Shown here in pieces: positions 1 through 64,000 of a DNA stretch of 64,000 nucleotides. The DNA comes from Marinobacter similis (GTDB lineage: Bacteria; Pseudomonadota; Gammaproteobacteria; Pseudomonadales; Oleiphilaceae). Positions within the stretch are counted from its first letter, which is position 1. Every line of letters starts with the position of its first letter. A program made the translations under genes and the position numbers. Below the pieces are notes generated by a model that saw only the letters and a program-made list of their open reading frames with translations, was not told the DNA's origin and made no database searches. The stretch is taken from NCBI RefSeq assembly GCF_000830985.1, contig NZ_CP007151.1, positions 1,364,001 through 1,428,000 of the forward strand, given 5' to 3'.

Positions 1-1479
1 GCGCTGGGCGCCAGCAGTTCGATGCCGATCTGGGTTCCGTGATGCCTGATTTGCCGGATCCAGCGAACCACCGCAATGCTCCAGGGGTGGGAGCTTTGCT
101 CGCGCACGCCTAGAATCTCACCCGCCTGTAGTGATGCGGGGACATTGCTTTCCCAGGCCACGCAATAACCGCCCGGGCTGGTGTTGATCAGCAGGGCATG
201 GTGGGAGCTTGGCCGGTTTTTGTCAGCCACCTGCTTGGAAGCGGTGCCATAGCTGCCGCGAAAGGTAATGGGGGCGTCCGCGGAGTGTCTGGCGTCATCA
301 CTGGGGGAGACATCGTGAGCGCCTGCCCAGGCGTCTTTGCCCTGCTGGGCTGAGCGGATGAACATGTTCTCTTCACTGTGGTGACCGTTTTCGTTGCCAC
401 TAACAAACTCGGTGAAGGTCTTTTCTCCAGCAACAAAATAGTGGGCGGAGGTGAGGCCCACACAGACTTCCAGCATGCCCTGACTGGCAATCCGGTTGAA
501 GTTGCGCTTGGCCAGAATGCCGAGAGCCTGGCTCAGGTGAGTCAGCAGGGTGTCGCTGACCTTGGCAGGCACATGCAGAGGGTTTTCGCCTTTGGTTTTG
601 TTGCGGCGGGCGTTCAGCGTATCCGAGACCATTGCCGACAAGTCCCGGGTGTCGAAGTCAAAGCTGTCTTCGCCAGGGTTATGATCCAGCAGGCTCCGGT
701 AGATCGGAGGGTTGTCGCCCTCCATGTTGATGACGAACAGGCTCTCGTCTCCAATATCGGGGGCGCAGTGGGTGTAATCGCTCCAGCCTCGAACAGCTCG
801 TAGACCTGCATCAGTCTGGCTGGCGCAGCTGGTTCGGGCGCGCACTACCGAGTAGCAGAATCCGTTTGTAGGCATCGGATATGGAGCTGGAGCGGCGGTG
901 CAGCAGGCTATGGTCTTCAACTTCGGTGTCTGCGAGTTTGTTTCTGACAGCAAAGCGGTACAGCCGGTGGCACTCCAGCCAGCTCCTTGAAGGACTTGGG
1001 CAATACAGCTGGTGGGAGCGGACGATGGTCGCTGCCAGCTCCGAAATAGCCCGATGTGTTGCAATTGCGATGGGCTTGCGGTTGCGCTCTACACCGCCAT
1101 TGTCGAGAAATCCCAGGACGCAGAGCTTGTAGCCTGCGGACAGGTGCAGCTGCAGTGCCTGGGACAGGTTGGCGATCTTGCGCTGTTTTTCAGGCAGCGC
1201 AACGGCCATGCCCAGATAATGCCGGGAAAGCTCATTGCAAACGAACTGGATCTTGTCCCGGATCAGCTCCAGGAACTGCAGCCGCTGTTGTGGGGGCGTG
1301 AACAGGTGGTTGAGCTCAATGATGGCATGGTAAAGCTGGCGCGAAACCTCGCCAATATTAGCCATGGGCAATTGATCTGCCCAGCCCCGGAATGCTTTGG
1401 GCGTGGTGTCGCAAAAAGACAGGCTGGCTGTTTTCTGTTCTGGGACTCGAAGATCAGGTTTCAGATTCATGCCTTCCAT
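1..1479 (-). CDS. PilZ-like domain protein, 3' end cut by window, two frame breaks
   Basis: The gene is read from 1479 towards the window start, where it runs off the end. The N-terminal 220 residues are a mostly helical region of no family I can name. The last visible part has the look of a PilZ domain: SPGGYCVAW, then GEILGVRE, WSIAVVRWIRQI and IGIELLAP. PilZ domains usually bind cyclic di-GMP, but the arginine-rich N-terminal binding motif is not evident here, so ligand binding is unproven. The frame breaks near 811 and again near 769; in both cases one missing base restores the continuous protein. It lies upstream of epmB with a 222-bp gap and the same orientation. The PilZ assignment is an inference from motif pattern; the frame reconstruction is seen directly. 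Confidence 0.6.
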
Positions 1480-1701
1480 GAGTTCACGCCACTGTTGAGA
1501 GTCACGGTGGGGTTCCTGAAGTGATGCGGTGGACAGTTGAGCGATGTGTTACTTGCCCGCAGCGTCACGGAAAAGCCGTGAATGGTATTTTTATGGTAAT
1601 CGTTACATAACATTAAGATAGCAAGCCCGTTACAAAAAGCGAACGTTCAACGAGTTAACAATCTTTGACAAATGTCTGCGGGCGATTTTTTGAGAATTCT
1701 A

Positions 1702-2736
1702 TCACGGAAACAGATTGAGGGGCGTCTTGCCTTCCCGTCCGGGAACCTCTCGTACCAGCTTCGGTACCAGAAATCCCGGTAGCCGGCCAAGCAGATCCCG
1801 GACCAGTCCCCGGGCCTCGTTGTCAGAGACATCGTAATGATGCGCCCCCTCGACCGGATCGAAGGCGTGCAGGTAATACGGCAGTACCCCGGCGTCAAAT
1901 AGCGACTCACTGAGTGTTTCCAGAACATCGACGTTGTCGTTGACACCGCGCAGGATAACGCTCTGATTCAACAACGTAACGCCGGCACCGCGCAATTGTT
2001 CCAGAGCGGTGCGCGTGGCCGAATCAATCTCGGCCGGGTGGTTAATGTGCAGCACCATCACAACCTGGAGCCGTGTATTTTTCAGCCAGGTAAGCAGTGG
2101 CTCGCAGACGCGCTCGGGAATCACCACCGGAAGGCGAGTGTGCAGGCGCAGGCGCTTGAGATGAGGAATAGCCCCGAGCTCGTGTGCCCATTGCGCAAGT
2201 AGCTTATCGTTGACCGCCAGGGGGTCGCCGCCGCTGAGAATCACTTCGTTGATTTCCGGGCTCGCCGCCAGGGTCTCTATAATATGCTGCCGGTCCTGAG
2301 GCTCAGGCGCTGATCCTCGTATGGAAAGTGGCGCCGGAAACAGTAGCGGCAATTTACCGCACATTGACCAGTCACCATCAGCAGGGCACGGCTGCGGTAT
2401 TTGCGGATCAGGCCGGTAGTCTGGATGGCGACGTCTTCTTCCAGGGGATCGCGAACGAACCCCGGAACCCGCAGAGCCTCCTGGCTCACCGGCAAGACCT
2501 GTCTCAGTAATGGGTCATCGGGGTCGCCCTTGCGCATTCGCGCCAGGAACGGCTCCGGAACTCACCGGGAACAGTTTATGCCCGGCCTGGGCACCCCGGA
2601 GCCAGCGCTCGGGCGACAGCCCCAGCCTTGCCAGCAGTTCCTCCGGGCAGGTGATCGACCCAGAGAGCTGTTGCTGCCAGCTGCGACGGTCCTCAACAAG
2701 GTGGGCTTCTATACGGGTGGGGGTTCGCTGTATCAT
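1702..2736 (-). CDS. epmB: EF-P beta-lysylation radical SAM protein (lysine 2,3-aminomutase-like), two frame breaks
   Basis: EpmB converts (S)-alpha-lysine to (R)-beta-lysine, which EpmA then attaches to elongation factor P. The radical SAM cluster motif [15 protein letters not shown] is intact, followed by [22 protein letters not shown] and [13 protein letters not shown], all closely matching E. coli EpmB. The restored length is about 345 residues, normal for the family. The frame breaks near 2560 (between KLFPV and VPEPF, needing two bases or two single losses) and near 2300 (after YEDQRLS). Start ATG at 2736 is only 45 bp from the divergently read efp, which is the partner substrate, and epmA follows efp. 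The three genes together make a complete EpmA/EpmB modification pathway; epmC is not seen. Confidence 0.92.
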
Positions 2737-2781
2737 AGCGACCTTCGAATTTTTAACTGCATTTTGTCAGGTGAACATTTC

Positions 2782-3357
2782 ATGGCTTCATATTCTACCA
2801 ACGAATTCCGCGGCGGTCTTAAGGTTTTGCTCGATGGCGACCCTTGTATCATGCTTGAAAACGAGTTCGTCAAGCCGGGGAAAGGTCAGGCCTTTAACCG
2901 CGTAAGACTGCGGAATCTCATGACCAACCGGGTCTGGGATCGCACGTTCAAGTCGGGTGAGAGCCTCGAAGCCGCTGACGTGATCGATCAGGACATGGAA
3001 TACCTGTACACCGACGGTGAATTCTGGCACTTCATGCTCACTGATGGCTCCTTCGAGCAGTACCCGGCAGACGCCAAGGCGGTCGGTGATACCGTGAAGT
3101 GGCTGAAAGAGCAGGACGTGTACACGGTTACCTTATATAACGGCGCGCCTCTGACGGTTACGCCGCCGAACTTCGTCGAGCTGGAAGTGGTCGACACCGA
3201 TCCCGGCATGAAAGGGGACACCGCCCAGGGTGGCTCCAAGCCTGCAACCCTGTCGACCGGTGCAGTGGTCAACGTTCCGCTGTTTATCACCATTGGCGAA
3301 GTGCTGAAGGTCGATACCCGGTCGGGTGACTACGTTAGCCGCGTTAAAGGCGGCTGA
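2782..3357 (+). CDS. efp: Translation elongation factor P
   Basis: EF-P binds ribosomes stalled at polyproline stretches and promotes peptide bond formation. The 191-residue protein starts [12 protein letters not shown] and carries the modification loop with lysine in [10 protein letters not shown], the residue expected to receive beta-lysine from EpmA/EpmB, both of which flank this gene. KOW-like N-domain and two OB domains fit the normal length. The start ATG at 2782 is preferred over a much longer upstream open frame because family members start here. It is intact, unlike its neighbour epmB. epmA follows after 7 bp and is probably cotranscribed. Confidence 0.97.
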
Positions 3358-3364
3358 GTCCGGA

Positions 3365-4333
3365 ATGACTGAAGAATCTGCCTGGCGGCCCTCTGCCTCG
3401 CCGGCAGCCCTGAAAAGCCGTGCACAACAATTGGCGTTTGTGCGCGGCTTTTTTGCTGAACGAGAGGTCCTGGAGGTGGAAACGCCCGTGCTGGCGCAGC
3501 ATGGCGTGACCGACGTGAACCTTGATGGCGTCGCGGCCGATGTGTCCGCGGCAGGGCGCCATGGAGGTTGGCTTCAGACCTCTCCCGAATACCACATGAA
3601 GCGTCTGCTCGCGGCGGGATCAGGTTCGATCTATCAGATTTCCAAAGTATTCCGTAACGGTGAGTGCGGACGGCGGCACAACCCCGAATTTTCCATGCTG
3701 GAGTGGTATCGGGTCGGCTACGACGACACAGCATTGATGGCCGACGTGGCGGACCTGGTATGTGGCTGGCTGGGCTGTGCCCGGCCAGTGCAGGTGTCCT
3801 ACCGGGATGCCATGCTGGCCTGGGCCAAGGTGGATCCGTTTGAAATCAGCGATCAGGATTTGCGCCTGTGCTGCGAGCAATGGCTGGAGCCGGGCCAGAT
3901 CGCGGAGCTGGATCGCGACGGGTGTCTGGACCTGCTAATGAGCTTTTCGGTAGAGCCGAATCTTGGCCGGGATACCCCGGAGTTCGTCGTCGGCTATCCC
4001 GCTTCCCAGGCGGCCCTGGCGCGAGTCTCAGAGGTGGATGGCCATCCGGTGGCGCACCGCTTCGAGCTGTATATCGATGGCCTGGAGCTGTGCAACGGCT
4101 ATTGGGAGTTGGCTGATGCCAGCGAACAGCGCCGTCGCTTTGAGGCCGATAATCGGCTCCGGCGGCAGTCGGGCAAGCCCGACATGGCGCTGGATGAGTC
4201 TTTTCTTGATGCGGTCGAGGCCGGATTGCCCGACTGCGCCGGGGTAGCGCTCGGGCTGGATCGGTTGCTGATGCTCAAGGTGGGCGCCCGGGATATCGCC
4301 GAGGTGCTGGCCTTTCCTTTCGAGCGTGCCTAG
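3365..4333 (+). CDS. epmA: EF-P--(R)-beta-lysine ligase
   Basis: EpmA (GenX/PoxA/YjeA) is a class II lysyl-tRNA synthetase paralogue without an anticodon-binding domain that attaches beta-lysine to EF-P. The 322-residue product has the class II motifs: motif 2 around VFRNGECGRRHNPEFSMLEW and motif 3 GVALGLDRLLML. The start ATG at 3365 sits 7 bp after the efp stop; an in-frame upstream ATG at 3326 lies inside efp and is less likely. It ends 14 bp from the convergent psd stop. The gene is intact. Confidence 0.95.
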   Translation: MTEESAWRPSASPAALKSRAQQLAFVRGFFAEREVLEVETPVLAQHGVTDVNLDGVAADVSAAGRHGGWLQTSPEYHMKRLLAAGSGSIYQISKVFRNGECGRRHNPEFSMLEWYRVGYDDTALMADVADLVCGWLGCARPVQVSYRDAMLAWAKVDPFEISDQDLRLCCEQWLEPGQIAELDRDGCLDLLMSFSVEPNLGRDTPEFVVGYPASQAALARVSEVDGHPVAHRFELYIDGLELCNGYWELADASEQRRRFEADNRLRRQSGKPDMALDESFLDAVEAGLPDCAGVALGLDRLLMLKVGARDIAEVLAFPFERA

Positions 4334-4347
4334 GCCGTAAGCCTTAT

Positions 4348-5201
4348 TTAAACCAGAGTGCCGAAGGACTCGCCCATGCGCACCGTTTTGCCGGCTACCT
4401 GATCGTTGTTCCAGGTGGCCGCGCCCTTGGGCATGACCATGACCACGGTGGAGCCCAGGCGAAAGCGGCCCATTTCCTCGCCCTTGGCGAACGCTCGTGC
4501 CTCGTCGCCTTCGTAGCGGGTGGTTGTGACCTCGCCACTGCCTGGCGCAACAACGCCAGACCACACAGTCTCAACGCTTCCGACGATCATAGCGCCAACC
4601 AATACCAGGGCCATAGGCCCGGCTTCGGTGTCGAATATGCAGGCCACCCGTTCGTTACGGGCAAACAGGTTTGGAACGTTTTCGGCCGTAACCGGATTGA
4701 CGGAGAACAGCTTGCCCGGAATGTACACCATTTCTCGCAAAGTGCCTGCCAGGGGCATGTGAATCCGGTGATAGTCCTTGGGCGACAGGTAGATGGTCGA
4801 GAATTCGCCGTCTGCAAAGGTGTTGGCCCACTGCGGATCGCCGCCAAGCAGTTCAGTCAGACTGAAGGACTGACCTTTCGCCTGAAACACCCGATCATTG
4901 CTTACCTGACCCAGTTGACTGATGGCACCATCAACCGGGCTGACCAGAGTTTTCTCGCCTTCGGCAATGGGGCGTAAACCGGGCTTGAGGGCGCGGGTAA
5001 AAACGCATTGAAGCTGGGGTAGGCGGTTGGGTCGGATTCGGCGGCTTCGCTCATGTTTACGCCATAGCGGCCGATAAACCATTTGATGACGCGGTTCTTG
5101 AGCGCAGGGTTACTGTCGTGGTCCGCCAGGCGACCAGCGAAGCGGGAAACCATTAGTTGGGGCGTGACGTACTGACTCAGGACAAACAGCTTGCTTAGCA
5201 T
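4348..5201 (-). CDS. psd: Phosphatidylserine decarboxylase proenzyme, one frame break
   Basis: Psd makes phosphatidylethanolamine from phosphatidylserine at the inner membrane. It is made as a proenzyme that self-cleaves at an LGST site, here RFRLGSTVVMVMP near the C-terminus, leaving a pyruvoyl-bearing alpha subunit. The N-terminal start MLSKLFVLSQYVTPQ at 5201 and the conserved VSPVDGAISQLG and SPKDYHRIHMP motifs are present. The frame breaks near 5008 in a run of T between SFNAF and FTRALKPGL; one additional T restores 284 residues, the expected length. Placement next to epmA matches the E. coli neighbourhood, where epmA and psd are also close. Confidence 0.94.
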
Positions 5202-5340
5202 TGAAAAGTAACCCTTTGAGCGCAAAGGCGCGCATTCTACCAAAGTCTGGCCTGTGTATAGAAATTGTTTCCTGGCTTCTCGGGTGGAGTGAAGGCTTGC
5301 TATGATCGGAGCCCAAAACAGAGCGGGTGCCTTAGCGTCC

Positions 5341-5348
5341 GCCGATAA
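5341..5348 (+). promoter_or_regulatory. Possible sigma-28 (FliA) -10 element upstream of motA
   Basis: GCCGATAA, the exact FliA -10 consensus, lies 28 bp before the motA start. No TAAA -35 is found at the usual 15-bp spacing, so this is half a promoter. Flagellar stator genes are commonly FliA-dependent, which is why it is listed. Confidence 0.35.
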
Positions 5349-5375
5349 CCAGTAACCAAGGCGTACAATCTTCCC

Positions 5376-6226
5376 ATGTTATTGATCATTGGTGCAGTGG
5401 TCGTCCTCGCAAGCGTGCTCAGTGGCTACGTATTGCACGGCGGTAACCTTATGGTGCTCTGGCAGCCCACAGAGGTTCTGATCATCTTCGGCGCGGCCAT
5501 TGGTGCGTTCGTCATCGCCAACCCGATGCACACGGTCAAGGAAGTGTTTCGGGGCATCCTGCGTCAGTTGACGGGGTCGCCGTTCAATAAAGCCTTCTAC
5601 ATGGACCTGCTGAGCCTGCTTTATGAGATCTTCGATAAATCTCGCAAGCAAGGTGTTATGGCCATTGAAGAGGATATCGATAACCCGGAAGCCAGCCAGA
5701 TCTTCAGCCGCTATCCGGCCATTCTGAAGTCTAAGGAATTGCTCGCTTTTATTACCGACTACCTCCGTATCATCAGCTCCGGCAACATGGCGACTCACGA
5801 ACTGGAAGGCATGATGGAAAACGAGATTGATAGCCGTCAGCATGAGTTGGAGGAGCCTCTCACGCGGTGAACAAGGTTGCCGACGCGCTTCCCGGCCTGG
5901 GTATCGTGGCTGCAGTATTGGGGATCGTGATTACGATGAACTTCCTGTCCGAGGGGCCAGAACGCATCGGACTCAGTGTTGCGGCGGCGTTGGTGGGTAC
6001 TTTTCTCGGAATTTTTATGGGCTATGGCTTTGTTGGGCCGCTTTCCATCGCTATGGAACATTCTGCCCGTTACGAACTCAAGGCCTACGACTGCATCAAG
6101 TCTTCCATTGTTGCCACCCTCTCGGGCCAGGCGCCGCAGATGGCGATCGAGTTTGGTCGCAAGGCCTTGCCCACCGACAAGCGGCCCGGGTTCCAGGAAT
6201 TGAACGATCACGTTCGGTCCAAATGA
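5376..6226 (+). CDS. motA: Flagellar motor stator protein MotA, one frame break
   Basis: MotA forms, with MotB, the proton-conducting stator that drives the flagellar rotor. The N-terminal half has the first two membrane segments (residues about 1-50, starting MLLIIGAVVVLASVLSGYV) and the cytoplasmic loop. The second half has the remaining two segments, with the family motif VADALPGLGIVAAVLGIV and ALVGTFLGIFMGYGF. The frame breaks near 5848 between HELEEP and SHAVNKVAD; one missing base restores 283 residues, the normal length of the E. coli-like type. motB follows after 32 bp, so the two form an operon. Confidence 0.94.
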
Positions 6227-6258
6227 CCCATAGCCATATTCTGATCCGGAGCTGAGGC

Positions 6259-7218
6259 GTGGACCAACAACCGATCATCATCAAACGCAAAAAGGTCGTC
6301 GCCGCCGGTCACCACGGTGGCTCGTGGAAAGTGGCGTTTGCCGATTTTGCCACCGCCATGATGGCGTTCTTCCTGGTGCTCTGGCTGACAGCCACGGCGT
6401 CACCCGAGCAGATCAAGGCGGTTGAGGGCTATTTCCGGGATCCGGTCGGTTTTACCGATGGTGGTTCGCCCAACCCGGTGGATCTGGGGGGCAGTGCCTC
6501 AGTAGTCAATGAAGCCAGTCCGGACGAGGCCACCAGTCAGATTCAGATTAAGGATGAGACGGTGGATGAGTTGTCCGAGACGCTGGAGCAGCGTCGCATG
6601 GAGGAGCTGTTTCAGGAGCTGAAAGATCGTATCGAGCAGAATCAGACGCTTCAGGAGTTCAAGGATCAGTTGCTGATCGACATCACCGACGAGGGCTTGC
6701 GCATCCAGATCGTCGATCGCTCCGGCCGGCCCATGTTCGACAGCGGTCGCGCCGAGCTGAAGTACTATTCCCAGGACATCCTGTTTGAGCTTGCCAAGAC
6801 CCTTGGCTCAGTGGATAACAAGCTCAGCCTGACCGGGCACACCGATGCCACGCCGTTCAAAGGACGGCCCGGCTATACCAACTGGGAGCTGTCAGCAGAC
6901 CGCGCCAATACCGCTCGCCGGGCACTGGTCGCCGGTGGTGTCGGCGAGGAACAGATTGGCCGGGTGGTTGGCTTGAGCGATTCGGTGTTGTTCGAGAAGA
7001 GCGATCCGACCGCGCCGGTCAACCGCCGGATCTCGATCATCGTGCTGAACAAGCGCACCGCCCAGGGCATTCAGGACAGTGCCGGCCAGGGCGACGAGCC
7101 GTTAATCGACCTGACCAAGCCAACCGAAGAAGAAAAGCAGGAGGCCATGGGCCGGCTGGAGAGTGGCGAATGGCTGGAGGAAAAGCCGGAGCCAGAACCC
7201 GGTGAGCTGAACTGGTAA
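6259..7218 (+). CDS. motB: Flagellar motor protein MotB
   Basis: MotB anchors the stator to peptidoglycan and carries the proton-binding aspartate. A single N-terminal membrane segment contains it (FADFATAMMAFFLVLWL, Asp near residue 30), followed by a plug/linker region and a C-terminal OmpA-like peptidoglycan-binding domain (LSLTGHTDATPF, NWELSADRANTARRAL, NRRISIIVL). The start is a GTG at 6259 preceded by GAGGC. The 319-residue product is intact, with an acidic C-terminal tail of low complexity (KPEPEPGEL). Confidence 0.95.
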   Translation: MDQQPIIIKRKKVVAAGHHGGSWKVAFADFATAMMAFFLVLWLTATASPEQIKAVEGYFRDPVGFTDGGSPNPVDLGGSASVVNEASPDEATSQIQIKDETVDELSETLEQRRMEELFQELKDRIEQNQTLQEFKDQLLIDITDEGLRIQIVDRSGRPMFDSGRAELKYYSQDILFELAKTLGSVDNKLSLTGHTDATPFKGRPGYTNWELSADRANTARRALVAGGVGEEQIGRVVGLSDSVLFEKSDPTAPVNRRISIIVLNKRTAQGIQDSAGQGDEPLIDLTKPTEEEKQEAMGRLESGEWLEEKPEPEPGELNW

Positions 7219-7236
7219 GGCCCGCAGCCTCCAGGC

Positions 7237-8290
7237 TCAGTCCAGTTTGAGGCCCCGAGCCTGCTGTTCCGCCATATCGAGCAGAATTCGGTGAAAGCTT
7301 CTCCGGCGTTCCGGACTGATCCGGCCCGCCTCTGCTGCGGCGTCGATGGCGCATCCGGGATCGCCCATGTGGCGGCAGTTCCGGAATTTGCAGTGACCAA
7401 TCTCATCCCGAATCTCACGAAACCCGTACTCGATCTCCTGTGTTGTCATGTGCCACAGGCCAAACTCCCGGATGCCCGGGGAGTCAATCAGGTCGCCGCC
7501 AATGGGTAGATGGAACAGCCGGGCGGTGGTGGTGGTGTGCACACCTTTGCCGGTGCTCTCGGACACCGCGCCAACGCGGATGGCTTCGTCCGGCATCAGA
7601 GTCTGGATAATCGATGACTTGCCAACCCCCGATTGACCCACGAATACGCTGGTCTGGTTTTTTACCAGGGCCTCAACTTCCGGCGCCGGCCGATCACCGG
7701 ATTCCGCCGCTGAAGTGCGGACCACTTGATAGCCCAGGGCCTCGTAGCGCGCCAGCATCGCATCGATGTGATCCCGGTTGCGGTCGGTAATGAGGTCAGT
7801 CTTGTTGAGCAGGATGATCGCCGGAATGTCGGTGATTTCAGACGCCACCAGGTACCGGTCGATCAGGTTGTCGTGGGGTTCCGGCTCCGAGGCCAACACC
7901 AGGATGATGTGATCAATATTGGCGGCCACTGGCTTCAGGGCGCCGAAATTGTCGGGGCGCTGGAGCAGATTCTGGCGCTCACAGCGGGCAACGATGACCC
8001 CGGATTCATTGCGCCCCGGGCGCCAGATGACTTTGTCACCGGTAACCAGGCTATCGATGTTGGCGCGCACGAAGCAGCGAATCACCTTGCCGACGTGCTC
8101 GCCCTCCAGGCCCTCAACATCCAGCTGCTGGCCATAGTGGGCGATGATCAGCTTCCTGTTCCTGGCCCAGTTCGCCGGCATCGGCCTGTTCCTGAACCAC
8201 TTTCTCCTTCCGTGCGGCGCGCGCGGCGCGCTCCTCCTGGACTTTTTTGATTCGGAATTGCTGCTGCTTGTTCAGTCGCCGTTTTGCCAT
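7237..8290 (-). CDS. rsgA: Ribosome small subunit-dependent GTPase A, frame break near N-terminus
   Basis: RsgA is a circularly permuted GTPase that checks late 30S subunit maturation. The visible order is an N-terminal basic tail, an OB fold, then G4 (NKTDLI), G1 (GQSGVGKSSII) and G3 (DSPGIREF), and a C-terminal zinc finger (CKFRNCRHMGDPGC). The first open stretch from ATG 8290 gives MAKRRLNKQQQFRIKK, typical for this family; the frame breaks near 8150, before LIIAHYGQQLDVEG. The break needs two lost bases or one gained, for example GGCC read as GC. Restored length is about 351 residues. It is convergent with motB. Confidence 0.93.
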
Positions 8291-8407
8291 TAAGGATCAG
8301 TTGCCAGTAATCGGTGGAGTGAGGTGTTACATCATACGTTAATCGGCCACAATACACAGGGGATGTCCCAACTCCACCACCAAGACACTGAAGGTTAGGA
8401 ACTGATA

Positions 8408-8949
8408 ATGGCAGAAGGCGATCGCTTAGTTTGGATTGATCTGGAGATGACCGGGCTGGATCCGGAAAAGGAACGGATCATCGAAATGGCCACCATCATC
8501 ACCGATTCGGAGCTGAATGTTGTGGCAGAGGGCCCGGTCATTGCCGTGCATCAGCCGACAGCCTGCTGGATGCGATGGATGAATGGTGCACCAACACCCA
8601 CGGTGCCAGTGGCCTGACCAAGCGCGTCAAGGAAAGCACCATTGACGAGGCCCAGGCCGAGCAGCAAACGCTGGAATTTCTGCAGCAACACCTGGAAGCG
8701 GGCAAGTCACCCCTGTGTGGCAACAGCATCGGCCAGGATCGCCGGTTTCTGGTGAAGTACATGCCCCGTCTGGAAGAGTTTTTCCACTACCGCAATCTGG
8801 ATGTCTCTACCGTCAAGGAGCTGGCGCGACGCTGGCGACCTGATGTACTGGCGGGCGTGAAGAAGCAGGGCAGTCACCTGGCCCTGGACGATATCCGCGA
8901 CTCCATCAGCGAGCTGCGCCACTACCGGGATACCTTCTTCAAGTTATAG
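8408..8949 (+). CDS. orn: Oligoribonuclease, one frame break
   Basis: Orn degrades 2-5 nt RNAs and linear pGpG, the end product of cyclic di-GMP turnover, and is essential in many gammaproteobacteria. The DEDD exonuclease motifs are present: [10 protein letters not shown] (motif I), the Exo II stretch around [12 protein letters not shown] and the C-terminal [14 protein letters not shown]. The frame breaks near 8556 between AVHQP and [10 protein letters not shown]; one missing base restores 180 residues. The ATG at 8408 follows a GGAAC box. Its stop overlaps the convergent queG stop by 6 bp. Confidence 0.94.
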
Positions 8950-10023
8950 GCCGTGCTGCTTCAAGGCCCACTGCACGTGCTCGCGGACCATGTCATCCGG
9001 ATGGTCCGCGCGCTGTTTCAAAGCCTCAATGACCGGGATGGTTGAGGGCGCATTGCCAAGCCCAACGGCCAGATTCCGGAGCCAGCCACTATAGCCTGTC
9101 CGGCGGATGGCTGAGCCTTCGGTCCGTTTCAGGAACTGCTCTTCGGTCCACAGAAACAACTCGGCCAGGGAGCTGTTGTCCAACCCGTGCCGGGGCTGGA
9201 AATCATCCTCCCCGGTCGGTTTGCTGAACTTCTGCCACGGACAGACCAGCTGGCAGTCGTCGCAACCAAAGACCCGGTTGCCCATCAACGGTCTCAGCTC
9301 TTCCGGAATGCTGCCGCGCAATTCAATGGTGAGGTAGCTGATGCAGCGCCGGGCATCGAGCTGGTGCGGGCCGACGAAGGCATCGGTCGGGCAGAGGTCG
9401 AGGCAGGCCGTGCAGCTGCCGCAGTGGTCGGTTTCGAACGGGGCATCCACCGGCAGCGGTGCACTGGTGAAAATCTCGCCCAGAAAGAAAAACGAGCCCG
9501 CTTTCGGGTGAATCAGCATGTTGTTCTTGCCGATCCAGCCCAGGCCTGCGCGCTGGGCGAGTGCCCGCTCCAGAACCGGGGCGCTGTCCACAAAGGCGCG
9601 ATACTCGTAACCGCTGAGCGCCTCGTCGATCCTGTTTGCCAGGGTTGCCAGCCGCTTCCGGATCAGCTTGTGATAGTCGCGGCCAAGGGCGTAGCGGGTA
9701 ACATAGGCGCCTTCCCGGTTAGTAAGCGCTTCTTTCGGGCTGTCCGGGGAAGGCAGGTAGTCCATGCGCACCGAGATTACCCGGGCCGTGCCAGGCACAA
9801 GCGAGCGTGGCGTGTAGCGCTTGTCGCCGTGATAGCCCATGTACTCCATTTCGCCGTGGTAGCCTTCTGCTAGCCAGTCCTGCAGATGTTGGCCGTGTTC
9901 GCCAGTATCGGGGAGGGTGATGCCCAGATCGGCAAACCCGAGTTCCCGGGCCCAGCCCCGGATGCGGGTGACCAGGTCGGAAAAATCCTCGGTGGTGCTT
10001 GGTTGGTCAGATGCTGCGCTCAT
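8944..10023 (-). CDS. queG: Epoxyqueuosine reductase
   Basis: QueG carries out the last step of queuosine synthesis in tRNA, reducing epoxyqueuosine with cobalamin and two [4Fe-4S] clusters. The 359-residue protein has the N-terminal cobalamin-binding domain and the two ferredoxin-like motifs [12 protein letters not shown] and [10 protein letters not shown], then a C-terminal HEAT-like tail. It is intact. Adjacency to orn and nnr matches the E. coli orn-queG-nnr order, although queG and nnr diverge here. Confidence 0.94.
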
Positions 10024-10172
10024 GGGGCCTGCTGCGACGTCGGCAACTCATTGAAAATCAGAATGCCAAACTTTAATTTGATTAAGTTATGACCTTTTTG
10101 CCCGTTTTGCTATGCTTTACAGGTATCTGGCCAATTTTCTTAAACCGGTTTCTGTAACGGGAGCAAAGGCTT

Positions 10173-11273
10173 ATGCCGCCGTCCCAGGTGGGCAGTTTAC
10201 CAGACACACTGTTTTCCGCCGATGCTGTGCGGGAGATTGACCGCTATGTGATTGAGCAGCAGGGCGTGGACGGGTTCGAATTGATGCAGCGCGCGGCCCA
10301 TTCGGCGTTTCGGCGGCTGGTTCGGCAGTGGCCGGAAGCGGGGTCGATCCTGGTGCTCTGTGGCGCTGGCAATAACGGCGGAGACGGCTATCTGGTGGCC
10401 GCCAATGCGGCGCGTCACGGTATGGGCGTGCAGTGCGTTGCGGTGGCACCCACAAAGAAACTGACCGGAGATGCCCGTAAAGCCTGGCGGAAGGCCGTCG
10501 CTGATGGGGTTGAGGTGCAGGAATTCGCAACCTTGACCGCGGAATCGCGGGAGGCCCTGTTCAGTGAAGCTGATGTGTTGGTTGATGCCATGCTGGGTAC
10601 CGGCGTGTCCGGCGCTCCCAGGGAGCCCTTCGCCGGCCTGATTGCCCAGTGCAATCATGGATCGGCGCCGATTCTCGCCATCGACCTGCCGTCAGGGTTG
10701 AATGCGACCACCGGCGCCACCGAAGGCGACGTGGTGCGGGCTGATCTGACGGTGACCTTCATTGGTCTGAAAAGCGGACTGTTCACCGGGCAGGGTTCTG
10801 CAGTGTGCGGCACGGTTGTGTTCGAATCACTGGATACGGAAACGGGCGTCAGCCGGAGCGGGCAGAGGCCGCTGGCATGCCGTCTGGACTGGCCTTCGAC
10901 CATGTCCTGGTTACCCAGGCGGCCGGCCAATGCCCACAAGGGGCGCTTTGGGCATGTTCTGGTGGTGGCCGGCGAGCGAGGTTTTGGTGGCGCGGCTGAT
11001 GCCCTCCAGCTGGCCCTGGCCCTGCAACAGGTTTGCGCGCGCCCGCTCCAGAGCATCCAGGTGCCGGCGCCGGGCCAGGAAGCCGCCTTCGGTAGTGCTG
11101 GCAAAGCCCATGCATTGCTTGAGGTGATCCCGCAGCACTTCCAGGCCGTCGGAGGATTTCGCCGCCAGCCGGATCACCGGCGCAGTACCGCTGTCGGTAT
11201 CGGTGAAGCCCACGGCTTCCGAGGACAGATCCACCTTGTTCCGCACCACGGTAACCGGGGCATTGGCCGGTAA
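10173..11273 (+). CDS. nnr: NAD(P)HX epimerase/dehydratase, truncated at a chimeric junction
   Basis: Nnr (YjeF) repairs hydrated NAD(P)H: an N-terminal epimerase domain and a C-terminal ADP-dependent dehydratase. The epimerase domain is complete ([41 protein letters not shown]). The dehydratase domain begins normally ([20 protein letters not shown]) but homology stops at GERGFGGAA, near 10997. Beyond this the open frame continues only because it reads the antisense of mnmE up to 11273. About 230 residues of the dehydratase domain are therefore missing. The start ATG at 10173 follows GGGAGC. The truncation is seen directly; whether it is biological or an assembly artefact cannot be told from this sequence. 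Confidence 0.85.
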
Positions 11274-12242
11274 GCGGTCGATAAAATCCGGCCAGATCTC
11301 GTGGGGTTCGGTCTGCTCGGTGGTGGTGGCGTCCACCATCAGCAGGATCCGGTCGGCCTGGGAAATTTCATCCCAGGCCCGGGCAATACCGATCTGTTCG
11401 ACCTCGTCCGGGCTGTCTCGCAGGCCAGCGGTGTCGATGATGTGCAGCGGCATGCCATCGATGTGGATATGTTCCCGGAGCACGTCCCGGGTGGTGCCTT
11501 CAATGGCGGTAACAATGGCCGCCTCGCGCCCGGCGAGGGCGTTGAGCAGGCTCGACTTGCCGGCGTTGGGGCGGCCGGCGATCACCACCTTCATGCCATC
11601 CCGCAAAATGGTGCCTTGCTGAGCCTCGCCGAGAATGGTCTCCAACCGTTCGAGCAGCTGCTGCAGATCGCCGGCAACCTTGCCGTCAGCCAGGAAATCG
11701 ATTTCTTCCTCGGGAAAATCGATGGCCGCTTCGACGTAGATGCGCAGGTGGGTTACCGCATCCACCAGATCGTCGACACGGCGGGAGAACACCCCCTGCA
11801 TGGAGCGCACGGCACAGCGGGCGGCCTGCTCCGAACTGCTTTCGATGAGATCGGCGATGGCTTCGGCCTGGGCCAGATCCAGCTTGTCATTCAGAAATGC
11901 CCGCTCGGAAAACTCCCCCGGTCGCGCCAATCGGGCGCCGCGGCTACAAACTTCCCGCAGCAGCAGATCGAGGATAACCGTGCCGCCATGGCCCTGGAGT
12001 TCAAACACATCTTCACCAGTGAACGAATGCGGGTTGGGGAAGAACAACCCGATACCTTCATCGATCAGGCCGCCATTCTGGTCCAGGAAGGGGCCGTAAT
12101 GGGCGTACCGTGGCTTGGGGATAAAACCCAGCATCTGGCGGGCAATGTCCGCGGCAGCCGGCCCCGACACACGGACAATTCCCACACCGGCCTGGCCGGG
12201 GGCAGTGGCAATGGCGGCAATTGTGTCTGCTGTCTGGCTCAT
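10911..12242 (-). CDS. mnmE: tRNA modification GTPase MnmE, C-terminus lost at the junction with nnr
   Basis: MnmE with MnmG installs the cmnm5 group on wobble uridine 34 of several tRNAs. The tetrahydrofolate-binding N-domain, and the G domain with [14 protein letters not shown] (G1), [14 protein letters not shown] (G3) and NKVDL (G4), are intact. Family homology ends at [10 protein letters not shown], about 11001; the reading frame then runs through antisense nnr to a chance stop at 10911. The last 45 or so residues, including the catalytic Cys of the CxGK end motif, are absent. Start ATG 12242 ([16 protein letters not shown]) is preferred over an in-frame ATG at 12278 that lies in the upstream hairpin. 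A protein built this way should be inactive in modification. Confidence 0.88.
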
Positions 12243-12266
12243 GAATATTCCTTCGGGCACAAACAA

Positions 12267-12291
12267 CAGAGGCTCCATGAAGGAGCCTCTG
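12267..12291 (-). terminator. Hairpin between yidC and mnmE
   Basis: A perfect 10-bp inverted repeat (CAGAGGCTCC / GGAGCCTCTG) with a 5-base loop lies between the yidC stop and the mnmE start. The following T tract on the minus strand is weak (TTGTTTG), so it may be a leaky terminator or an RNA processing/attenuation site rather than a strong stop. Confidence 0.55.
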
Positions 12292-12315
12292 TCTGGGTCG
12301 GGTCAAAAATACCGA

Positions 12316-14019
12316 TCAGTACTTTTTACCAGCCGTCTCTGCTTCAATCTTGCGGGTAATGTACCACTGCTGACTGATCGACAGAATATTGTTCACCAGC
12401 CAGTACAGTACCAGACCGGCCGGGAACCAGAGGAAGAATACCGTGAAGATCAGCGGCATCATCTTCATGATCTTGGCCTGCATTGGATCCGGTGGTGTCG
12501 GGTTCAGATGCATCTGCAGAAACATGCTCGCGCCCATCAGAATTGGCAGAATGAAGTACGGATCCATCTGGGACAAATCCTGAATCCAGAGCATGAACGG
12601 GGCATGACGCAACTGCACGCTCTCGAACAGTACCCAGTACAGGGAGATAAACACTGGCATCTGCACCAGGATCGGCAAGCAGCCGCCCAGCGGATTGATC
12701 TTTTCACGCTTGTACAGTGCCATCATTTCCTGGGACATGCGCTGTCGGTCGTCGCCGTACAGTTCTTTCAGGCGCGTCAATTGCGGCGCCACCGCACGCA
12801 TCTTGGCCATGGACTTGTAACTGGTGGCCGAGAGGTGGAAGAACACCCCCTTGACCAGCACGGTCAACAGGATGATGGCAACACCCCAGTTGCCTACCAG
12901 GCCGTAAAACCACTCGAGGATGATAAACAACGGCAGGGAAATGAAGAACAGGAAGCCGAAATCGACGGTGCGGTCCAGGTTCGGTGCTACATTTTCGAGC
13001 CGATCAATGATCTTCGGGCCAATGTAGGCGCGTGCGCCCACTTCCACAGTGTCTCCAGCAGCCACGGTGGTGGCCGGATAAACAAAGCCCATCACGTACA
13101 GGGGGCCTCGGCGTGTGGTCTGGAACTGAGCCGGTTGATCAGGCTCCGGTACCCAGGCTGTCAGGAAGTAGTGCTGCAGGAAGGCCAACCAACCATTGGT
13201 AACCGACTGATTTATAGGAGTTTCTGAAAGGTCACCGAAATCGAACTTCTCGTACGGATCTTCCGAGGAACTCATCACCATGCCCAGAAATGCCTGAATA
13301 CCCATGCTGTTCTGAGCGGTCGGATCGGGCGCCTGGTCCCGGACGATTTTACCGGTGAAGTTGGCTTTCCAGGCTTCATTAGACTGGTTGTCGATCAGGT
13401 AGCGCACGCCGATTTCATAGCTGTTACGCTCAAATTGATAGCGCTTGGTGATCTTGACGCCGTCGCTGGTGGTGTAGGTCAGGTCAACGGTCAGCTGGTC
13501 CTGGCCATCAGACAACTCATAGCTGTCAGCGTTGGATTGATACACCGGCGCGCTGCCATTGGCGCGGCTATCCGGCCCATTGCGACCAATCAAGCCACTT
13601 TCCATGACGTAGGTGCGGCTGTTGGTATTGGTCAGCAGCTTCAGTGGTTCCTGGCTGTTCAGGGACTTGTCGTAATCGGTCAGCGAGCTGTGGATAAGAT
13701 TGCCACTGACCCGATCAATGGTGAGCTCGAAAACATCAGTGCGAACGGTAACAAACTGGTCTTCAACGGTGATGTCGGAATCCGTCGCGGTGGCGATCTG
13801 CTCTCCGCTCTCCGGCGTGCTGAACTCCTCACTGGTGCCAGTGCTCTGGTTCTGCTCAGGAAGCACCATGCTGTCTTCGCCGCCGGTGGTTGAACCAGTG
13901 TTGGTCTGGGCCACCTGTTCGGTTTGCGGCTGCTGATGGTAATCCTCATTCCAGGCAAGCACCATCAGATAACTGACAATAGCCAGGCCGGCAAATAATA
14001 CGATGCGTTGAATATCCAT
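12316..14019 (-). CDS. yidC: Membrane protein insertase YidC
   Basis: YidC inserts and folds inner-membrane proteins alone or with SecYEG. The 567-residue protein has an N-terminal membrane anchor (residues about 5-22), a large periplasmic beta domain preceded by a Ser/Thr/Glu-rich linker, then the conserved C-terminal five-helix insertase core with FYGLVGNWGVAIILLTV, the cytoplasmic loop with SYKSMAKMRAVAPQLTRLKE, and LGGCLPILVQMPVFISLYWV. It is intact and ends in basic residues (AGKKY). It is the fourth gene of the rpmH-rnpA-yidD-yidC set, with 4 bp between the yidD stop and the yidC start. Confidence 0.97.
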   Translation of the reverse strand: MDIQRIVLFAGLAIVSYLMVLAWNEDYHQQPQTEQVAQTNTGSTTGGEDSMVLPEQNQSTGTSEEFSTPESGEQIATATDSDITVEDQFVTVRTDVFELTIDRVSGNLIHSSLTDYDKSLNSQEPLKLLTNTNSRTYVMESGLIGRNGPDSRANGSAPVYQSNADSYELSDGQDQLTVDLTYTTSDGVKITKRYQFERNSYEIGVRYLIDNQSNEAWKANFTGKIVRDQAPDPTAQNSMGIQAFLGMVMSSSEDPYEKFDFGDLSETPINQSVTNGWLAFLQHYFLTAWVPEPDQPAQFQTTRRGPLYVMGFVYPATTVAAGDTVEVGARAYIGPKIIDRLENVAPNLDRTVDFGFLFFISLPLFIILEWFYGLVGNWGVAIILLTVLVKGVFFHLSATSYKSMAKMRAVAPQLTRLKELYGDDRQRMSQEMMALYKREKINPLGGCLPILVQMPVFISLYWVLFESVQLRHAPFMLWIQDLSQMDPYFILPILMGASMFLQMHLNPTPPDPMQAKIMKMMPLIFTVFFLWFPAGLVLYWLVNNILSISQQWYITRKIEAETAGKKY

Positions 14020-14023
14020 AGAG

Positions 14024-14316
14024 TTACTGTCTGGTCTGGGTTGTAGTGTGGGAGTGCTCAGCCTGAAGGCAGGGTGTTACGGCCTTGCTGGAATCGGATT
14101 GTGCCATACCCGGTACTGGATCATAACCACCCTCGGCCCAGGGATGACATCGTAATAACCGACGAGTAGCGAGAATCAGTCCTTTCAACGCACCGTGATG
14201 GTTGATCGCTTCAACGGCGTATTGTGAACAGGTTGGATAATGGCGGCAATGACTAGCATCATGGGACTGAGGGCGTACTGGTAGAAACGGATAGGAACAA
14301 GCAGAAGTTTACGCAT
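14024..14316 (-). CDS. yidD: Membrane protein insertion efficiency factor YidD, one frame break
   Basis: YidD is a small membrane-associated protein that assists YidC-dependent insertion. The start [18 protein letters not shown] overlaps the rnpA stop (TGATG), and the family signature [15 protein letters not shown] and [13 protein letters not shown] appear in the next frame. The break is near 14247, after SPMM, and one missing base gives a 97-residue protein. The gene overlaps rnpA and is followed at once by yidC, as in most proteobacteria. Confidence 0.88.
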
Positions 14317-14722
14317 CAACCCGATCCTTTGCCGGCTGGTTGTGCTGATGGAGCGTTCGCAGGTAGCGACTGCTGGTGTTTCCGTTTTAGTCGACGCCAC
14401 AAATCGTTGAGCGCGGCCGTTACCGTTGGGGTTTCCAGTTTGGCGAGTCCCTGGCGACCGAGTACGACAATATCCAGCCCTGGATAATCAGTCTGGTGCC
14501 GAAAGGTCTCCCGAACCTGTCGCTTGATCCTGTTTCTCTGGACCGCGAGTTTCAGATTTTTCTTGGAAAAAATCAAACCGATCCTGGCGTGTCCGAGATT
14601 ATTCGGTGTAGCAGGATCAGAAAATTCCTGTGCGGAACTTTCAGCTGAACGTCATCGAAGACTTTGCCGTAATCAGCCGGTCTGAGCAGACGGTGCGATT
14701 TCGGGAAACTCAAAGCCTTCAT
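14316..14722 (-). CDS. rnpA: Ribonuclease P protein component, one frame break
   Basis: RnpA is the basic protein subunit of RNase P, which matures tRNA 5' ends. The start MKALSFPKSHRLLRPADYG lies 12 bp after the rpmH stop. The RNR motif region LAVQRNRIKRQVRETFR is intact. The frame breaks near 14612 between NFLIL and TPNNLGHARIG; one missing base in CTGGCT restores about 135 residues with a Gln/Ala/Pro-rich tail. RNase P is essential, so the break is unlikely to be real. Confidence 0.92.
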
Positions 14723-14734
14723 GAGGCGCGCTGG

Positions 14735-14869
14735 TTACGCTGACAGACGTGCGCGGCCTTTGGCACGACGACGGGAAATAACCTTGCGACCGTTGGCAGT
14801 GGCCATACGGGCACGGAAACCGTGTACGCGCTTACGCTTCAGGACGCTTGGTTGAAACGTTCTCTTCAT
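14735..14869 (-). CDS. rpmH: 50S ribosomal protein L34
   Basis: The 44-residue protein [20 protein letters not shown]... matches bacterial L34 over its full length, with the highly basic C-terminus [12 protein letters not shown]. The ATG at 14869 is chosen because L34 always starts MKRTFQPS; a longer in-frame upstream extension is spurious. It faces oriC and starts the rpmH-rnpA-yidD-yidC operon. Confidence 0.98.
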
Positions 14870-14942
14870 GGTGATGATCTCACAATTCGTAAGTTGAAAA
14901 TTCGTATGTGGCTGGAAAATGTACAGCCAAAACAGGAGCGGC

Positions 14943-14971
14943 ATGATATGCAAATGCGGGGGAAAGTTCAA
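14943..14971 (-). promoter_or_regulatory. Sigma-70 promoter for rpmH operon
   Basis: On the minus strand TTGAAC (14966-14971) and TATCAT (14943-14948) are separated by exactly 17 bp, 74 bp upstream of the rpmH start. It is a good match to the sigma-70 consensus in the expected place. Confidence 0.65.
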
Positions 14972-15029
14972 TGGGTATCGATAAGTGGTTTTCACAGGTG
15001 CTCATTGGCCGGACTAACCTGAACAGATC

Positions 15030-15345
15030 TAGACCAGATAATAAAATCTATAGGTTCTTTTAGATTTCTCTTTAAGGATTAATTATTACTGTTATTACTG
15101 AGGCCGTTTTCTGTGGATAAGCAAAGAAAATGCATCTAAGCCAGTAAGTTACGGAGATGATAAGGGGGCTTACAAATACCGATAAGCCCTGTGGACAGTG
15201 GCACTACGAATTGTGCATAAGTGACTTCGGGTGATCACATCCTAGTTATCCACCGTTCGGTCCTAGGGTTTCACACAGGGTTGAAGGCAGGGTATGCACA
15301 AGGGGGTGTGGATAACAGTTTTTGAAAGAATTTTCTGTACACAAG
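15030..15345. other. oriC: Chromosomal replication origin oriC
   Basis: The 658-bp gene-free stretch 14870-15527 between rpmH and dnaA holds a cluster of DnaA boxes. Perfect TTATNCACA matches lie at 15112-15120, 15212-15220 and 15307-15315, all on the minus strand. Matches with one mismatch are TTATCCACC at 15246-15254 and GTATGCACA at 15292-15300. A strongly AT-rich segment at about 15037-15100, on the rpmH side, is the likely unwinding element. Position between rpmH and dnaA is the same as in Pseudomonas. The remainder of the stretch holds the rpmH and dnaA promoters. Confidence 0.9.
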
Positions 15346-15423
15346 GCTGTAGGTAAGTCTGGAACTAATTGATAAGTTTATTCTTTTATTTCCACAGCCT
15401 GTTCATGAAATAGTCGGCGGTCT

Positions 15424-15451
15424 TTCACTGGTGGGCCCATCGGGTTAGAAT
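15424..15451 (+). promoter_or_regulatory. Possible dnaA promoter
   Basis: TTCACT (15424-15429) and TAGAAT (15446-15451) with 16-bp spacing lie 77 bp upstream of the dnaA GTG. The perfect DnaA box at 15307-15315 is about 110 bp further upstream, which would allow autoregulation. Confidence 0.4.
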
Positions 15452-15527
15452 CTCGCGTTATCTCTTTGGATTGGATGTCTCGCAATTCTGATCTGAGACA
15501 TTTCTGGGTTATCAGGAGCAGGCTGTC

Positions 15528-16991
15528 GTGCCGAACACCATGTGGCATCAATGTCTTGAAGTACTCCGGGACGAGTTTCCCGCACAACAGTTCAACACCT
15601 GGCTCAGACCCCTGCAGTCCGATCTCCGGGAGGGGCAGCTGATGTTGTTCGCTCCAAACCGGTTTGTTATGGACTGGGTTAATGAGAAATACCTTCGACG
15701 TATAGAAGAAGTGTTGAAGGATTTGAACGGGGGCCAGGCTCCCCGCGTAAACATGAAGGTAGGCTCTGCGCCCCGGAACAGTGAGCCGGTAAGTCGGTCC
15801 GAGGTTTCGGTTCGGTCCAGTGGTGCTGTGCAGGAAGAAAGCGGCAGCAGGGTCACCGAAGAAGAGAAAGGTGTCGCGGTCAGTGCCGGTGACAATACTT
15901 CGGTGCGCGCGAAACCAAGTAACCCAAGTTACGAGCGTCGGCCGGTTCAGGTCGAGGGTGACATCAAGCATCAGAGCTTCCTGAACGAAGGCTTCACCTT
16001 CGATACTTTTGTAGAGGGTAAGTCGAACCAGTTGGCCCGGGCGGCCTCGATGCAGGTTGCGGAGAATCCGGGTGGAGCTTATAACCCGCTGTTCCTCTAC
16101 GGCGGCGTGGGCCTGGGTAAAACTCACCTGATGCACGCTATCGGTAATGAGATTGTACGGCGCAAACCCGGGGCCAAGGTGGCCTACCTGCGCTCGGAAC
16201 GGTTTGTGGCGGATATGGTAAAGGCGCTGCAATTGAACGCGATCAACGAGTTCAAGCGCTATTACCGGTCGGTGGACGCGCTACTGATCGATGATATTCA
16301 GTTTTTTGCCCGCAAGGAGCGCTCCCAGGAAGAGTTTTTCCACACCTTCAATGCCTTGCTTGAAGGCGGACAGCAGGTCATCGTTACCTGTGATCGCTTT
16401 CCCAAGGAAATTGTCGACATGGAAGAGCGTTTGAAGTCCCGGTTTGGTTGGGGCCTGACGGTGATGGTGGAACCACCGGAATTGGAAACCCGGGTCGCCA
16501 TCCTGATGAAGAAAGCGGATCAGGCGAACGTAAAACTCAGTAGTGAAGCGGCCTTTTTTATTGCCCAAAAGATCCGATCAAACGTGCGCGAGCTTGAAGG
16601 TGCACTGCGTTTGGTGATAGCGAATGCTCACTTCACAGGATCTGAGATTACCCCGCCGTTTATCCGGGAAAGTCTGAAAGATCTGTTGGCCCTGCACGAG
16701 AAGCAGGTCAGCATCGATAATATTCAGCGTACTGTGGCCGAGTATTACAAGATCAAAGTGGCCGATCTGCTGTCCAAGCGTCGGACCCGGACGGTGACCC
16801 GGCCACGCCAGGTGGCGATGTCGCTGTCCAAGGAATTGACCAATCACAGTCTGCCGGAAATTGGTGACGCTTTCGGTGGCCGTGACCACACCACCGTGCT
16901 GCACGCGTGCAAGAAAATCGTGGAACTGCAGGAGACTGATCCGGGTATCCGCGAGGATTATCAGAACTTTATGAGATTGCTGACCACCTGA
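15528..16991 (+). CDS. dnaA: Chromosomal replication initiator DnaA
   Basis: DnaA binds the boxes in oriC and opens the origin. The 487-residue protein has domain I (about 1-85, [20 protein letters not shown]), a variable linker, the AAA+ domain with Walker [14 protein letters not shown] near residue 192 and Walker [11 protein letters not shown], and the C-terminal DNA-binding domain with the signature [15 protein letters not shown]. The start is GTG at 15528, preceded by CAGGAGCAGG. It is intact. dnaN follows after 55 bp. Confidence 0.98.
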
Positions 16992-17046
16992 TGCCGGGCG
17001 TTAGCGCGAAACATTCACCCTTCAACATAAAAGAATGCTGAGTGCC

Positions 17047-18150
17047 ATGAAACTGACGATCAGCCGTGAATCCCTGCTCACCCCGCTGCAAAGCATTGCT
17101 GGCGTGGTGGAAAAGAAACAGACCATGCCGGTGTTGTCGAATGTTCTGCTGGTAGCCGAAGATAATACTCTGACGCTGACCGGCACGAATATGGAAGTGG
17201 AACTGGTGGCCCGTGTTACTCCGGTACACGTGGACCAGCCCGGCCGGATTACCGTGCCCGCCCGAAAGCTGGCCGACATCTGTCGGGCGCTGGGTGAAGA
17301 AGCGCCTCTGGAGCTTGGGCTGGAAGGTGACCGTTTGCACCTACGCTGTGGAAAAAGTCACTTTACCCTGTCGACACTGCCGGCGGAGCATTTCCCGAAT
17401 GTCGAAGACGAAGCCGAAAGCTTCCGTCTGGAGCTGCCCCAGAAAGAACTGGAGCGGATGTTCGATGCCACGGCGTTCGCCATGGCCCAGCAGGATGTCC
17501 GTTATTACCTGAACGGCCTGTTGCTGGAAGTGGATCAGGGCCATGTCCGTACTGTCGCTACCGACGGACATCGGTTGGCCATGGCGCACCTGGAGTTACC
17601 CACAGGTTGTCCGGAACTGCGGCAGGTGATCGTGCCCCGAAAGGGTGTGCTGGAACTGGCACGGCTGTTGGATGATGTAGAAACACCGGTGACACTGGTG
17701 ATTGGTGATAACCATCTGCGGGCCACCGTCGGTGCCTACACCTTTACCTCGAAACTGATTGAGGGCAAGTTCCCGGACTACAACCGAGTTATCCCCAGGG
17801 GTGGCGACAAAGTAGTCCTGGCCGATCGGGCGACCTTGAAGAACACCCTTCAGCGTGCCGGCATCCTGTCTCACGAAAATATTCGCGGCGTACGGCTGAA
17901 TCTGGCGCCGAACGAGTTGGAGGTGTTTGCCAATAACCCGGACCAGGAACAAGCGGAAGATGCCTTGCCGGTGGAGTATCAGGGTGAGTCCCTGCAGATC
18001 GGGTTCAATGTTGGTTATCTGGTGGATGTGATGAACGCACTGGATGATGATCAGGTGAAGATCACTTTGTCCAATCCGAACAGCAGCGCTTTGATTGAGT
18101 CCCAGATGGACAATCGTTGCCTGTACGTTGTTATGCCGATGCGGCTATAG
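17047..18150 (+). CDS. dnaN: DNA polymerase III beta subunit (sliding clamp)
   Basis: The clamp tethers polymerase III to DNA. The 367-residue protein has three clamp domains and ends with the family's typical YVVMPMRL. MKLTISRESLLTPLQ at 17047 is the family start; the ATG 12 bp upstream is less likely. It is intact and lies between dnaA and the kinase-like gene. Confidence 0.98.
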   Translation: MKLTISRESLLTPLQSIAGVVEKKQTMPVLSNVLLVAEDNTLTLTGTNMEVELVARVTPVHVDQPGRITVPARKLADICRALGEEAPLELGLEGDRLHLRCGKSHFTLSTLPAEHFPNVEDEAESFRLELPQKELERMFDATAFAMAQQDVRYYLNGLLLEVDQGHVRTVATDGHRLAMAHLELPTGCPELRQVIVPRKGVLELARLLDDVETPVTLVIGDNHLRATVGAYTFTSKLIEGKFPDYNRVIPRGGDKVVLADRATLKNTLQRAGILSHENIRGVRLNLAPNELEVFANNPDQEQAEDALPVEYQGESLQIGFNVGYLVDVMNALDDDQVKITLSNPNSSALIESQMDNRCLYVVMPMRL

Positions 18151-18160
18151 GAGTATCACC

Positions 18161-19431
18161 ATGGGCACCGTGACGAACGGAATCAAGGGCGCCTTCAGGA
18201 TTGGACAAACCCTGTCCGTGCTGGGGCGTACCGGTGTCAATTGGGTTCGGGGCGATCGCCCCCTACCCCGCGTCTGTTACGGCAGACCTTCGAATCCCTG
18301 GGCGCGACCTACATCAAGCTGGGTCAGTTCATTGCCAGCTCCCCCACCTTCTTCCCGAAGGAGTATGTGGAGGAATTCCAGTACTGTCTGGATAAAACCC
18401 CCAACCTGCCCTTCGGTGTGATCAAAAAGATTATCAGTGACGAACTGGACCGGCCGCTTGACCAGGTGTACGCGGATATTGATCCGGTGGCACTGGCGTC
18501 CGCCTCCATTGCCCAGGTCCACGCGGCACGGCTAGTAACAGGTGAGGATGTCGTGATCAAGGTGCAGAAGCCGGGTGTGGAAAACATCCTGCTGACGGAT
18601 CTGAATTTCCTGTACCTGTCGGCGCGCATTCTGGAGACACTGGCGCCGAAACTGTCCTGGACCTCGTTGTCCGGGATTGTCGAGGAAATTCAGCGCACCA
18701 TGATGGAGGAATGTGACTTCATCAAGGAAGCGAATAACCTGAAGGTGTTTCGCAATTTCCTGAACGATACTCACAACGAGGACGCCACGGTACCGCTGGT
18801 GTATGAACAGTGCAGCACCCGCCGGGTACTGACCATGGAGCGTTTCCATGGCGTACCTTTAACGGACCTGGAAAGCATCCGGGGTTACGCACGGGACCCG
18901 GAGCGGACCCTGATCACGGCGATGAACACCTGGTTTGCCAGCCTGACCCAGTGTGAGTTTTTCCACGCGGACGTTCACGCCGGTAACCTGATGGTGCTTA
19001 AGGACGGTCGGGTCGGCTTTATCGACTTCGGCATTGTCGGGCGGATCAAGCCGGACACCTGGCAGGCGGTCAGTGATTTCATTTCCTCGGTAATGGTGGG
19101 TAACTTCGAAGGCATGGCCGACGCCATGATTCGCATCGGGGTAACACACCAGACCGTACTGGTGGATGAATTGGCGGCAGACCTGCGCCGGTTGTATCAG
19201 CAGATGGACAAGATGGTGCCGGATCAGGTGCCGTACGAGGCAGATCAGGCCGAAGACGATGTCAACCACATCCTGATGGATATGGTAAAAATCGGCGAGA
19301 GCCATGGCCTGCATTTCCCGCGGGAATTTGCCTTGCTGTTGAAACAGTTCCTCTACTTCGATCGCTACGTTCACATCCTGGCGCCGGAAATGGATGTGTT
19401 CATGGATGAGCGACTGAACATGCTCCATTAA
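18161..19431 (+). CDS. ABC1/UbiB-family atypical kinase, one frame break
   Basis: The protein belongs to the ABC1/AarF/UbiB atypical kinase family. It has the invariant KxGQ motif (YIKLGQFIASSP), the alanine/serine loop ASASIAQVHAA, a nucleotide-binding lysine in VVIKVQKPGV, the catalytic loop FHADVHAGNLM and the metal-binding DFG (FIDFGIVGRI). Unlike UbiB it lacks an evident C-terminal pair of membrane helices, so it may be a paralogue not involved in ubiquinone synthesis; its substrate is unknown. Start ATG 18161 follows TAGGAG and lies 10 bp after dnaN. The frame breaks near 18262 in a C run between VRGDRP and PTPRLLRQ; one additional C restores about 423 residues. Its location between dnaN and recF is unusual. 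Confidence 0.88.
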
Positions 19432-19548
19432 GGCGGTCGCCTTAGCGGGCGGGCTTTTGTACACTAGGGCAGCGTTACACGAGTGGTAATGCTGCTTTTT
19501 TTTGGTCGCTTCAAACTCCCCTCCTCGCCACGTTGAGTTCCCGTTTTT

Positions 19549-20676
19549 ATGGCGTTAGTAAAACTCCAGACTCAGCACTTCCGGAACCTGTCCCCGACCC
19601 CGGTCAGTTTCTCGCCGTCCTTCAATTTGTTGTACGGTGAAAATGGCAGCGGCAAGACCAGTGTTCTGGAGGCAATTGGTTATCTGGGGCTGGGGCGGTC
19701 GTTTCGGGTCAGCCGGCATCAGGCGGTGGTCAGTCATGGCGAGCAACAGTTCACCGTCTTCGGTGGCCTGGATCGTGGCCTGGATGCGTCGAGGGAACCC
19801 GACGCCGCTGGCGTGGCCCATAGGCTCGGGATAGCTCGGGATGTCAGCCAGAAGGAAACCACCCTGCGGGTGGACGGAGAGGGTGTTCGCAGTTTGTCGT
19901 CGCTGGCCATGCACCTGCCGGTATCGGTGATCGACCCCGGCGTTTTTGACATTGTTGCTGGTGGCCCCGGTAAACGTCGGCAATTTCTCGATTGGGCAGT
20001 GTTCCACGTGGAACCTTCGTTCGCATCGACGTGGCAACAGTGTCAGAGAGTGACGTCACAGCGGAATCAAACGCTGAGAAATGGTAGACTAGACGAAGCC
20101 CTGCTACGGGTCTGGGACAGTCAGTACGCGGCCCTGAGTGACCGCATCAGCGCGGCCCGAAAAACCACGTTTGATCGGTTTAAGGTGGCGTTCCAGGCTC
20201 TGGTTCAGGAAGTCGATGTCGGATGGACTCAGGGTCTGAAACTTGAGTTCTATCCAGGCTGGGATAGCAGTCAATCATTGCTGGATATCCTGGCCAGTCA
20301 CCGGGAACAGGAACGCCGGATGGGGCATACCCTGTATGGTCCGAATCGTGCCGACATCCGGTTAAAATTTCAGGGCCGGCCGGTATCGGAAACCTTTTCC
20401 AGAGGCCAGCAGAAAACCCTTGTTATCTTGATGAAGATTGCCCAAGGCATGGTGTTGAGTGAACTGGGCAAGCAGGTGACGTTTTTGCTCGACGACATTA
20501 ACGCCGAGTTGGATGTGGGTCACCGGGCCATGCTGGCTCGAAAGCTACAGGCACTGCGTTGCCAGGTGTTCATCACGTCCATCGAACACCCGCAACCCGA
20601 AGCCCTGTGGCCCGATAATCAGGCACCGGAATACAGAATGTTCCACGTGGAACATGGCAAATTGACGGAAGAATAA
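19549..20676 (+). CDS. recF: DNA replication and repair protein RecF
   Basis: RecF is an SMC-like ATPase that loads RecA at gaps with RecO and RecR. The 375-residue protein has Walker A YGENGSGKTSVLEAI near residue 28, the signature FSRGQQKTLVILMK and Walker B FLLDDINAELD. Two parS-like palindromes are embedded in its coding sequence, each read as the peptide FHVE. It starts at ATG 19549 and is intact. A 117-bp gap separates it from the upstream kinase gene. Confidence 0.97.
   Translation: MALVKLQTQHFRNLSPTPVSFSPSFNLLYGENGSGKTSVLEAIGYLGLGRSFRVSRHQAVVSHGEQQFTVFGGLDRGLDASREPDAAGVAHRLGIARDVSQKETTLRVDGEGVRSLSSLAMHLPVSVIDPGVFDIVAGGPGKRRQFLDWAVFHVEPSFASTWQQCQRVTSQRNQTLRNGRLDEALLRVWDSQYAALSDRISAARKTTFDRFKVAFQALVQEVDVGWTQGLKLEFYPGWDSSQSLLDILASHREQERRMGHTLYGPNRADIRLKFQGRPVSETFSRGQQKTLVILMKIAQGMVLSELGKQVTFLLDDINAELDVGHRAMLARKLQALRCQVFITSIEHPQPEALWPDNQAPEYRMFHVEHGKLTEE
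20000..20015. other. parS: parS-like centromere site 1 (in recF)
   Basis: TGTTCCACGTGGAACC is a 16-bp near-perfect palindrome (one end base differs) matching the ParB-binding consensus known from Bacillus and Pseudomonas. It lies in the middle of recF, about 4.8 kb from oriC. Confidence 0.85.
20639..20654. other. parS: parS-like centromere site 2 (in recF)
   Basis: TGTTCCACGTGGAACA is a perfect 16-bp palindrome near the 3' end of recF, 623 bp from the end of the first site. It matches the parS consensus and is expected to nucleate ParB. Confidence 0.9.
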
Positions 20677-20751
20677 AGCCGGACCTGCCGGACTTACCAT
20701 CGCCCGAACGGCGAGTAGGCCGGTCACCGGTACACCCTTCAGGAGTCTCGA

Positions 20752-23165
<2,414 letters not shown>

Positions 23166-23184
23166 CGAAGGCCCGGCTCAGGGC

Positions 23185-23227
23185 AAAAAAAAGCGGCGCT
23201 GGATCTCTGATCCGCGCCGCTTTTTTT
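23185..23227. terminator. Bidirectional rho-independent terminator after gyrB
   Basis: A-tract, GCGGCGC stem with GGATC/GATCC inner stem, GCGCCGC and a seven-T tract lie between the convergent gyrB and the next gene. Confidence 0.9.
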
Positions 23228-23247
23228 ATGCCTGTTTCAGCATCCAG

Positions 23248-23997
23248 TTATTCCTGAGACATCGATTTTTTCTTTTCTTTTTCAGCTATATGCGGTGCCA
23301 TCACCTCTTCCAGGGTGTAGCCGGTCAGGCGCCGAATGGTGCGCCACAGGTAGTAGAAAATCAGCATCATCATGATCATCGAAGGAATGGCGATCATCGG
23401 ATAGCTGACCAGGGTCATCTTGCCGAGTTCTTCGTTGAAAGCTTCGGTGCCTGACGGGCTGGTGACAATCCAGCGCGCGATGACGTAGTTCATGATCGAG
23501 GAGAACAGGAAGGTACCAGCAAAGAAGTAGCTCGCTTTCAACAACCGTGCTTCGAACTCATCGACACTGCCCTTCTCCTCCAGCGACCGGTGAATCTTAT
23601 CCACATCCAGCACTTTCGGGTTGTACAGCAGAGTGCGCACCAGCGGGTATTTTGTCCGGGTGGAAATCAGCACCGCAAGCCCGATCACCGCGGGCACCGC
23701 CGCCTCTTTTATCGCCAGCCAGCCGGCGTCCAGTTCCAGCAGGCCAATACCGCCGGTGAGGCCGACACTGATCAGGCCCAGCACCGCGATGAAATTCTTC
23801 TTGTGATAGCGAATCAGTTCGAACAAGCCCCAGCCCAGCGGAAACGCCAGGCCAATGATTAAGGCATTGACCGGGCCCAGGTGCGCTTCGCCACTGAATT
23901 TCATCAGTATTACTGACGGGATAACGATGCTGACCAATAGGTCGACCCAGGGTCTGGGTTTGTGATCGGGGGTGGACGTGTTGCTTGGTGAGGTCAT
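23248..23997 (-). CDS. Multi-pass membrane protein, VC0807-like family
   Basis: The 249-residue protein has about six hydrophobic segments (for example VDLLVSIVIPSVILMKF, NALIIGLAFPLGWGLFEL, FIAVLGLISVGLTGGIGLL, PMIAIPSMIMMMLIFYYLW) and a cytoplasmic-looking central region KYPLVRTLLYNPKVLDVDKI. The layout resembles the VC0807 family of septation protein A-like membrane proteins, which has no established function. The C-terminus is charged (EKEKKKSMSQE). It is intact and convergent with gyrB. The family name is given from memory of its pattern and is tentative. Confidence 0.6.
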   Translation of the reverse strand: MTSPSNTSTPDHKPRPWVDLLVSIVIPSVILMKFSGEAHLGPVNALIIGLAFPLGWGLFELIRYHKKNFIAVLGLISVGLTGGIGLLELDAGWLAIKEAAVPAVIGLAVLISTRTKYPLVRTLLYNPKVLDVDKIHRSLEEKGSVDEFEARLLKASYFFAGTFLFSSIMNYVIARWIVTSPSGTEAFNEELGKMTLVSYPMIAIPSMIMMMLIFYYLWRTIRRLTGYTLEEVMAPHIAEKEKKKSMSQE

Positions 23998-24149
23998 AGA
24001 TCAGCCTGATGCAGGGACCGACAGCAGACCCAGGAATGGGTACTGCCGGATACAAAGTGTTCCGGCAGTATACGACGAATTTAGTGGCTTTCGAAGGCGT
24101 TAAAGCGCCATGTCGGGAGGGTAGGGATTGTGGACAGATCGGGCATAAA

Positions 24150-24187
24150 AAAACCGGACCCGGGTGCTAGGACCCGAGTCCGGTTTT
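24150..24187 (-). terminator. Rho-independent terminator downstream of gabT
   Basis: A 16-bp stem with one mismatch (AAAACCGGACCCGGGT / ACCCGAGTCCGGTTTT) and 6-base loop is followed on the minus strand by a T tract, 38 bp after the gabT stop. The A/T flanks on both sides mean it could also work for the other strand. Confidence 0.85.
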
Positions 24188-24225
24188 GGTTTTGCGTCGG
24201 CGTAATGCCTGTTTGGGCTTAGCCA

Positions 24226-25502
24226 TTAGGCGCCAACTTCCTTCAGGGCTTCTTCCACGATGTTCAGCCCTTCTTCCAGCACCTCGTCTTCGATGGTAAC
24301 CGGCATCAGGAAACGCAGGGTGTTGCCGTACATACCGCAGCTCAGCAGGATCAGACCCTTTTCCTTGGCCTTCTTGGTCACTGCAGCCGCCAGTTCCGGC
24401 TTGGGCACTCGGCTGTCTTTGCTTTCGACCAGCTCAAAGGCTGCCATGGGGCCGAGATTGCGGACGTTATCCACATGGGCAAACTGCTCCTGCCACTGGC
24501 TGAAGCGCTGCTTCAGTTTATCGCCCAGACGCTGGCCTTTGGCCAGGATGTCTTCTTCCTTGAATACATCGAACACAGCCAGGGCCGCGGCACAGGCTGT
24601 CGGGCTACCGGTGTAGGTGCCACCCAGGGAGTTGGGGCCGGAGGCGTCCATGTGCTTGTCGGTACCCACGATGGCGGAGATCGGCATACCATCGGCCATA
24701 CTCTTGGCCATGGTCATCATGTCGGGTTCAACGCCGCTGTGCTCAATGGCAAACATCTTGCCGGTCCGGCCAAAGCCACTCTGACTTCGTCGACGATCAT
24801 CAGGATGCCGTGCTCGTCGCAGATCTTGCGGATTTCCTTCAGGAAGCTGGTCGGCGCCGCGTAGAAACCGCCCTCACCCAGCACCGGCTCGATCACGATG
24901 GCCGCGGTGTCTTTGCCCGGGGAGTCCGCCTTCATGGTCATTTTCAGGCCACGCAGGGCTTCGTCTTCGCTGACGCCGTGATACGGCACCGGGTAAGGTG
25001 CACGGAAAACGGTACCCGGCATCGGGCCGAAATCGGTCTGGTAAGGCGCCGCCTTACCGTTCATGGCCATGGTGTAGAAAGTCCGGCCGTGGTAGCCGCC
25101 GTCGAAGCAGATGATGTTGCTGCGACCGGTAGCTGCGCGAGCTACCTTGATAGCGTTTTCCAGCGCCTCGGCACCGGAGTTGGCCAGCATTACCTTGGCA
25201 TGACCGCGGACCGGTACCACACCGCTGAGCTTTTCTGCCAGCTTGACGTAGCCCTCATAGGGCATAACGGTCTGGCAGGTGTGCATCAGCTTGTCGAGCT
25301 GGGCCTTGACCGCTTCCACCACCTTGGGGTGACGATGGCCAATGTTCAGAACACCGATGCCGCCGGCGAAATCGATCATGCGCTTGCCGTCCGCATCCCA
25401 GAGTTCCGCGTTGGTGGCGTGATCGGCAAACTGTTCGTTGGGACTTGCCGCGCCCGCTGCAACGTAGCGTTCTTTGAGTGCCTGCAATTCTTTATTGCTC
25501 AC
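24226..25502 (-). CDS. gabT: 4-aminobutyrate aminotransferase (class III, PLP), one frame break
   Basis: GabT transfers the amino group of GABA to 2-oxoglutarate, giving succinate semialdehyde. The class III motifs are present: NSGAEALENAIKVARAATG, GGYHGRTFYTMAMNGK, AAIVIEPVLGEGGF, and the PLP lysine in MMTMAKSMADGMPISA. The start is GTG at 25502 after GGGAG. The frame breaks near 24787 between IVDEV and QSGFGRTGKMFA; one missing base gives 425 residues, the family's length. No succinate semialdehyde dehydrogenase (gabD) lies next to it, so a related substrate such as 5-aminovalerate cannot be excluded. Confidence 0.88.
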
Positions 25503-25624
25503 TTTGTTTTCTCCCTGAGTTCAGGTTCGAAATGGTTCATCGATCAGTGTAAGGAGTACGAGCACGAACCACAAACCGACCATTGTGGGGTGCTGTGGCA
25601 AATGTCAGGGAAAACGCTTCGGGT

Positions 25625-27403
25625 TCAAGCCGGTTCGTCCCGAAACTGCAGCCGCGCCAGGCGCTGGTACAGCTCATTGCTCGCCATCAGTTGATCGTGA
25701 CTGCCCACCGCCAGCAACCGGCCCTGATCCAGCACCGCGATGCGATCGGCATCGCGCACGGTCGCCAGCCGGTGGGCAATTACCAGGGTGGTCCGGCCCC
25801 TTGTCAGCGCCGGCATGGCTTCCTGCACCAGGTGCTCACTTTCCGCGTCCAGGGCACTGGTGGCTTCATCTAATAGCAGAATGGGAGCATCCGCCAGCAG
25901 GGCCCGGGCAATGGCCAGTCTTTGTTTCTGGCCGCCGGACAATCCCAGTCCGGCATCGCCCAGCGGCGTGTTGTAGCCTTGCGGTAAGGCCTGAATGAAT
26001 TCGTCGGCGTGGGCCACCTGGGCGGCCCGGCGCACCTCGTCGTCACTGGCTTCGGGCCGGGCGTAACGGATGTTGTCGGTGACCGTGCCATGGAACAGTG
26101 CCGGGTTCTGCGGTACCAGAGCGAAACAGCGTCGTAACTCCGGTAGTGACCAGTTGGCGGTATCCACGCCATCTATCAGGATGCGGCCCTGCACTGGTTG
26201 ATAGAAGTGCAGCAGCAGATCGAACAGGGTGGATTTACCGGCGCCGGAGGGGCCTACCAGGGCCAGGGTTTCGCCCGCGTGAATTGCCAGTGTCAGCTCG
26301 TTCAGGGCGGGCGTCTCACCGCGGCCGGGATAATGGAAGGTCAATGATTCGATGCCGATGCTGCCCGTAATCTCGGCTGGACGATCCTGCGGCACCGGTC
26401 GGGCAAAGGCGGACTCGGTCTGCAGCAGTTCGAACAGTCGGGCTGCGGACCCGGCCGCCCGCTGCAGTTCGCCGATGACCTCGCTGATGGCGCCAGCCGC
26501 CACGCCCACCAGCAGGCTGTAGAACACGAACGCCGCCAGTTCACCCGGGGATATGCGCCCGTGGATCACGTCCAGACCGCCAATCCAGATAACGATGCCG
26601 ACTGCGCCCATCACCAGGGTAATTGCCAGTGTGGTAAGCCACGCGCGTTGGCGAATGCGGTCGCGGGCAATGGCGAAGGCTTTTTCCGAGACCTCGGCGA
26701 AATACCGCCGGTCGTGGGGCTGATGGTTGAAGGCCTGAACGGTTTTGATCTGGGTCAGGTTCTCACCCACGTAGCTGCCGACGTCGGCAACCCGGTCCTG
26801 ACTCAGGCGCGACAGTTGCCGGACCCGGCGGCCATAAAACAGGATGGGGGCAATCACCAGCGGAAAACCCAGCAGGATGATACTGGCGAGCTTGGCGTTG
26901 GTGACGAACAGCAGGATCAGACCACCCATCAGCATGAGGGCGTTGCGCAATGCGATGGAGACGGTGGAGCCAATCACCGACTGCAGCACCGTGGTGTCGG
27001 CGGTGAACCGGGACTGAATTTCCAGTGCCCGGTTCTGCTCAAAGAAGCCGGGGTGCAGGTCAATCAGGTGATTGAACACCCGTTTGCGGATGTCCGCCAC
27101 CACCCGCTCACCGATCCACGACACCAGGTAGAAGCGGGCAAAGGAGCCAATGGCCAGGCCCAACACCAACACGAAAAACAGGCCGATGGCGCGGGCCAGC
27201 ATGGCCGGCGACTCGGTCGCCAGGCCCTGGTCCACCAGGATACGAAGGCCCTGCCCCAGGCCCAGGGTAATGCCCGCGGTGAACACCAGCGCGATCAGGG
27301 CGCCGATTACCGCCTTGCGATAGGGACTGATGAATTCAATAACCAATTGCAGGGCGCGGCGATGACGGTTGTTGATGATTTGCCTCCAGAGTTTTGCGTA
27401 CAC
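25625..27403 (-). CDS. ABC exporter, fused permease-ATPase (MsbA-related)
   Basis: The 592-residue half-transporter has an N-terminal six-helix permease domain and a C-terminal ATPase with Walker [21 protein letters not shown], signature LSGGQKQRLAIARALL and Walker B ILLLDEATSALDAES, and switch histidine in LVIAHRLATV. It resembles the MsbA-related group of lipid or drug exporters, but its substrate cannot be assigned. The first possible start is GTG 27403; no ATG with a good ribosome site is visible, so the start is uncertain. It is divergent from a second exporter, with 91 bp between starts. Confidence 0.85.
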   Translation of the reverse strand: MYAKLWRQIINNRHRRALQLVIEFISPYRKAVIGALIALVFTAGITLGLGQGLRILVDQGLATESPAMLARAIGLFFVLVLGLAIGSFARFYLVSWIGERVVADIRKRVFNHLIDLHPGFFEQNRALEIQSRFTADTTVLQSVIGSTVSIALRNALMLMGGLILLFVTNAKLASIILLGFPLVIAPILFYGRRVRQLSRLSQDRVADVGSYVGENLTQIKTVQAFNHQPHDRRYFAEVSEKAFAIARDRIRQRAWLTTLAITLVMGAVGIVIWIGGLDVIHGRISPGELAAFVFYSLLVGVAAGAISEVIGELQRAAGSAARLFELLQTESAFARPVPQDRPAEITGSIGIESLTFHYPGRGETPALNELTLAIHAGETLALVGPSGAGKSTLFDLLLHFYQPVQGRILIDGVDTANWSLPELRRCFALVPQNPALFHGTVTDNIRYARPEASDDEVRRAAQVAHADEFIQALPQGYNTPLGDAGLGLSGGQKQRLAIARALLADAPILLLDEATSALDAESEHLVQEAMPALTRGRTTLVIAHRLATVRDADRIAVLDQGRLLAVGSHDQLMASNELYQRLARLQFRDEPA

Positions 27404-27494
27404 TCAGACACCGGGGTCGGTCGATACCATCCGGTCGGTTCCCTCATCATACGGCCGCGGCCGTCGCTTTGCCCTGTCCAACAAGGAACTTTCT

Positions 27495-29316
27495 GTGCGC
27501 GCCTACGCCGATCACGATTACCCTGCCCACCATAAACCGGACTGGAAGGTGATCGCCGGGCTCTGGCCTTATCTGGCCGAATTCCGTGGCCGGGTGGCGC
27601 TGGCGCTGGCGTTGCTGGTGCTGGCCAAACTGGCGACCGTGGCCACCCCGGTGGCACTCAAGTACATCGTCGACTACCTCGATCAGAATCGTGGCGGCGA
27701 GTTCCTGTTGTGGATCCCGGTGTTGCTGGTGCTGGCTTACGGGTCGCTGCGCTTTGGTGCCACCCTGTTTAGTGAGTTGCGTGATGCGGTCTTTGCCCGG
27801 GTGGCGGAACGGGCCATGCGCCGGGTGTCCTTACGGGTGTTCCGTCATCTGCACAACCGCGAACTGGCGTTTCACCTGGACCGCAAGACCGGCGGCCTGG
27901 CCCGGGATATCGAACGCGGCACCAACGGGATCAGTTTCCTGCTGCGCTTCACCCTGTTCAACATCGTCCCTACCCTGCTGGAAATTCTGATGGTGGCCGG
28001 CATCTTGTTGGTGGTGTTTAACGTCGGCTACGTACTCGCCATTCTGGTGGCCGTGGTGGTCTACGTGCTGTTTTCGATCCGGGTGACCGAGTGGCGGACC
28101 CGGTTTGTGCGCGAGGCCAATGCCCGGGACAACCAGTCCAATTCCCGGGCGGTGGACAGCCTGCTCAATTACGAGACCGTCAAATACTTCAACAACGAGG
28201 CCTTTGAGGCCGAGCTTTACGACCAGGATCTGCAAGACTGGGAGCAGGCCCGCCTGAAAAACCGGCTGTCACTGGCGGCGCTGAATGGCGGCCAGGCGCT
28301 GATCATCGGGGTGGCACTGATTGTGATCATGGCCATGGCGGTACGGGAGGTGGCCAGTGGCACCATTACCCTGGGCGACTTCACCATGATCAACGCCTAT
28401 CTGATCCAGCTGTTTATTCCCCTGAACGCCCTGGGCTTTGTGTATCGGGAAATCCGTCAGGCCTTGGTCAATGTCGAGCGCCTGTTCGGTCTGCTCGGAG
28501 ATGAGCCGGCCATCGAAGACGCGCCCGATGCCCGGCCGCTGACGATTACCAGCGGTGAGGTTGTCTTCGACCATGTCGAGTTTGCCTACCGCCCGGATCG
28601 GCCCATTCTGCAGGATGTGACGGTGAGGATTCCGGCCGGCCACACGGTGGCGGTGGTGGGTGCCAGCGGTGCCGGGAAGTCCACCTTGGCCCGGCTGTTT
28701 TTCCGGTTCTACGACGTCGATGCCGGTGCCATTTGCATTGATGGCCAGGACATCCGCTCAGTGACCCAGGACAGCCTGCGCTCGGCCATTGGCGTGGTGC
28801 CCCAGGATACCGTGCTGTTCAACGATACCCTGTATCGCAATCTGCCTACGGCCGGCCCGATGCTAGCGAGGCGGAAGTGCACGAGGCCGCGCGCCTGGCG
28901 CACCTGGAGGAGTTTATCCACAGCCTGCCGGACGGCTACGAGACCCGGGTTGGCGAGCGCGGGCTGAAGTTGTCGGGCGGTGAAAAACAACGGGTGGCGA
29001 TTGCCCGGGTGATCCTGAAGAATCCACCCCTCCTGATTCTCGATGAGCCACCTCGAGCCTGGATTCGCTCTCGGAACAGGCCATCGTGGGCGCCTTGAAT
29101 GAAGTCAGCCGGCAGCGCACCACCCTGGTGATTGCCCACCGCCTGTCCACCGTCCGGGATGCTGATATCATCCTGGTAATGGACGCCGGCCGGATCATCG
29201 AGCGTGGCCATCACCAGGAGCTGCTGGCCCGGAACGGTCGCTATGCCCAGCTGTGGCACCAGCAGCACCACAGCGCCGAGGCAGATACCGACGAGCCCGG
29301 GGCTAGCGCAGACTAA
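27495..29316 (+). CDS. ABC exporter of the Atm1/heavy-metal type, two frame breaks
   Basis: The protein is a half ABC exporter resembling mitochondrial Atm1 and bacterial homologues that export glutathione- or persulfide-containing compounds. Evidence includes [21 protein letters not shown] and [17 protein letters not shown] in the permease domain, Walker [21 protein letters not shown], signature [20 protein letters not shown] and [12 protein letters not shown]. The frame breaks near 28847 (before [12 protein letters not shown]) and near 29048 (inside the D-loop region, expected [14 protein letters not shown]); single lost bases restore about 607 residues. GTG 27495 follows AAGGAA. It overlaps the convergent recD end by 14 bp. 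Confidence 0.85.
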
Positions 29317-31548
29317 GCCGCTGGGCCAGCCCGGAGGCCCGGACCACCTGTTGCTGCACGCTGTCCTGGAATACCTCGCGTCGCCGGTGATCAGGCTGAA
29401 CCAGTTGCGGGCCCGGGTAATCCCGGTGTAGATCAGCTCCCGGGTCATCACCGGGCTGAGCCGGTCTGGCAACACCAGGCAAGTGTGCTTGAATTCCGAG
29501 CCCTGGGACTTGTGCACAGTCATGGCGTAGACGGTTTCCACCTGCTGCAGTCGGCTCGGGGAAATCCAGCGAATGGTGTCGGTGCCGTCGGACGCCGGGA
29601 ACGCGACCCGGGGTGTGGTCTTGGGCTGGCCCTGGTGGTCCCGGTCCCAGGGCACCTCCACCGTGATCCCGATATCCCCGTTCATCAGGCCGAGATTGTA
29701 ATCGTTGCCGGTGACCAGCACCGGACGGCCGCTGTACCAGGTCTTTCCGCCTTTGATGAGCCCATGGGCAAGCAAGTGTTGAGTCACCAGCTCGTTGATG
29801 CCTTCCACACCCCAGGGGCCCTTGCGTAAGGCGCACAGGATCTGAAAATCCGCGAACGATTTGAGCAAAGACCGCGCCAGCTGGTCCCACTGCTCCCGGC
29901 TGCTGTCTGCGGTTAAATTGGCGCCTTTGAGCAGTGTCAGGTAGTGCCGGTAGCCCACTGGCGGCGCCAGCAAGCCGTCCTTGCCGGGCCGGCCCTCGCC
30001 CCGATTCTGGAATGCCTCCGGGCTGCCGCTGATGGCGTGGTTGGCCACCAGCGCCAGGGTGCTGTCGCGATCCGGGTGGCGCCTGCCGCCGTTCAGCCAG
30101 ATCACATCGTTAAAGCTACCATCACGACAGGCCGCCAGAGTGCTGGCATCCAGCCGGTTGGTGTTGACCGCCTCGGCCAGTTGGCCAATGCCGCTGTGCT
30201 CGTCGAACCGGAAACTCTTGCGCAGCATGGCCACGGCCTGGTCCGGCTGCTGGCCGTCCGGGTCCTGCAGCTCGCTGGGTAAGGTGTGGCCGGTGACGGC
30301 GGTCAGCCAGTCGGCGGTGGCCGGGGTGTAGTGGGCAGCGGTCGCGCGCTGGCACAACTCGCCCAGCACCGCACCGGCATCCACCGACGCCAGCTGATCC
30401 TTGTCGCCCAGCAGAATCAGTTGCGCCGAGGCCGGCAGCGCCTCGAACACCGAGGCCATCAGATCAACATCAACCATGGAGGCCTCGTCGATCACCAGGA
30501 TATCCACCAGCAGCGGGTTGTCCCGGTTATGCCGGAACTGGCGAGTGTCGGGCCGGCTACCCAGCAGCCGGTGCAGGGTCGTGACCCGGGTTGGGATGTC
30601 ATCGAGGCTGACCTGACCGGGCAACTGTGCCAGCGGCAGTTCGCTGACTGCGCCGCCGATGGACTCGTTCAGCCGTGCTGCGGCCTTGCCGGTGGGGGCT
30701 GCCAAACGGATCCGGTACTTGCGGCCGTCGGCCCGGTCTGAGGTGGTTCCGGCCACCGCCTGCAATGCCGCCAACAGCTTCACCACCGTGGTGGTCTTGC
30801 CGGTGCCGGGGCCACCGGTAATGACCGCAAACCGGTTGCGGGCGGCCAGGGCACAGGCCAACTGCTGGTAATCGACCTCGCTCTGGTGGCCAAACAGGAT
30901 TCCCAGGGCCTGGCTCAAGGTAGTTGAGGCGTTACTGGTGGTATCGGCCAGGGGCGATGGCAACGCCAGGCGGCTTTGGATACCCTCGGCTATTCGCTGC
31001 TCGTAGCGCCAGAACCGGCGCAGGTATAAGCGGCTGTCGTTCACCACCAGTGGTGTAGTGAGTGAACCATTACTTACCGCACAGCTATCGTTAATAGTGA
31101 CCAGGCAATCGGCCAGGTTGAGTCTGGCCAGAATGTCCCGGGGCGATGGTGCGGTCTCGGTATCGGCTGTCGCCGCCACGGCGATGCTGTCCTCTGGCGG
31201 CAGTGCCAGGGTCGCTTCGGCGTCCTTCAGCAACTGGCTCAGATCGATACAGACATGGCCCCGGCCGACCTGGTGCGAGGTCAAAGCGGCCAGCAACAGC
31301 AGCAAGGGTGTCGGGGCTTCGCCCTGCTCTTCGCTGAGACTGCGGATCAGCCGGGCAAAGCCGACGTCCAGGGGCCGCAGCCAGTCCTGGTCTTGCCACT
31401 GCGCGAGCAGCGCATCCATGGTGTCCAGACAGGCAAACAGCTGTTGGCCATCGATCGCCGGGGCGGGTGCCGGATCCGGCATGCCAGTGTCGATGTCGCT
31501 GCCGAGATCGAGAGCGAACTGCTGATCGGAATGACGGGTCTTGCTCAT
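29303..31548 (-). CDS. recD: Exodeoxyribonuclease V alpha subunit RecD, one frame break
   Basis: RecD is the fast 5'-3' helicase of RecBCD. Walker [39 protein letters not shown] and motif [17 protein letters not shown] are present. Near 29379 the frame breaks after SLITGDA; the true end [20 protein letters not shown] is in the next frame, ending at 29303 (TAG). Without this correction the reading runs on antisense to the neighbouring ABC gene and falsely gives 870 residues. The restored length is 748. Its ATG overlaps the recB stop. Confidence 0.93.
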
Positions 31549-34500
31549 GCCATGGCCTCCCCGGCCGCGGTTTCACCATCGAACAGGGCATCGAGCTGTT
31601 CGATCAGCGCCCTTGGCGGTTTGTCGGTAAAGGCCCCGGCGGTGCTGGCCCGGTAGCCGCGCAGGAACAGGTAGACCGCGCCACCGACGTGTTGGTCGTA
31701 GTCATAATCCGGCAACCGGGCACTCAACAGGCGATGCAGTGCCAGCAGGTAGAGCACGTATTGCAGGTCGTAGCGTTTGTCCAGGATCGCCTCGCCCATG
31801 GCCTGGTCGGTGTAGGCACTGTCAGTGTCGCCCAGGGCGTTGGATTTGTAGTCCAGCACGTAGTACTGGCCGTTGTGTTCGAACACCAGATCGATAAAGC
31901 CCTTGAGCATGCCGTTGAAGCGCCCGGCCTCGGCCCTGGGCCGGTCCGCTCCGTTCAGGGTATGGGCCTGAACCAGCTTGTCCAGGCGGCCGATGCTGAC
32001 GTTGCGGCTCTCAAACCAGAACTCCAGTTCCGGTCGCAGCTGGCCCAGCTCGGCCAGGCTGACCTGCTCGGGCTGGCCGCGCTGCAGCACCAGCGGCTGC
32101 TGGATCAGTCCCAGCACCCAGAGCTCAAGCGCCTCTGCCCAGTCGCTCCAGCCCCGGGTACTGCAGCGTCGGCTCAAATAGTCCCGCAACAGCGCCGGGT
32201 TATCGGCGATGGTCCGGAAGCCCTGCTGGCAGCACCACTCCAGGACATCGTGCAGGAAGGTGCCGGGTCCGGCGCCCTTGGGGAAGCCATGGTGGTCGTC
32301 CGGTAGCGCTGGCTCCGGGGCACCGGTCATGGATTCGGCGCCGACGTCCTGGGCGCTCTCCTCCAGCAGGTTCTGGGTCTCGGCATCTTCCACCTCGCCC
32401 CGGAACACCACGCCGGTGCCGCTGAGCCCGCTGTATTCAATCGCCGAGTAACTGGCAATCCACCAGTCTTCCCGGGCTTCGCGCTCGGACACCAGCGCCG
32501 GTCCCAGGGTATCCGGGGCTGGTTGCTGGTAGCCGGAATCGGAGGGCTCAGGTAGAGGCGTCACCTGGATGGCCGGTTCGCCATCGGCCACGGCTGTCAG
32601 CCATCCGGTCAGGGATGCCTGGTTGTCGCCCGGCTCGGCTGATGCGCCCCACTCTGTCCGGTCACCAGATAACCCAGCCCGCTCTGGGACCATTGATCGA
32701 TTTCGGCGACCCCCACCCAGGTGGCAAACCGGGCCCGGGTCAGCGCCACGTAGAGTTTGCGGATGTCCTCGCCCAGACGTTCCCGGTCGGCCCGGGCAAT
32801 GTCGTCCGGGCCGGGATCGAACACGGTCACCAGTTTGCCCTGGTCGTCGTGGTAACGGACCCAGGCCTGGGAATCCTTCTCGGCCCGGAACGAGGTGCCG
32901 AAGGGCAGGAACACCAGGGGGTATTCCAGGCCCTTGGATTTGTGCACGGTGATCACCTGTACCAGGCCGGCGTCGCTTTCCAGGCGCAGGGTGCGATGCT
33001 CGTCCTCTTCGTCGGCGGCCCGCAGGATCTGGGTGAAGTGATGCACCAGGGCATGTTCGCCATCCAGCTGCAGGCTGTCCTGCTGCAGCAACTCGGCGAT
33101 GTGCAGGATATCGGTCAGGCGGCGTTCACCGTCCGGGCGTGGCAGCAGACGCGCGGGCACCTCGAAGTCCATCAGCAGGCTGCGCAGCATCGGCAGCACG
33201 CCCTGGTTTTGCCACTGCTGCTGGTAGCCCATGAAACGCTCAATTTCGCGCTCCAGGGCTAGCTCATCGGTCAGCAGCCGGTTCAGGTCCTGCCAGGATT
33301 GCGCCAGGGTTGGGGTTGCCAGTGCCGCCCGGGTCAGGCTCAGCTGGCGCGGCTCCGCCACCGCGCGCAGCCAGCACAGCACTTCTGCGGCAGTTGGCGA
33401 GGTCAGCACCGAATCCCGGTCTGACAGGTACACGCTCTTGATGCGCCGTTCGGCCAGTGCCGCGCGAACCGCGCCGGCCTCGGTCCGGTTGTTCACCAGA
33501 ATGGCAATGTCGCCGGGGCGGACTGCTTGCAGGTCGGTGGCATCGTCGGTGCGGGCAAAGCCGGCCCGGCCCTGCTGGCCCAGAGTCAGCAGGCGGGCAA
33601 TTTCGCTGCCGCAGGCCTCGGCCAGATCCGCGGTTGCCGCGCCCTTGGCCAGGCCTTTCGGATTGCCGGCCTTGTCCTCGGCGCCGCTCTGAAGGGCCCA
33701 CAGTGTCAGGCTGGCTGGTAGTCGCCGTCGACCGACCACAGGCGTTTGGTGCCGTTGGCATCCACGCCCTGGAACGGCAGTGGCGAGCGATCCCCGGGGC
33801 CAAACAGAAAGGCGCCGTCCCGGCTGGTCTGGTCGGCGTGCTCGAACATCCGGTTCACCGCCTGCACCATCGGCTTGGCGGAGCGGAAGTTCCGACCCAG
33901 GGTGTAGGTGCGTTCGCGGGCCCCCTGGCGTGCCTGCAGGTAGGTGTAGATGTCGGCACCGCGGAACCCGTAAATGGCCTGCTTGGGGTCACCGATCATC
34001 AACAGGCAGGTGTGGGGGTCGTTGTCCGCGACCCGGTACACCCGATCGAAAATGCGGTACTGGACCGGATCGGTATCCTGGAATTCGTCGATCAGCGCGA
34101 CCGGAAACTGGCGGCGGATGGTGGCCGCCAGTTGGTCACCCCGGGGGCCATGCAGGGCCTCGTCCAGGCGGGTGAGCAGGTCGTCAAAACCCATTTCCGA
34201 GCGTTTCTGTTTCTCGGCTTCCAGCCGCTTGGCGATCCACCGGGTGGCGTGCCGAAGCAGGTCAGATTTGGCGCTCGGCAGGCTCTGGCTGAAGGCAATC
34301 AGTTCCTCGATGGCGGTGAAGGCGGCATGGTCGGGGGCCGGCTCGTCGCCCTTGAGCTTGGTTGGCAGTACGGTCGGGGTCTGGTTCTGGAACCCGGCCT
34401 TGTCCAGGCCGTTCGGCACCAGCGTGTCGGAGGCCTGCCAGTCCAGCAGGGTATCCCAGGCCGCAACCATCGCTTTCTTGCTGCCGCCGTGCAGACGCTT

Positions 34501-35310
34501 GGCCTTTTGCAGGTCATCCAGCAGCTCCAGAACCTCGTCTTTCCAGCTGGCCCAGGGATGGGCTTTCAGCTGCTGGGCCCTATCCCGGCGCTGGCGCTGG
34601 ACCGCTTCGATGACCGCCTTCACGTCGCCCTCGGAAGCGGCCAGCTGCCCGGCCTCGGTCAGCAGATTGCGAACCGCCAGGCGCAGCTCGCCCGGGGTTT
34701 TCCAATGGCCGAGCACATCGTCCATCAGCGCTGGCGGCAGCGGGTAGATGAAGGTGCGCCAGTAATCCCGGACCACCTCGTCCAGCAGGTCGCTCTGGTC
34801 GGTTTCCAGGGTCAGCTTGAACAGGCTGCCACTGTCGAACGCGTGCTCACTCAGCATGCGGTTACACCAGCCGTGAATGGTGGACACCGCGGCTTCGTCC
34901 ATCCACTCCGCGGCCAGCAACAGTTTCTTGCGGCAGTCCGGCCAGGACGACGGATCCGGATAGCTCTGGTCCCGGAGCTGGTAAATCAGCGCGGTTTCCG
35001 GCGACGCCGTGGCCGTATCGGCAGTGTCGGAAAACGCCTCGGCGGCCTGGGTCAGTCGGGTGCGAATGCGGTCCCGCAGTTCCTTGGTGGCGGCGTCGGT
35101 AAAAGTCACCACCAGCAGGTTGGGGGGCAACATGCCCTGGGCCAGTGGGCTGTCCGCCGGTTGCTGGTGCCCCAGCACCAGGCGTACGTACAGGATGGCA
35201 ATGGTGAAGGTCTTGCCGGTACCGGCGCTGGCCTCAATCAGGGTGCTACCGTGCAGCGGCAGGGTTAACGGATCCAGGTTCGGATTGCGTGCCATGGTGT
35301 CGGTGCTCAT
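31545..35310 (-). CDS. recB: Exodeoxyribonuclease V beta subunit RecB, two frame breaks
   Basis: RecB is the slower 3'-5' helicase plus the nuclease of RecBCD. The N-terminal helicase has LIEASAGTGKTFTIAILYVR (Walker A), FQDTDPVQYRIFDRVY and GDPKQAIYGFRGADI. The middle part has VITVHKSKGLEYPLVFLPF. The C-terminal nuclease has GFIDLVFEHNGQYYVLDYKS, containing the catalytic Asp and Lys. The frame breaks near 33713 (before SLTLWALQSG) and near 32648 in a G run (before ASAEPGDNQ). Restored length is about 1255 residues. Starts and stops overlap with recC and recD (ATGA), so the three are translationally coupled in the order recC-recB-recD. Confidence 0.94.
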
Positions 35311-38300
35311 GCCTCTGCTCCCACTGCGCCGGCGGCGGATTTGCCCTGTTCAGCTTCCCAGAGCGGAACATAGAGTGCGTGTAGCAGGGCCTCAAATTCG
35401 CCGCTCGCCAGCAGTGCCTCCGGGCTGTCATAGGCACCACGCAGGTAGCCGGTGTCGCGCTCCAGGGCGATCTGGTAGGCCTGTTCGGCTTCGGCGATGG
35501 CGCGGTCGTGATCGCCCAGGTATTTCTTGCTTTGATAGTAGCTGGCGATCCAGGCGAAGCCGGCGTCGCAATGCAGCGGCAGGGCCCGAGTCGTGGCCTG
35601 CATCCAGCCGGCCAGGATGGCGTCCAGCTGGGCCCGGGCCTGCTCCCGCAGCATCGGCGGGAAGCGGAATTTACGGCCCTCTTCCTTGGCCAGAATCAGG
35701 GTTTCGAAGGGCCGGTCGGTGAGCTGGCCGGCCAGGTGGATTAGCCAGTCGGCCATCAGGTTGGCGTAGCGCACCCGGCGGCCGGCACCGGAGCCGGCCA
35801 GCAGGCTGGAGCTGGCAATGACCAGCCGGCACAGCTGGCCATCGGGGCCGGCTCGCAGGCCGTCGATCAGGTCCACCAGTTCGACCGCACCGGTGTCATC
35901 GCTGTAGCGGTAGTCCAGGGTGATGGGCTCGGCCAGGGCTTCCGGCCAGCTGCTGAGGGCACTGCGGTAGCGCTCGAACAGGTCCGGCAGCCGGCCCGCC
36001 AGTTCGGTGCGCAGCCGGTGTTCGGTCACGCCCATGCCCAGATCCCCGCGCCGGGCCATCCGGTCCAGGGTGAGCTCCAGGCGATCGTGCAGCTCCGGTT
36101 CCGAGCCGGCTTTCAGGACACTGTCCTGAATCAGTTCGTTGTCCAGACGCCAGCGGTCCAGACCGGTCAGGTCAAAATTCTCGTTGTCGGTATCGTCGTC
36201 ATCAACGGCGTCAAAGCGAACTTGGAGCCGGCGCTGGTAAAAGGTATCGATGGGCTTTTTCAGGAACTGGGCCAGCTCGCTCAGGGTAATCGGCTCCTCG
36301 GGTTCCTGGTACGGCAGTGGTGCCTGTTCGGCGCCGGGCAATTCGCCGCCGTGGGCGGCGCGCCATTCCCGCTCATAGGTAAACAGGGTACCGGCGCGCA
36401 GCACCTCGGCGACCGGCTTGGCGGCACTGGCGGGGTCGCCTGTGATGCTGTTGGCCTGGGGGAAATAGTCCCGGCTGAACGGTTGCAGCGGGTGCTCGGT
36501 GGTCAGCACTTGGGACACCGGTATATCGCCGTCACCGGACCAGTGCCAGAGGCCGTCGAGGTGATCCCGTAACTGCCCTACCAAGACCGACGGCGGTCGT
36601 TCCGAGTCGTCCCGGATGCTGCGCCCGACCCAGCTGATGTACAGCTGTTCCCGGGCCGACAGTAGCGCCTCCAGGAACAGGTAACGGTCGTCTTCCCGGC
36701 GTGAGCGGTCACCAGGGCGATAGTCCTCGGCCATCAAGTCAAAATCCACCGGCGGCCGTGACCGCGGGTAGTCGCCGTCGTTCATGCCCAGCAGGCAGAC
36801 CCGGCGAAACGGAATCGCCCGCATCGGCATCAGGGTGGCGAAGTTGACCTTGCCGGCGAGAAAGCGCTGATTCAGGCCGCCTTCGTCCAGGCCGTCCAGC
36901 AGCACGTCCTTGACGATCGTCAGTGGCAGCGGCTGGTCCTGCAGGCCGGCCGCCAGGGCATTGTCCAGCCACTGCTCGAGCTGGCGCCGGAACCGGTTCA
37001 GCAACAGCAGGTCGCTGCCTTCAAGCTGGTCGAAGAAGCGCTCGAGCATGGCCGAGAACAGGGTTTCCCAGCCGCTGGGGGTGCGGGCTTCTTGCAGTTC
37101 CTGCCAGAGCCGTTCCAGCTGGTGGACAAAGTCGTTCAGCCGGCCGGCCAGACTGGCTTGCAGGCCCCCGATTTCGCCGTAGGTTCAACCCCGCCCCAGG
37201 CTCGTCATCGCCCATGCCGTAACCGAGCAGCATGGCCTGAAGCCCTTTCTGCCAGGTGTTGCGGTCCAGGTGCGCCGGCAGTTCCAGGCTTTCCCGGTGC
37301 CGGCCGTGCAGGCCCCAACGGATGTTGGCGCCTTCCACCCAGTGCCGGGCCAACGGGATTTCGTCTTCGCTGATGGCGAAGCGGTCACGGATGCCCGGTA
37401 CTTCCAACAGGCTGATGATCTCACTCATGGCGAATCGGCTGCGTGGCAGCGACATCAGGGTTTCCAGGGCAATCAGTACCGGTTCGTGGTGGCGCTGGCC
37501 CTGATCCGAGATGGTGTATGGGATGTGGCGGTTGCGGTCGGACGGGTCTCGGCCAAACACCGCCTGTATGTGCGGGGCGTACACGTTGATGTCGGGGACC
37601 ATGACGATAACGTCCCGGGGCCGCAGGGTCGGGTCGGCGTTGAATGCTGCCAGCAACTGGTCGTGCAGGATTTCCACTTCCCGCTGGGGGCTGTGGGCAT
37701 CGTGAAACACCAGGGAATGATCCTGCGCCGGTGTCACTGTGCGATGTTCGTCGCGGATATCCCGCAGCGGCGTCAGGTTGTAGATGTCGTTCTGGAGCTG
37801 ATGCAGCAGGCGCGGGGCATCGGCTTGGCCGTGCTCGGAAAAGATGTCGATCTTCTGGTCCGGGGTCTGGAACCGGCTCCGGTACTCGTCCGGGTTATCG
37901 AATTCATCCAGCAGCCGGATGTAATCCCGGCCCTGCTTGCCCCAGGCCGCCAGCAGCGGGTTGGCGTGCTGGTGCAGCTGGTCCGGGTCGTCAATCTGGG
38001 ACAGGGTCGGATGGACACTGCCGCGCTTGCGTTCCGCCTTCAGCAGCTCCCGGTCACTGATGATGTCGGCCCAGTAGAACTGACAGGGGTTGTGCACACA
38101 CAGCACCACCTGGCTGAAGCGACTGAGCACGTACAGCGCCTCCAGTGCCTGCCGGGGCAATGAGGAAACCCCGAACACCACGATTCGCCGGGGCAGACGG
38201 TCCGGGTGCGCCGGCGCGGTCACGGTTTGGCCCACGTCCATAAACCGGGTGTGGATCTGCGAACGACTGGTGCGAGCGTCGACACCCACGTCCTCAACCA

Positions 38301-38892
38301 GATGCCGCCACAGCACCGGCTGCCAGCGCCGCTCCGGGTCCAGTGCTTTTTCGTCATTGCGGGCGGTGATCACCACATCCCGGCCCTGCTCCCAGGCGCT
38401 GAGCCAATCGGCCCGGAAGACCTGGTACTGGTCGAACAGATCAGCCACTTTCTCGGCCAGCTGGAAGGTTCGCAGCTCAGGGTCGCTGCCGTCGAGAAAG
38501 CGAGCCAGGGGCGTGAAGACCTCGTCCTGACCGACCAGTTCAGGCAGCAGCCGATACAGTCGCCACACCAGCCGGTGCTTGTCGAACGGCGACTGCTCCG
38601 GCACATCTCCGGCGGGCAACACGGCCCGATAGGCCTGCCAGATGAAACGTGCAGGGAACAGGAAATCCATACCGGCGGCAATCCCCAGGCCGCCACCCTC
38701 GTCCGACCGCTGCTCCGCCAACGCCAGTTTCAGCCACTGGGCAATGCCGTTGCTCTGAACCAGAAAGGTCTCGCTCTCCAGGGGCGGCAGCGGTGTCTGC
38801 TGGCACACGAACACCACGGCTCGGCGCAGGTCTTCCAGGTGATTGGCGTGGATGGCATGGAAGCCGGGTTCGATGGCGGAATGGTCGGCCAT
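35307..38892 (-). CDS. recC: Exodeoxyribonuclease V gamma subunit RecC, frame break
   Basis: RecC recognises Chi and splits the duplex in RecBCD; it is a helicase/nuclease relic without catalytic motifs. Conserved stretches include FLVQSNGIAQWLKLALAEQ near the N-terminus, DVIVMVPDINVYAPHIQAVF, IPYTISDQG and VCLLGMNDGDYPR. The frame breaks around 37183-37190, between DDEPGAG and YGEIGGLQASLAG. The offset needs two bases, most simply one lost G from a G run and one lost C. Restored length is about 1195 residues. No ptrA-like protease gene is present between recC and recB, unlike E. coli. Confidence 0.93.
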
Positions 38893-39087
38893 GGGGGTCC
38901 TTTTACTAAGAAATCCGGTGCTAATGCGGGTTTCAATCCTGAGGGTACAGGTTACCGCATGTGGTCACAGAATCAGACCGCAATAAGAGGATTGGCGTGG
39001 CAGATAAACGTCATGGGGGGATTTGGGCAGGGCGCGAACGCCGGCATTGTGCCGGCGCTGTCGTCAACGGGTTCGGTCAGCGCCGAT

Positions 39088-39378
39088 TCAGAGTGGGACC
39101 CGCATGGTTTCAGTGCTGGTCACGGGCATGCCAATCATCTCGTCGGTGCCGGTCGGCGGAATCACTTCAGTCTTCTCCACCTGGTAATCGTGGAAGAAGT
39201 CCCGCACGGCACAGGCGCCGGTAAACATAACGACGTGATCGTCGGAATCGGTCAGGACATAACCTACGCCATCCAGATAAAAGCGGGCCATGTAGTAACG
39301 GCCTTCCATGGAGACGATTTCCAGCAGAGAGATGGGATCGTGTTTGTGGCTTTTCAGTTCGCCGGTATTCATGTGCAT
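39088..39378 (-). CDS. Small conserved protein, DUF6482-like
   Basis: The 96-residue protein is acidic and has a compact alpha/beta appearance: ISLLEIVSMEGRYYMARFYL, GVGYVLTDSDDHVVMFTG, then DFFHDYQVEKTEVIPP. It resembles the DUF6482 group of small marine and pseudomonad proteins, of unknown function; the family name is tentative. An AGG box precedes the ATG at 39378; a second ATG at 39372 is possible. It stands alone between recC and a divergent gene. Confidence 0.6.
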   Translation of the reverse strand: MHMNTGELKSHKHDPISLLEIVSMEGRYYMARFYLDGVGYVLTDSDDHVVMFTGACAVRDFFHDYQVEKTEVIPPTGTDEMIGMPVTSTETMRVPL

Positions 39379-39568
39379 AGGAAATTGACCTCAGGTTTGT
39401 CGCCGTTGTTTAAAAATATACGAGGCCGGTGTGCGAACAGGTCAATAAACGATCAAGAAAGGCGGGTAAATAAGATTGGGAAGGAGGGTGGGTTGAGGCG
39501 AGGCAAAACGGATCTGTGGTGCAGGCAGATGCGTATTGTTTATTACATGAACAATGGAGGGTATCTCG

Positions 39569-40018
39569 ATGGACAGTTTCGCCATCATCCCCAACCGCGT
39601 GAGCCTGACCGCTCGGGTCTTTTTGGTTGCTTTGGTACTGCTGGCGCTGGTGCTGACCGCCCGGCCCCTGGCGGCCAACAAGGATTCCGACATTCGGGAA
39701 ACAATCCTGCTGCAGATTGAAGCCTTTGCCAATAATGATGAGGAACAGGCCTGGGCCCATGCCTCCGAGGGCATCAAACGCCGTTTTGGCACCTCGGATG
39801 TGTTTATCAACATGGTGCGGCAGGCGTACCCGGCAGTACATAGCGCTACCGCGATCGAATTTACCGATCGGGTGCCCCACGGCGCCTTTGAAATTCAGGG
39901 GGTGCGACTGCAAGGGCCCGAGGGTAAACGTTGGGACGCCTATTACCGCATGGTGCTGGTGGACGGCGTCTGGAAAATCGCCGGCGTCCAGTTGAAGCCG
40001 GCAAAATTGGGCATCTGA
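39569..40018 (+). CDS. DUF4864-type protein with N-terminal membrane/signal segment
   Basis: A hydrophobic segment ARVFLVALVLLALVLTA near residues 15-32 ends in ARPLAANK, compatible with a signal peptide cleaved after Ala. The exported part (about 115 residues) has the DUF4864 pattern: IRETILLQIEAFANNDEEQA, then FGTSDVFINMVRQAYPAV and YYRMVLVDGVWKIAGVQL, related to the SnoaL/NTF2-like fold. Function is unknown. ATG 39569 follows GGAGG at good spacing, so an in-frame upstream ATG at 39554 is rejected. The gene is intact. Confidence 0.75.
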   Translation: MDSFAIIPNRVSLTARVFLVALVLLALVLTARPLAANKDSDIRETILLQIEAFANNDEEQAWAHASEGIKRRFGTSDVFINMVRQAYPAVHSATAIEFTDRVPHGAFEIQGVRLQGPEGKRWDAYYRMVLVDGVWKIAGVQLKPAKLGI

Positions 40019-40052
40019 TCGCGTTCAATTGTTTGCAGTCACAAACAATCAC

Positions 40053-40760
40053 TTACGCCAGGTGGCGACCACCGTCCAACGGCAGGTTGCGCCCGGTGAT
40101 GTAGGGATTGTCGAGCAGGAACTGCAGGGTCTGCACCGCCACTTCCACCCCGGGCTCAATGCCCATCAGGGATTTTTTCAGGGTCTTTTCCCGGTAGGCC
40201 TCGCTGTCACCCGGATTGAACATGATCAGCGATGGCGCCAGGCTGTTCACCTTTACCTTGGGCGCCAGCAGCCGGGCAAACGACAGGGTCAGGTTGGCCA
40301 GGGCTGCTTTGCTGGCGGCATAGCCGATGTGCTTGGCACTGCCCTTTTCGACCACGTAATCGGTCATGTGGATAATGTCGGTGGGTTGCTCACTGTTTTC
40401 CAGCAGCGCCCGGCACGCCAGGTTGATGCGGTAGGGCGTCATGGCATGAATCTGCATCATCGCCTGCATCACCTCGCCCGGGTCGGTGTCGTTGCTCTCC
40501 GGCAGCCAGTCTGAGGCATTGTGGATGATTGCTCGCAGGCTGGCGGTTTTCGTCATCAGGGTATCGATAAAGGCATCGATGCCCTCGTTCGTGGCAAAAT
40601 CCGCGTGTACGCAGTCGGCCCCGGCTTTTTGCAGGGCATCCACCGCCGGCCGGTAGGTGCGGTAAGTGGCGATTACCGGCTGGCCCTGCTCGAGACAGGC
40701 TTTGGCAAACGCCAGGCCAATGCGTTGGCCGGCGCCGGTGATCAGAATGGGAGCCGTCAT
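40053..40760 (-). CDS. folM: Dihydromonapterin reductase FolM (SDR family)
   Basis: FolM reduces dihydromonapterin to tetrahydromonapterin, a cofactor for phenylalanine hydroxylase in Pseudomonas, and has weak dihydrofolate reductase activity. The 235-residue SDR has the cofactor motif LITGAGQRIGLAFA, the NAS motif in IIHNASDWLPE, and the catalytic Tyr/Lys in GYAASKAALANL, and matches E. coli FolM along its length (DIIHMTDYVVEKGSAKHIGY, KVNSLAPSLIMFNPGD, LPLDGGRHL). ATG 40760 follows GGAGA; the frame extends 24 bp further upstream without a better start. It is not next to folE/folX here. Intact. Confidence 0.92.
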   Translation of the reverse strand: MTAPILITGAGQRIGLAFAKACLEQGQPVIATYRTYRPAVDALQKAGADCVHADFATNEGIDAFIDTLMTKTASLRAIIHNASDWLPESNDTDPGEVMQAMMQIHAMTPYRINLACRALLENSEQPTDIIHMTDYVVEKGSAKHIGYAASKAALANLTLSFARLLAPKVKVNSLAPSLIMFNPGDSEAYREKTLKKSLMGIEPGVEVAVQTLQFLLDNPYITGRNLPLDGGRHLA

Positions 40761-40877
40761 GGCATTCTCCTGTCGATGAGCCAATGAATACGCCAGAATC
40801 CCGGCCTCGGGTCATCAGCTCGCCACAACCCCGACTGCCGTCAACCGAATCAGCCACCAGGAGGCATTACCCGGACC

Positions 40878-42586
40878 ATGGCCAGCCCCATACCCAGCTA
40901 CCGGAAGCCGGGCACCGCGGATCTTGAGAACCCGCTGTATTACCTGGAAAACATGGAGACCGTGGTGGCCTGGGTGCGGGATCACCACGCCGATCTGTTG
41001 ACCGACGCCGAGCAGCGCCGGCTGACCGGATTCCTGAACCTGCCGATGCCGGCGCGGGCCCTGCTGACCCGGCTGGTGATGCGCACCGGCGAATATTTTC
41101 GCACCGATAAACTCAACTACCCGGAGCTGGCGGTGGCCGAAGCTGTGGCCCTGGAGTCGTTGATTGCCCACGACTGGCTGGATGCCGAGCCGTTACTGGA
41201 GCTTGACCAGCTGTTCCGTCTGTACACGTTACCGGAGTTACGGTTGGTGTTTGCCGGCGAGCTCGAGGCCCTGGGTTTGCCAAAATCCCTGGCCAAGGCC
41301 CGGATGCTGGAGAGCCTGGGCCATCACTTTCCCGACCCGCGACCCATTTCAGACTGGCTGGGACAATCGGCGGCACCGGTGGTGCGCCTGAAGCAGATGG
41401 CATTATTTGATCGCATCCGGCTGATGTTCTTCGGCAACCTGCGCCAGAGCTGGTCCGATTTTGTGCTGGTGGAGCTGGGGCACCAGCGCTACGAGCCAGT
41501 CCCGTTCACACCGGATTCCCGCGCCTTTGCCCAGCGGGCGGAAGTGGACTGTTACCTGGTCATGCATCAGTGCCGGCAGTGGCTCGACGAGGGCGTGCCT
41601 TCCGCTGAGGTCTGGCCCGAGGTGCCTGGTGAATTGAGCAATCCCTGGCTGACCAGCCGGCGGAACCGACTGTTGCTGGAGCTGGGCCGGCAGGCCGAAC
41701 GCCAGGGTGAGCGCGAACTGGCGGTGACGGCGTTTGCGGCCAGCGGCCACCGGGAGGCCCGGTTGAAGCAGCTGCGGCTGCTGGAGCGATTGAAACGCTT
41801 TGACGAAGCCTGGGCCATTGCCATCGCCTGGCAGCAACAGGCCCTCAGTGATGCCGAGGCCCAGGGCCTGGCGCGAATCCTGAAGCGGTTGGCTACCAAG
41901 CTGGCCCAGCCCTCCCCCCTGAGCTCGATTGCACCCGAGCTTCAGGAGTGGTCGGTGGAATTGCCCAGGCCAACGACCGGTTCGGTGGAGTTCTCGGTGC
42001 TGCAACATTTATGGCAGGACCAGGCACCGGTGTTCTATGTCGAGAACACCCTGATCACCGGTCTGTTCGGCCTGCTGTGCTGGACCACCATCTTTGAGCC
42101 CCTGCCCGGCGCCTTCTTCCACCCGTTTCACGTCGGCCCCGCGGACCTGACCCGGGATGATTTTGTCGAGCGTCGGCAGGCGTCGTTCGATTGCTGTTTT
42201 GCCGCCCTGTCAGATGGCAGCTACCAGCGCCGCATTCTCGACACATACGACGCCAAGTACGGCACCGCCAATCCGTTCGTGATCTGGCCGGTGCTCACGC
42301 CGGATCTGCTGGATCTGGCCCTGGCCTGTATTCCGGCTGGGGATCTGGAGCAGCTGTTCCGGCGCCTGTTGTTGAATATCCGTGAGCACCGCAGCGGCTT
42401 TCCGGACCTGATTCAGTTCCACCCGGAGGCGCCGGCGTCTGCCCCGCGCTACCAGATGATCGAGGTGAAAGGCCCGGGTGACCGGTTGCAGGACCACCAG
42501 ATTCGCTGGCTGGGCTTCTTTGCCGATCAGGCATTCCCGCCAGTGTCTGTTACGTGCGCTGGCAGCCCGAGGGAGCCTCGACGTGA
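40878..42586 (+). CDS. fan1: FAN1-type VRR-NUC nuclease, frame break near C-terminus
   Basis: Bacterial FAN1 homologues are structure-specific nucleases that can unhook interstrand crosslinks. The N-terminal part is a helical SAP/TPR-like scaffold. The C-terminal VRR-NUC domain has the metal motifs GFPDLIQFHP and YQMIEVKGPGDRLQDHQIRW (catalytic Asp and E-x-K). The frame breaks near 42541, after FADQAFP; the restored tail SVCYVRWQPEGAST ends with TGA at 42586, giving 569 residues. The break plus a second one just downstream makes the gene read through into the next gene as one false 1331-residue protein. The helicase start GTG overlaps the stop. Confidence 0.88.
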
Positions 42587-44873
42587 AAGTTGCGGTCAGG
42601 ACCTGTGTGAATTCGCCGCCCGGGAGGGCGACCTGGATTTCCGCTACACCCCGGCGCCCAGTTCCGAGGAGGGCATTGTCGGCCATCAGGCGATCCAGTC
42701 CCGGCGTGGTTATGGCTACAAAAGTGAGTATTTACTGAGCGGAGAATGCCTGGGTTTAAAGCTTTCGGGTCGGGCCGACGGCTACCATCCACACCAGGGC
42801 CGGCTGGAGGAAATCAAGACTCACCGGGGCGACCTGTCCCGGGTCCGGGAGCACCAACGGGCCCTGCACCGGGCTCAATTGCGGGCCTACGGGGCGCTGC
42901 TGTGCCGGCAGGAAAAGCTTAAAAAACTGGAGTTGGTACTGGTGTATTACGACACCGGCCGGGACAAGGAAACCCCGATTGCTGAAACCGCCAGCGCCGA
43001 GCAGCTGTGGCAGGAACTGGAAGGCCTGTGTACCAAATACCGGGCCTGGGCCGAGTGGGAGGCGGATCACCGTGAGCGTCGGGATGCTCGCCTGCGGGCC
43101 CTGCAGTTTCCGTTTGCCGATTTTCGGCCCCGGCAGCGTCAGCTGGCGGAGACCGTGTACCGCAACACCCTGAACGCCGGCACCCTGCTGCTGGAGGCGC
43201 CCACGGGCCTGGGCAAGACCCTGGGTACGCTGTTTCCGTCTCTGATGGCCATGCCCGCCGCCAACCAGGATCGGCTATTCTACCTGACCTGTCGCAACAC
43301 CAACCGGCAACTGGCGGTGGATGCCATCGAACGTCTGCGGGCGGCCCAGCCCGAACCCGACGACTGGCCGCTACGGACGCTGGAGTTGGTGGCCAAAGAC
43401 GACGCCTGCGAGCATCCGGATAAGGCCTGCCATGGTGAGTCTTGCCCATTGGCGAAGGGTTTTTTTGACCGCTTGCCGGATGCCCGCGCCGAGGCAGTGC
43501 AGGCCGGCGCCACCCTGACCCGGGACCGGCTTGCCGGGATTGCCGCCGGACACCAGCTGTGTCCGTATTTCCTGGCCCAAGAGATGGCGCGCTGGAGTGA
43601 TGTGGTGGTGGCCGACGTAAATCGCATGTTCGATCAGTCTGCCCTGCTCCACGGGCTGATCCGACAGAACCAGTGGAATGCGTCGGTGCTGGTGGACGAA
43701 GCCCACAATCTGGTGGATCGCGGCCGGGGTATGTATTCGGTGCGTCTGGATCAGCAGCGTCTGCTACGGCTGCGCAAAACCGCGCCGAAAGTGCTGAAGT
43801 CGCATTTGGATCGCACCGCCCGGGCCTGGCAGGGGCTAATCCGCGACCATGGCGACGCCGGTGACGCCGCCGTCTTTCTTCCGCAGTTGCCGTCGGCACT
43901 GACCGGCAGCCTGCTCGGGCTGGTGTCGGCGCTGACCGATTTCCTGGCCGACAATCCGCCCGATCTGGCGTTGCAGGAGCTGCTGTTCGAATCGGTGGCA
44001 TTCATGAAGCTGGCGGATTCCTTCGGTGATCATTCCCTGTGCGAGTTCCGGCGCGAGGGCCGGGGCCGGGCGCGGCTGACGATTCAGAATCTGGTGCCGG
44101 CGGACTTCCTGCGTGAGCGGTTTGCGGCCGCTAACTCGGTGCTGCTGTTCTCCGCAACTCTCAGTCCGGGCATCTATCACCGGGATCTGCTGGGCCTGCC
44201 CGAGGACAGCCGCTTTACCTCGTTGCCCAGTCCCTTCACTGCGGAGCAGTTACAGGTTCATTTCACGCCCCGGATCAGTACCCGTCAGGCCCATCGCCAG
44301 GCCTCGGCCCAGCCTATTGCCGAGCTGATTGCCCGCCAGTACCAGACGCGTCCGGGCCACTATCTCGCGTTTTTCAGCAGTTTCAAGTACCTGAACGAGG
44401 TGGCGGATGTGCTGGCCCGGCAGGCCCCAGAGGTACCCCAGCGCTCGCAACAGCCGGCCATGAGCCCGCAGCAACGGCGGGACTTTCTTGAGGGGTTCCA
44501 GCATGAATCCGGGAGCGTGGCGTTTGCGGTGCTCGGTGGTGTCTTCAGCGAAGGCATTGATTTGCCCGGCGACCAGCTGATCGGCGCGTTTGTCGCTACC
44601 CTGGGCCTGCCGCCCTTCGACGCCTGGCATGAATTGCTCAAGGACCGCCTGCAACAGCGGTTCGGCGCCGGCTACGATTACACCTATCTGATCCCGGGCT
44701 TGCAGAAAGTGGCCCAGGCCGCCGGTCGGGTGATCCGCACGCCCGAGGACGAGGGCGTTATCTGGCTAATTGATGACCGCTTTCTCAAGCCACCGGTGCG
44801 GGCCCTGCTCCCGGGCTGGTGGTTTGAGACGCCGGTTGAGCCCGGGCCGGACGATGCTTCAGGGTCCGGTTGA
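42583..44873 (+). CDS. XPD/DinG-type FeS helicase with N-terminal PD-(D/E)XK nuclease domain, one frame break
   Basis: The 763-residue product, read from GTG 42583, begins with a nuclease-like domain (about residues 30-120): SEYLLSGE, GRADGYH, LEEIKTH and QLRAYGALL, matching the RecB-type D...ExK...QxxxY pattern. The C-terminal 600 residues are a Rad3/XPD/DinG-family helicase: Walker A LLEAPTGLGKTLGTLFPSL, four cysteines positioned for an FeS cluster (DACEHPDKACHGESCP and LCPYF), and the DEAH box VLVDEAHNL, ending with QAAGRVIRTPEDEGVIWLID. The frame breaks near 42602, shortly after the start. The gene overlaps fan1, so the two are translationally coupled. A role in crosslink or structure-specific repair is inferred from pairing. 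Confidence 0.85.
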
Positions 44874-45829
44874 TGGTGACCGGCTGAACCGGTGCATGTG
44901 GCTCGGCGATGGCAGCCAGGGCCTGATCGAGGGCGGCAGCGGCTATGGCTTCATGATTCTGGGGCAGCGAGTGCACCGGCACCGGCAGGAAATCCAGCAG
45001 CCGGTCGTCGCCAAAGGTCGCCAGTTTCAGCGCCGGGGTCAGGCCGCCGGGCTGTTCCAAAAGCACATCCAGTGCTCCTTGCAGCAGGGTGTAGGAGGCG
45101 GTGACCAGCGCTTCCGGTAGCGCCCGGCAACTGAGCAGGTCCCGCATCAGGGCGGCGCCGGTCTGCCGGTCGTAGCGGGCGCCGCTACGTACCTCGGTGG
45201 CCCAGCCCAATTGCCTGGCCGCGGCTTCAAAGCCGGCCCGGCGTTCCCGGGTCATGGCCAGGTCCGGTACGGCGTCAAACCAGGCCACGGTGCCGGTGCC
45301 TTCAGTCAGCACCGAGCGGGTCAGACTGTCGGCGGCGCCTGGTTATCACTGACCACGCAGCGAATCAGTTCCGGCGACTGCGCCCGGTCCACCGCGATAA
45401 CGGGCAGGCCATCGGCCTGTAAGTCGGGGTAGAAAGGGTTGTGTTCCGACAGTGCGCTGGCCACGATCAGGCATCACAACGCCGTGCTTTCAGGGCCTGA
45501 GCCAGGGCTTTTTCGGTTTCGGGGTTATCGTCGGAGCCGGCGATCAGCAACTGGTAGCCGCGGGCACGGGCGCCCTGTTCCAGCAGCTTGGCCAAGCGGG
45601 CGTAACTGGTGTTCTCCAGGTCCGGCAGGATAAAGCCCAGGGTTTTGCTGGCACCGCCGCGCAGCGCCGCAGCCTGGGTGTCGACCTGAAACCGGTGCTT
45701 GCGGGCGATCGCCAGAACCTTGTCGATGGTGTCGGGCTTGATGCGCCGGGCCACGCCCTGACCATTCATGACATAGCTGGCGGTGGTTCTGGACACACCG
45801 GCAAGTCGGGCGAGTTCGGCGAGTGTCAT
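44785..45829 (-). CDS. fruR: Fructose repressor FruR/Cra, LacI family, two frame breaks
   Basis: The N-terminal helix-turn-helix MTLAELARLAGVSRTTASYV and hinge are clear, followed by the sugar-phosphate-binding core (LGFILPDLENTSYARLAKLL). The frame breaks near 45472 (after ALKARRCDA, resuming LIVASALSEHNPFYPDL) and near 45342 (resuming ADSLTRSVLTEGTG). Single lost bases explain both, for about 348 residues. The gene diverges from fruBKA and shares with it a 128-bp region with a palindromic operator. The 3' end overlaps the convergent helicase gene by 89 bp, longer than usual, so the C-terminus may be misread by a further error. Confidence 0.88.
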
Positions 45830-45895
45830 GGCGGTTCCCTGTTACGCGATTGCTTGATTTCTGATCATATCTGATACATCATCGATTCTATGTCT

Positions 45896-45911
45896 GCTGA
45901 CACGATTCAGC
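45896..45911. promoter_or_regulatory. Cra/FruR-like operator in the fruR-fruB divergent region
   Basis: GCTGACACGATTCAGC matches the palindromic Cra consensus (GCTGAAWCGWTTCAGC) at 15 of 16 positions. It lies 46 bp upstream of the fruB start and 66 bp from the fruR start, a good position to repress both genes. Confidence 0.75.
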
Positions 45912-45957
45912 AACCCCAAACACACGCTCACCACAACAACAAAGCGAGGCAACTTCG

Positions 45958-48785
45958 ATGCTGACGCTGACCGCCAACGATGTTCGACTCGGCGCTACCG
46001 CCGTCGACTGGCAGGACGCCCTGACCCAGGCCGGCCGGGACCTGGAAGCCGCTGGTCGCACCTCCTCCGATTACCTGAACGGCATGATGGCCCGGGAACA
46101 GCAATCGTCCACGGTACTGGGCAACGGCATTGCCATTCCCCACGGCACCCCGGACAGCCGCACCGCGGTGCAAAATACCGGCATCCGCCTGCTGCAGTTT
46201 CCCGATGGCGTGACCTGGCACGACGGTGCCCGGGTGCATGTGCTGGTGGCTATCGCCGCCCAGTCGGACGAGCACCTGGATATTCTCCGCCACCTGACCC
46301 GGGTACTGGATACCCCGGGTCTGGCCGACAAGCTGGCCCGCACCGGCGATGCGGCAGAGCTGGTAGCCTTGCTGAGCAAACCGCCGGTGCTGGCGAAATG
46401 CGACAGGGATAGCCTGTGCCTGGGGCTTGAAGCCACCACTGCCACCGAACTGGCGCTGATTGCCGCCGCCCGCCTGCAGAGTCTGCACTGTGTCGACACC
46501 GACTTTCTCACCGAGATCATCGGGCAGCCTCCGGTGGCATTGGGCCAGGGCCTGTGGCTGGTGCACCACAGCCGGGGCGCTCGTCGTCCGGCGTTGTCAC
46601 TGGCGACGCCGAAGCGCCCGGGGCCCGAGCTTCAGGGCGTGTTTTGCCTGGCCGGTCCGGGCGATGAGTGTCATGAGCTGCTGGCCCGCTTGGACCAATT
46701 CCTGGCCCCTGGCGAGCCGATCGAAGGGCTGGGAGCCGAGGCTCTGCTGGCCCGGCTTTCTGGTGAAGCGGCCGATGCCGTCACTGCCAGTGTCACCTTG
46801 CTGAACAGCCACGGTCTGCACGCCCGCCCGGCCAAGCAGCTGGTGCAGGAAGCGCGCCGACATAACGCCAGTATCCGGGTGCGACTGCGGGAGGGCGATG
46901 GCGGTGCCGTCTCCGCCACCAGTCTGACCCGGATCATTGGCTTGGGTGCACGCCGGGGCCAGACCCTGATCCTGTCCGCTACCGGCGAAGATGCCCAAGC
47001 AGCGGTGACCGCTTTGACCAAGGCCATTACTGACGGACTGGGTGAAGCGGTATCGCCGTTGCGTGCCGAATCATCACTGGCGGCACAGCCCCAGAGTGAA
47101 CCAGAGCCTTTGCCGGACGACCAGCCCCTGAAAGCGGTAGCGGCATCGCCGGGTCTGGCGCTGGCGCCGATTTTTGTTCTGCGTCAGCCAACGCTGGCCT
47201 ACCCGGACACCGCGGCCGACAGCGAAACCGAGATCATGCGCCTGAACCGCGCTTTTGATGCCGCCGACAGCCAGCTGCGCACCCTGATTCGCCAGGCCGA
47301 GGGCGGCGAAGCAGCGCCAATTCTGTCGGTGCATGTGGAAATGCTACAGGATGAAGATCTGTATCAGGCCGCCCTGGAAGCGATCAACGAAGGCGCGTCT
47401 GCCGAGGCCGGCTGGTGGCAGGCCATCGATACCGCCGCCAAGGGTCAGGAGGCGCTGGCGGATAGGCTGCTGGCCGAGCGTGCCGCGGATCTGCGCGACG
47501 TCGGTCGGCGTGTGCTGGCCAACCTCTGCGGCGTGGAAATGCCAAAGCCGCCGGAGCACCCGTATGTCCTGGTGGCCGATGACCTGGGGCCGTCTGATGT
47601 CGCCCGGCTGGATACCACTCGAGTGCGGGCGTTGGTTACCGCTCGCGGTGGCGCTACCTCCCACAGCGCCATTCTGGCCCGGGCGCTGGGACTGCCTGCG
47701 GTGGTGGGTGCCGGTGAAGCGGTGCTAAAGCTGGTTGATGGTGCCGAGCTGGTGGTAGACGGCGAGCGCGGCTCGCTGGTGCCAAACCCGGGCGATGAGC
47801 GTCGGGCCCAGGTTGCCCGTCGGCTTGAGCAGTTGGCCGCCCTGCAGGCTGAAGCACACGATAACCGGCACCAGCCGGCCATCACCCGCGACGGTCACCG
47901 GGTGGAAGTCTGCGCCAATCTGGCAATACCGCGCACGCACCCGATGCGGTGGCGCGCGGTGCCGAGGGTATTGGCCTGCTGCGTACCGAATTCGTGTTCA
48001 TGGCCCATCCGGAAGCGCCGGACCTGGCGACCCAGATAGCTGAATATCGTCACGCCTTCGACGCGCTCAATGGTCTGCCGCTGGTTGCCCGGACCTTGGA
48101 TGTGGGTGGTGATAAGCCGCTGGATTACTGGCCGCTGCCTCAGGAAGACAATCCCTTCCTGGGTATGCGTGGTATCCGGTTGTCACTGACCCGGCCCGAG
48201 ATCCTGGAAACCCAGGTCCGCGCCCTGCTGACTGCCGCCGGTGACCGGCCCCTGCGGATTATGTTTCCGATGGTCAAGGATCTGGAAGAATTCCGCGCTG
48301 CCAAGCAGATTGTGCAGCGGGTGCAGACTGAGGTTACCAGCGCCGACGTGCAGATTGGCGTGATGATTGAAGTGCCTTCCTGTGCTCTGCTGGCGCCTAC
48401 CCTGGCTCCGGAAGTGGACTTTTTCTCAGTCGGTACCAACGATCTGACCCAGTACACCCTGGCCATCGACCGTGGCCATGGCCAGCTCTCGGCCGATTCT
48501 GATGCATTGCACCCCGCCGTCCTGCGCTTGATTCAGATGACCGTGCAAGCCGCCCACGCCCACGGCCGCTGGGTAGGGGTCTGTGGCGAGTTGGCCTCCG
48601 ATCCCCAGGCGATTCCGGTGCTTGTTGGCCTGGAGGTGGACGAACTTTCTGTCACCAGCCGGCGAGTACCCCTGGTCAAGGCCTGTATCCGTGATTTCAC
48701 TCTGGATGCGGCCCGGGAACGGGCCAAGCTGGCCTTGTCCAAGGCCTCGGCGGTTGAGGTACGTGATGCCCTGGAGTCGTTCTGA
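45958..48785 (+). CDS. fruB: Fructose PTS multiphosphoryl protein (EIIA-HPr-EI), one frame break
   Basis: FruB passes phosphate from PEP to the fructose transporter. Domains in order: EIIA-Fru (residues about 1-150, phospho-His in GIAIPHGTPDS), a spacer, HPr (about 280-370, NSHGLHARPAKQL), and Enzyme I (about 385-942, phospho-His in GGATSHSAILARALGLPAVV, C-terminal PEP-binding domain with FFSVGTNDLTQYTLAIDRG). The frame breaks near 47922: CTGGC should be CTGGGC, giving CANLGNTAHAPDAVARGAEG. The three-domain fusion is typical of pseudomonads and their relatives. The stop overlaps the fruK start (TGATG). Confidence 0.94.
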
Positions 48786-49758
48786 TGGCGCGCATCCTGA
48801 CCATTACCCTGAACCCGGCACTGGATCTCAATGCCGAGCTGGATGCCCTTGAGCCCGGCCAGGTCAATCGCACCACAGCTACCCGGCTGGAGCCGGCGGG
48901 CAAGGGCATCAATGTGGCCCGGGTGCTTGCTGGCCTTGGCCATCAGGTGACCGTGTCCGGTCTGCTGGGCGAGGCCAATGCGGCACCGTTCGAGCGGCTG
49001 TTTGCCGATGAAGGCCTGACCGACTGTTTCGTGCGGGTGCCCGGGCGCAACCGGGTTAACATCAAGCTGGCGGAACGGGACGGCCGGATCACCGACATCA
49101 ACAGCGCTGGTTTCGAGGCGGCGAGCGACGCCCTGAGTCGTCTGGTGGATCAACTCACACCATTGGTCGCCGAGCATGACGCCGTCGTGATCGGTGGCAG
49201 TTTGCCGGCGAGTCTGCCCGCAGCGGCGGTCGCCGATCTGGTGGCCATGGTCCGGGCTGTGGATAAACCGGTGTGGCTGGATACCAGCGGTGACGCCCTC
49301 ACCTCCGGTTTGCAGGCGACTCCATTCGGCATCAAGCCGAATATCGAGGAACTGTCGGCCTGGGCCGGGCGTCCGCTGGTGTCCCGTCAACAGGTGGCTG
49401 ACGTAGCCACCGCGTTGCAGGCCCAGGGCCTGGCTCATGTCGTGGTGTCCCTGGCGCCGGCGGTGTGCTCTGGTTTGGCCCCGATGGCAGCTACCAGTCC
49501 GAGCCACCGCCGGTGTCCGCGCGCAGTACCGTCTGCGCCGGCGATACCCTGCTGGCTGGCCTGCTGCACGGCTTGTTCAACACAGACCACTATGAACCGG
49601 AGGTGGCCAAGTTACGGTTTGCCACCGCCCTGTCCGCCGAATGCGTGCGCCATGCCGGGGTCGGCAATCCGGCCGCGTCGGATTTTCATTCACTTGTCGA
49701 ACAAACCCGGGTTAACCCCTGGCCTGGGGATAACAACAATGGGGAGGTGCCGTTATGA
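48785..49758 (+). CDS. fruK: 1-phosphofructokinase, one frame break
   Basis: FruK phosphorylates the fructose 1-phosphate delivered by the PTS to fructose 1,6-bisphosphate. PfkB family motifs: [16 protein letters not shown] at the N-terminus, GGKG-like [15 protein letters not shown], and the C-terminal catalytic stretch [16 protein letters not shown] (Asp base). The frame breaks near 49453 (CTGGCGCC for CTGGGCGCC), before [15 protein letters not shown]. The restored length is 324 residues and the stop at 49758 overlaps the fruA start (ATGA). Confidence 0.94.
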
Positions 49759-51508
49759 ACCTGATTATTGTGAGTTCCTGTCCCCAGGGTATTGCCACCA
49801 GTTTCCTCGCTGCCCGGGCGCTTGAACGGGTTGCCCTGGAGCGGGGTTGGAAGGTGACCACGGATATGCGTGGCCGGGACGGCCATCAGCCGACAGCCAT
49901 TGGCGAGGCCGAGATTGCCGCTGCCGACCTGGTGATCGCGGCCCTCGGTACCCCGGTTGCGCTTGATGCGTACACCGGCAAGGCGGTGTACCAACTGCCA
50001 GTGACCGAAGCACTGGCGGCGCCAGCGGCGGTTCTGGAGACCGCCGTGCAGCAGGCCCGGCCCTGGGCGCCCAGCGAGACGCAAGAGGTTGCCGAGGCGC
50101 CAGTAGTGGCGGCCGACACGGCAGCTCGACAGATCGTCGCTGTGACCGCCTGCCCGACCGGTGTCGCCCATACCTTCATGGCGGCAGAAGCCTTGACGGC
50201 GGCGGCCGAGGCGGCCGGGCACCGAATCCGGGTTGAAACCCAGGGCTCGGTGGGCGCTCAGGATCCACTGACCGAGGCCGAGATTGCGCCGCGGATGTGG
50301 TTATCCTGGCCTGCGATATTGAAGTGAATCCCGAGCGCTTCTCTGGCAAGCGGGTCTGGCGGACCTCCACCGGCGCGGCGCTGAAAACACCGGCCGATAC
50401 AGTACAGGCTGCCCTGGCCGAGGCTCAGGTACTGGATGCCGGCAAGCAACAGGCCAGCTCACCAGCCGGTGGCGAGTCCCGTGGCCCCTACAAGCACCTG
50501 CTCACCGGGGTGTCGTTCATGCTGCCGATGGTGGTGGCCGGTGGCTTGCTGATCGCACTGTCGTTTGTGTTCGGAATTGAGGCGTTTCAGGAGCCGGGCA
50601 CCCTGCCGGCAGCGCTGATGCAGATTGGCGGCGGCACGGCTTTCAAGCTGATGATCCCGCTACTGGCTGGTTACATTGCCTGGTCCATTGCCGACCGTCC
50701 GGGCCTGGCCCCGGGCATGATCGGCGGTTATCTGGCCGGTGAACTGGGTGCCGGGTTTCTTGGCGGTATCGTCGCCGGCTTCCTGGCCGGCTATGTGGCC
50801 CGCTTTATTAGCCGGAAACTGCCCTTGCCCGAGAGTATCGAATCACTGAAACCGATCCTGATCATTCCCCTGCTCGCCAGCCTGGTGACCGGGCTTGGCA
50901 TGATTTACGTGCTGGGCGAACCCATGGCGGCGATCATGGATGCACTGACCGGCTTCCTGGAAAGCATGGGTACTACCAACGCCATTCTGCTGGGCGGTGT
51001 CCTGGGTGCGATGATGTGTTTCGACCTGGGCGGCCCGGTGAACAAGGCGGCCTACACCTTTGGTGTGGGTTTGCTGTCGGAAGGCAGTGGCGGTTCCGCG
51101 CCGATGGCAGCGATCATGGCCGCCGGGATGGTGCCCGCCATTGGCATGGGCGTGGCGTCGTTTGTGGCCCGTCGAAAGTTCGCTGAAGCCGAGCGCCAGG
51201 CCGGCCGCGCGTCCTTTGTGCTGGGGCTGTGTTTCATCTCAGAAGGCGCGATTCCGTTCATGGCCAAGGACCCGCTCCGGGTCATTCCGGTTTGCATGCT
51301 GGGCGGGGCTATCACCGGTGCCCTGTCGATGCTGTTCACCGTGAAACTGATGGCGCCCCACGGTGGCCTGTTCGTATTGGCGATCCCCAATGCGGTCAGT
51401 GTGGTCCTGCCTTACCTGATAGCCATCACCATCGGATCACTGGTGATTGGTCTGGGCTATGCGCTGCTCAAGGATGGCAAGGCGGAAGTGGCAGCCAGCG
51501 CCGCCTGA
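49755..51508 (+). CDS. fruA: Fructose PTS transporter EIIBC, one frame break
   Basis: FruA imports and phosphorylates fructose. It has a degenerate EIIB' domain (residues about 1-100, [20 protein letters not shown]), an active EIIB domain with phospho-Cys in [18 protein letters not shown], and a C-terminal EIIC of 8 to 10 membrane segments (for example [20 protein letters not shown] and [20 protein letters not shown]). The frame breaks near 50288, before [16 protein letters not shown]. The restored length is 584 residues. It ends the fruBKA operon, 16 bp before a terminator. Confidence 0.94.
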
Positions 51509-51524
51509 CCGCAGACGCCATCAC

Positions 51525-51554
51525 AAAAAAGGCCCTCAAGTGAGGGCCTTTTTT
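51525..51554. terminator. Bidirectional terminator between fruA and the VOC gene
   Basis: AAAAAAGGCCCTCA and its complement TGAGGGCCTTTTTT form a perfect stem with A and T tracts on either side, between convergent genes. Confidence 0.92.
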
Positions 51555-51555
51555 A

Positions 51556-51927
51556 TTAACCGAAGTGGAAAAACGCCAGCTTGTTGCCGTCCGGGTCTTT
51601 CACGTAGGCACCGTAGAACTGGTTCGGTATTCTTTGGCCGGGTTCGCCATCGCAGGTGGCGCCTAGCTCCAGGGCCTTGCGGTAATGGGCATCGACGGCT
51701 TCTTTCGAGCCAGGCTGCAGCGCAACCATGTTGCCATTGCCTGGGTGGTTGGGTTCCTTGTTGAACGGCTCACACACCGCCAGCATGGGTGTGCTCATGT
51801 TCTTGCCGATAAAGGCCAGGCGCCCGATGTCCATCAAGACCTTAGCGTCCATGTCTGCCAGCAGTTTGGTGTAGAACTCCTTGGCCTTGTTGATGTCGCT
51901 GACACCAATGGTGACGTAACCGATCAT
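51556..51927 (-). CDS. VOC (glyoxalase/bleomycin-resistance fold) family protein
   Basis: The 123-residue protein starts MIGYVTIGVSDINKAKEFYT and ends YGAYVKDPDGNKLAFFHFG, the two beta-alpha-beta-beta-beta modules of the VOC fold. The metal-ligand pattern does not assign it to a specific enzyme such as glyoxalase I; it may be an isomerase, dioxygenase or binding protein. ATG 51927 follows GGAG and is preferred to an in-frame ATG at 51945. It is intact and ends directly at the terminator. Confidence 0.85.
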   Translation of the reverse strand: MIGYVTIGVSDINKAKEFYTKLLADMDAKVLMDIGRLAFIGKNMSTPMLAVCEPFNKEPNHPGNGNMVALQPGSKEAVDAHYRKALELGATCDGEPGQRIPNQFYGAYVKDPDGNKLAFFHFG

Positions 51928-52020
51928 AGTCTGTGCTCCAAACAAAGGGGTTGGGCGCTGAACCTGGCCACCATGCTAATCGGGCCTCGTGCCAGCGCGT
52001 AAGAGACGTGGCTGTGGCGT

Positions 52021-53295
52021 TTACCGGCTGTTGATCAGGACACGATTTCGGCCGGCGTGTTTGGCAGCATACAGGGACTGGTCGCAGGCCGATAGCAAAT
52101 GACTGACTGAGCTAGTGTGTTCCGACCAGCAGGCGACACCGGCGCTGAGGGTGACACTGAAGGCGTCGCCGCTGTCACTGGTGAAGACTTTCTCCGCCAG
52201 ATCGCTCCGCAAGGATTCCATTAAGTGGCGGGCATCGTCCAGATTGGTTCGTGGCATCAGCACAATGAACTCTTCACCCCCGGTGCGGGCGACAATGTCG
52301 GCGCGCCGTGTCCGCTGACGGAGCAGTTCGGCGATGCCCTGCAAGACCCGGTCGCCGGCGGGATGGCCCCAACGATCGTTAACTGATTTGAAGTAGTCGA
52401 TATCCAGTGAGGCCACTGAGAAGGTAGCGCCATAGCGTTCTGTCTCGGCGGCGCACTCATCCAGCTTCATCAGCAGGTATCGGAGGTTGTACAGGCCCGT
52501 GAGTTCGTCGGTGATCGACAGGCGTTCAAGCTTCTGTTCCAGCCGTTTCTGGTCATCAATGTTGGTAATGATGCCGTGCCAGGTAACGCTGCCGTCAGGA
52601 CCACGTTCCGGTTGAGAGGTTCCTCGTACCCATTGGTAGCCGCATTCCCGGACAATGCGATAGTCGCAACTCCATTGGTTCAGAGTGTCGGCCGACGTGA
52701 GGATGGATTGGTGTACCCGGGGCAGGTCGTCCGGGTGGATGGAATCGAACAGCAGTTGGGGATTGGCCATGGCCGCGTCAGCGGATACGCCATAAAACTC
52801 CTCAGCTTTTCGGCTCAAGAACGGGAACTGGTACTGACCTTGGGAATCCAGGACAAAGGTGTAGATTACTCCTGGTAGGGATTCTGCCAACTGCTGCAAC
52901 TGATGCTGTCTGCGCTTTTCTTCCGTGACGTCCAGGTGTGTGCCCATCAGCCAGCGTGCTTCCGTTTCTTGCGGGGAAGCAAAAACGGTACCCCGGGTGT
53001 GGATATAACGCCAATCGCCGTCCTTGTGCTGCATGCGCAGGACGCATTCGTACTGCGCGCTGTTGCCATTCAGGTAGCTATCCAGTGCCTGGAAGGCGGC
53101 CTCTACGTCGTCTGGGTGGCAGAGCTGTGACCAGGTCTGAAAAGAGATTGGAGCAAGCTCTTCGAGGCTGTAGCCCAGCATGCTTGCCCAACGATCGTTG
53201 AAAATGATTTCTTCGGTGTCGAGATTGAATTCCCAGGTGCCAGCCCCGGTGCCTTCAAGGATGGCCTTGAGTCTGGTTTCTGCAGATAGATACAT
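52021..53295 (-). CDS. PAS-PAS-GGDEF diguanylate cyclase
   Basis: The protein makes cyclic di-GMP. It has two PAS domains (about residues 8-125 and 135-260; each with WEFNLDTEEIIFNDRWASML-type and WHGIITNIDDQKRLEQKL endings) and a GGDEF domain with the active-site motif RTGGEEFIVLMPR. An RRAD inhibitory site (RxxD) sits five residues before GGEEF, so product inhibition is expected. There is no signal peptide or membrane segment, so it is predicted to be cytoplasmic and to respond to an unknown PAS ligand. ATG 53295 follows GGGAG; an alternative GTG start is at 53307. It is intact. Confidence 0.92.
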   Translation of the reverse strand: MYLSAETRLKAILEGTGAGTWEFNLDTEEIIFNDRWASMLGYSLEELAPISFQTWSQLCHPDDVEAAFQALDSYLNGNSAQYECVLRMQHKDGDWRYIHTRGTVFASPQETEARWLMGTHLDVTEEKRRQHQLQQLAESLPGVIYTFVLDSQGQYQFPFLSRKAEEFYGVSADAAMANPQLLFDSIHPDDLPRVHQSILTSADTLNQWSCDYRIVRECGYQWVRGTSQPERGPDGSVTWHGIITNIDDQKRLEQKLERLSITDELTGLYNLRYLLMKLDECAAETERYGATFSVASLDIDYFKSVNDRWGHPAGDRVLQGIAELLRQRTRRADIVARTGGEEFIVLMPRTNLDDARHLMESLRSDLAEKVFTSDSGDAFSVTLSAGVACWSEHTSSVSHLLSACDQSLYAAKHAGRNRVLINSR

Positions 53296-53593
53296 GTGCT
53301 CCCTCACCTGACCTACTGGTATTCACCCAATTGCCTACGAGCAGGCAGATCTGAAAAAGCCGGCACTCTCCGTTACGTAGTTTTCTACGTTCCGTGCCTT
53401 TCTTCGTTGAGTGTTCTGGACGTTATAGCATTATTTTACGGGGCATTACACGCACGAATTCTATGATTTTCATGGGCAATATTAGTGCGCTGAAAGCACA
53501 GCGGCCGGGCGCAAAATGAACAATGGTCAAACGGGGTAAAACAACTGCAGAAAGGAGAACAACGGGATCAAAAATACAAGAAAAGCGGGAAAG

Positions 53594-53670
<77 letters not shown>

Positions 53671-53683
53671 ATCAACGGCCGGT

Positions 53684-53689
53684 ATTATA
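53684..53689 (-). promoter_or_regulatory. Likely -10 element of the tRNA-Pro gene
   Basis: A perfect TATAAT on the minus strand lies 13 bp upstream of the mature tRNA. No clear -35 is seen at 16-18 bp spacing; the region overlaps the end of gmhB. Confidence 0.5.
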
Positions 53690-53705
53690 CGGATTCACTT
53701 TGGTT

Positions 53706-54263
53706 TTACCAGCCCTCGGCGGACAAAAGCGCATCCGTAAAGTTGCTGAGATTATCGTAGACGACTACCTCGGTTCCGGGGATCGGTCGGGCGTCCAGAT
53801 GGCGCTCGGTATCCTGGCCATTGCCGGTGCGTACCAGCACCGGCTGGCAGTGCCCGGCGACGCCCGCTTCCAGATCCTTGCGGCTGTCCCCCACCATGAT
53901 GGCCCCGTCCAGAGAGTCCAGGCGGTAATGACTCTGGATCTGCTCCAGCAGGCCGGTTAATGGTTTGCGACAGTGACAATGATCGTCGGGATGGTGGGGA
54001 CAGTAGGCGATGATATCGATGCAGCCACCGGCAGCCTCCACCAGGCACTCCAGTTTTTCGTGCATGGCCTCCAGTTCCTCAAGGCCGTAAAAACCCCGGG
54101 CGATGCCGGACTGGTTGGTGGCAATGGCGATACGGTGGCCGGCGTTGCAGAGCCGGGCCACCGCCTCGATGCTGCCGGGAATGGGGTGCCAGTCGTCAGC
54201 GCAGCAGATGTAGTTGCCATCGTACTCGTTGATGACCCCGTCCCGGTCGAGGATGATCAGCAT
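53706..54263 (-). CDS. gmhB: D-glycero-beta-D-manno-heptose-1,7-bisphosphate 7-phosphatase
   Basis: GmhB removes the 7-phosphate in the ADP-heptose pathway for the lipopolysaccharide core. The 185-residue HAD enzyme has the DxD motif [10 protein letters not shown], the motif TNQSGIARG, the zinc-binding cysteine loop [14 protein letters not shown] and [15 protein letters not shown]. It is intact. It is followed by glyS in the same arrangement as in Pseudomonas, with 30 bp between them. Confidence 0.95.
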
Positions 54264-54293
54264 CTTGTTTTTTCGCCCCTGGTTCTTCGTCCG

Positions 54294-56375
54294 TTACCCG
54301 GCCGTGGGCAGCAGGGAAATGTCTGCCACTCGCAGGAACAGGTTACGCAGGCGGTTCAGCAGCGCCAGACGATTGTTACGGGTGGCATCGTCTTCAGCCA
54401 TCACCATAACCTCATCGAAAAAGCTGTCCACCGGCTCCCGCAGGCTGGCCAAGGAGCGCAGGGCACTGGTGTAGTCGCCCTGCTCGAACAGCGGCACGAC
54501 CTTACCGGCCTGTTGCTCGACCTGCTCGGCCAGTTGCTGCTCGGCGGAATCCTGCAGCAGGCTGGTGTCGACGGTTTCACTAATGTGGTCGCCACCCTGT
54601 TTGGTCAGGATGTTGGACACCCGCTTGTTGGCGCTGGCCAGGGCCTGGGCCTCGGGCAGCTGACGGAAGGCTTCTACCGCCTTGACCCGACGGTCGAAGT
54701 CCAGCGGCCGGGTCGGACGACGGGCGTGCACAGCCAGATACACCTCGGCACCGATGCCGAGTTCGTCGTAATGGGCCCGGAAGCGCTCCAGCATGTAGTC
54801 CACCACGGTGGAGGCGGTGTCCTGCTCGGTCAGCACTGTGAAGTTCTCAGCGGCCCACTCGCAGCAGGTCTGGAGATCCAGCGGCAGTTCCCGTTCGATG
54901 ATGATGCGCAGCACGCCCAGGGAAGCACGGCGCAGAGCGAACGGGTCGCGGGTGCCGGACGGCGGCTGGTTGATGCCAAACAGGCCCACCAGCGAGTCCA
55001 GGCGATCGGCGATGGCTACGGCACAGCCGGTGGCAGTGGTGGGCAGGTCATCGCCGGCAAAGCGCGGCATGTACTGCTCGTTCAGGGCCTTGGCGACATC
55101 GTCGGCCTCGCCATCGTTGGTGGCGTAGTACTGGCCCATGATGCCCTGCAGATCAGTGAACTCCAGCACCATCTCTGTGACCAGATCGGTCTTGGCCAGC
55201 ATGGCCGCGCGTTCGGCCAGGGCCGGATCGCTGTCGATGGCTTCGGCAATCTTGCTGGCCAGTGCCGCGACCCGAACCGACTTGTCGTAGATGCTGCCCA
55301 GTTTTTCCTGGAACACGATCGGTTTGAGCCGATCGATACGATCTTCCAGGCGGCTCTTGCGGTCGGTCTCGTAGAAGAAAGCGGCGTCCGACAGGCGCGG
55401 GCGAATGACCTTCTCGTTGCCCGAAATCACCTGGGCCGGGTCCTTGCTATCGATGTTGGCCACGGTAATGAACAGCGGCAACATGGCGCCATCGGCACCG
55501 ACCACGTGGAAGTACTTCTGGTGCTCTTTCATGGAGGAAATCAGGGCTTCTGCCGGAACCTCCAGGAAGCGGTCTTCAAAGCGCCCCATCAAGGGCACCG
55601 GCCACTCGTTCAGGGCGGTGACTTCATCCAGCAGCTCCTCGTCGATCACCGCCTTGCCGCCGGCCTCGGATTCGGCCAGTTCGGCCACACCGGCACGGAT
55701 CTTGGCGCGGCGCTCGGCGAAATCAGCGAGCACGTAGCCTTCCTGCTTGAGCACCACCTCATAGTCACTGGGGGTAGGCACAATCAGTTTCTTCGGGCAG
55801 TGGAAACGGTGGCCCCGGGTCTTGTTGCCGGGCTTCAGGCCCATGATCGGAGTGTCGATCACCTTGTTGCCGAACAGCATGATTACCCAGTGCACCGGAC
55901 GGACAAACTCGGTCCGGTGCGCACCCCAGCGCATGCGCTTGGGAATCGGCAGCGCCGCCAGTGACTGGTCGACCAGTTCCGGCAGCAGTTCAACGGTGGG
56001 CTTACCCTGCTCCACGGTACGGTAGACCACCCAGGCACCCTTGTCGGTTTCCAGGGTATCCAGCTGGTCCGGGGTGACACCGAGAGAGGTGGCAAAGCCG
56101 GTCAGCGCCCGGGTCGGGTTGCCAGCATCGTCAAAGGCGGCCTTGACCGCAGGGCCGCGCTTTTCAACCGGCTTGTCCGGCTGGGCATCGGCCAGGTCAC
56201 GGATACGAACCGCCAGGCGGCGGGGCGCGGCGAAGGCCTCGACCTTGCCGAACTCAATGCCGGCGTCTTCCAGACCCTTGGCGATGCCCTGGGTGAAGGC
56301 ATCGGACAGTGGTTTAAGTGCTTTCGGGGGCAGCTCTTCGGTGCCCAGTTCGACCAGAAAATCCTGTGTTGCCAT
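54294..56375 (-). CDS. glyS: Glycyl-tRNA synthetase beta subunit
   Basis: The beta subunit of the alpha2beta2 bacterial glycyl-tRNA synthetase. The 693-residue protein starts MATQDFLVELGTEELPPKAL, has the B3/4-like core (VIDEELLDEVTALNEWPVPL, FGINQPPSGTRDPFALRRAS) and the C-terminal anticodon-binding helical domain. It is intact. It begins 2 bp after the glyQ stop, so the two subunits are cotranslated. Confidence 0.97.
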   Translation of the reverse strand: MATQDFLVELGTEELPPKALKPLSDAFTQGIAKGLEDAGIEFGKVEAFAAPRRLAVRIRDLADAQPDKPVEKRGPAVKAAFDDAGNPTRALTGFATSLGVTPDQLDTLETDKGAWVVYRTVEQGKPTVELLPELVDQSLAALPIPKRMRWGAHRTEFVRPVHWVIMLFGNKVIDTPIMGLKPGNKTRGHRFHCPKKLIVPTPSDYEVVLKQEGYVLADFAERRAKIRAGVAELAESEAGGKAVIDEELLDEVTALNEWPVPLMGRFEDRFLEVPAEALISSMKEHQKYFHVVGADGAMLPLFITVANIDSKDPAQVISGNEKVIRPRLSDAAFFYETDRKSRLEDRIDRLKPIVFQEKLGSIYDKSVRVAALASKIAEAIDSDPALAERAAMLAKTDLVTEMVLEFTDLQGIMGQYYATNDGEADDVAKALNEQYMPRFAGDDLPTTATGCAVAIADRLDSLVGLFGINQPPSGTRDPFALRRASLGVLRIIIERELPLDLQTCCEWAAENFTVLTEQDTASTVVDYMLERFRAHYDELGIGAEVYLAVHARRPTRPLDFDRRVKAVEAFRQLPEAQALASANKRVSNILTKQGGDHISETVDTSLLQDSAEQQLAEQVEQQAGKVVPLFEQGDYTSALRSLASLREPVDSFFDEVMVMAEDDATRNNRLALLNRLRNLFLRVADISLLPTAG

Positions 56376-56377
56376 GA

Positions 56378-57402
56378 TTACGCGTTCCCCTGTTCCTGCT
56401 GAGCCTTCTTCGCTTTTTTGCCTTTCTTGCCTTTGGCCTTGTCATCGGCGGCGTTGGCCGCGGCCAGTACTTCCTCGCGCAGGGCCTCGGGGGCCAGCGG
56501 GAAACGAAGCTTACGGCGACTGTCGAAGTAGGCCTGTGCGACAGAACGTGCCAGGGTGCGAACTCGCAGGATGAAACGCTGGCGCTCGGTCACCGAGATG
56601 GCGTGCCGGGCGTCCAGCAGGTTGAAAGTGTGGGAAGCCTTGAGCACCTGCTCGTAGGCTGGCAGCGCCAGGCCGGCTTCGATCAGCCGGGCACTTTCGC
56701 GCTCGTGCACGTCGAAGCTATGAAACAGGAACTCGGTATCGGCGTGCTCGAAGTTGTAGGTCGACATTTCCACTTCCTGCTGGTGGAACACGTCGCCATA
56801 GGTAACAACGCCATCCGGACCTTCGGTCCAGACCAGGTCGTAGACGCTGTCCACGCCCTGCAGGTACATGGCGATACGCTCAAGGCCGTAGGTCAGCTCG
56901 CCGGTGACCGGGAAGCATTCGATACCGCCAACCTGCTGGAAGTAGGTGAACTGAGTCACCTCCATGCCATTCAGCCAGATTTCCCAGCCCAGACCCCAGG
57001 CACCCAGGTAGGCGATTCCCAGTTGTCTTCCACGAACCGGATATCGTGGACCAGCGGATCCAGGCCCAGGGCCTTCAGGGAGTCCAGATACAGTTCCTGA
57101 ATGTTGTCCGGCGATGGCTTCAGGACCACCTGGAACTGGTAGTAGTGCTGCAGTCGGTTCGGGTTCTCACCGTAGCGGCCATCGGTCGGCCGACGGCTCG
57201 GCTGGACATACGCGGCGTTCCAGGTTTCCGGCCCGATGGCCCGCAGGAACGTCGCCGGGTGGAAGGTACCGGCACCCACTTCCATATCCAGTGGCTGGAG
57301 GACCACACAGCCGTGCTGCGCCCAGAAATTCTGCAGAGCCAGAATCAAGCCCTGAAAGGTCTTGATGTCCGGAGTAGTTTGCTTGGTTGCCTTGTCTGTC
57401 AC
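56378..57402 (-). CDS. glyQ: Glycyl-tRNA synthetase alpha subunit, one frame break
   Basis: The alpha subunit carries the class II aminoacylation site. The N-terminal part has [40 protein letters not shown] and [12 protein letters not shown]. The frame breaks near 57009 between WESPT and [14 protein letters not shown]; one missing base restores about 341 residues. The C-terminus adds an unusual Lys-rich tail ([16 protein letters not shown]) beyond the conserved core, extending typical homologues of around 300-315 residues. Start GTG 57402. As the only glycyl-tRNA synthetase alpha subunit in view the break is most likely a sequence error. Confidence 0.94.
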
Positions 57403-57527
57403 GACGTTTGCCTACTGATCAATCTGAATGTGGCGCCCCGAATTAGCCCGGGGCACTCTGAAAAAAGGCGCATTATACGCCTGCCAAAGCGGTATTTCTA
57501 AGTGCAGTTCACTGCCTTGATTTTGAA

Positions 57528-58931
57528 CTAGAAGAAAGTCAGTCCCACCTGGAACAGTTTCTCCACTTCACGGATCCGGGTTTTGTCCACCAGGAACAGG
57601 ATCACGTGGTCATCGGGCTGAACCCGGAGGTGATCGTGGGCGATCAGGACCTCATTACGGCGCACAATGGCACCGATGGTGGTGCCCTCGGGCAGGTTGA
57701 TCTCATCCAGCCGCTTGCCGACCACCTTGGAGGAGCGGTGATCGCCATGGGCAATGGCCTCGATGGCTTCTGCCGCGCCCCGGCGCAGGGAGTGAACATT
57801 CACTACGTCGCCGCGGCGAACGTGGGTCAGCAGGCTGCCGATGGTGGTTTGCTGGGGCGAGATTGCAACATCGATGTCACCGCCCTGGATCAGGTCGACA
57901 TAATCCGGGTTGTTGATCAGGGTCAGAACCTTGCGCGCGCCCAGTCGCTTGGCCAGCAGTGAGGCCATAATGTTGGCCTCGTCATCGTTGGTGACCGCGC
58001 AGAACACGTCGGTATTCTCGATGTTCTCTTCCAGCAGGATGTCCTTGTTGGCGGCATTGCCTTCCAGCACCACGGTCTTGCGCAGGTTTTCCGACAGCAT
58101 CACGCAGCGCTCGTGGTTACGCTCCAGCAGTTTGACCTGGTAACGATTCTCCAGAGTGTGCGCCAGACGCTGGCCGATGTTGCCACCGCCACAGATAAAA
58201 ATGCGCTTGTAGTTCTTGACCAGGGGCTGGAGTTCGCTCATCACCGACCGGATGTGGTCGGAGGCGGCGATGAAGAAGACCTCGTCGCCGTCCTCGATCA
58301 CCGTGTCGCCCTGGGGCATGATCGCCCGGTCTTTCCGGAAGATCGCCGCTACCCGGGTATCGATGCGCGGCATATGAGTACGCAGGTACGACAATTCATG
58401 GCCGACCAGCGGACCGCCCTCCATGGCCCGGATGGCCACCAGCCGGGTCAGGCCCTTGGAAAACTCAAGTACCTGCAGGGCGCCCGGGTTCTCGATCAGC
58501 CGGGTAATGTGCTTGGTAACCAGGTGCTCCGGGCTGATCAGGACATCAATGGGAAACCCGCGCAGGCTGTCCAGGTCTTTGGTGCGATCCTTCTGGTAGA
58601 AAAGGTCCGACTTGGCCAGATAGGCACTGGCGCGCACCCGGCAGATGGTGGTCGGGGTCTTGTAAAGCAGCTTGGCGACCTGGCACGCCACCATGTTGGT
58701 CTCGTCACTGCTGGTGACCGCAATCACCATGTCGGCGTCTTCCGCACCGGCCCGCCGCAGCGAGGTCGGGTACGAGGCTTCACCCTGCACCGTCCGGATG
58801 TCCAGGCGATCCTGTAGCTCGCGGAGCCGGGCACCATCGCTGTCGATGATGGTGATGTCGTTGGCTTCGTTAGCCAGGTTTTCCGCCAGTGTGCCACCCA
58901 CCTGGCCGGCACCGAGGATCAGGATCTTCAT
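57528..58931 (-). CDS. trkA: Trk potassium uptake regulatory subunit TrkA
   Basis: TrkA is the cytoplasmic NAD(H)-binding gating ring for TrkH/TrkG. The 467-residue protein has two RCK modules, each with a Rossmann motif ([18 protein letters not shown] at the N-terminus and [19 protein letters not shown] in the middle) and a C-terminal RCK_C lobe. It is intact. Its start overlaps the rsmB stop (ATGA). The trkH channel gene is not in this window. Confidence 0.96.
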
Positions 58932-60229
58932 GCTTCAGGTTTCTCCAGTACGGCGTAGAAAAAGCCGTCATGGCTGTTTGGATCGGGGAGCAACTGACGC
59001 CCCGGGCCCATGTCCCGTCCCCACAAAACCTCGGGTTCCATGAGGAGGGCCGCTTCCTGCTGCTTGCGGAAGCGCTGGATTATACGGTGGTTCTCCTGGG
59101 GGAACACCGAGCAGGTTGCGTACACCAGGCGACCACCGGGTTTGAGAATAGACCACATAGCCTCAAGCAGCCCAAGCTGGATGCTGGCCAGGGGCACGAT
59201 GTCCGACTCCCGGCGCAGCAGCTTGATGTCCGGGTGGCGCCGGATAACGCCACTGGCACTGCAGGGTACGTCCAGCAGGATCCGGTCGAATGGCTCGCCA
59301 TCCCACCATTGATCGATATCGGCGGCGTCGGCCTGTTTCAGGGTGGCGGCCAGATCCAGGCGGTCGAGATTCTCCTGCACCCGCGGTAGCCGGGCCTCGG
59401 ATTCATCAATGGCCACCACCTCGGCCAGCTCGCTGCAGGCCTCGAGGATGGCGCAGGTCTTGCCACCGGGCGCGGCGCAGGCGTCAAGTACCCGCTGCCC
59501 AGGAGCCAGATCCAGTACTGTGGTGCACAGCTGGGCGGCCTCATCCTGGACACTGACCGCGCCATCGGCGAACCACGGCAGGCGGTCAACCGGCACCGGC
59601 TGCTGCAGCTGAATACCGTTGGGCGCAAACCGGGTGGCCACGGCGTCGATGCCGGCTTCGGTCAGCAACGCGAGGTACTCGTCCCGGCTGAACCGGAGCG
59701 CATTAACCCGCAGGGTCATCGGGGCCTGGGCATTGTTGGCGTCGGCGATGGCCTGCCAGTCCTCGGGCCAGTTGTGACGAAGCTTCTCCACCATCCAGGC
59801 CGGATGACTGACGCGGCTGGCGTCGGTGCTCGGTTCCGGTGCCCCGGTGCGTTCGGCGGCGCGCAGCACGCCGTTGACCAGGCCGGTCAGGTGCGGTTTG
59901 TCCAGGGCCCGGCAGGCCTCTACGGTTTCATTCAGCACGGCGTAGCTGGCCTGCTGGCTGAATCGCAACTGGAACAGGGCGACCAACATCAGGTGGTGAA
60001 CAACGCGGTCGGAGGCACGCAGTGGTTTTTTCAGGCGGCCCTGCAGTTCGTCGTCGAGTCGGTGAAACCAGCGGCAACTGCCGTAGCACAGGGCCTGCAG
60101 CGCCGGCCGCTCACTCATCGGCAGACGCGCCAGGGCTGGCGGCAGGCACTGGGACAGGGACTGACCGTTTTCCACCGCCAGCAGCACACTGGCGGCAATG
60201 GCCCGCAGGGGCTGGGGCTGATCGCTCAT
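58928..60229 (-). CDS. rsmB: 16S rRNA m5C967 methyltransferase RsmB
   Basis: RsmB methylates C967 of 16S rRNA. The 433-residue protein from ATG 60229 has an N-terminal NusB-like helical domain, SAM motif [20 protein letters not shown], and both catalytic cysteines in [17 protein letters not shown] and [11 protein letters not shown]. The open frame goes further upstream but [17 protein letters not shown] is the family's normal start and lies 2 bp after the fmt stop. It is intact. Part of the def-fmt-rsmB-trkA cluster. Confidence 0.96.
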
Positions 60230-60230
60230 G

Positions 60231-61164
60231 TCAGTGCAGCTCCTGGCCGGGCAGCAGCAGCTGTTTGCCGCCATTAATCAGGTCGTTCACGCTCTGAGCG
60301 CGGGAGCCTGGCAGCTGCACCCGTGAAATCCGCAGGGTGCCGTTACCACAGGCAACGTCGATGCCTTCACGCTCCCGGCGCAGCACCGTACCCGCCGGCT
60401 GCTGGCTGTCCTCGTCCAGCACGGTGGCGGCGTGGATGCGGATGCGCTGGCTATCCAGATCGGTGTAAGTGCCGGGCCAGGGATTGAAGGCGCGGACCAG
60501 GCGTTCAATGTCGGCGGCATTCCGGGTCCAGTCGATGTGGCCTTCGTCTTTCACCAGTTTATGGGCGTAGCAGGCAAAGTCGTCATTCTGGCTTCACCGG
60601 CCAATTCGCCCTTCTCCAGCAATCGCAGGGCTTCGACAATGGCTCCCCACCTTGGTCCGCCAGGCGGTCGTGCAGGCTGCCGCCGGTATCGCTGGCGTCA
60701 ATGGCGGTCATCGTTTTCAGCAGCATAGCGCCGGTGTCCAGGCCTGCGTCCATCTGCATGATGGTAATGCCCGTTTCCCGATCGCCCGCGGCCAGGGCGC
60801 GATGGATCGGCGCGGCACCGCGCCAGCGCGGCAGCAGGGAGGCATGAATGTTAAGGCAGCCGTGGGTGGGAATGTCGAGCACTGCTTCAGGCAGGATCAG
60901 GCCATAGGCGGCCACAATCATCACGTCCGGCTTGAGGTCGGCCAGCTCTTGTTGAGCTGCCTCGGACTTCAGGTTCTCCGGCTGGAACACCGGGATGCTG
61001 GCGTCCAGGGCCACCTGTTTGACCGGGCTGGGCATTAACTTGCGGCCACGACCGGCGGGTCGGTCCGGCTGGGAATAAACGCCGACAACGGTGTGATGGG
61101 TACCCAGCAGGGCTTTCAGGGCGGTGGCAGCAAAATCGGGGGTGCCGGCAAAAACAAGTCGCAC
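60231..61164 (-). CDS. fmt: Methionyl-tRNA formyltransferase, two frame breaks
   Basis: Fmt formylates initiator Met-tRNA. The N-terminal domain has [15 protein letters not shown], the folate-site motif [19 protein letters not shown] with catalytic His, and [16 protein letters not shown]. Breaks near 60641 (after DQGGE, resuming [17 protein letters not shown]) and near 60590 (resuming [17 protein letters not shown]) are each explained by one missing base; restored length is 311 residues. Start GTG 61164. It is downstream of def, as usual, with 95 bp between them. Confidence 0.94.
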
Positions 61165-61259
61165 GGTGCTGAAGTCTCTGTCTCGTTGAATACGAAAAGA
61201 CCGGGTCGTAACCCGGTCCGAGGTCTGTAGTCCTGCAAGAACGGCGAACCGCTTGCCAG

Positions 61260-61763
61260 TCAGGCGCTCTGTTTATGCAGTTTTTCCAGCTTCTTGCGAA
61301 TCCGGTTGCGCTTCAGGGAGCTGAGATAATCGACGAACAGCTTGCCGTTCAAGTGGTCCATCTCATGCTGGATACAGACCGCCAGCAAACCCCGGGCTTC
61401 GAGTTCGTAGGGCTTGCCGTCCCGATCGATGGCTCGGATCATGACGTGTTCGATACGGCTGACGTCTTCGTAGAAGCCGGGTACCGACAGGCAGCCTTCC
61501 TGCATGTCCTCAAGATCGCCATCAAGAACTTCAACTGACGGGTTGATGAACACCCGGGGCTCGCTCTTGTCTTCGGACAGATCCATCACGATGATCTGCT
61601 TGTGCACGTTGACCTGAGTTGCCGCCAAGCCTATGCCGGGCGCATCGTACATGGTCTCGAACATGTCGTCGATCAGCGTACGGATGTCGTCTGTCACCTC
61701 GTCCACCGGCTTGGCAATGGTGCGCAGGCGGGGATCCGGGTATTCGAGAATATCTAGTATCAT
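61260..61763 (-). CDS. def: Peptide deformylase
   Basis: Def removes the formyl group from nascent N-terminal methionine. The 167-residue enzyme has all three motifs: [17 protein letters not shown] (metal Cys) and [12 protein letters not shown] (two metal His and catalytic Glu). It is intact and heads the def-fmt-rsmB-trkA cluster. The downstream fmt start is 95 bp away. Confidence 0.97.
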
Positions 61764-62198
61764 GTCGCTCGTGTTTAAACCTGTCTGACTGTGTTCAGTG
61801 TTGGCGCTGCTGTCCCGTTTACCTCGTCTACATAGTCATCGGGTGTGTAACTTTCTGAAAGCAAGTGCAACTGATCGCTAAAATGCGACAGCGTACTGCG
61901 CAAAAAATCACCCGTTATCTAATATAATCGGGATGCAACCGCAGGATTCAACGGTTACCGGCCGCGCTAACGCGATACTACTATTATCCAATAATTCGTC
62001 GATTGAGTACAAACTGATCAGTTAATAGCTAAAATCTTTCAATGTCCGGGTAGAATTTACTGGAAGAACAAAAGATAACATCACAAATTCCGGGACTTCT
62101 TCTATAGTATCAGGAATAACAACGTAATAAGCTGCAAGCAACAGGCTGCATCCCAACAGAATGCAAAGACTCAAGGCACGCGATCAAGGACTTACACA
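61764..62198. other. Gene-free AT-rich intergenic region between def and the LysM gene
   Basis: No open frame or RNA gene is recognised in these 435 bp. It must carry the divergent promoters of def and the LysM gene. A TATAAT lies at 61923-61928 on the plus strand without a convincing -35. AT content is higher than in flanking genes from about 61900 to 62150. Confidence 0.6.
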
Positions 62199-63214
62199 AT
62201 GAGGAAACTGCTGTACGCTCTGGCAGCATTTACGCTGCTGTTCACCTCCTGGGCCCACGCTGCACCGGAGCTGAGGTCCGATCATCCCGAGCGCTACACT
62301 GTCGTGAAGGGTGATACGCTGTGGGATATTTCAGGCCGATTTCTGAACAACCCCTGGTACTGGCCCGAGATCTGGCACGTGAATCCTCAGGTCAAGAACC
62401 CGCACCTGATTTACCCGGGTGATCGCCTGGCTCTGGTGTACATCGACGGCAAACCGCGGGTGACCAAGGTCGCTCCAGTGATGTCGTCAAGCTGTCACCG
62501 CAGATTCGCTCCGAAGCCATTGATACGCCGATCCCGGCCATTCCGCTCGACGCCATCAGCAGCTTCCTGACCGACACCCGCATTGTGACCCCGGCCGAAC
62601 TGAACGGCGCACCCTACGTGCTGGAAGGTGAAGACGGCCGCATTATTACCGGTGCCGGTGATCGCGTTTACGCCCGCGGCGACAAGCCCGCCGACAAGGT
62701 CGGGATTTTCCGTCGCACCAAGGAATTTGTTGATCCGGAGTCCGGGGAATTCCTGGGCCTGGAAGCACGCAGCATCGGTGCGGGTAACGTTACCGCCGAA
62801 AACGGCGACGTGCTAACCTTGCGCCTGACCAAGTCCAATCAGGAAATCCGCATTGGCGACCGCCTGCTGACCAGCGTGAACCGGCCCATTGCTACCAGCT
62901 TCGTGCCCAGCGCGCCTGAGCAGGACGTGGAGGGCCAGATGATTGCCGTGGATGGCGGTGTCAGCCAGATCGGCCAGTTCGACGTGGTCACCATTAACCG
63001 TGGTGAGCGTGATGGTCTGGAGCCGGGCAACGTCATGTCGGTTCTGAAGAGTGGCAACATGGTTCGGGACCCGGTTACCGGGGAAACCATTGAACTGCCG
63101 TCCGAGCGCGCCGGTCTGATGATGATCTTCCAGGCTTACGAGAAGATGAGCTATGGCCTGGTGTTGCAGGCCACCCGCCCGCTGTCTGTGGGTGACAAGG
63201 TGACCAACCCCTGA
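62199..63214 (+). CDS. Exported LysM-domain peptidoglycan-binding protein, one frame break
   Basis: The protein has a Sec signal peptide ([21 protein letters not shown], cleaved about residue 22) and a LysM domain immediately after ([20 protein letters not shown] to [15 protein letters not shown]). The frame breaks near 62471, after RVTKV; restored length is 338 residues, with a C-terminal domain of unknown fold ([35 protein letters not shown]). Homologues sit next to dprA and def/fmt in Pseudomonas and Marinobacter, but the function is not established; a cell-wall role is inferred from LysM. It stands opposite def. Confidence 0.92.
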
Positions 63215-63236
63215 ACCATTGGGGTTAAAGAATACG

Positions 63237-63264
63237 GCCGGGCCAGGATGGCCCGGCTTTTTTC
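63237..63264 (+). terminator. Rho-independent terminator after the LysM gene
   Basis: GCCGGGCC and GGCCCGGC form a perfect 8-bp GC stem with a 5-base loop followed by six T. It lies 22 bp downstream of the LysM gene stop and just ahead of dprA, so dprA may depend on readthrough or its own promoter. Confidence 0.88.
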
Positions 63265-63282
63265 GTTTACAAGGATGACAAC

Positions 63283-64000
63283 GTGACCGATCAAGCCTTC
63301 CCTGACACCCGGGCTTCGGGTGCCTACGGCTGCAACACGGCCGAGTGGCTGCTGCTGAGCTGCCTGCCCAAGTTCGGCCGGCGTCTGCGCCGTGACCTCA
63401 GCACCGCCTACCCCAATCTCACCGACGTACTCGCGCTGAATCCGGCGACCCTGAAGGCCCTCGGCCTGCCTACGGAAACCACCGCCGCGATCCAGGCCTG
63501 GCAAGGCGGTGACCGCCAGCACCCGGTGACGGCAAAGGTGGCGACGATTCAGCAGGACTGTGAACGCCTTGGTATTGCCGTGATTGCCTCATCCGATCCG
63601 CTGTTTCCCGATCCCCTGCGCCATATTCACGACGCGCCCCTGGTGCTCTACACCCAGGGCGACCCGAGCCTGCTCAGCCAGGACCAGATTGGGGTGGTTG
63701 GCAGCCGCCATGCCACCCGGGCCGGGCTGGATCATGCCCGCACCTTCGCCGCAGAACTTAGTCGCCGCAATCTGCTGATCACCAGCGGTCTGGCTCTGGG
63801 GGTGGATGGCGCGGCTCACGCCGGGGCGTTAGATGCCGGAGCGCCCACCGTGGCGGTGATCGGATGTGGCCTCGACCGGGTCTATCCGAGCCAGCACCGC
63901 CGGCTGGCGGCGCGGGTGATTGCTCAGGGCCTGATGGTGTCGGAGTACCCGCCCGGAACCCCGGCCCGGGCTGGCCACTTTCCCCAGCGTAACCGGATCA
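63283..64000 (+). CDS. dprA: DNA processing protein DprA, cut by window end
   Basis: DprA loads RecA on incoming single-stranded DNA during natural transformation. From GTG 63283 an open frame runs to the window end (239 residues). It contains the Rossmann-like core: IGVVGSRHATRAGLDHA, LITSGLALGVDGAAHAGALD, VIGCGLDRVYPSQHRRLA and VSEYPPGTPARAGHFPQRNR. The N-terminal ~70 residues form a SAM-like region. AAGGATG precedes the start at suitable spacing. The 3' end is beyond the window. Confidence 0.93.
   Translation, partial: MTDQAFPDTRASGAYGCNTAEWLLLSCLPKFGRRLRRDLSTAYPNLTDVLALNPATLKALGLPTETTAAIQAWQGGDRQHPVTAKVATIQQDCERLGIAVIASSDPLFPDPLRHIHDAPLVLYTQGDPSLLSQDQIGVVGSRHATRAGLDHARTFAAELSRRNLLITSGLALGVDGAAHAGALDAGAPTVAVIGCGLDRVYPSQHRRLAARVIAQGLMVSEYPPGTPARAGHFPQRNRI

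Follow-up and report, generated by a model that had tools for sequence, protein, structure and literature searches.

The junction at which nnr and mnmE run into each other in the Marinobacter similis record is, with a probability of about 0.98, a contig boundary in a draft that was deposited as one sequence; it is an assembly artefact, not biology, and has no function. It was encountered in the window, the whole stretch of 64,000 nucleotides analysed here (G000:C1:1364001-1428000, where G000 is the M. similis record). This reading is based on the exact length of the record, the complementary gene halves found elsewhere in it, the overlap and gaps at the cuts, and the gene order of relatives. 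Counted against it were the small share of joins located (only 12 out of 28), an exact 145-bp overlap left unmerged by the assembler and a failed boundary prediction based on the published N50. We infer that the depositors glued the contigs together without Ns. The finding removes a false lead, namely a gene fusion near the replication origin. The type-strain record looks like a closed chromosome and should be treated as a draft, in which calls of synteny, gene loss and gene fusion are unsafe at the joins. The sister record of the same paper (G036) is probably also a glued draft with the same defect.

The nnr frame occupies window positions 10173-11273 on the plus strand and encodes 366 aa. 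In a profile search, its residues 7-275 match positions 11-270 of 510 in the NNR model NF007856, and the model of the dehydratase half, TIGR00196, is matched only at profile positions 9-40 of 277. A functional bifunctional NNR carries the epimerase and dehydratase domains in one frame, and the window frame does not. The mnmE frame (window 10911-12278, minus strand, 455 aa), within which the start codon of mnmE was picked by eye at a stretch of ten protein letters not shown here, is matched by MnmE models to residue 419 (401 of 448) and residue 425 (403 of 446), where the matches stop; it lacks the complete C-terminus with the Cys motif of a functional MnmE. An earlier note on this DNA had placed the end of the nnr match near 10997, had read mnmE as losing its C-terminus at the same site, and had described the genes as abutting directly without an inserted element. 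These readings hold. In alignments to the two closest relatives, G028 and G044, homology to nnr runs up to window 11001 and homology to mnmE takes over at 11002. The window contains no C-terminal Cys motif of MnmE, and neither an N nor a mobile element is seen at the join. The feature coordinates are collected in the following table.

Table. Features of the window and joins placed in the M. similis record (G000).
Feature	Position	Strand	Remarks
End (3') of one proposed glued block	window 1..11001		collinear with G028 2709622-2698609 and G044 C4 178581-189592 (BLASTN)
nnr N-terminal part: epimerase domain and first dehydratase residues	window 10173..11001	+	C-terminal part from G000:3958965
Two bases deleted near 10993 in comparison with both close relatives	window 10990..10998		just before contig end; three-way alignment
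Proposed artificial join of two contigs	window 11001..11002 = G000:C1:1375001/1375002		alignments to G028 and G044 break; record length equals that of the 29-contig draft
Beginning of the next proposed glued block	window 11002..64000		11002-15527 corresponds to G028 3769991-3774518; 44001-64000 to G028 27301-47329
145-bp contig-end overlap	window 11002..11146	-	identical, inverted, to G000:3130889-3131033
mnmE N-terminal part: TrmE_N, GTPase and part of helical domain	window 11002..12242	-	no C-terminus
Own-genome deletions	window 785, 814, 2301, 2560, 4998, 5857, 8151, 8554, 10993, 14256, 14611		
Joins placed near	G000 1375001, 2513737, 2791964, 3130888		
Joins placed near, record tail	G000 3958964, 3962715, 3965792, 3968395, 3970530, 3972442, 3973672, 3974841		

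The gene order of relatives breaks at the same place. Alignments to G028 and G044 break exactly at 11001/11002 (query 831/832), and those to G016, G055 and G036 break within 8 bases of this query position, with resumption at a distant site. The distance between nnr and mnmE is 1.07 Mb in G028, 1.24 Mb in G016, 1.22 Mb in G055 and 0.74 Mb in G036, and the two genes lie on different contigs in G044; the synteny check proposed earlier thus finds them at separate places in all five genomes searched. G028 and G044 share with the window the genes left of nnr and the oriC-side genes right of mnmE, and their nnr N-terminal parts show 97% and 93% protein identity to that of the window. Unlike the window, they carry nnr as a complete 524-aa frame and mnmE at full length, ending in FSSFCIGK, and the two genes are not adjacent. 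The window BLASTN dropped matches shorter than 60 bases, and the comparison with G028 right of the join covered 11002-15527 and 44001-64000. A 600-base query centred on the join matched 122 of 124 genomes of the genus (own included); among the matches listed, no genome but the own one crosses the join, and every other match either stops no later than position 300 or starts no earlier than position 297 of the query. The N-terminal part of nnr is present in 60 of 61 genus genomes (own included), and the open frame reaches at least 514 aa in 58 of the 59 others. The exception is G036 (318 aa), in which two matches in different frames meet at residue 318; this is a frame change, not a glued end.

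The published history of the record agrees with a glued draft. The draft of M. similis A3d10T was described as 29 contigs with a total of 3,975,896 bp under accession CP007151, and that of M. salarius R9SW1T as 99 contigs with 4,616,532 bp under CP007152; both were obtained by Ion PGM sequencing and Newbler 2.8 assembly (PMC4031335). The species description repeats the lengths and contig numbers for both strains (PMC4157798). The record holding the window (completeness 94.86, contamination 5.04) equals the 29-contig sum to the base, yet it is deposited as 1 contig of 3,975,896 bp. No N occurs in the 275,896 bases fetched from it (one overlap counted twice), and of 28 joins to be expected, 12 could be placed. 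As a separate observation, G036 is likewise 1 contig, and its 4,616,532 bp equal the total published for the 99-contig M. salarius R9SW1T draft (PMC4031335).

The missing gene halves lie at the ends of other blocks. The sole match of PF01256, the dehydratase half of nnr, in the record is at 3958967-3959620. Downstream of the nnr C-terminal half at 3.959 Mb come tsaE, amiB and the beginning of mutL, identified by eye in the frames, and the remainder of mutL lies at 2.514 Mb; these neighbours of nnr, earlier reported as missing, are thus absent at the join and present in the genome. In the alignment to G028, nnr breaks off at 2698609 and is taken up again at 2698589, leaving 19 bp missing, and the comparison with G044 shows the same 19 bp. 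G or C accounts for 17 of these 19 bases, and we can only guess that this may have hindered sequencing. For mnmE, window 10171-12278 was searched as DNA against its own genome; besides itself, it matched a 145-bp copy at 100% and, at 1724497, 51 bp inside another GTPase gene at 82%. The second 145-bp copy is 1.756 Mb from the window copy, and at 3.131 Mb these bases run on into the mnmE C-terminus, which ends in FSSFCIGK. The earlier note had proposed that a lack of intact nnr and mnmE elsewhere would show the junction to be real. This argument fails: no second intact copy exists, but the complementary halves do.

The mnmE C-terminal half at G000:3130889 is preceded by a truncated moxR-like gene; moxR and mnmE occupy two separate places in five of five other genomes. 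PF17863 located the cut moxR end at 2791822-2791956, beside a gene recognised by eye as that of ribosomal protein S10; its second match is a complete-looking gene at 111464. With the moxR C-terminal half at 2791964, the alignment to G028 leaves a gap of 36-39 bp between 2446936-2446939 and 2446976. A prediction noted beforehand stated that, if the blocks are glued contigs, the one ending with the moxR C-terminal half would start with the mutL C-terminal half near 2,544,085 on the plus strand; the latter was found at 2,513,738 on the plus strand, 30 kb off, with 28 bp missing relative to G028 and 22 bp relative to G044. To its left lies an unrelated block that maps to G028 624107-632859 and ends at a flank repeated near two other G028 places, probably an rRNA operon. 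The losses at nnr, moxR and mutL, combined with the overlap at mnmE, form the pattern of independent contig ends. To see whether DNA hairpins might have caused the contig ends, 80-base stretches were folded: in G028, the surroundings of the nnr gap had a z value of -1.76 and those of the moxR gap -0.99; the values were 0.81 and 0.36 at the two ends of the mnmE overlap, and 2.02 and -0.23 in a pair of controls.

The tail of the record shows a further regularity. In G028 and G044, the counterparts of its last 16,932 bp (3958965-3975896) are dispersed, which divides the tail into pieces of 3751, 3077, 2603, 2135, 1912, 1230, 1169 and 1055 bp, strictly falling in length (8/8), as a list of contigs ordered by size would be. 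The boundaries were taken from the ends of the G028 and G044 matches, and that between the 2603- and 2135-bp pieces (3968395/6) has no other basis than the point at which a 76% match sets in. The 1230-bp piece is bracketed by its neighbours and contains a transposase frame (recognised by eye), the 1169-bp piece is the lone tuf copy and matches two G028 places at 99%, and the last piece may comprise more than one contig. The 2135-bp piece, in which a multicopper-oxidase-like copper gene was recognised by eye, matches a paralogous place in the same genome at only 76%. The falling length is seen in the tail only: a 338,924-bp stretch (2791965-3130888) comes after a 278,227-bp block, and a size order therefore requires at least one further join inside that stretch. 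The segment at 1715001-1735000 maps whole, inverted, to G028 3412514-3432517; given where the right end of the window maps in G028, this implies a further join or inversion within G000 1428000-1715001. The next large boundary, predicted from the published N50, did not appear: G000 1755001-1835000 is not collinear with G028 360001-480000, the only match being 729 bp at 74% (matches shorter than 150 bases dropped). G000 1-12000 had no match in the BLASTN comparison with the fetched stretches of relatives.

Concatenation of contigs into a pseudo-chromosome without N spacers is a known database artefact. The present record resembles it in its gene-internal joins between blocks that are distant in relatives, in the overlaps and gaps at block ends, in tuf and a transposase occurring once as tiny pieces, and in a length equal to the published sum; here the artefact is recognised from block ends in the record. 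In the proposed sequence of events, the Ion PGM reads would have yielded 29 contigs, one ending inside nnr and another inside mnmE. The contigs would then have been written consecutively, apparently by falling length, in arbitrary orientation and without Ns, and unrelated contig ends would thereby resemble gene fusions. The real chromosome would carry nnr intact beside tsaE, and mnmE intact as well; in all likelihood the living strain has both genes whole.

A real rearrangement, in which one or several inversions severed nnr, mnmE, moxR and mutL and left the halves wrongly paired, is consistent with the clean join without Ns and with the collinearity of both flanks with relatives, but it is extremely improbable. 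At least four conserved genes would have to be broken and their halves scattered over 1.375, 2.514, 2.792, 3.131 and 3.959 Mb, with short stretches lost at three of the cuts and 145 bp duplicated at the remaining one. Moreover, a rearrangement leaves the tail, with its single-copy tuf and eight pieces of falling length, unexplained, and the authors themselves report 29 contigs for a sequence of exactly this length (PMC4031335). The earlier note had left a choice between a real deletion or inversion and a misassembly. The former is not supported, since the missing halves of all four genes occur elsewhere in the record, each at a block end and with a small gap or an exact overlap at the cut; the latter is strongly supported, more exactly as draft contigs glued end to end in the deposited record. 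It is just as improbable that the chromosome of the strain is truly scrambled and that the cell lives on separated halves of these genes.

A join made by the assembler within one of the 29 contigs, through a false overlap of reads, would suit the use of Ion PGM reads and Newbler (PMC4031335) and the many small deletions in the window relative to relatives. However, the continuations of nnr and mnmE share no stretch at the join beyond about one base, leaving nothing to drive a false overlap, and the partner halves themselves lie at block ends, a pattern that recurs at other block ends; the chance that such a chimera explains the join is minimal. A mobile element or repeat was also rejected as its cause, since none was seen and the only repeat is the 145-bp contig overlap.

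In a three-way alignment of window 1-15527 with G028 and G044, the own genome alone shows 11 deletions, each of 1-2 bases, and no insertion (end overhang uncounted); events in one relative only number 1 for G028 and 5 for G044. The Ion platform produces single-base undercalls, and the deletion-only pattern fits them. Several of these deletions split genes, orn among them, and apparent frameshifts and pseudogenes in the window are accordingly to be distrusted. Seven of 19 G044 frames, and four of the nine left of the join, were matched in two frames; this count is rough, as it used stop-to-stop frames chosen by length, some of them antisense, and dropped frames shorter than 90 aa and matches below 75% identity. 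Outside the window, tsaE (G000 ~3959506-3960164) is also read in two frames by eye, probably owing to a base-calling error. The oligoribonuclease gene orn (window 8408-8949) falls into two frames because one base near 8554 that both close relatives have is missing, and this split is probably a sequencing error.
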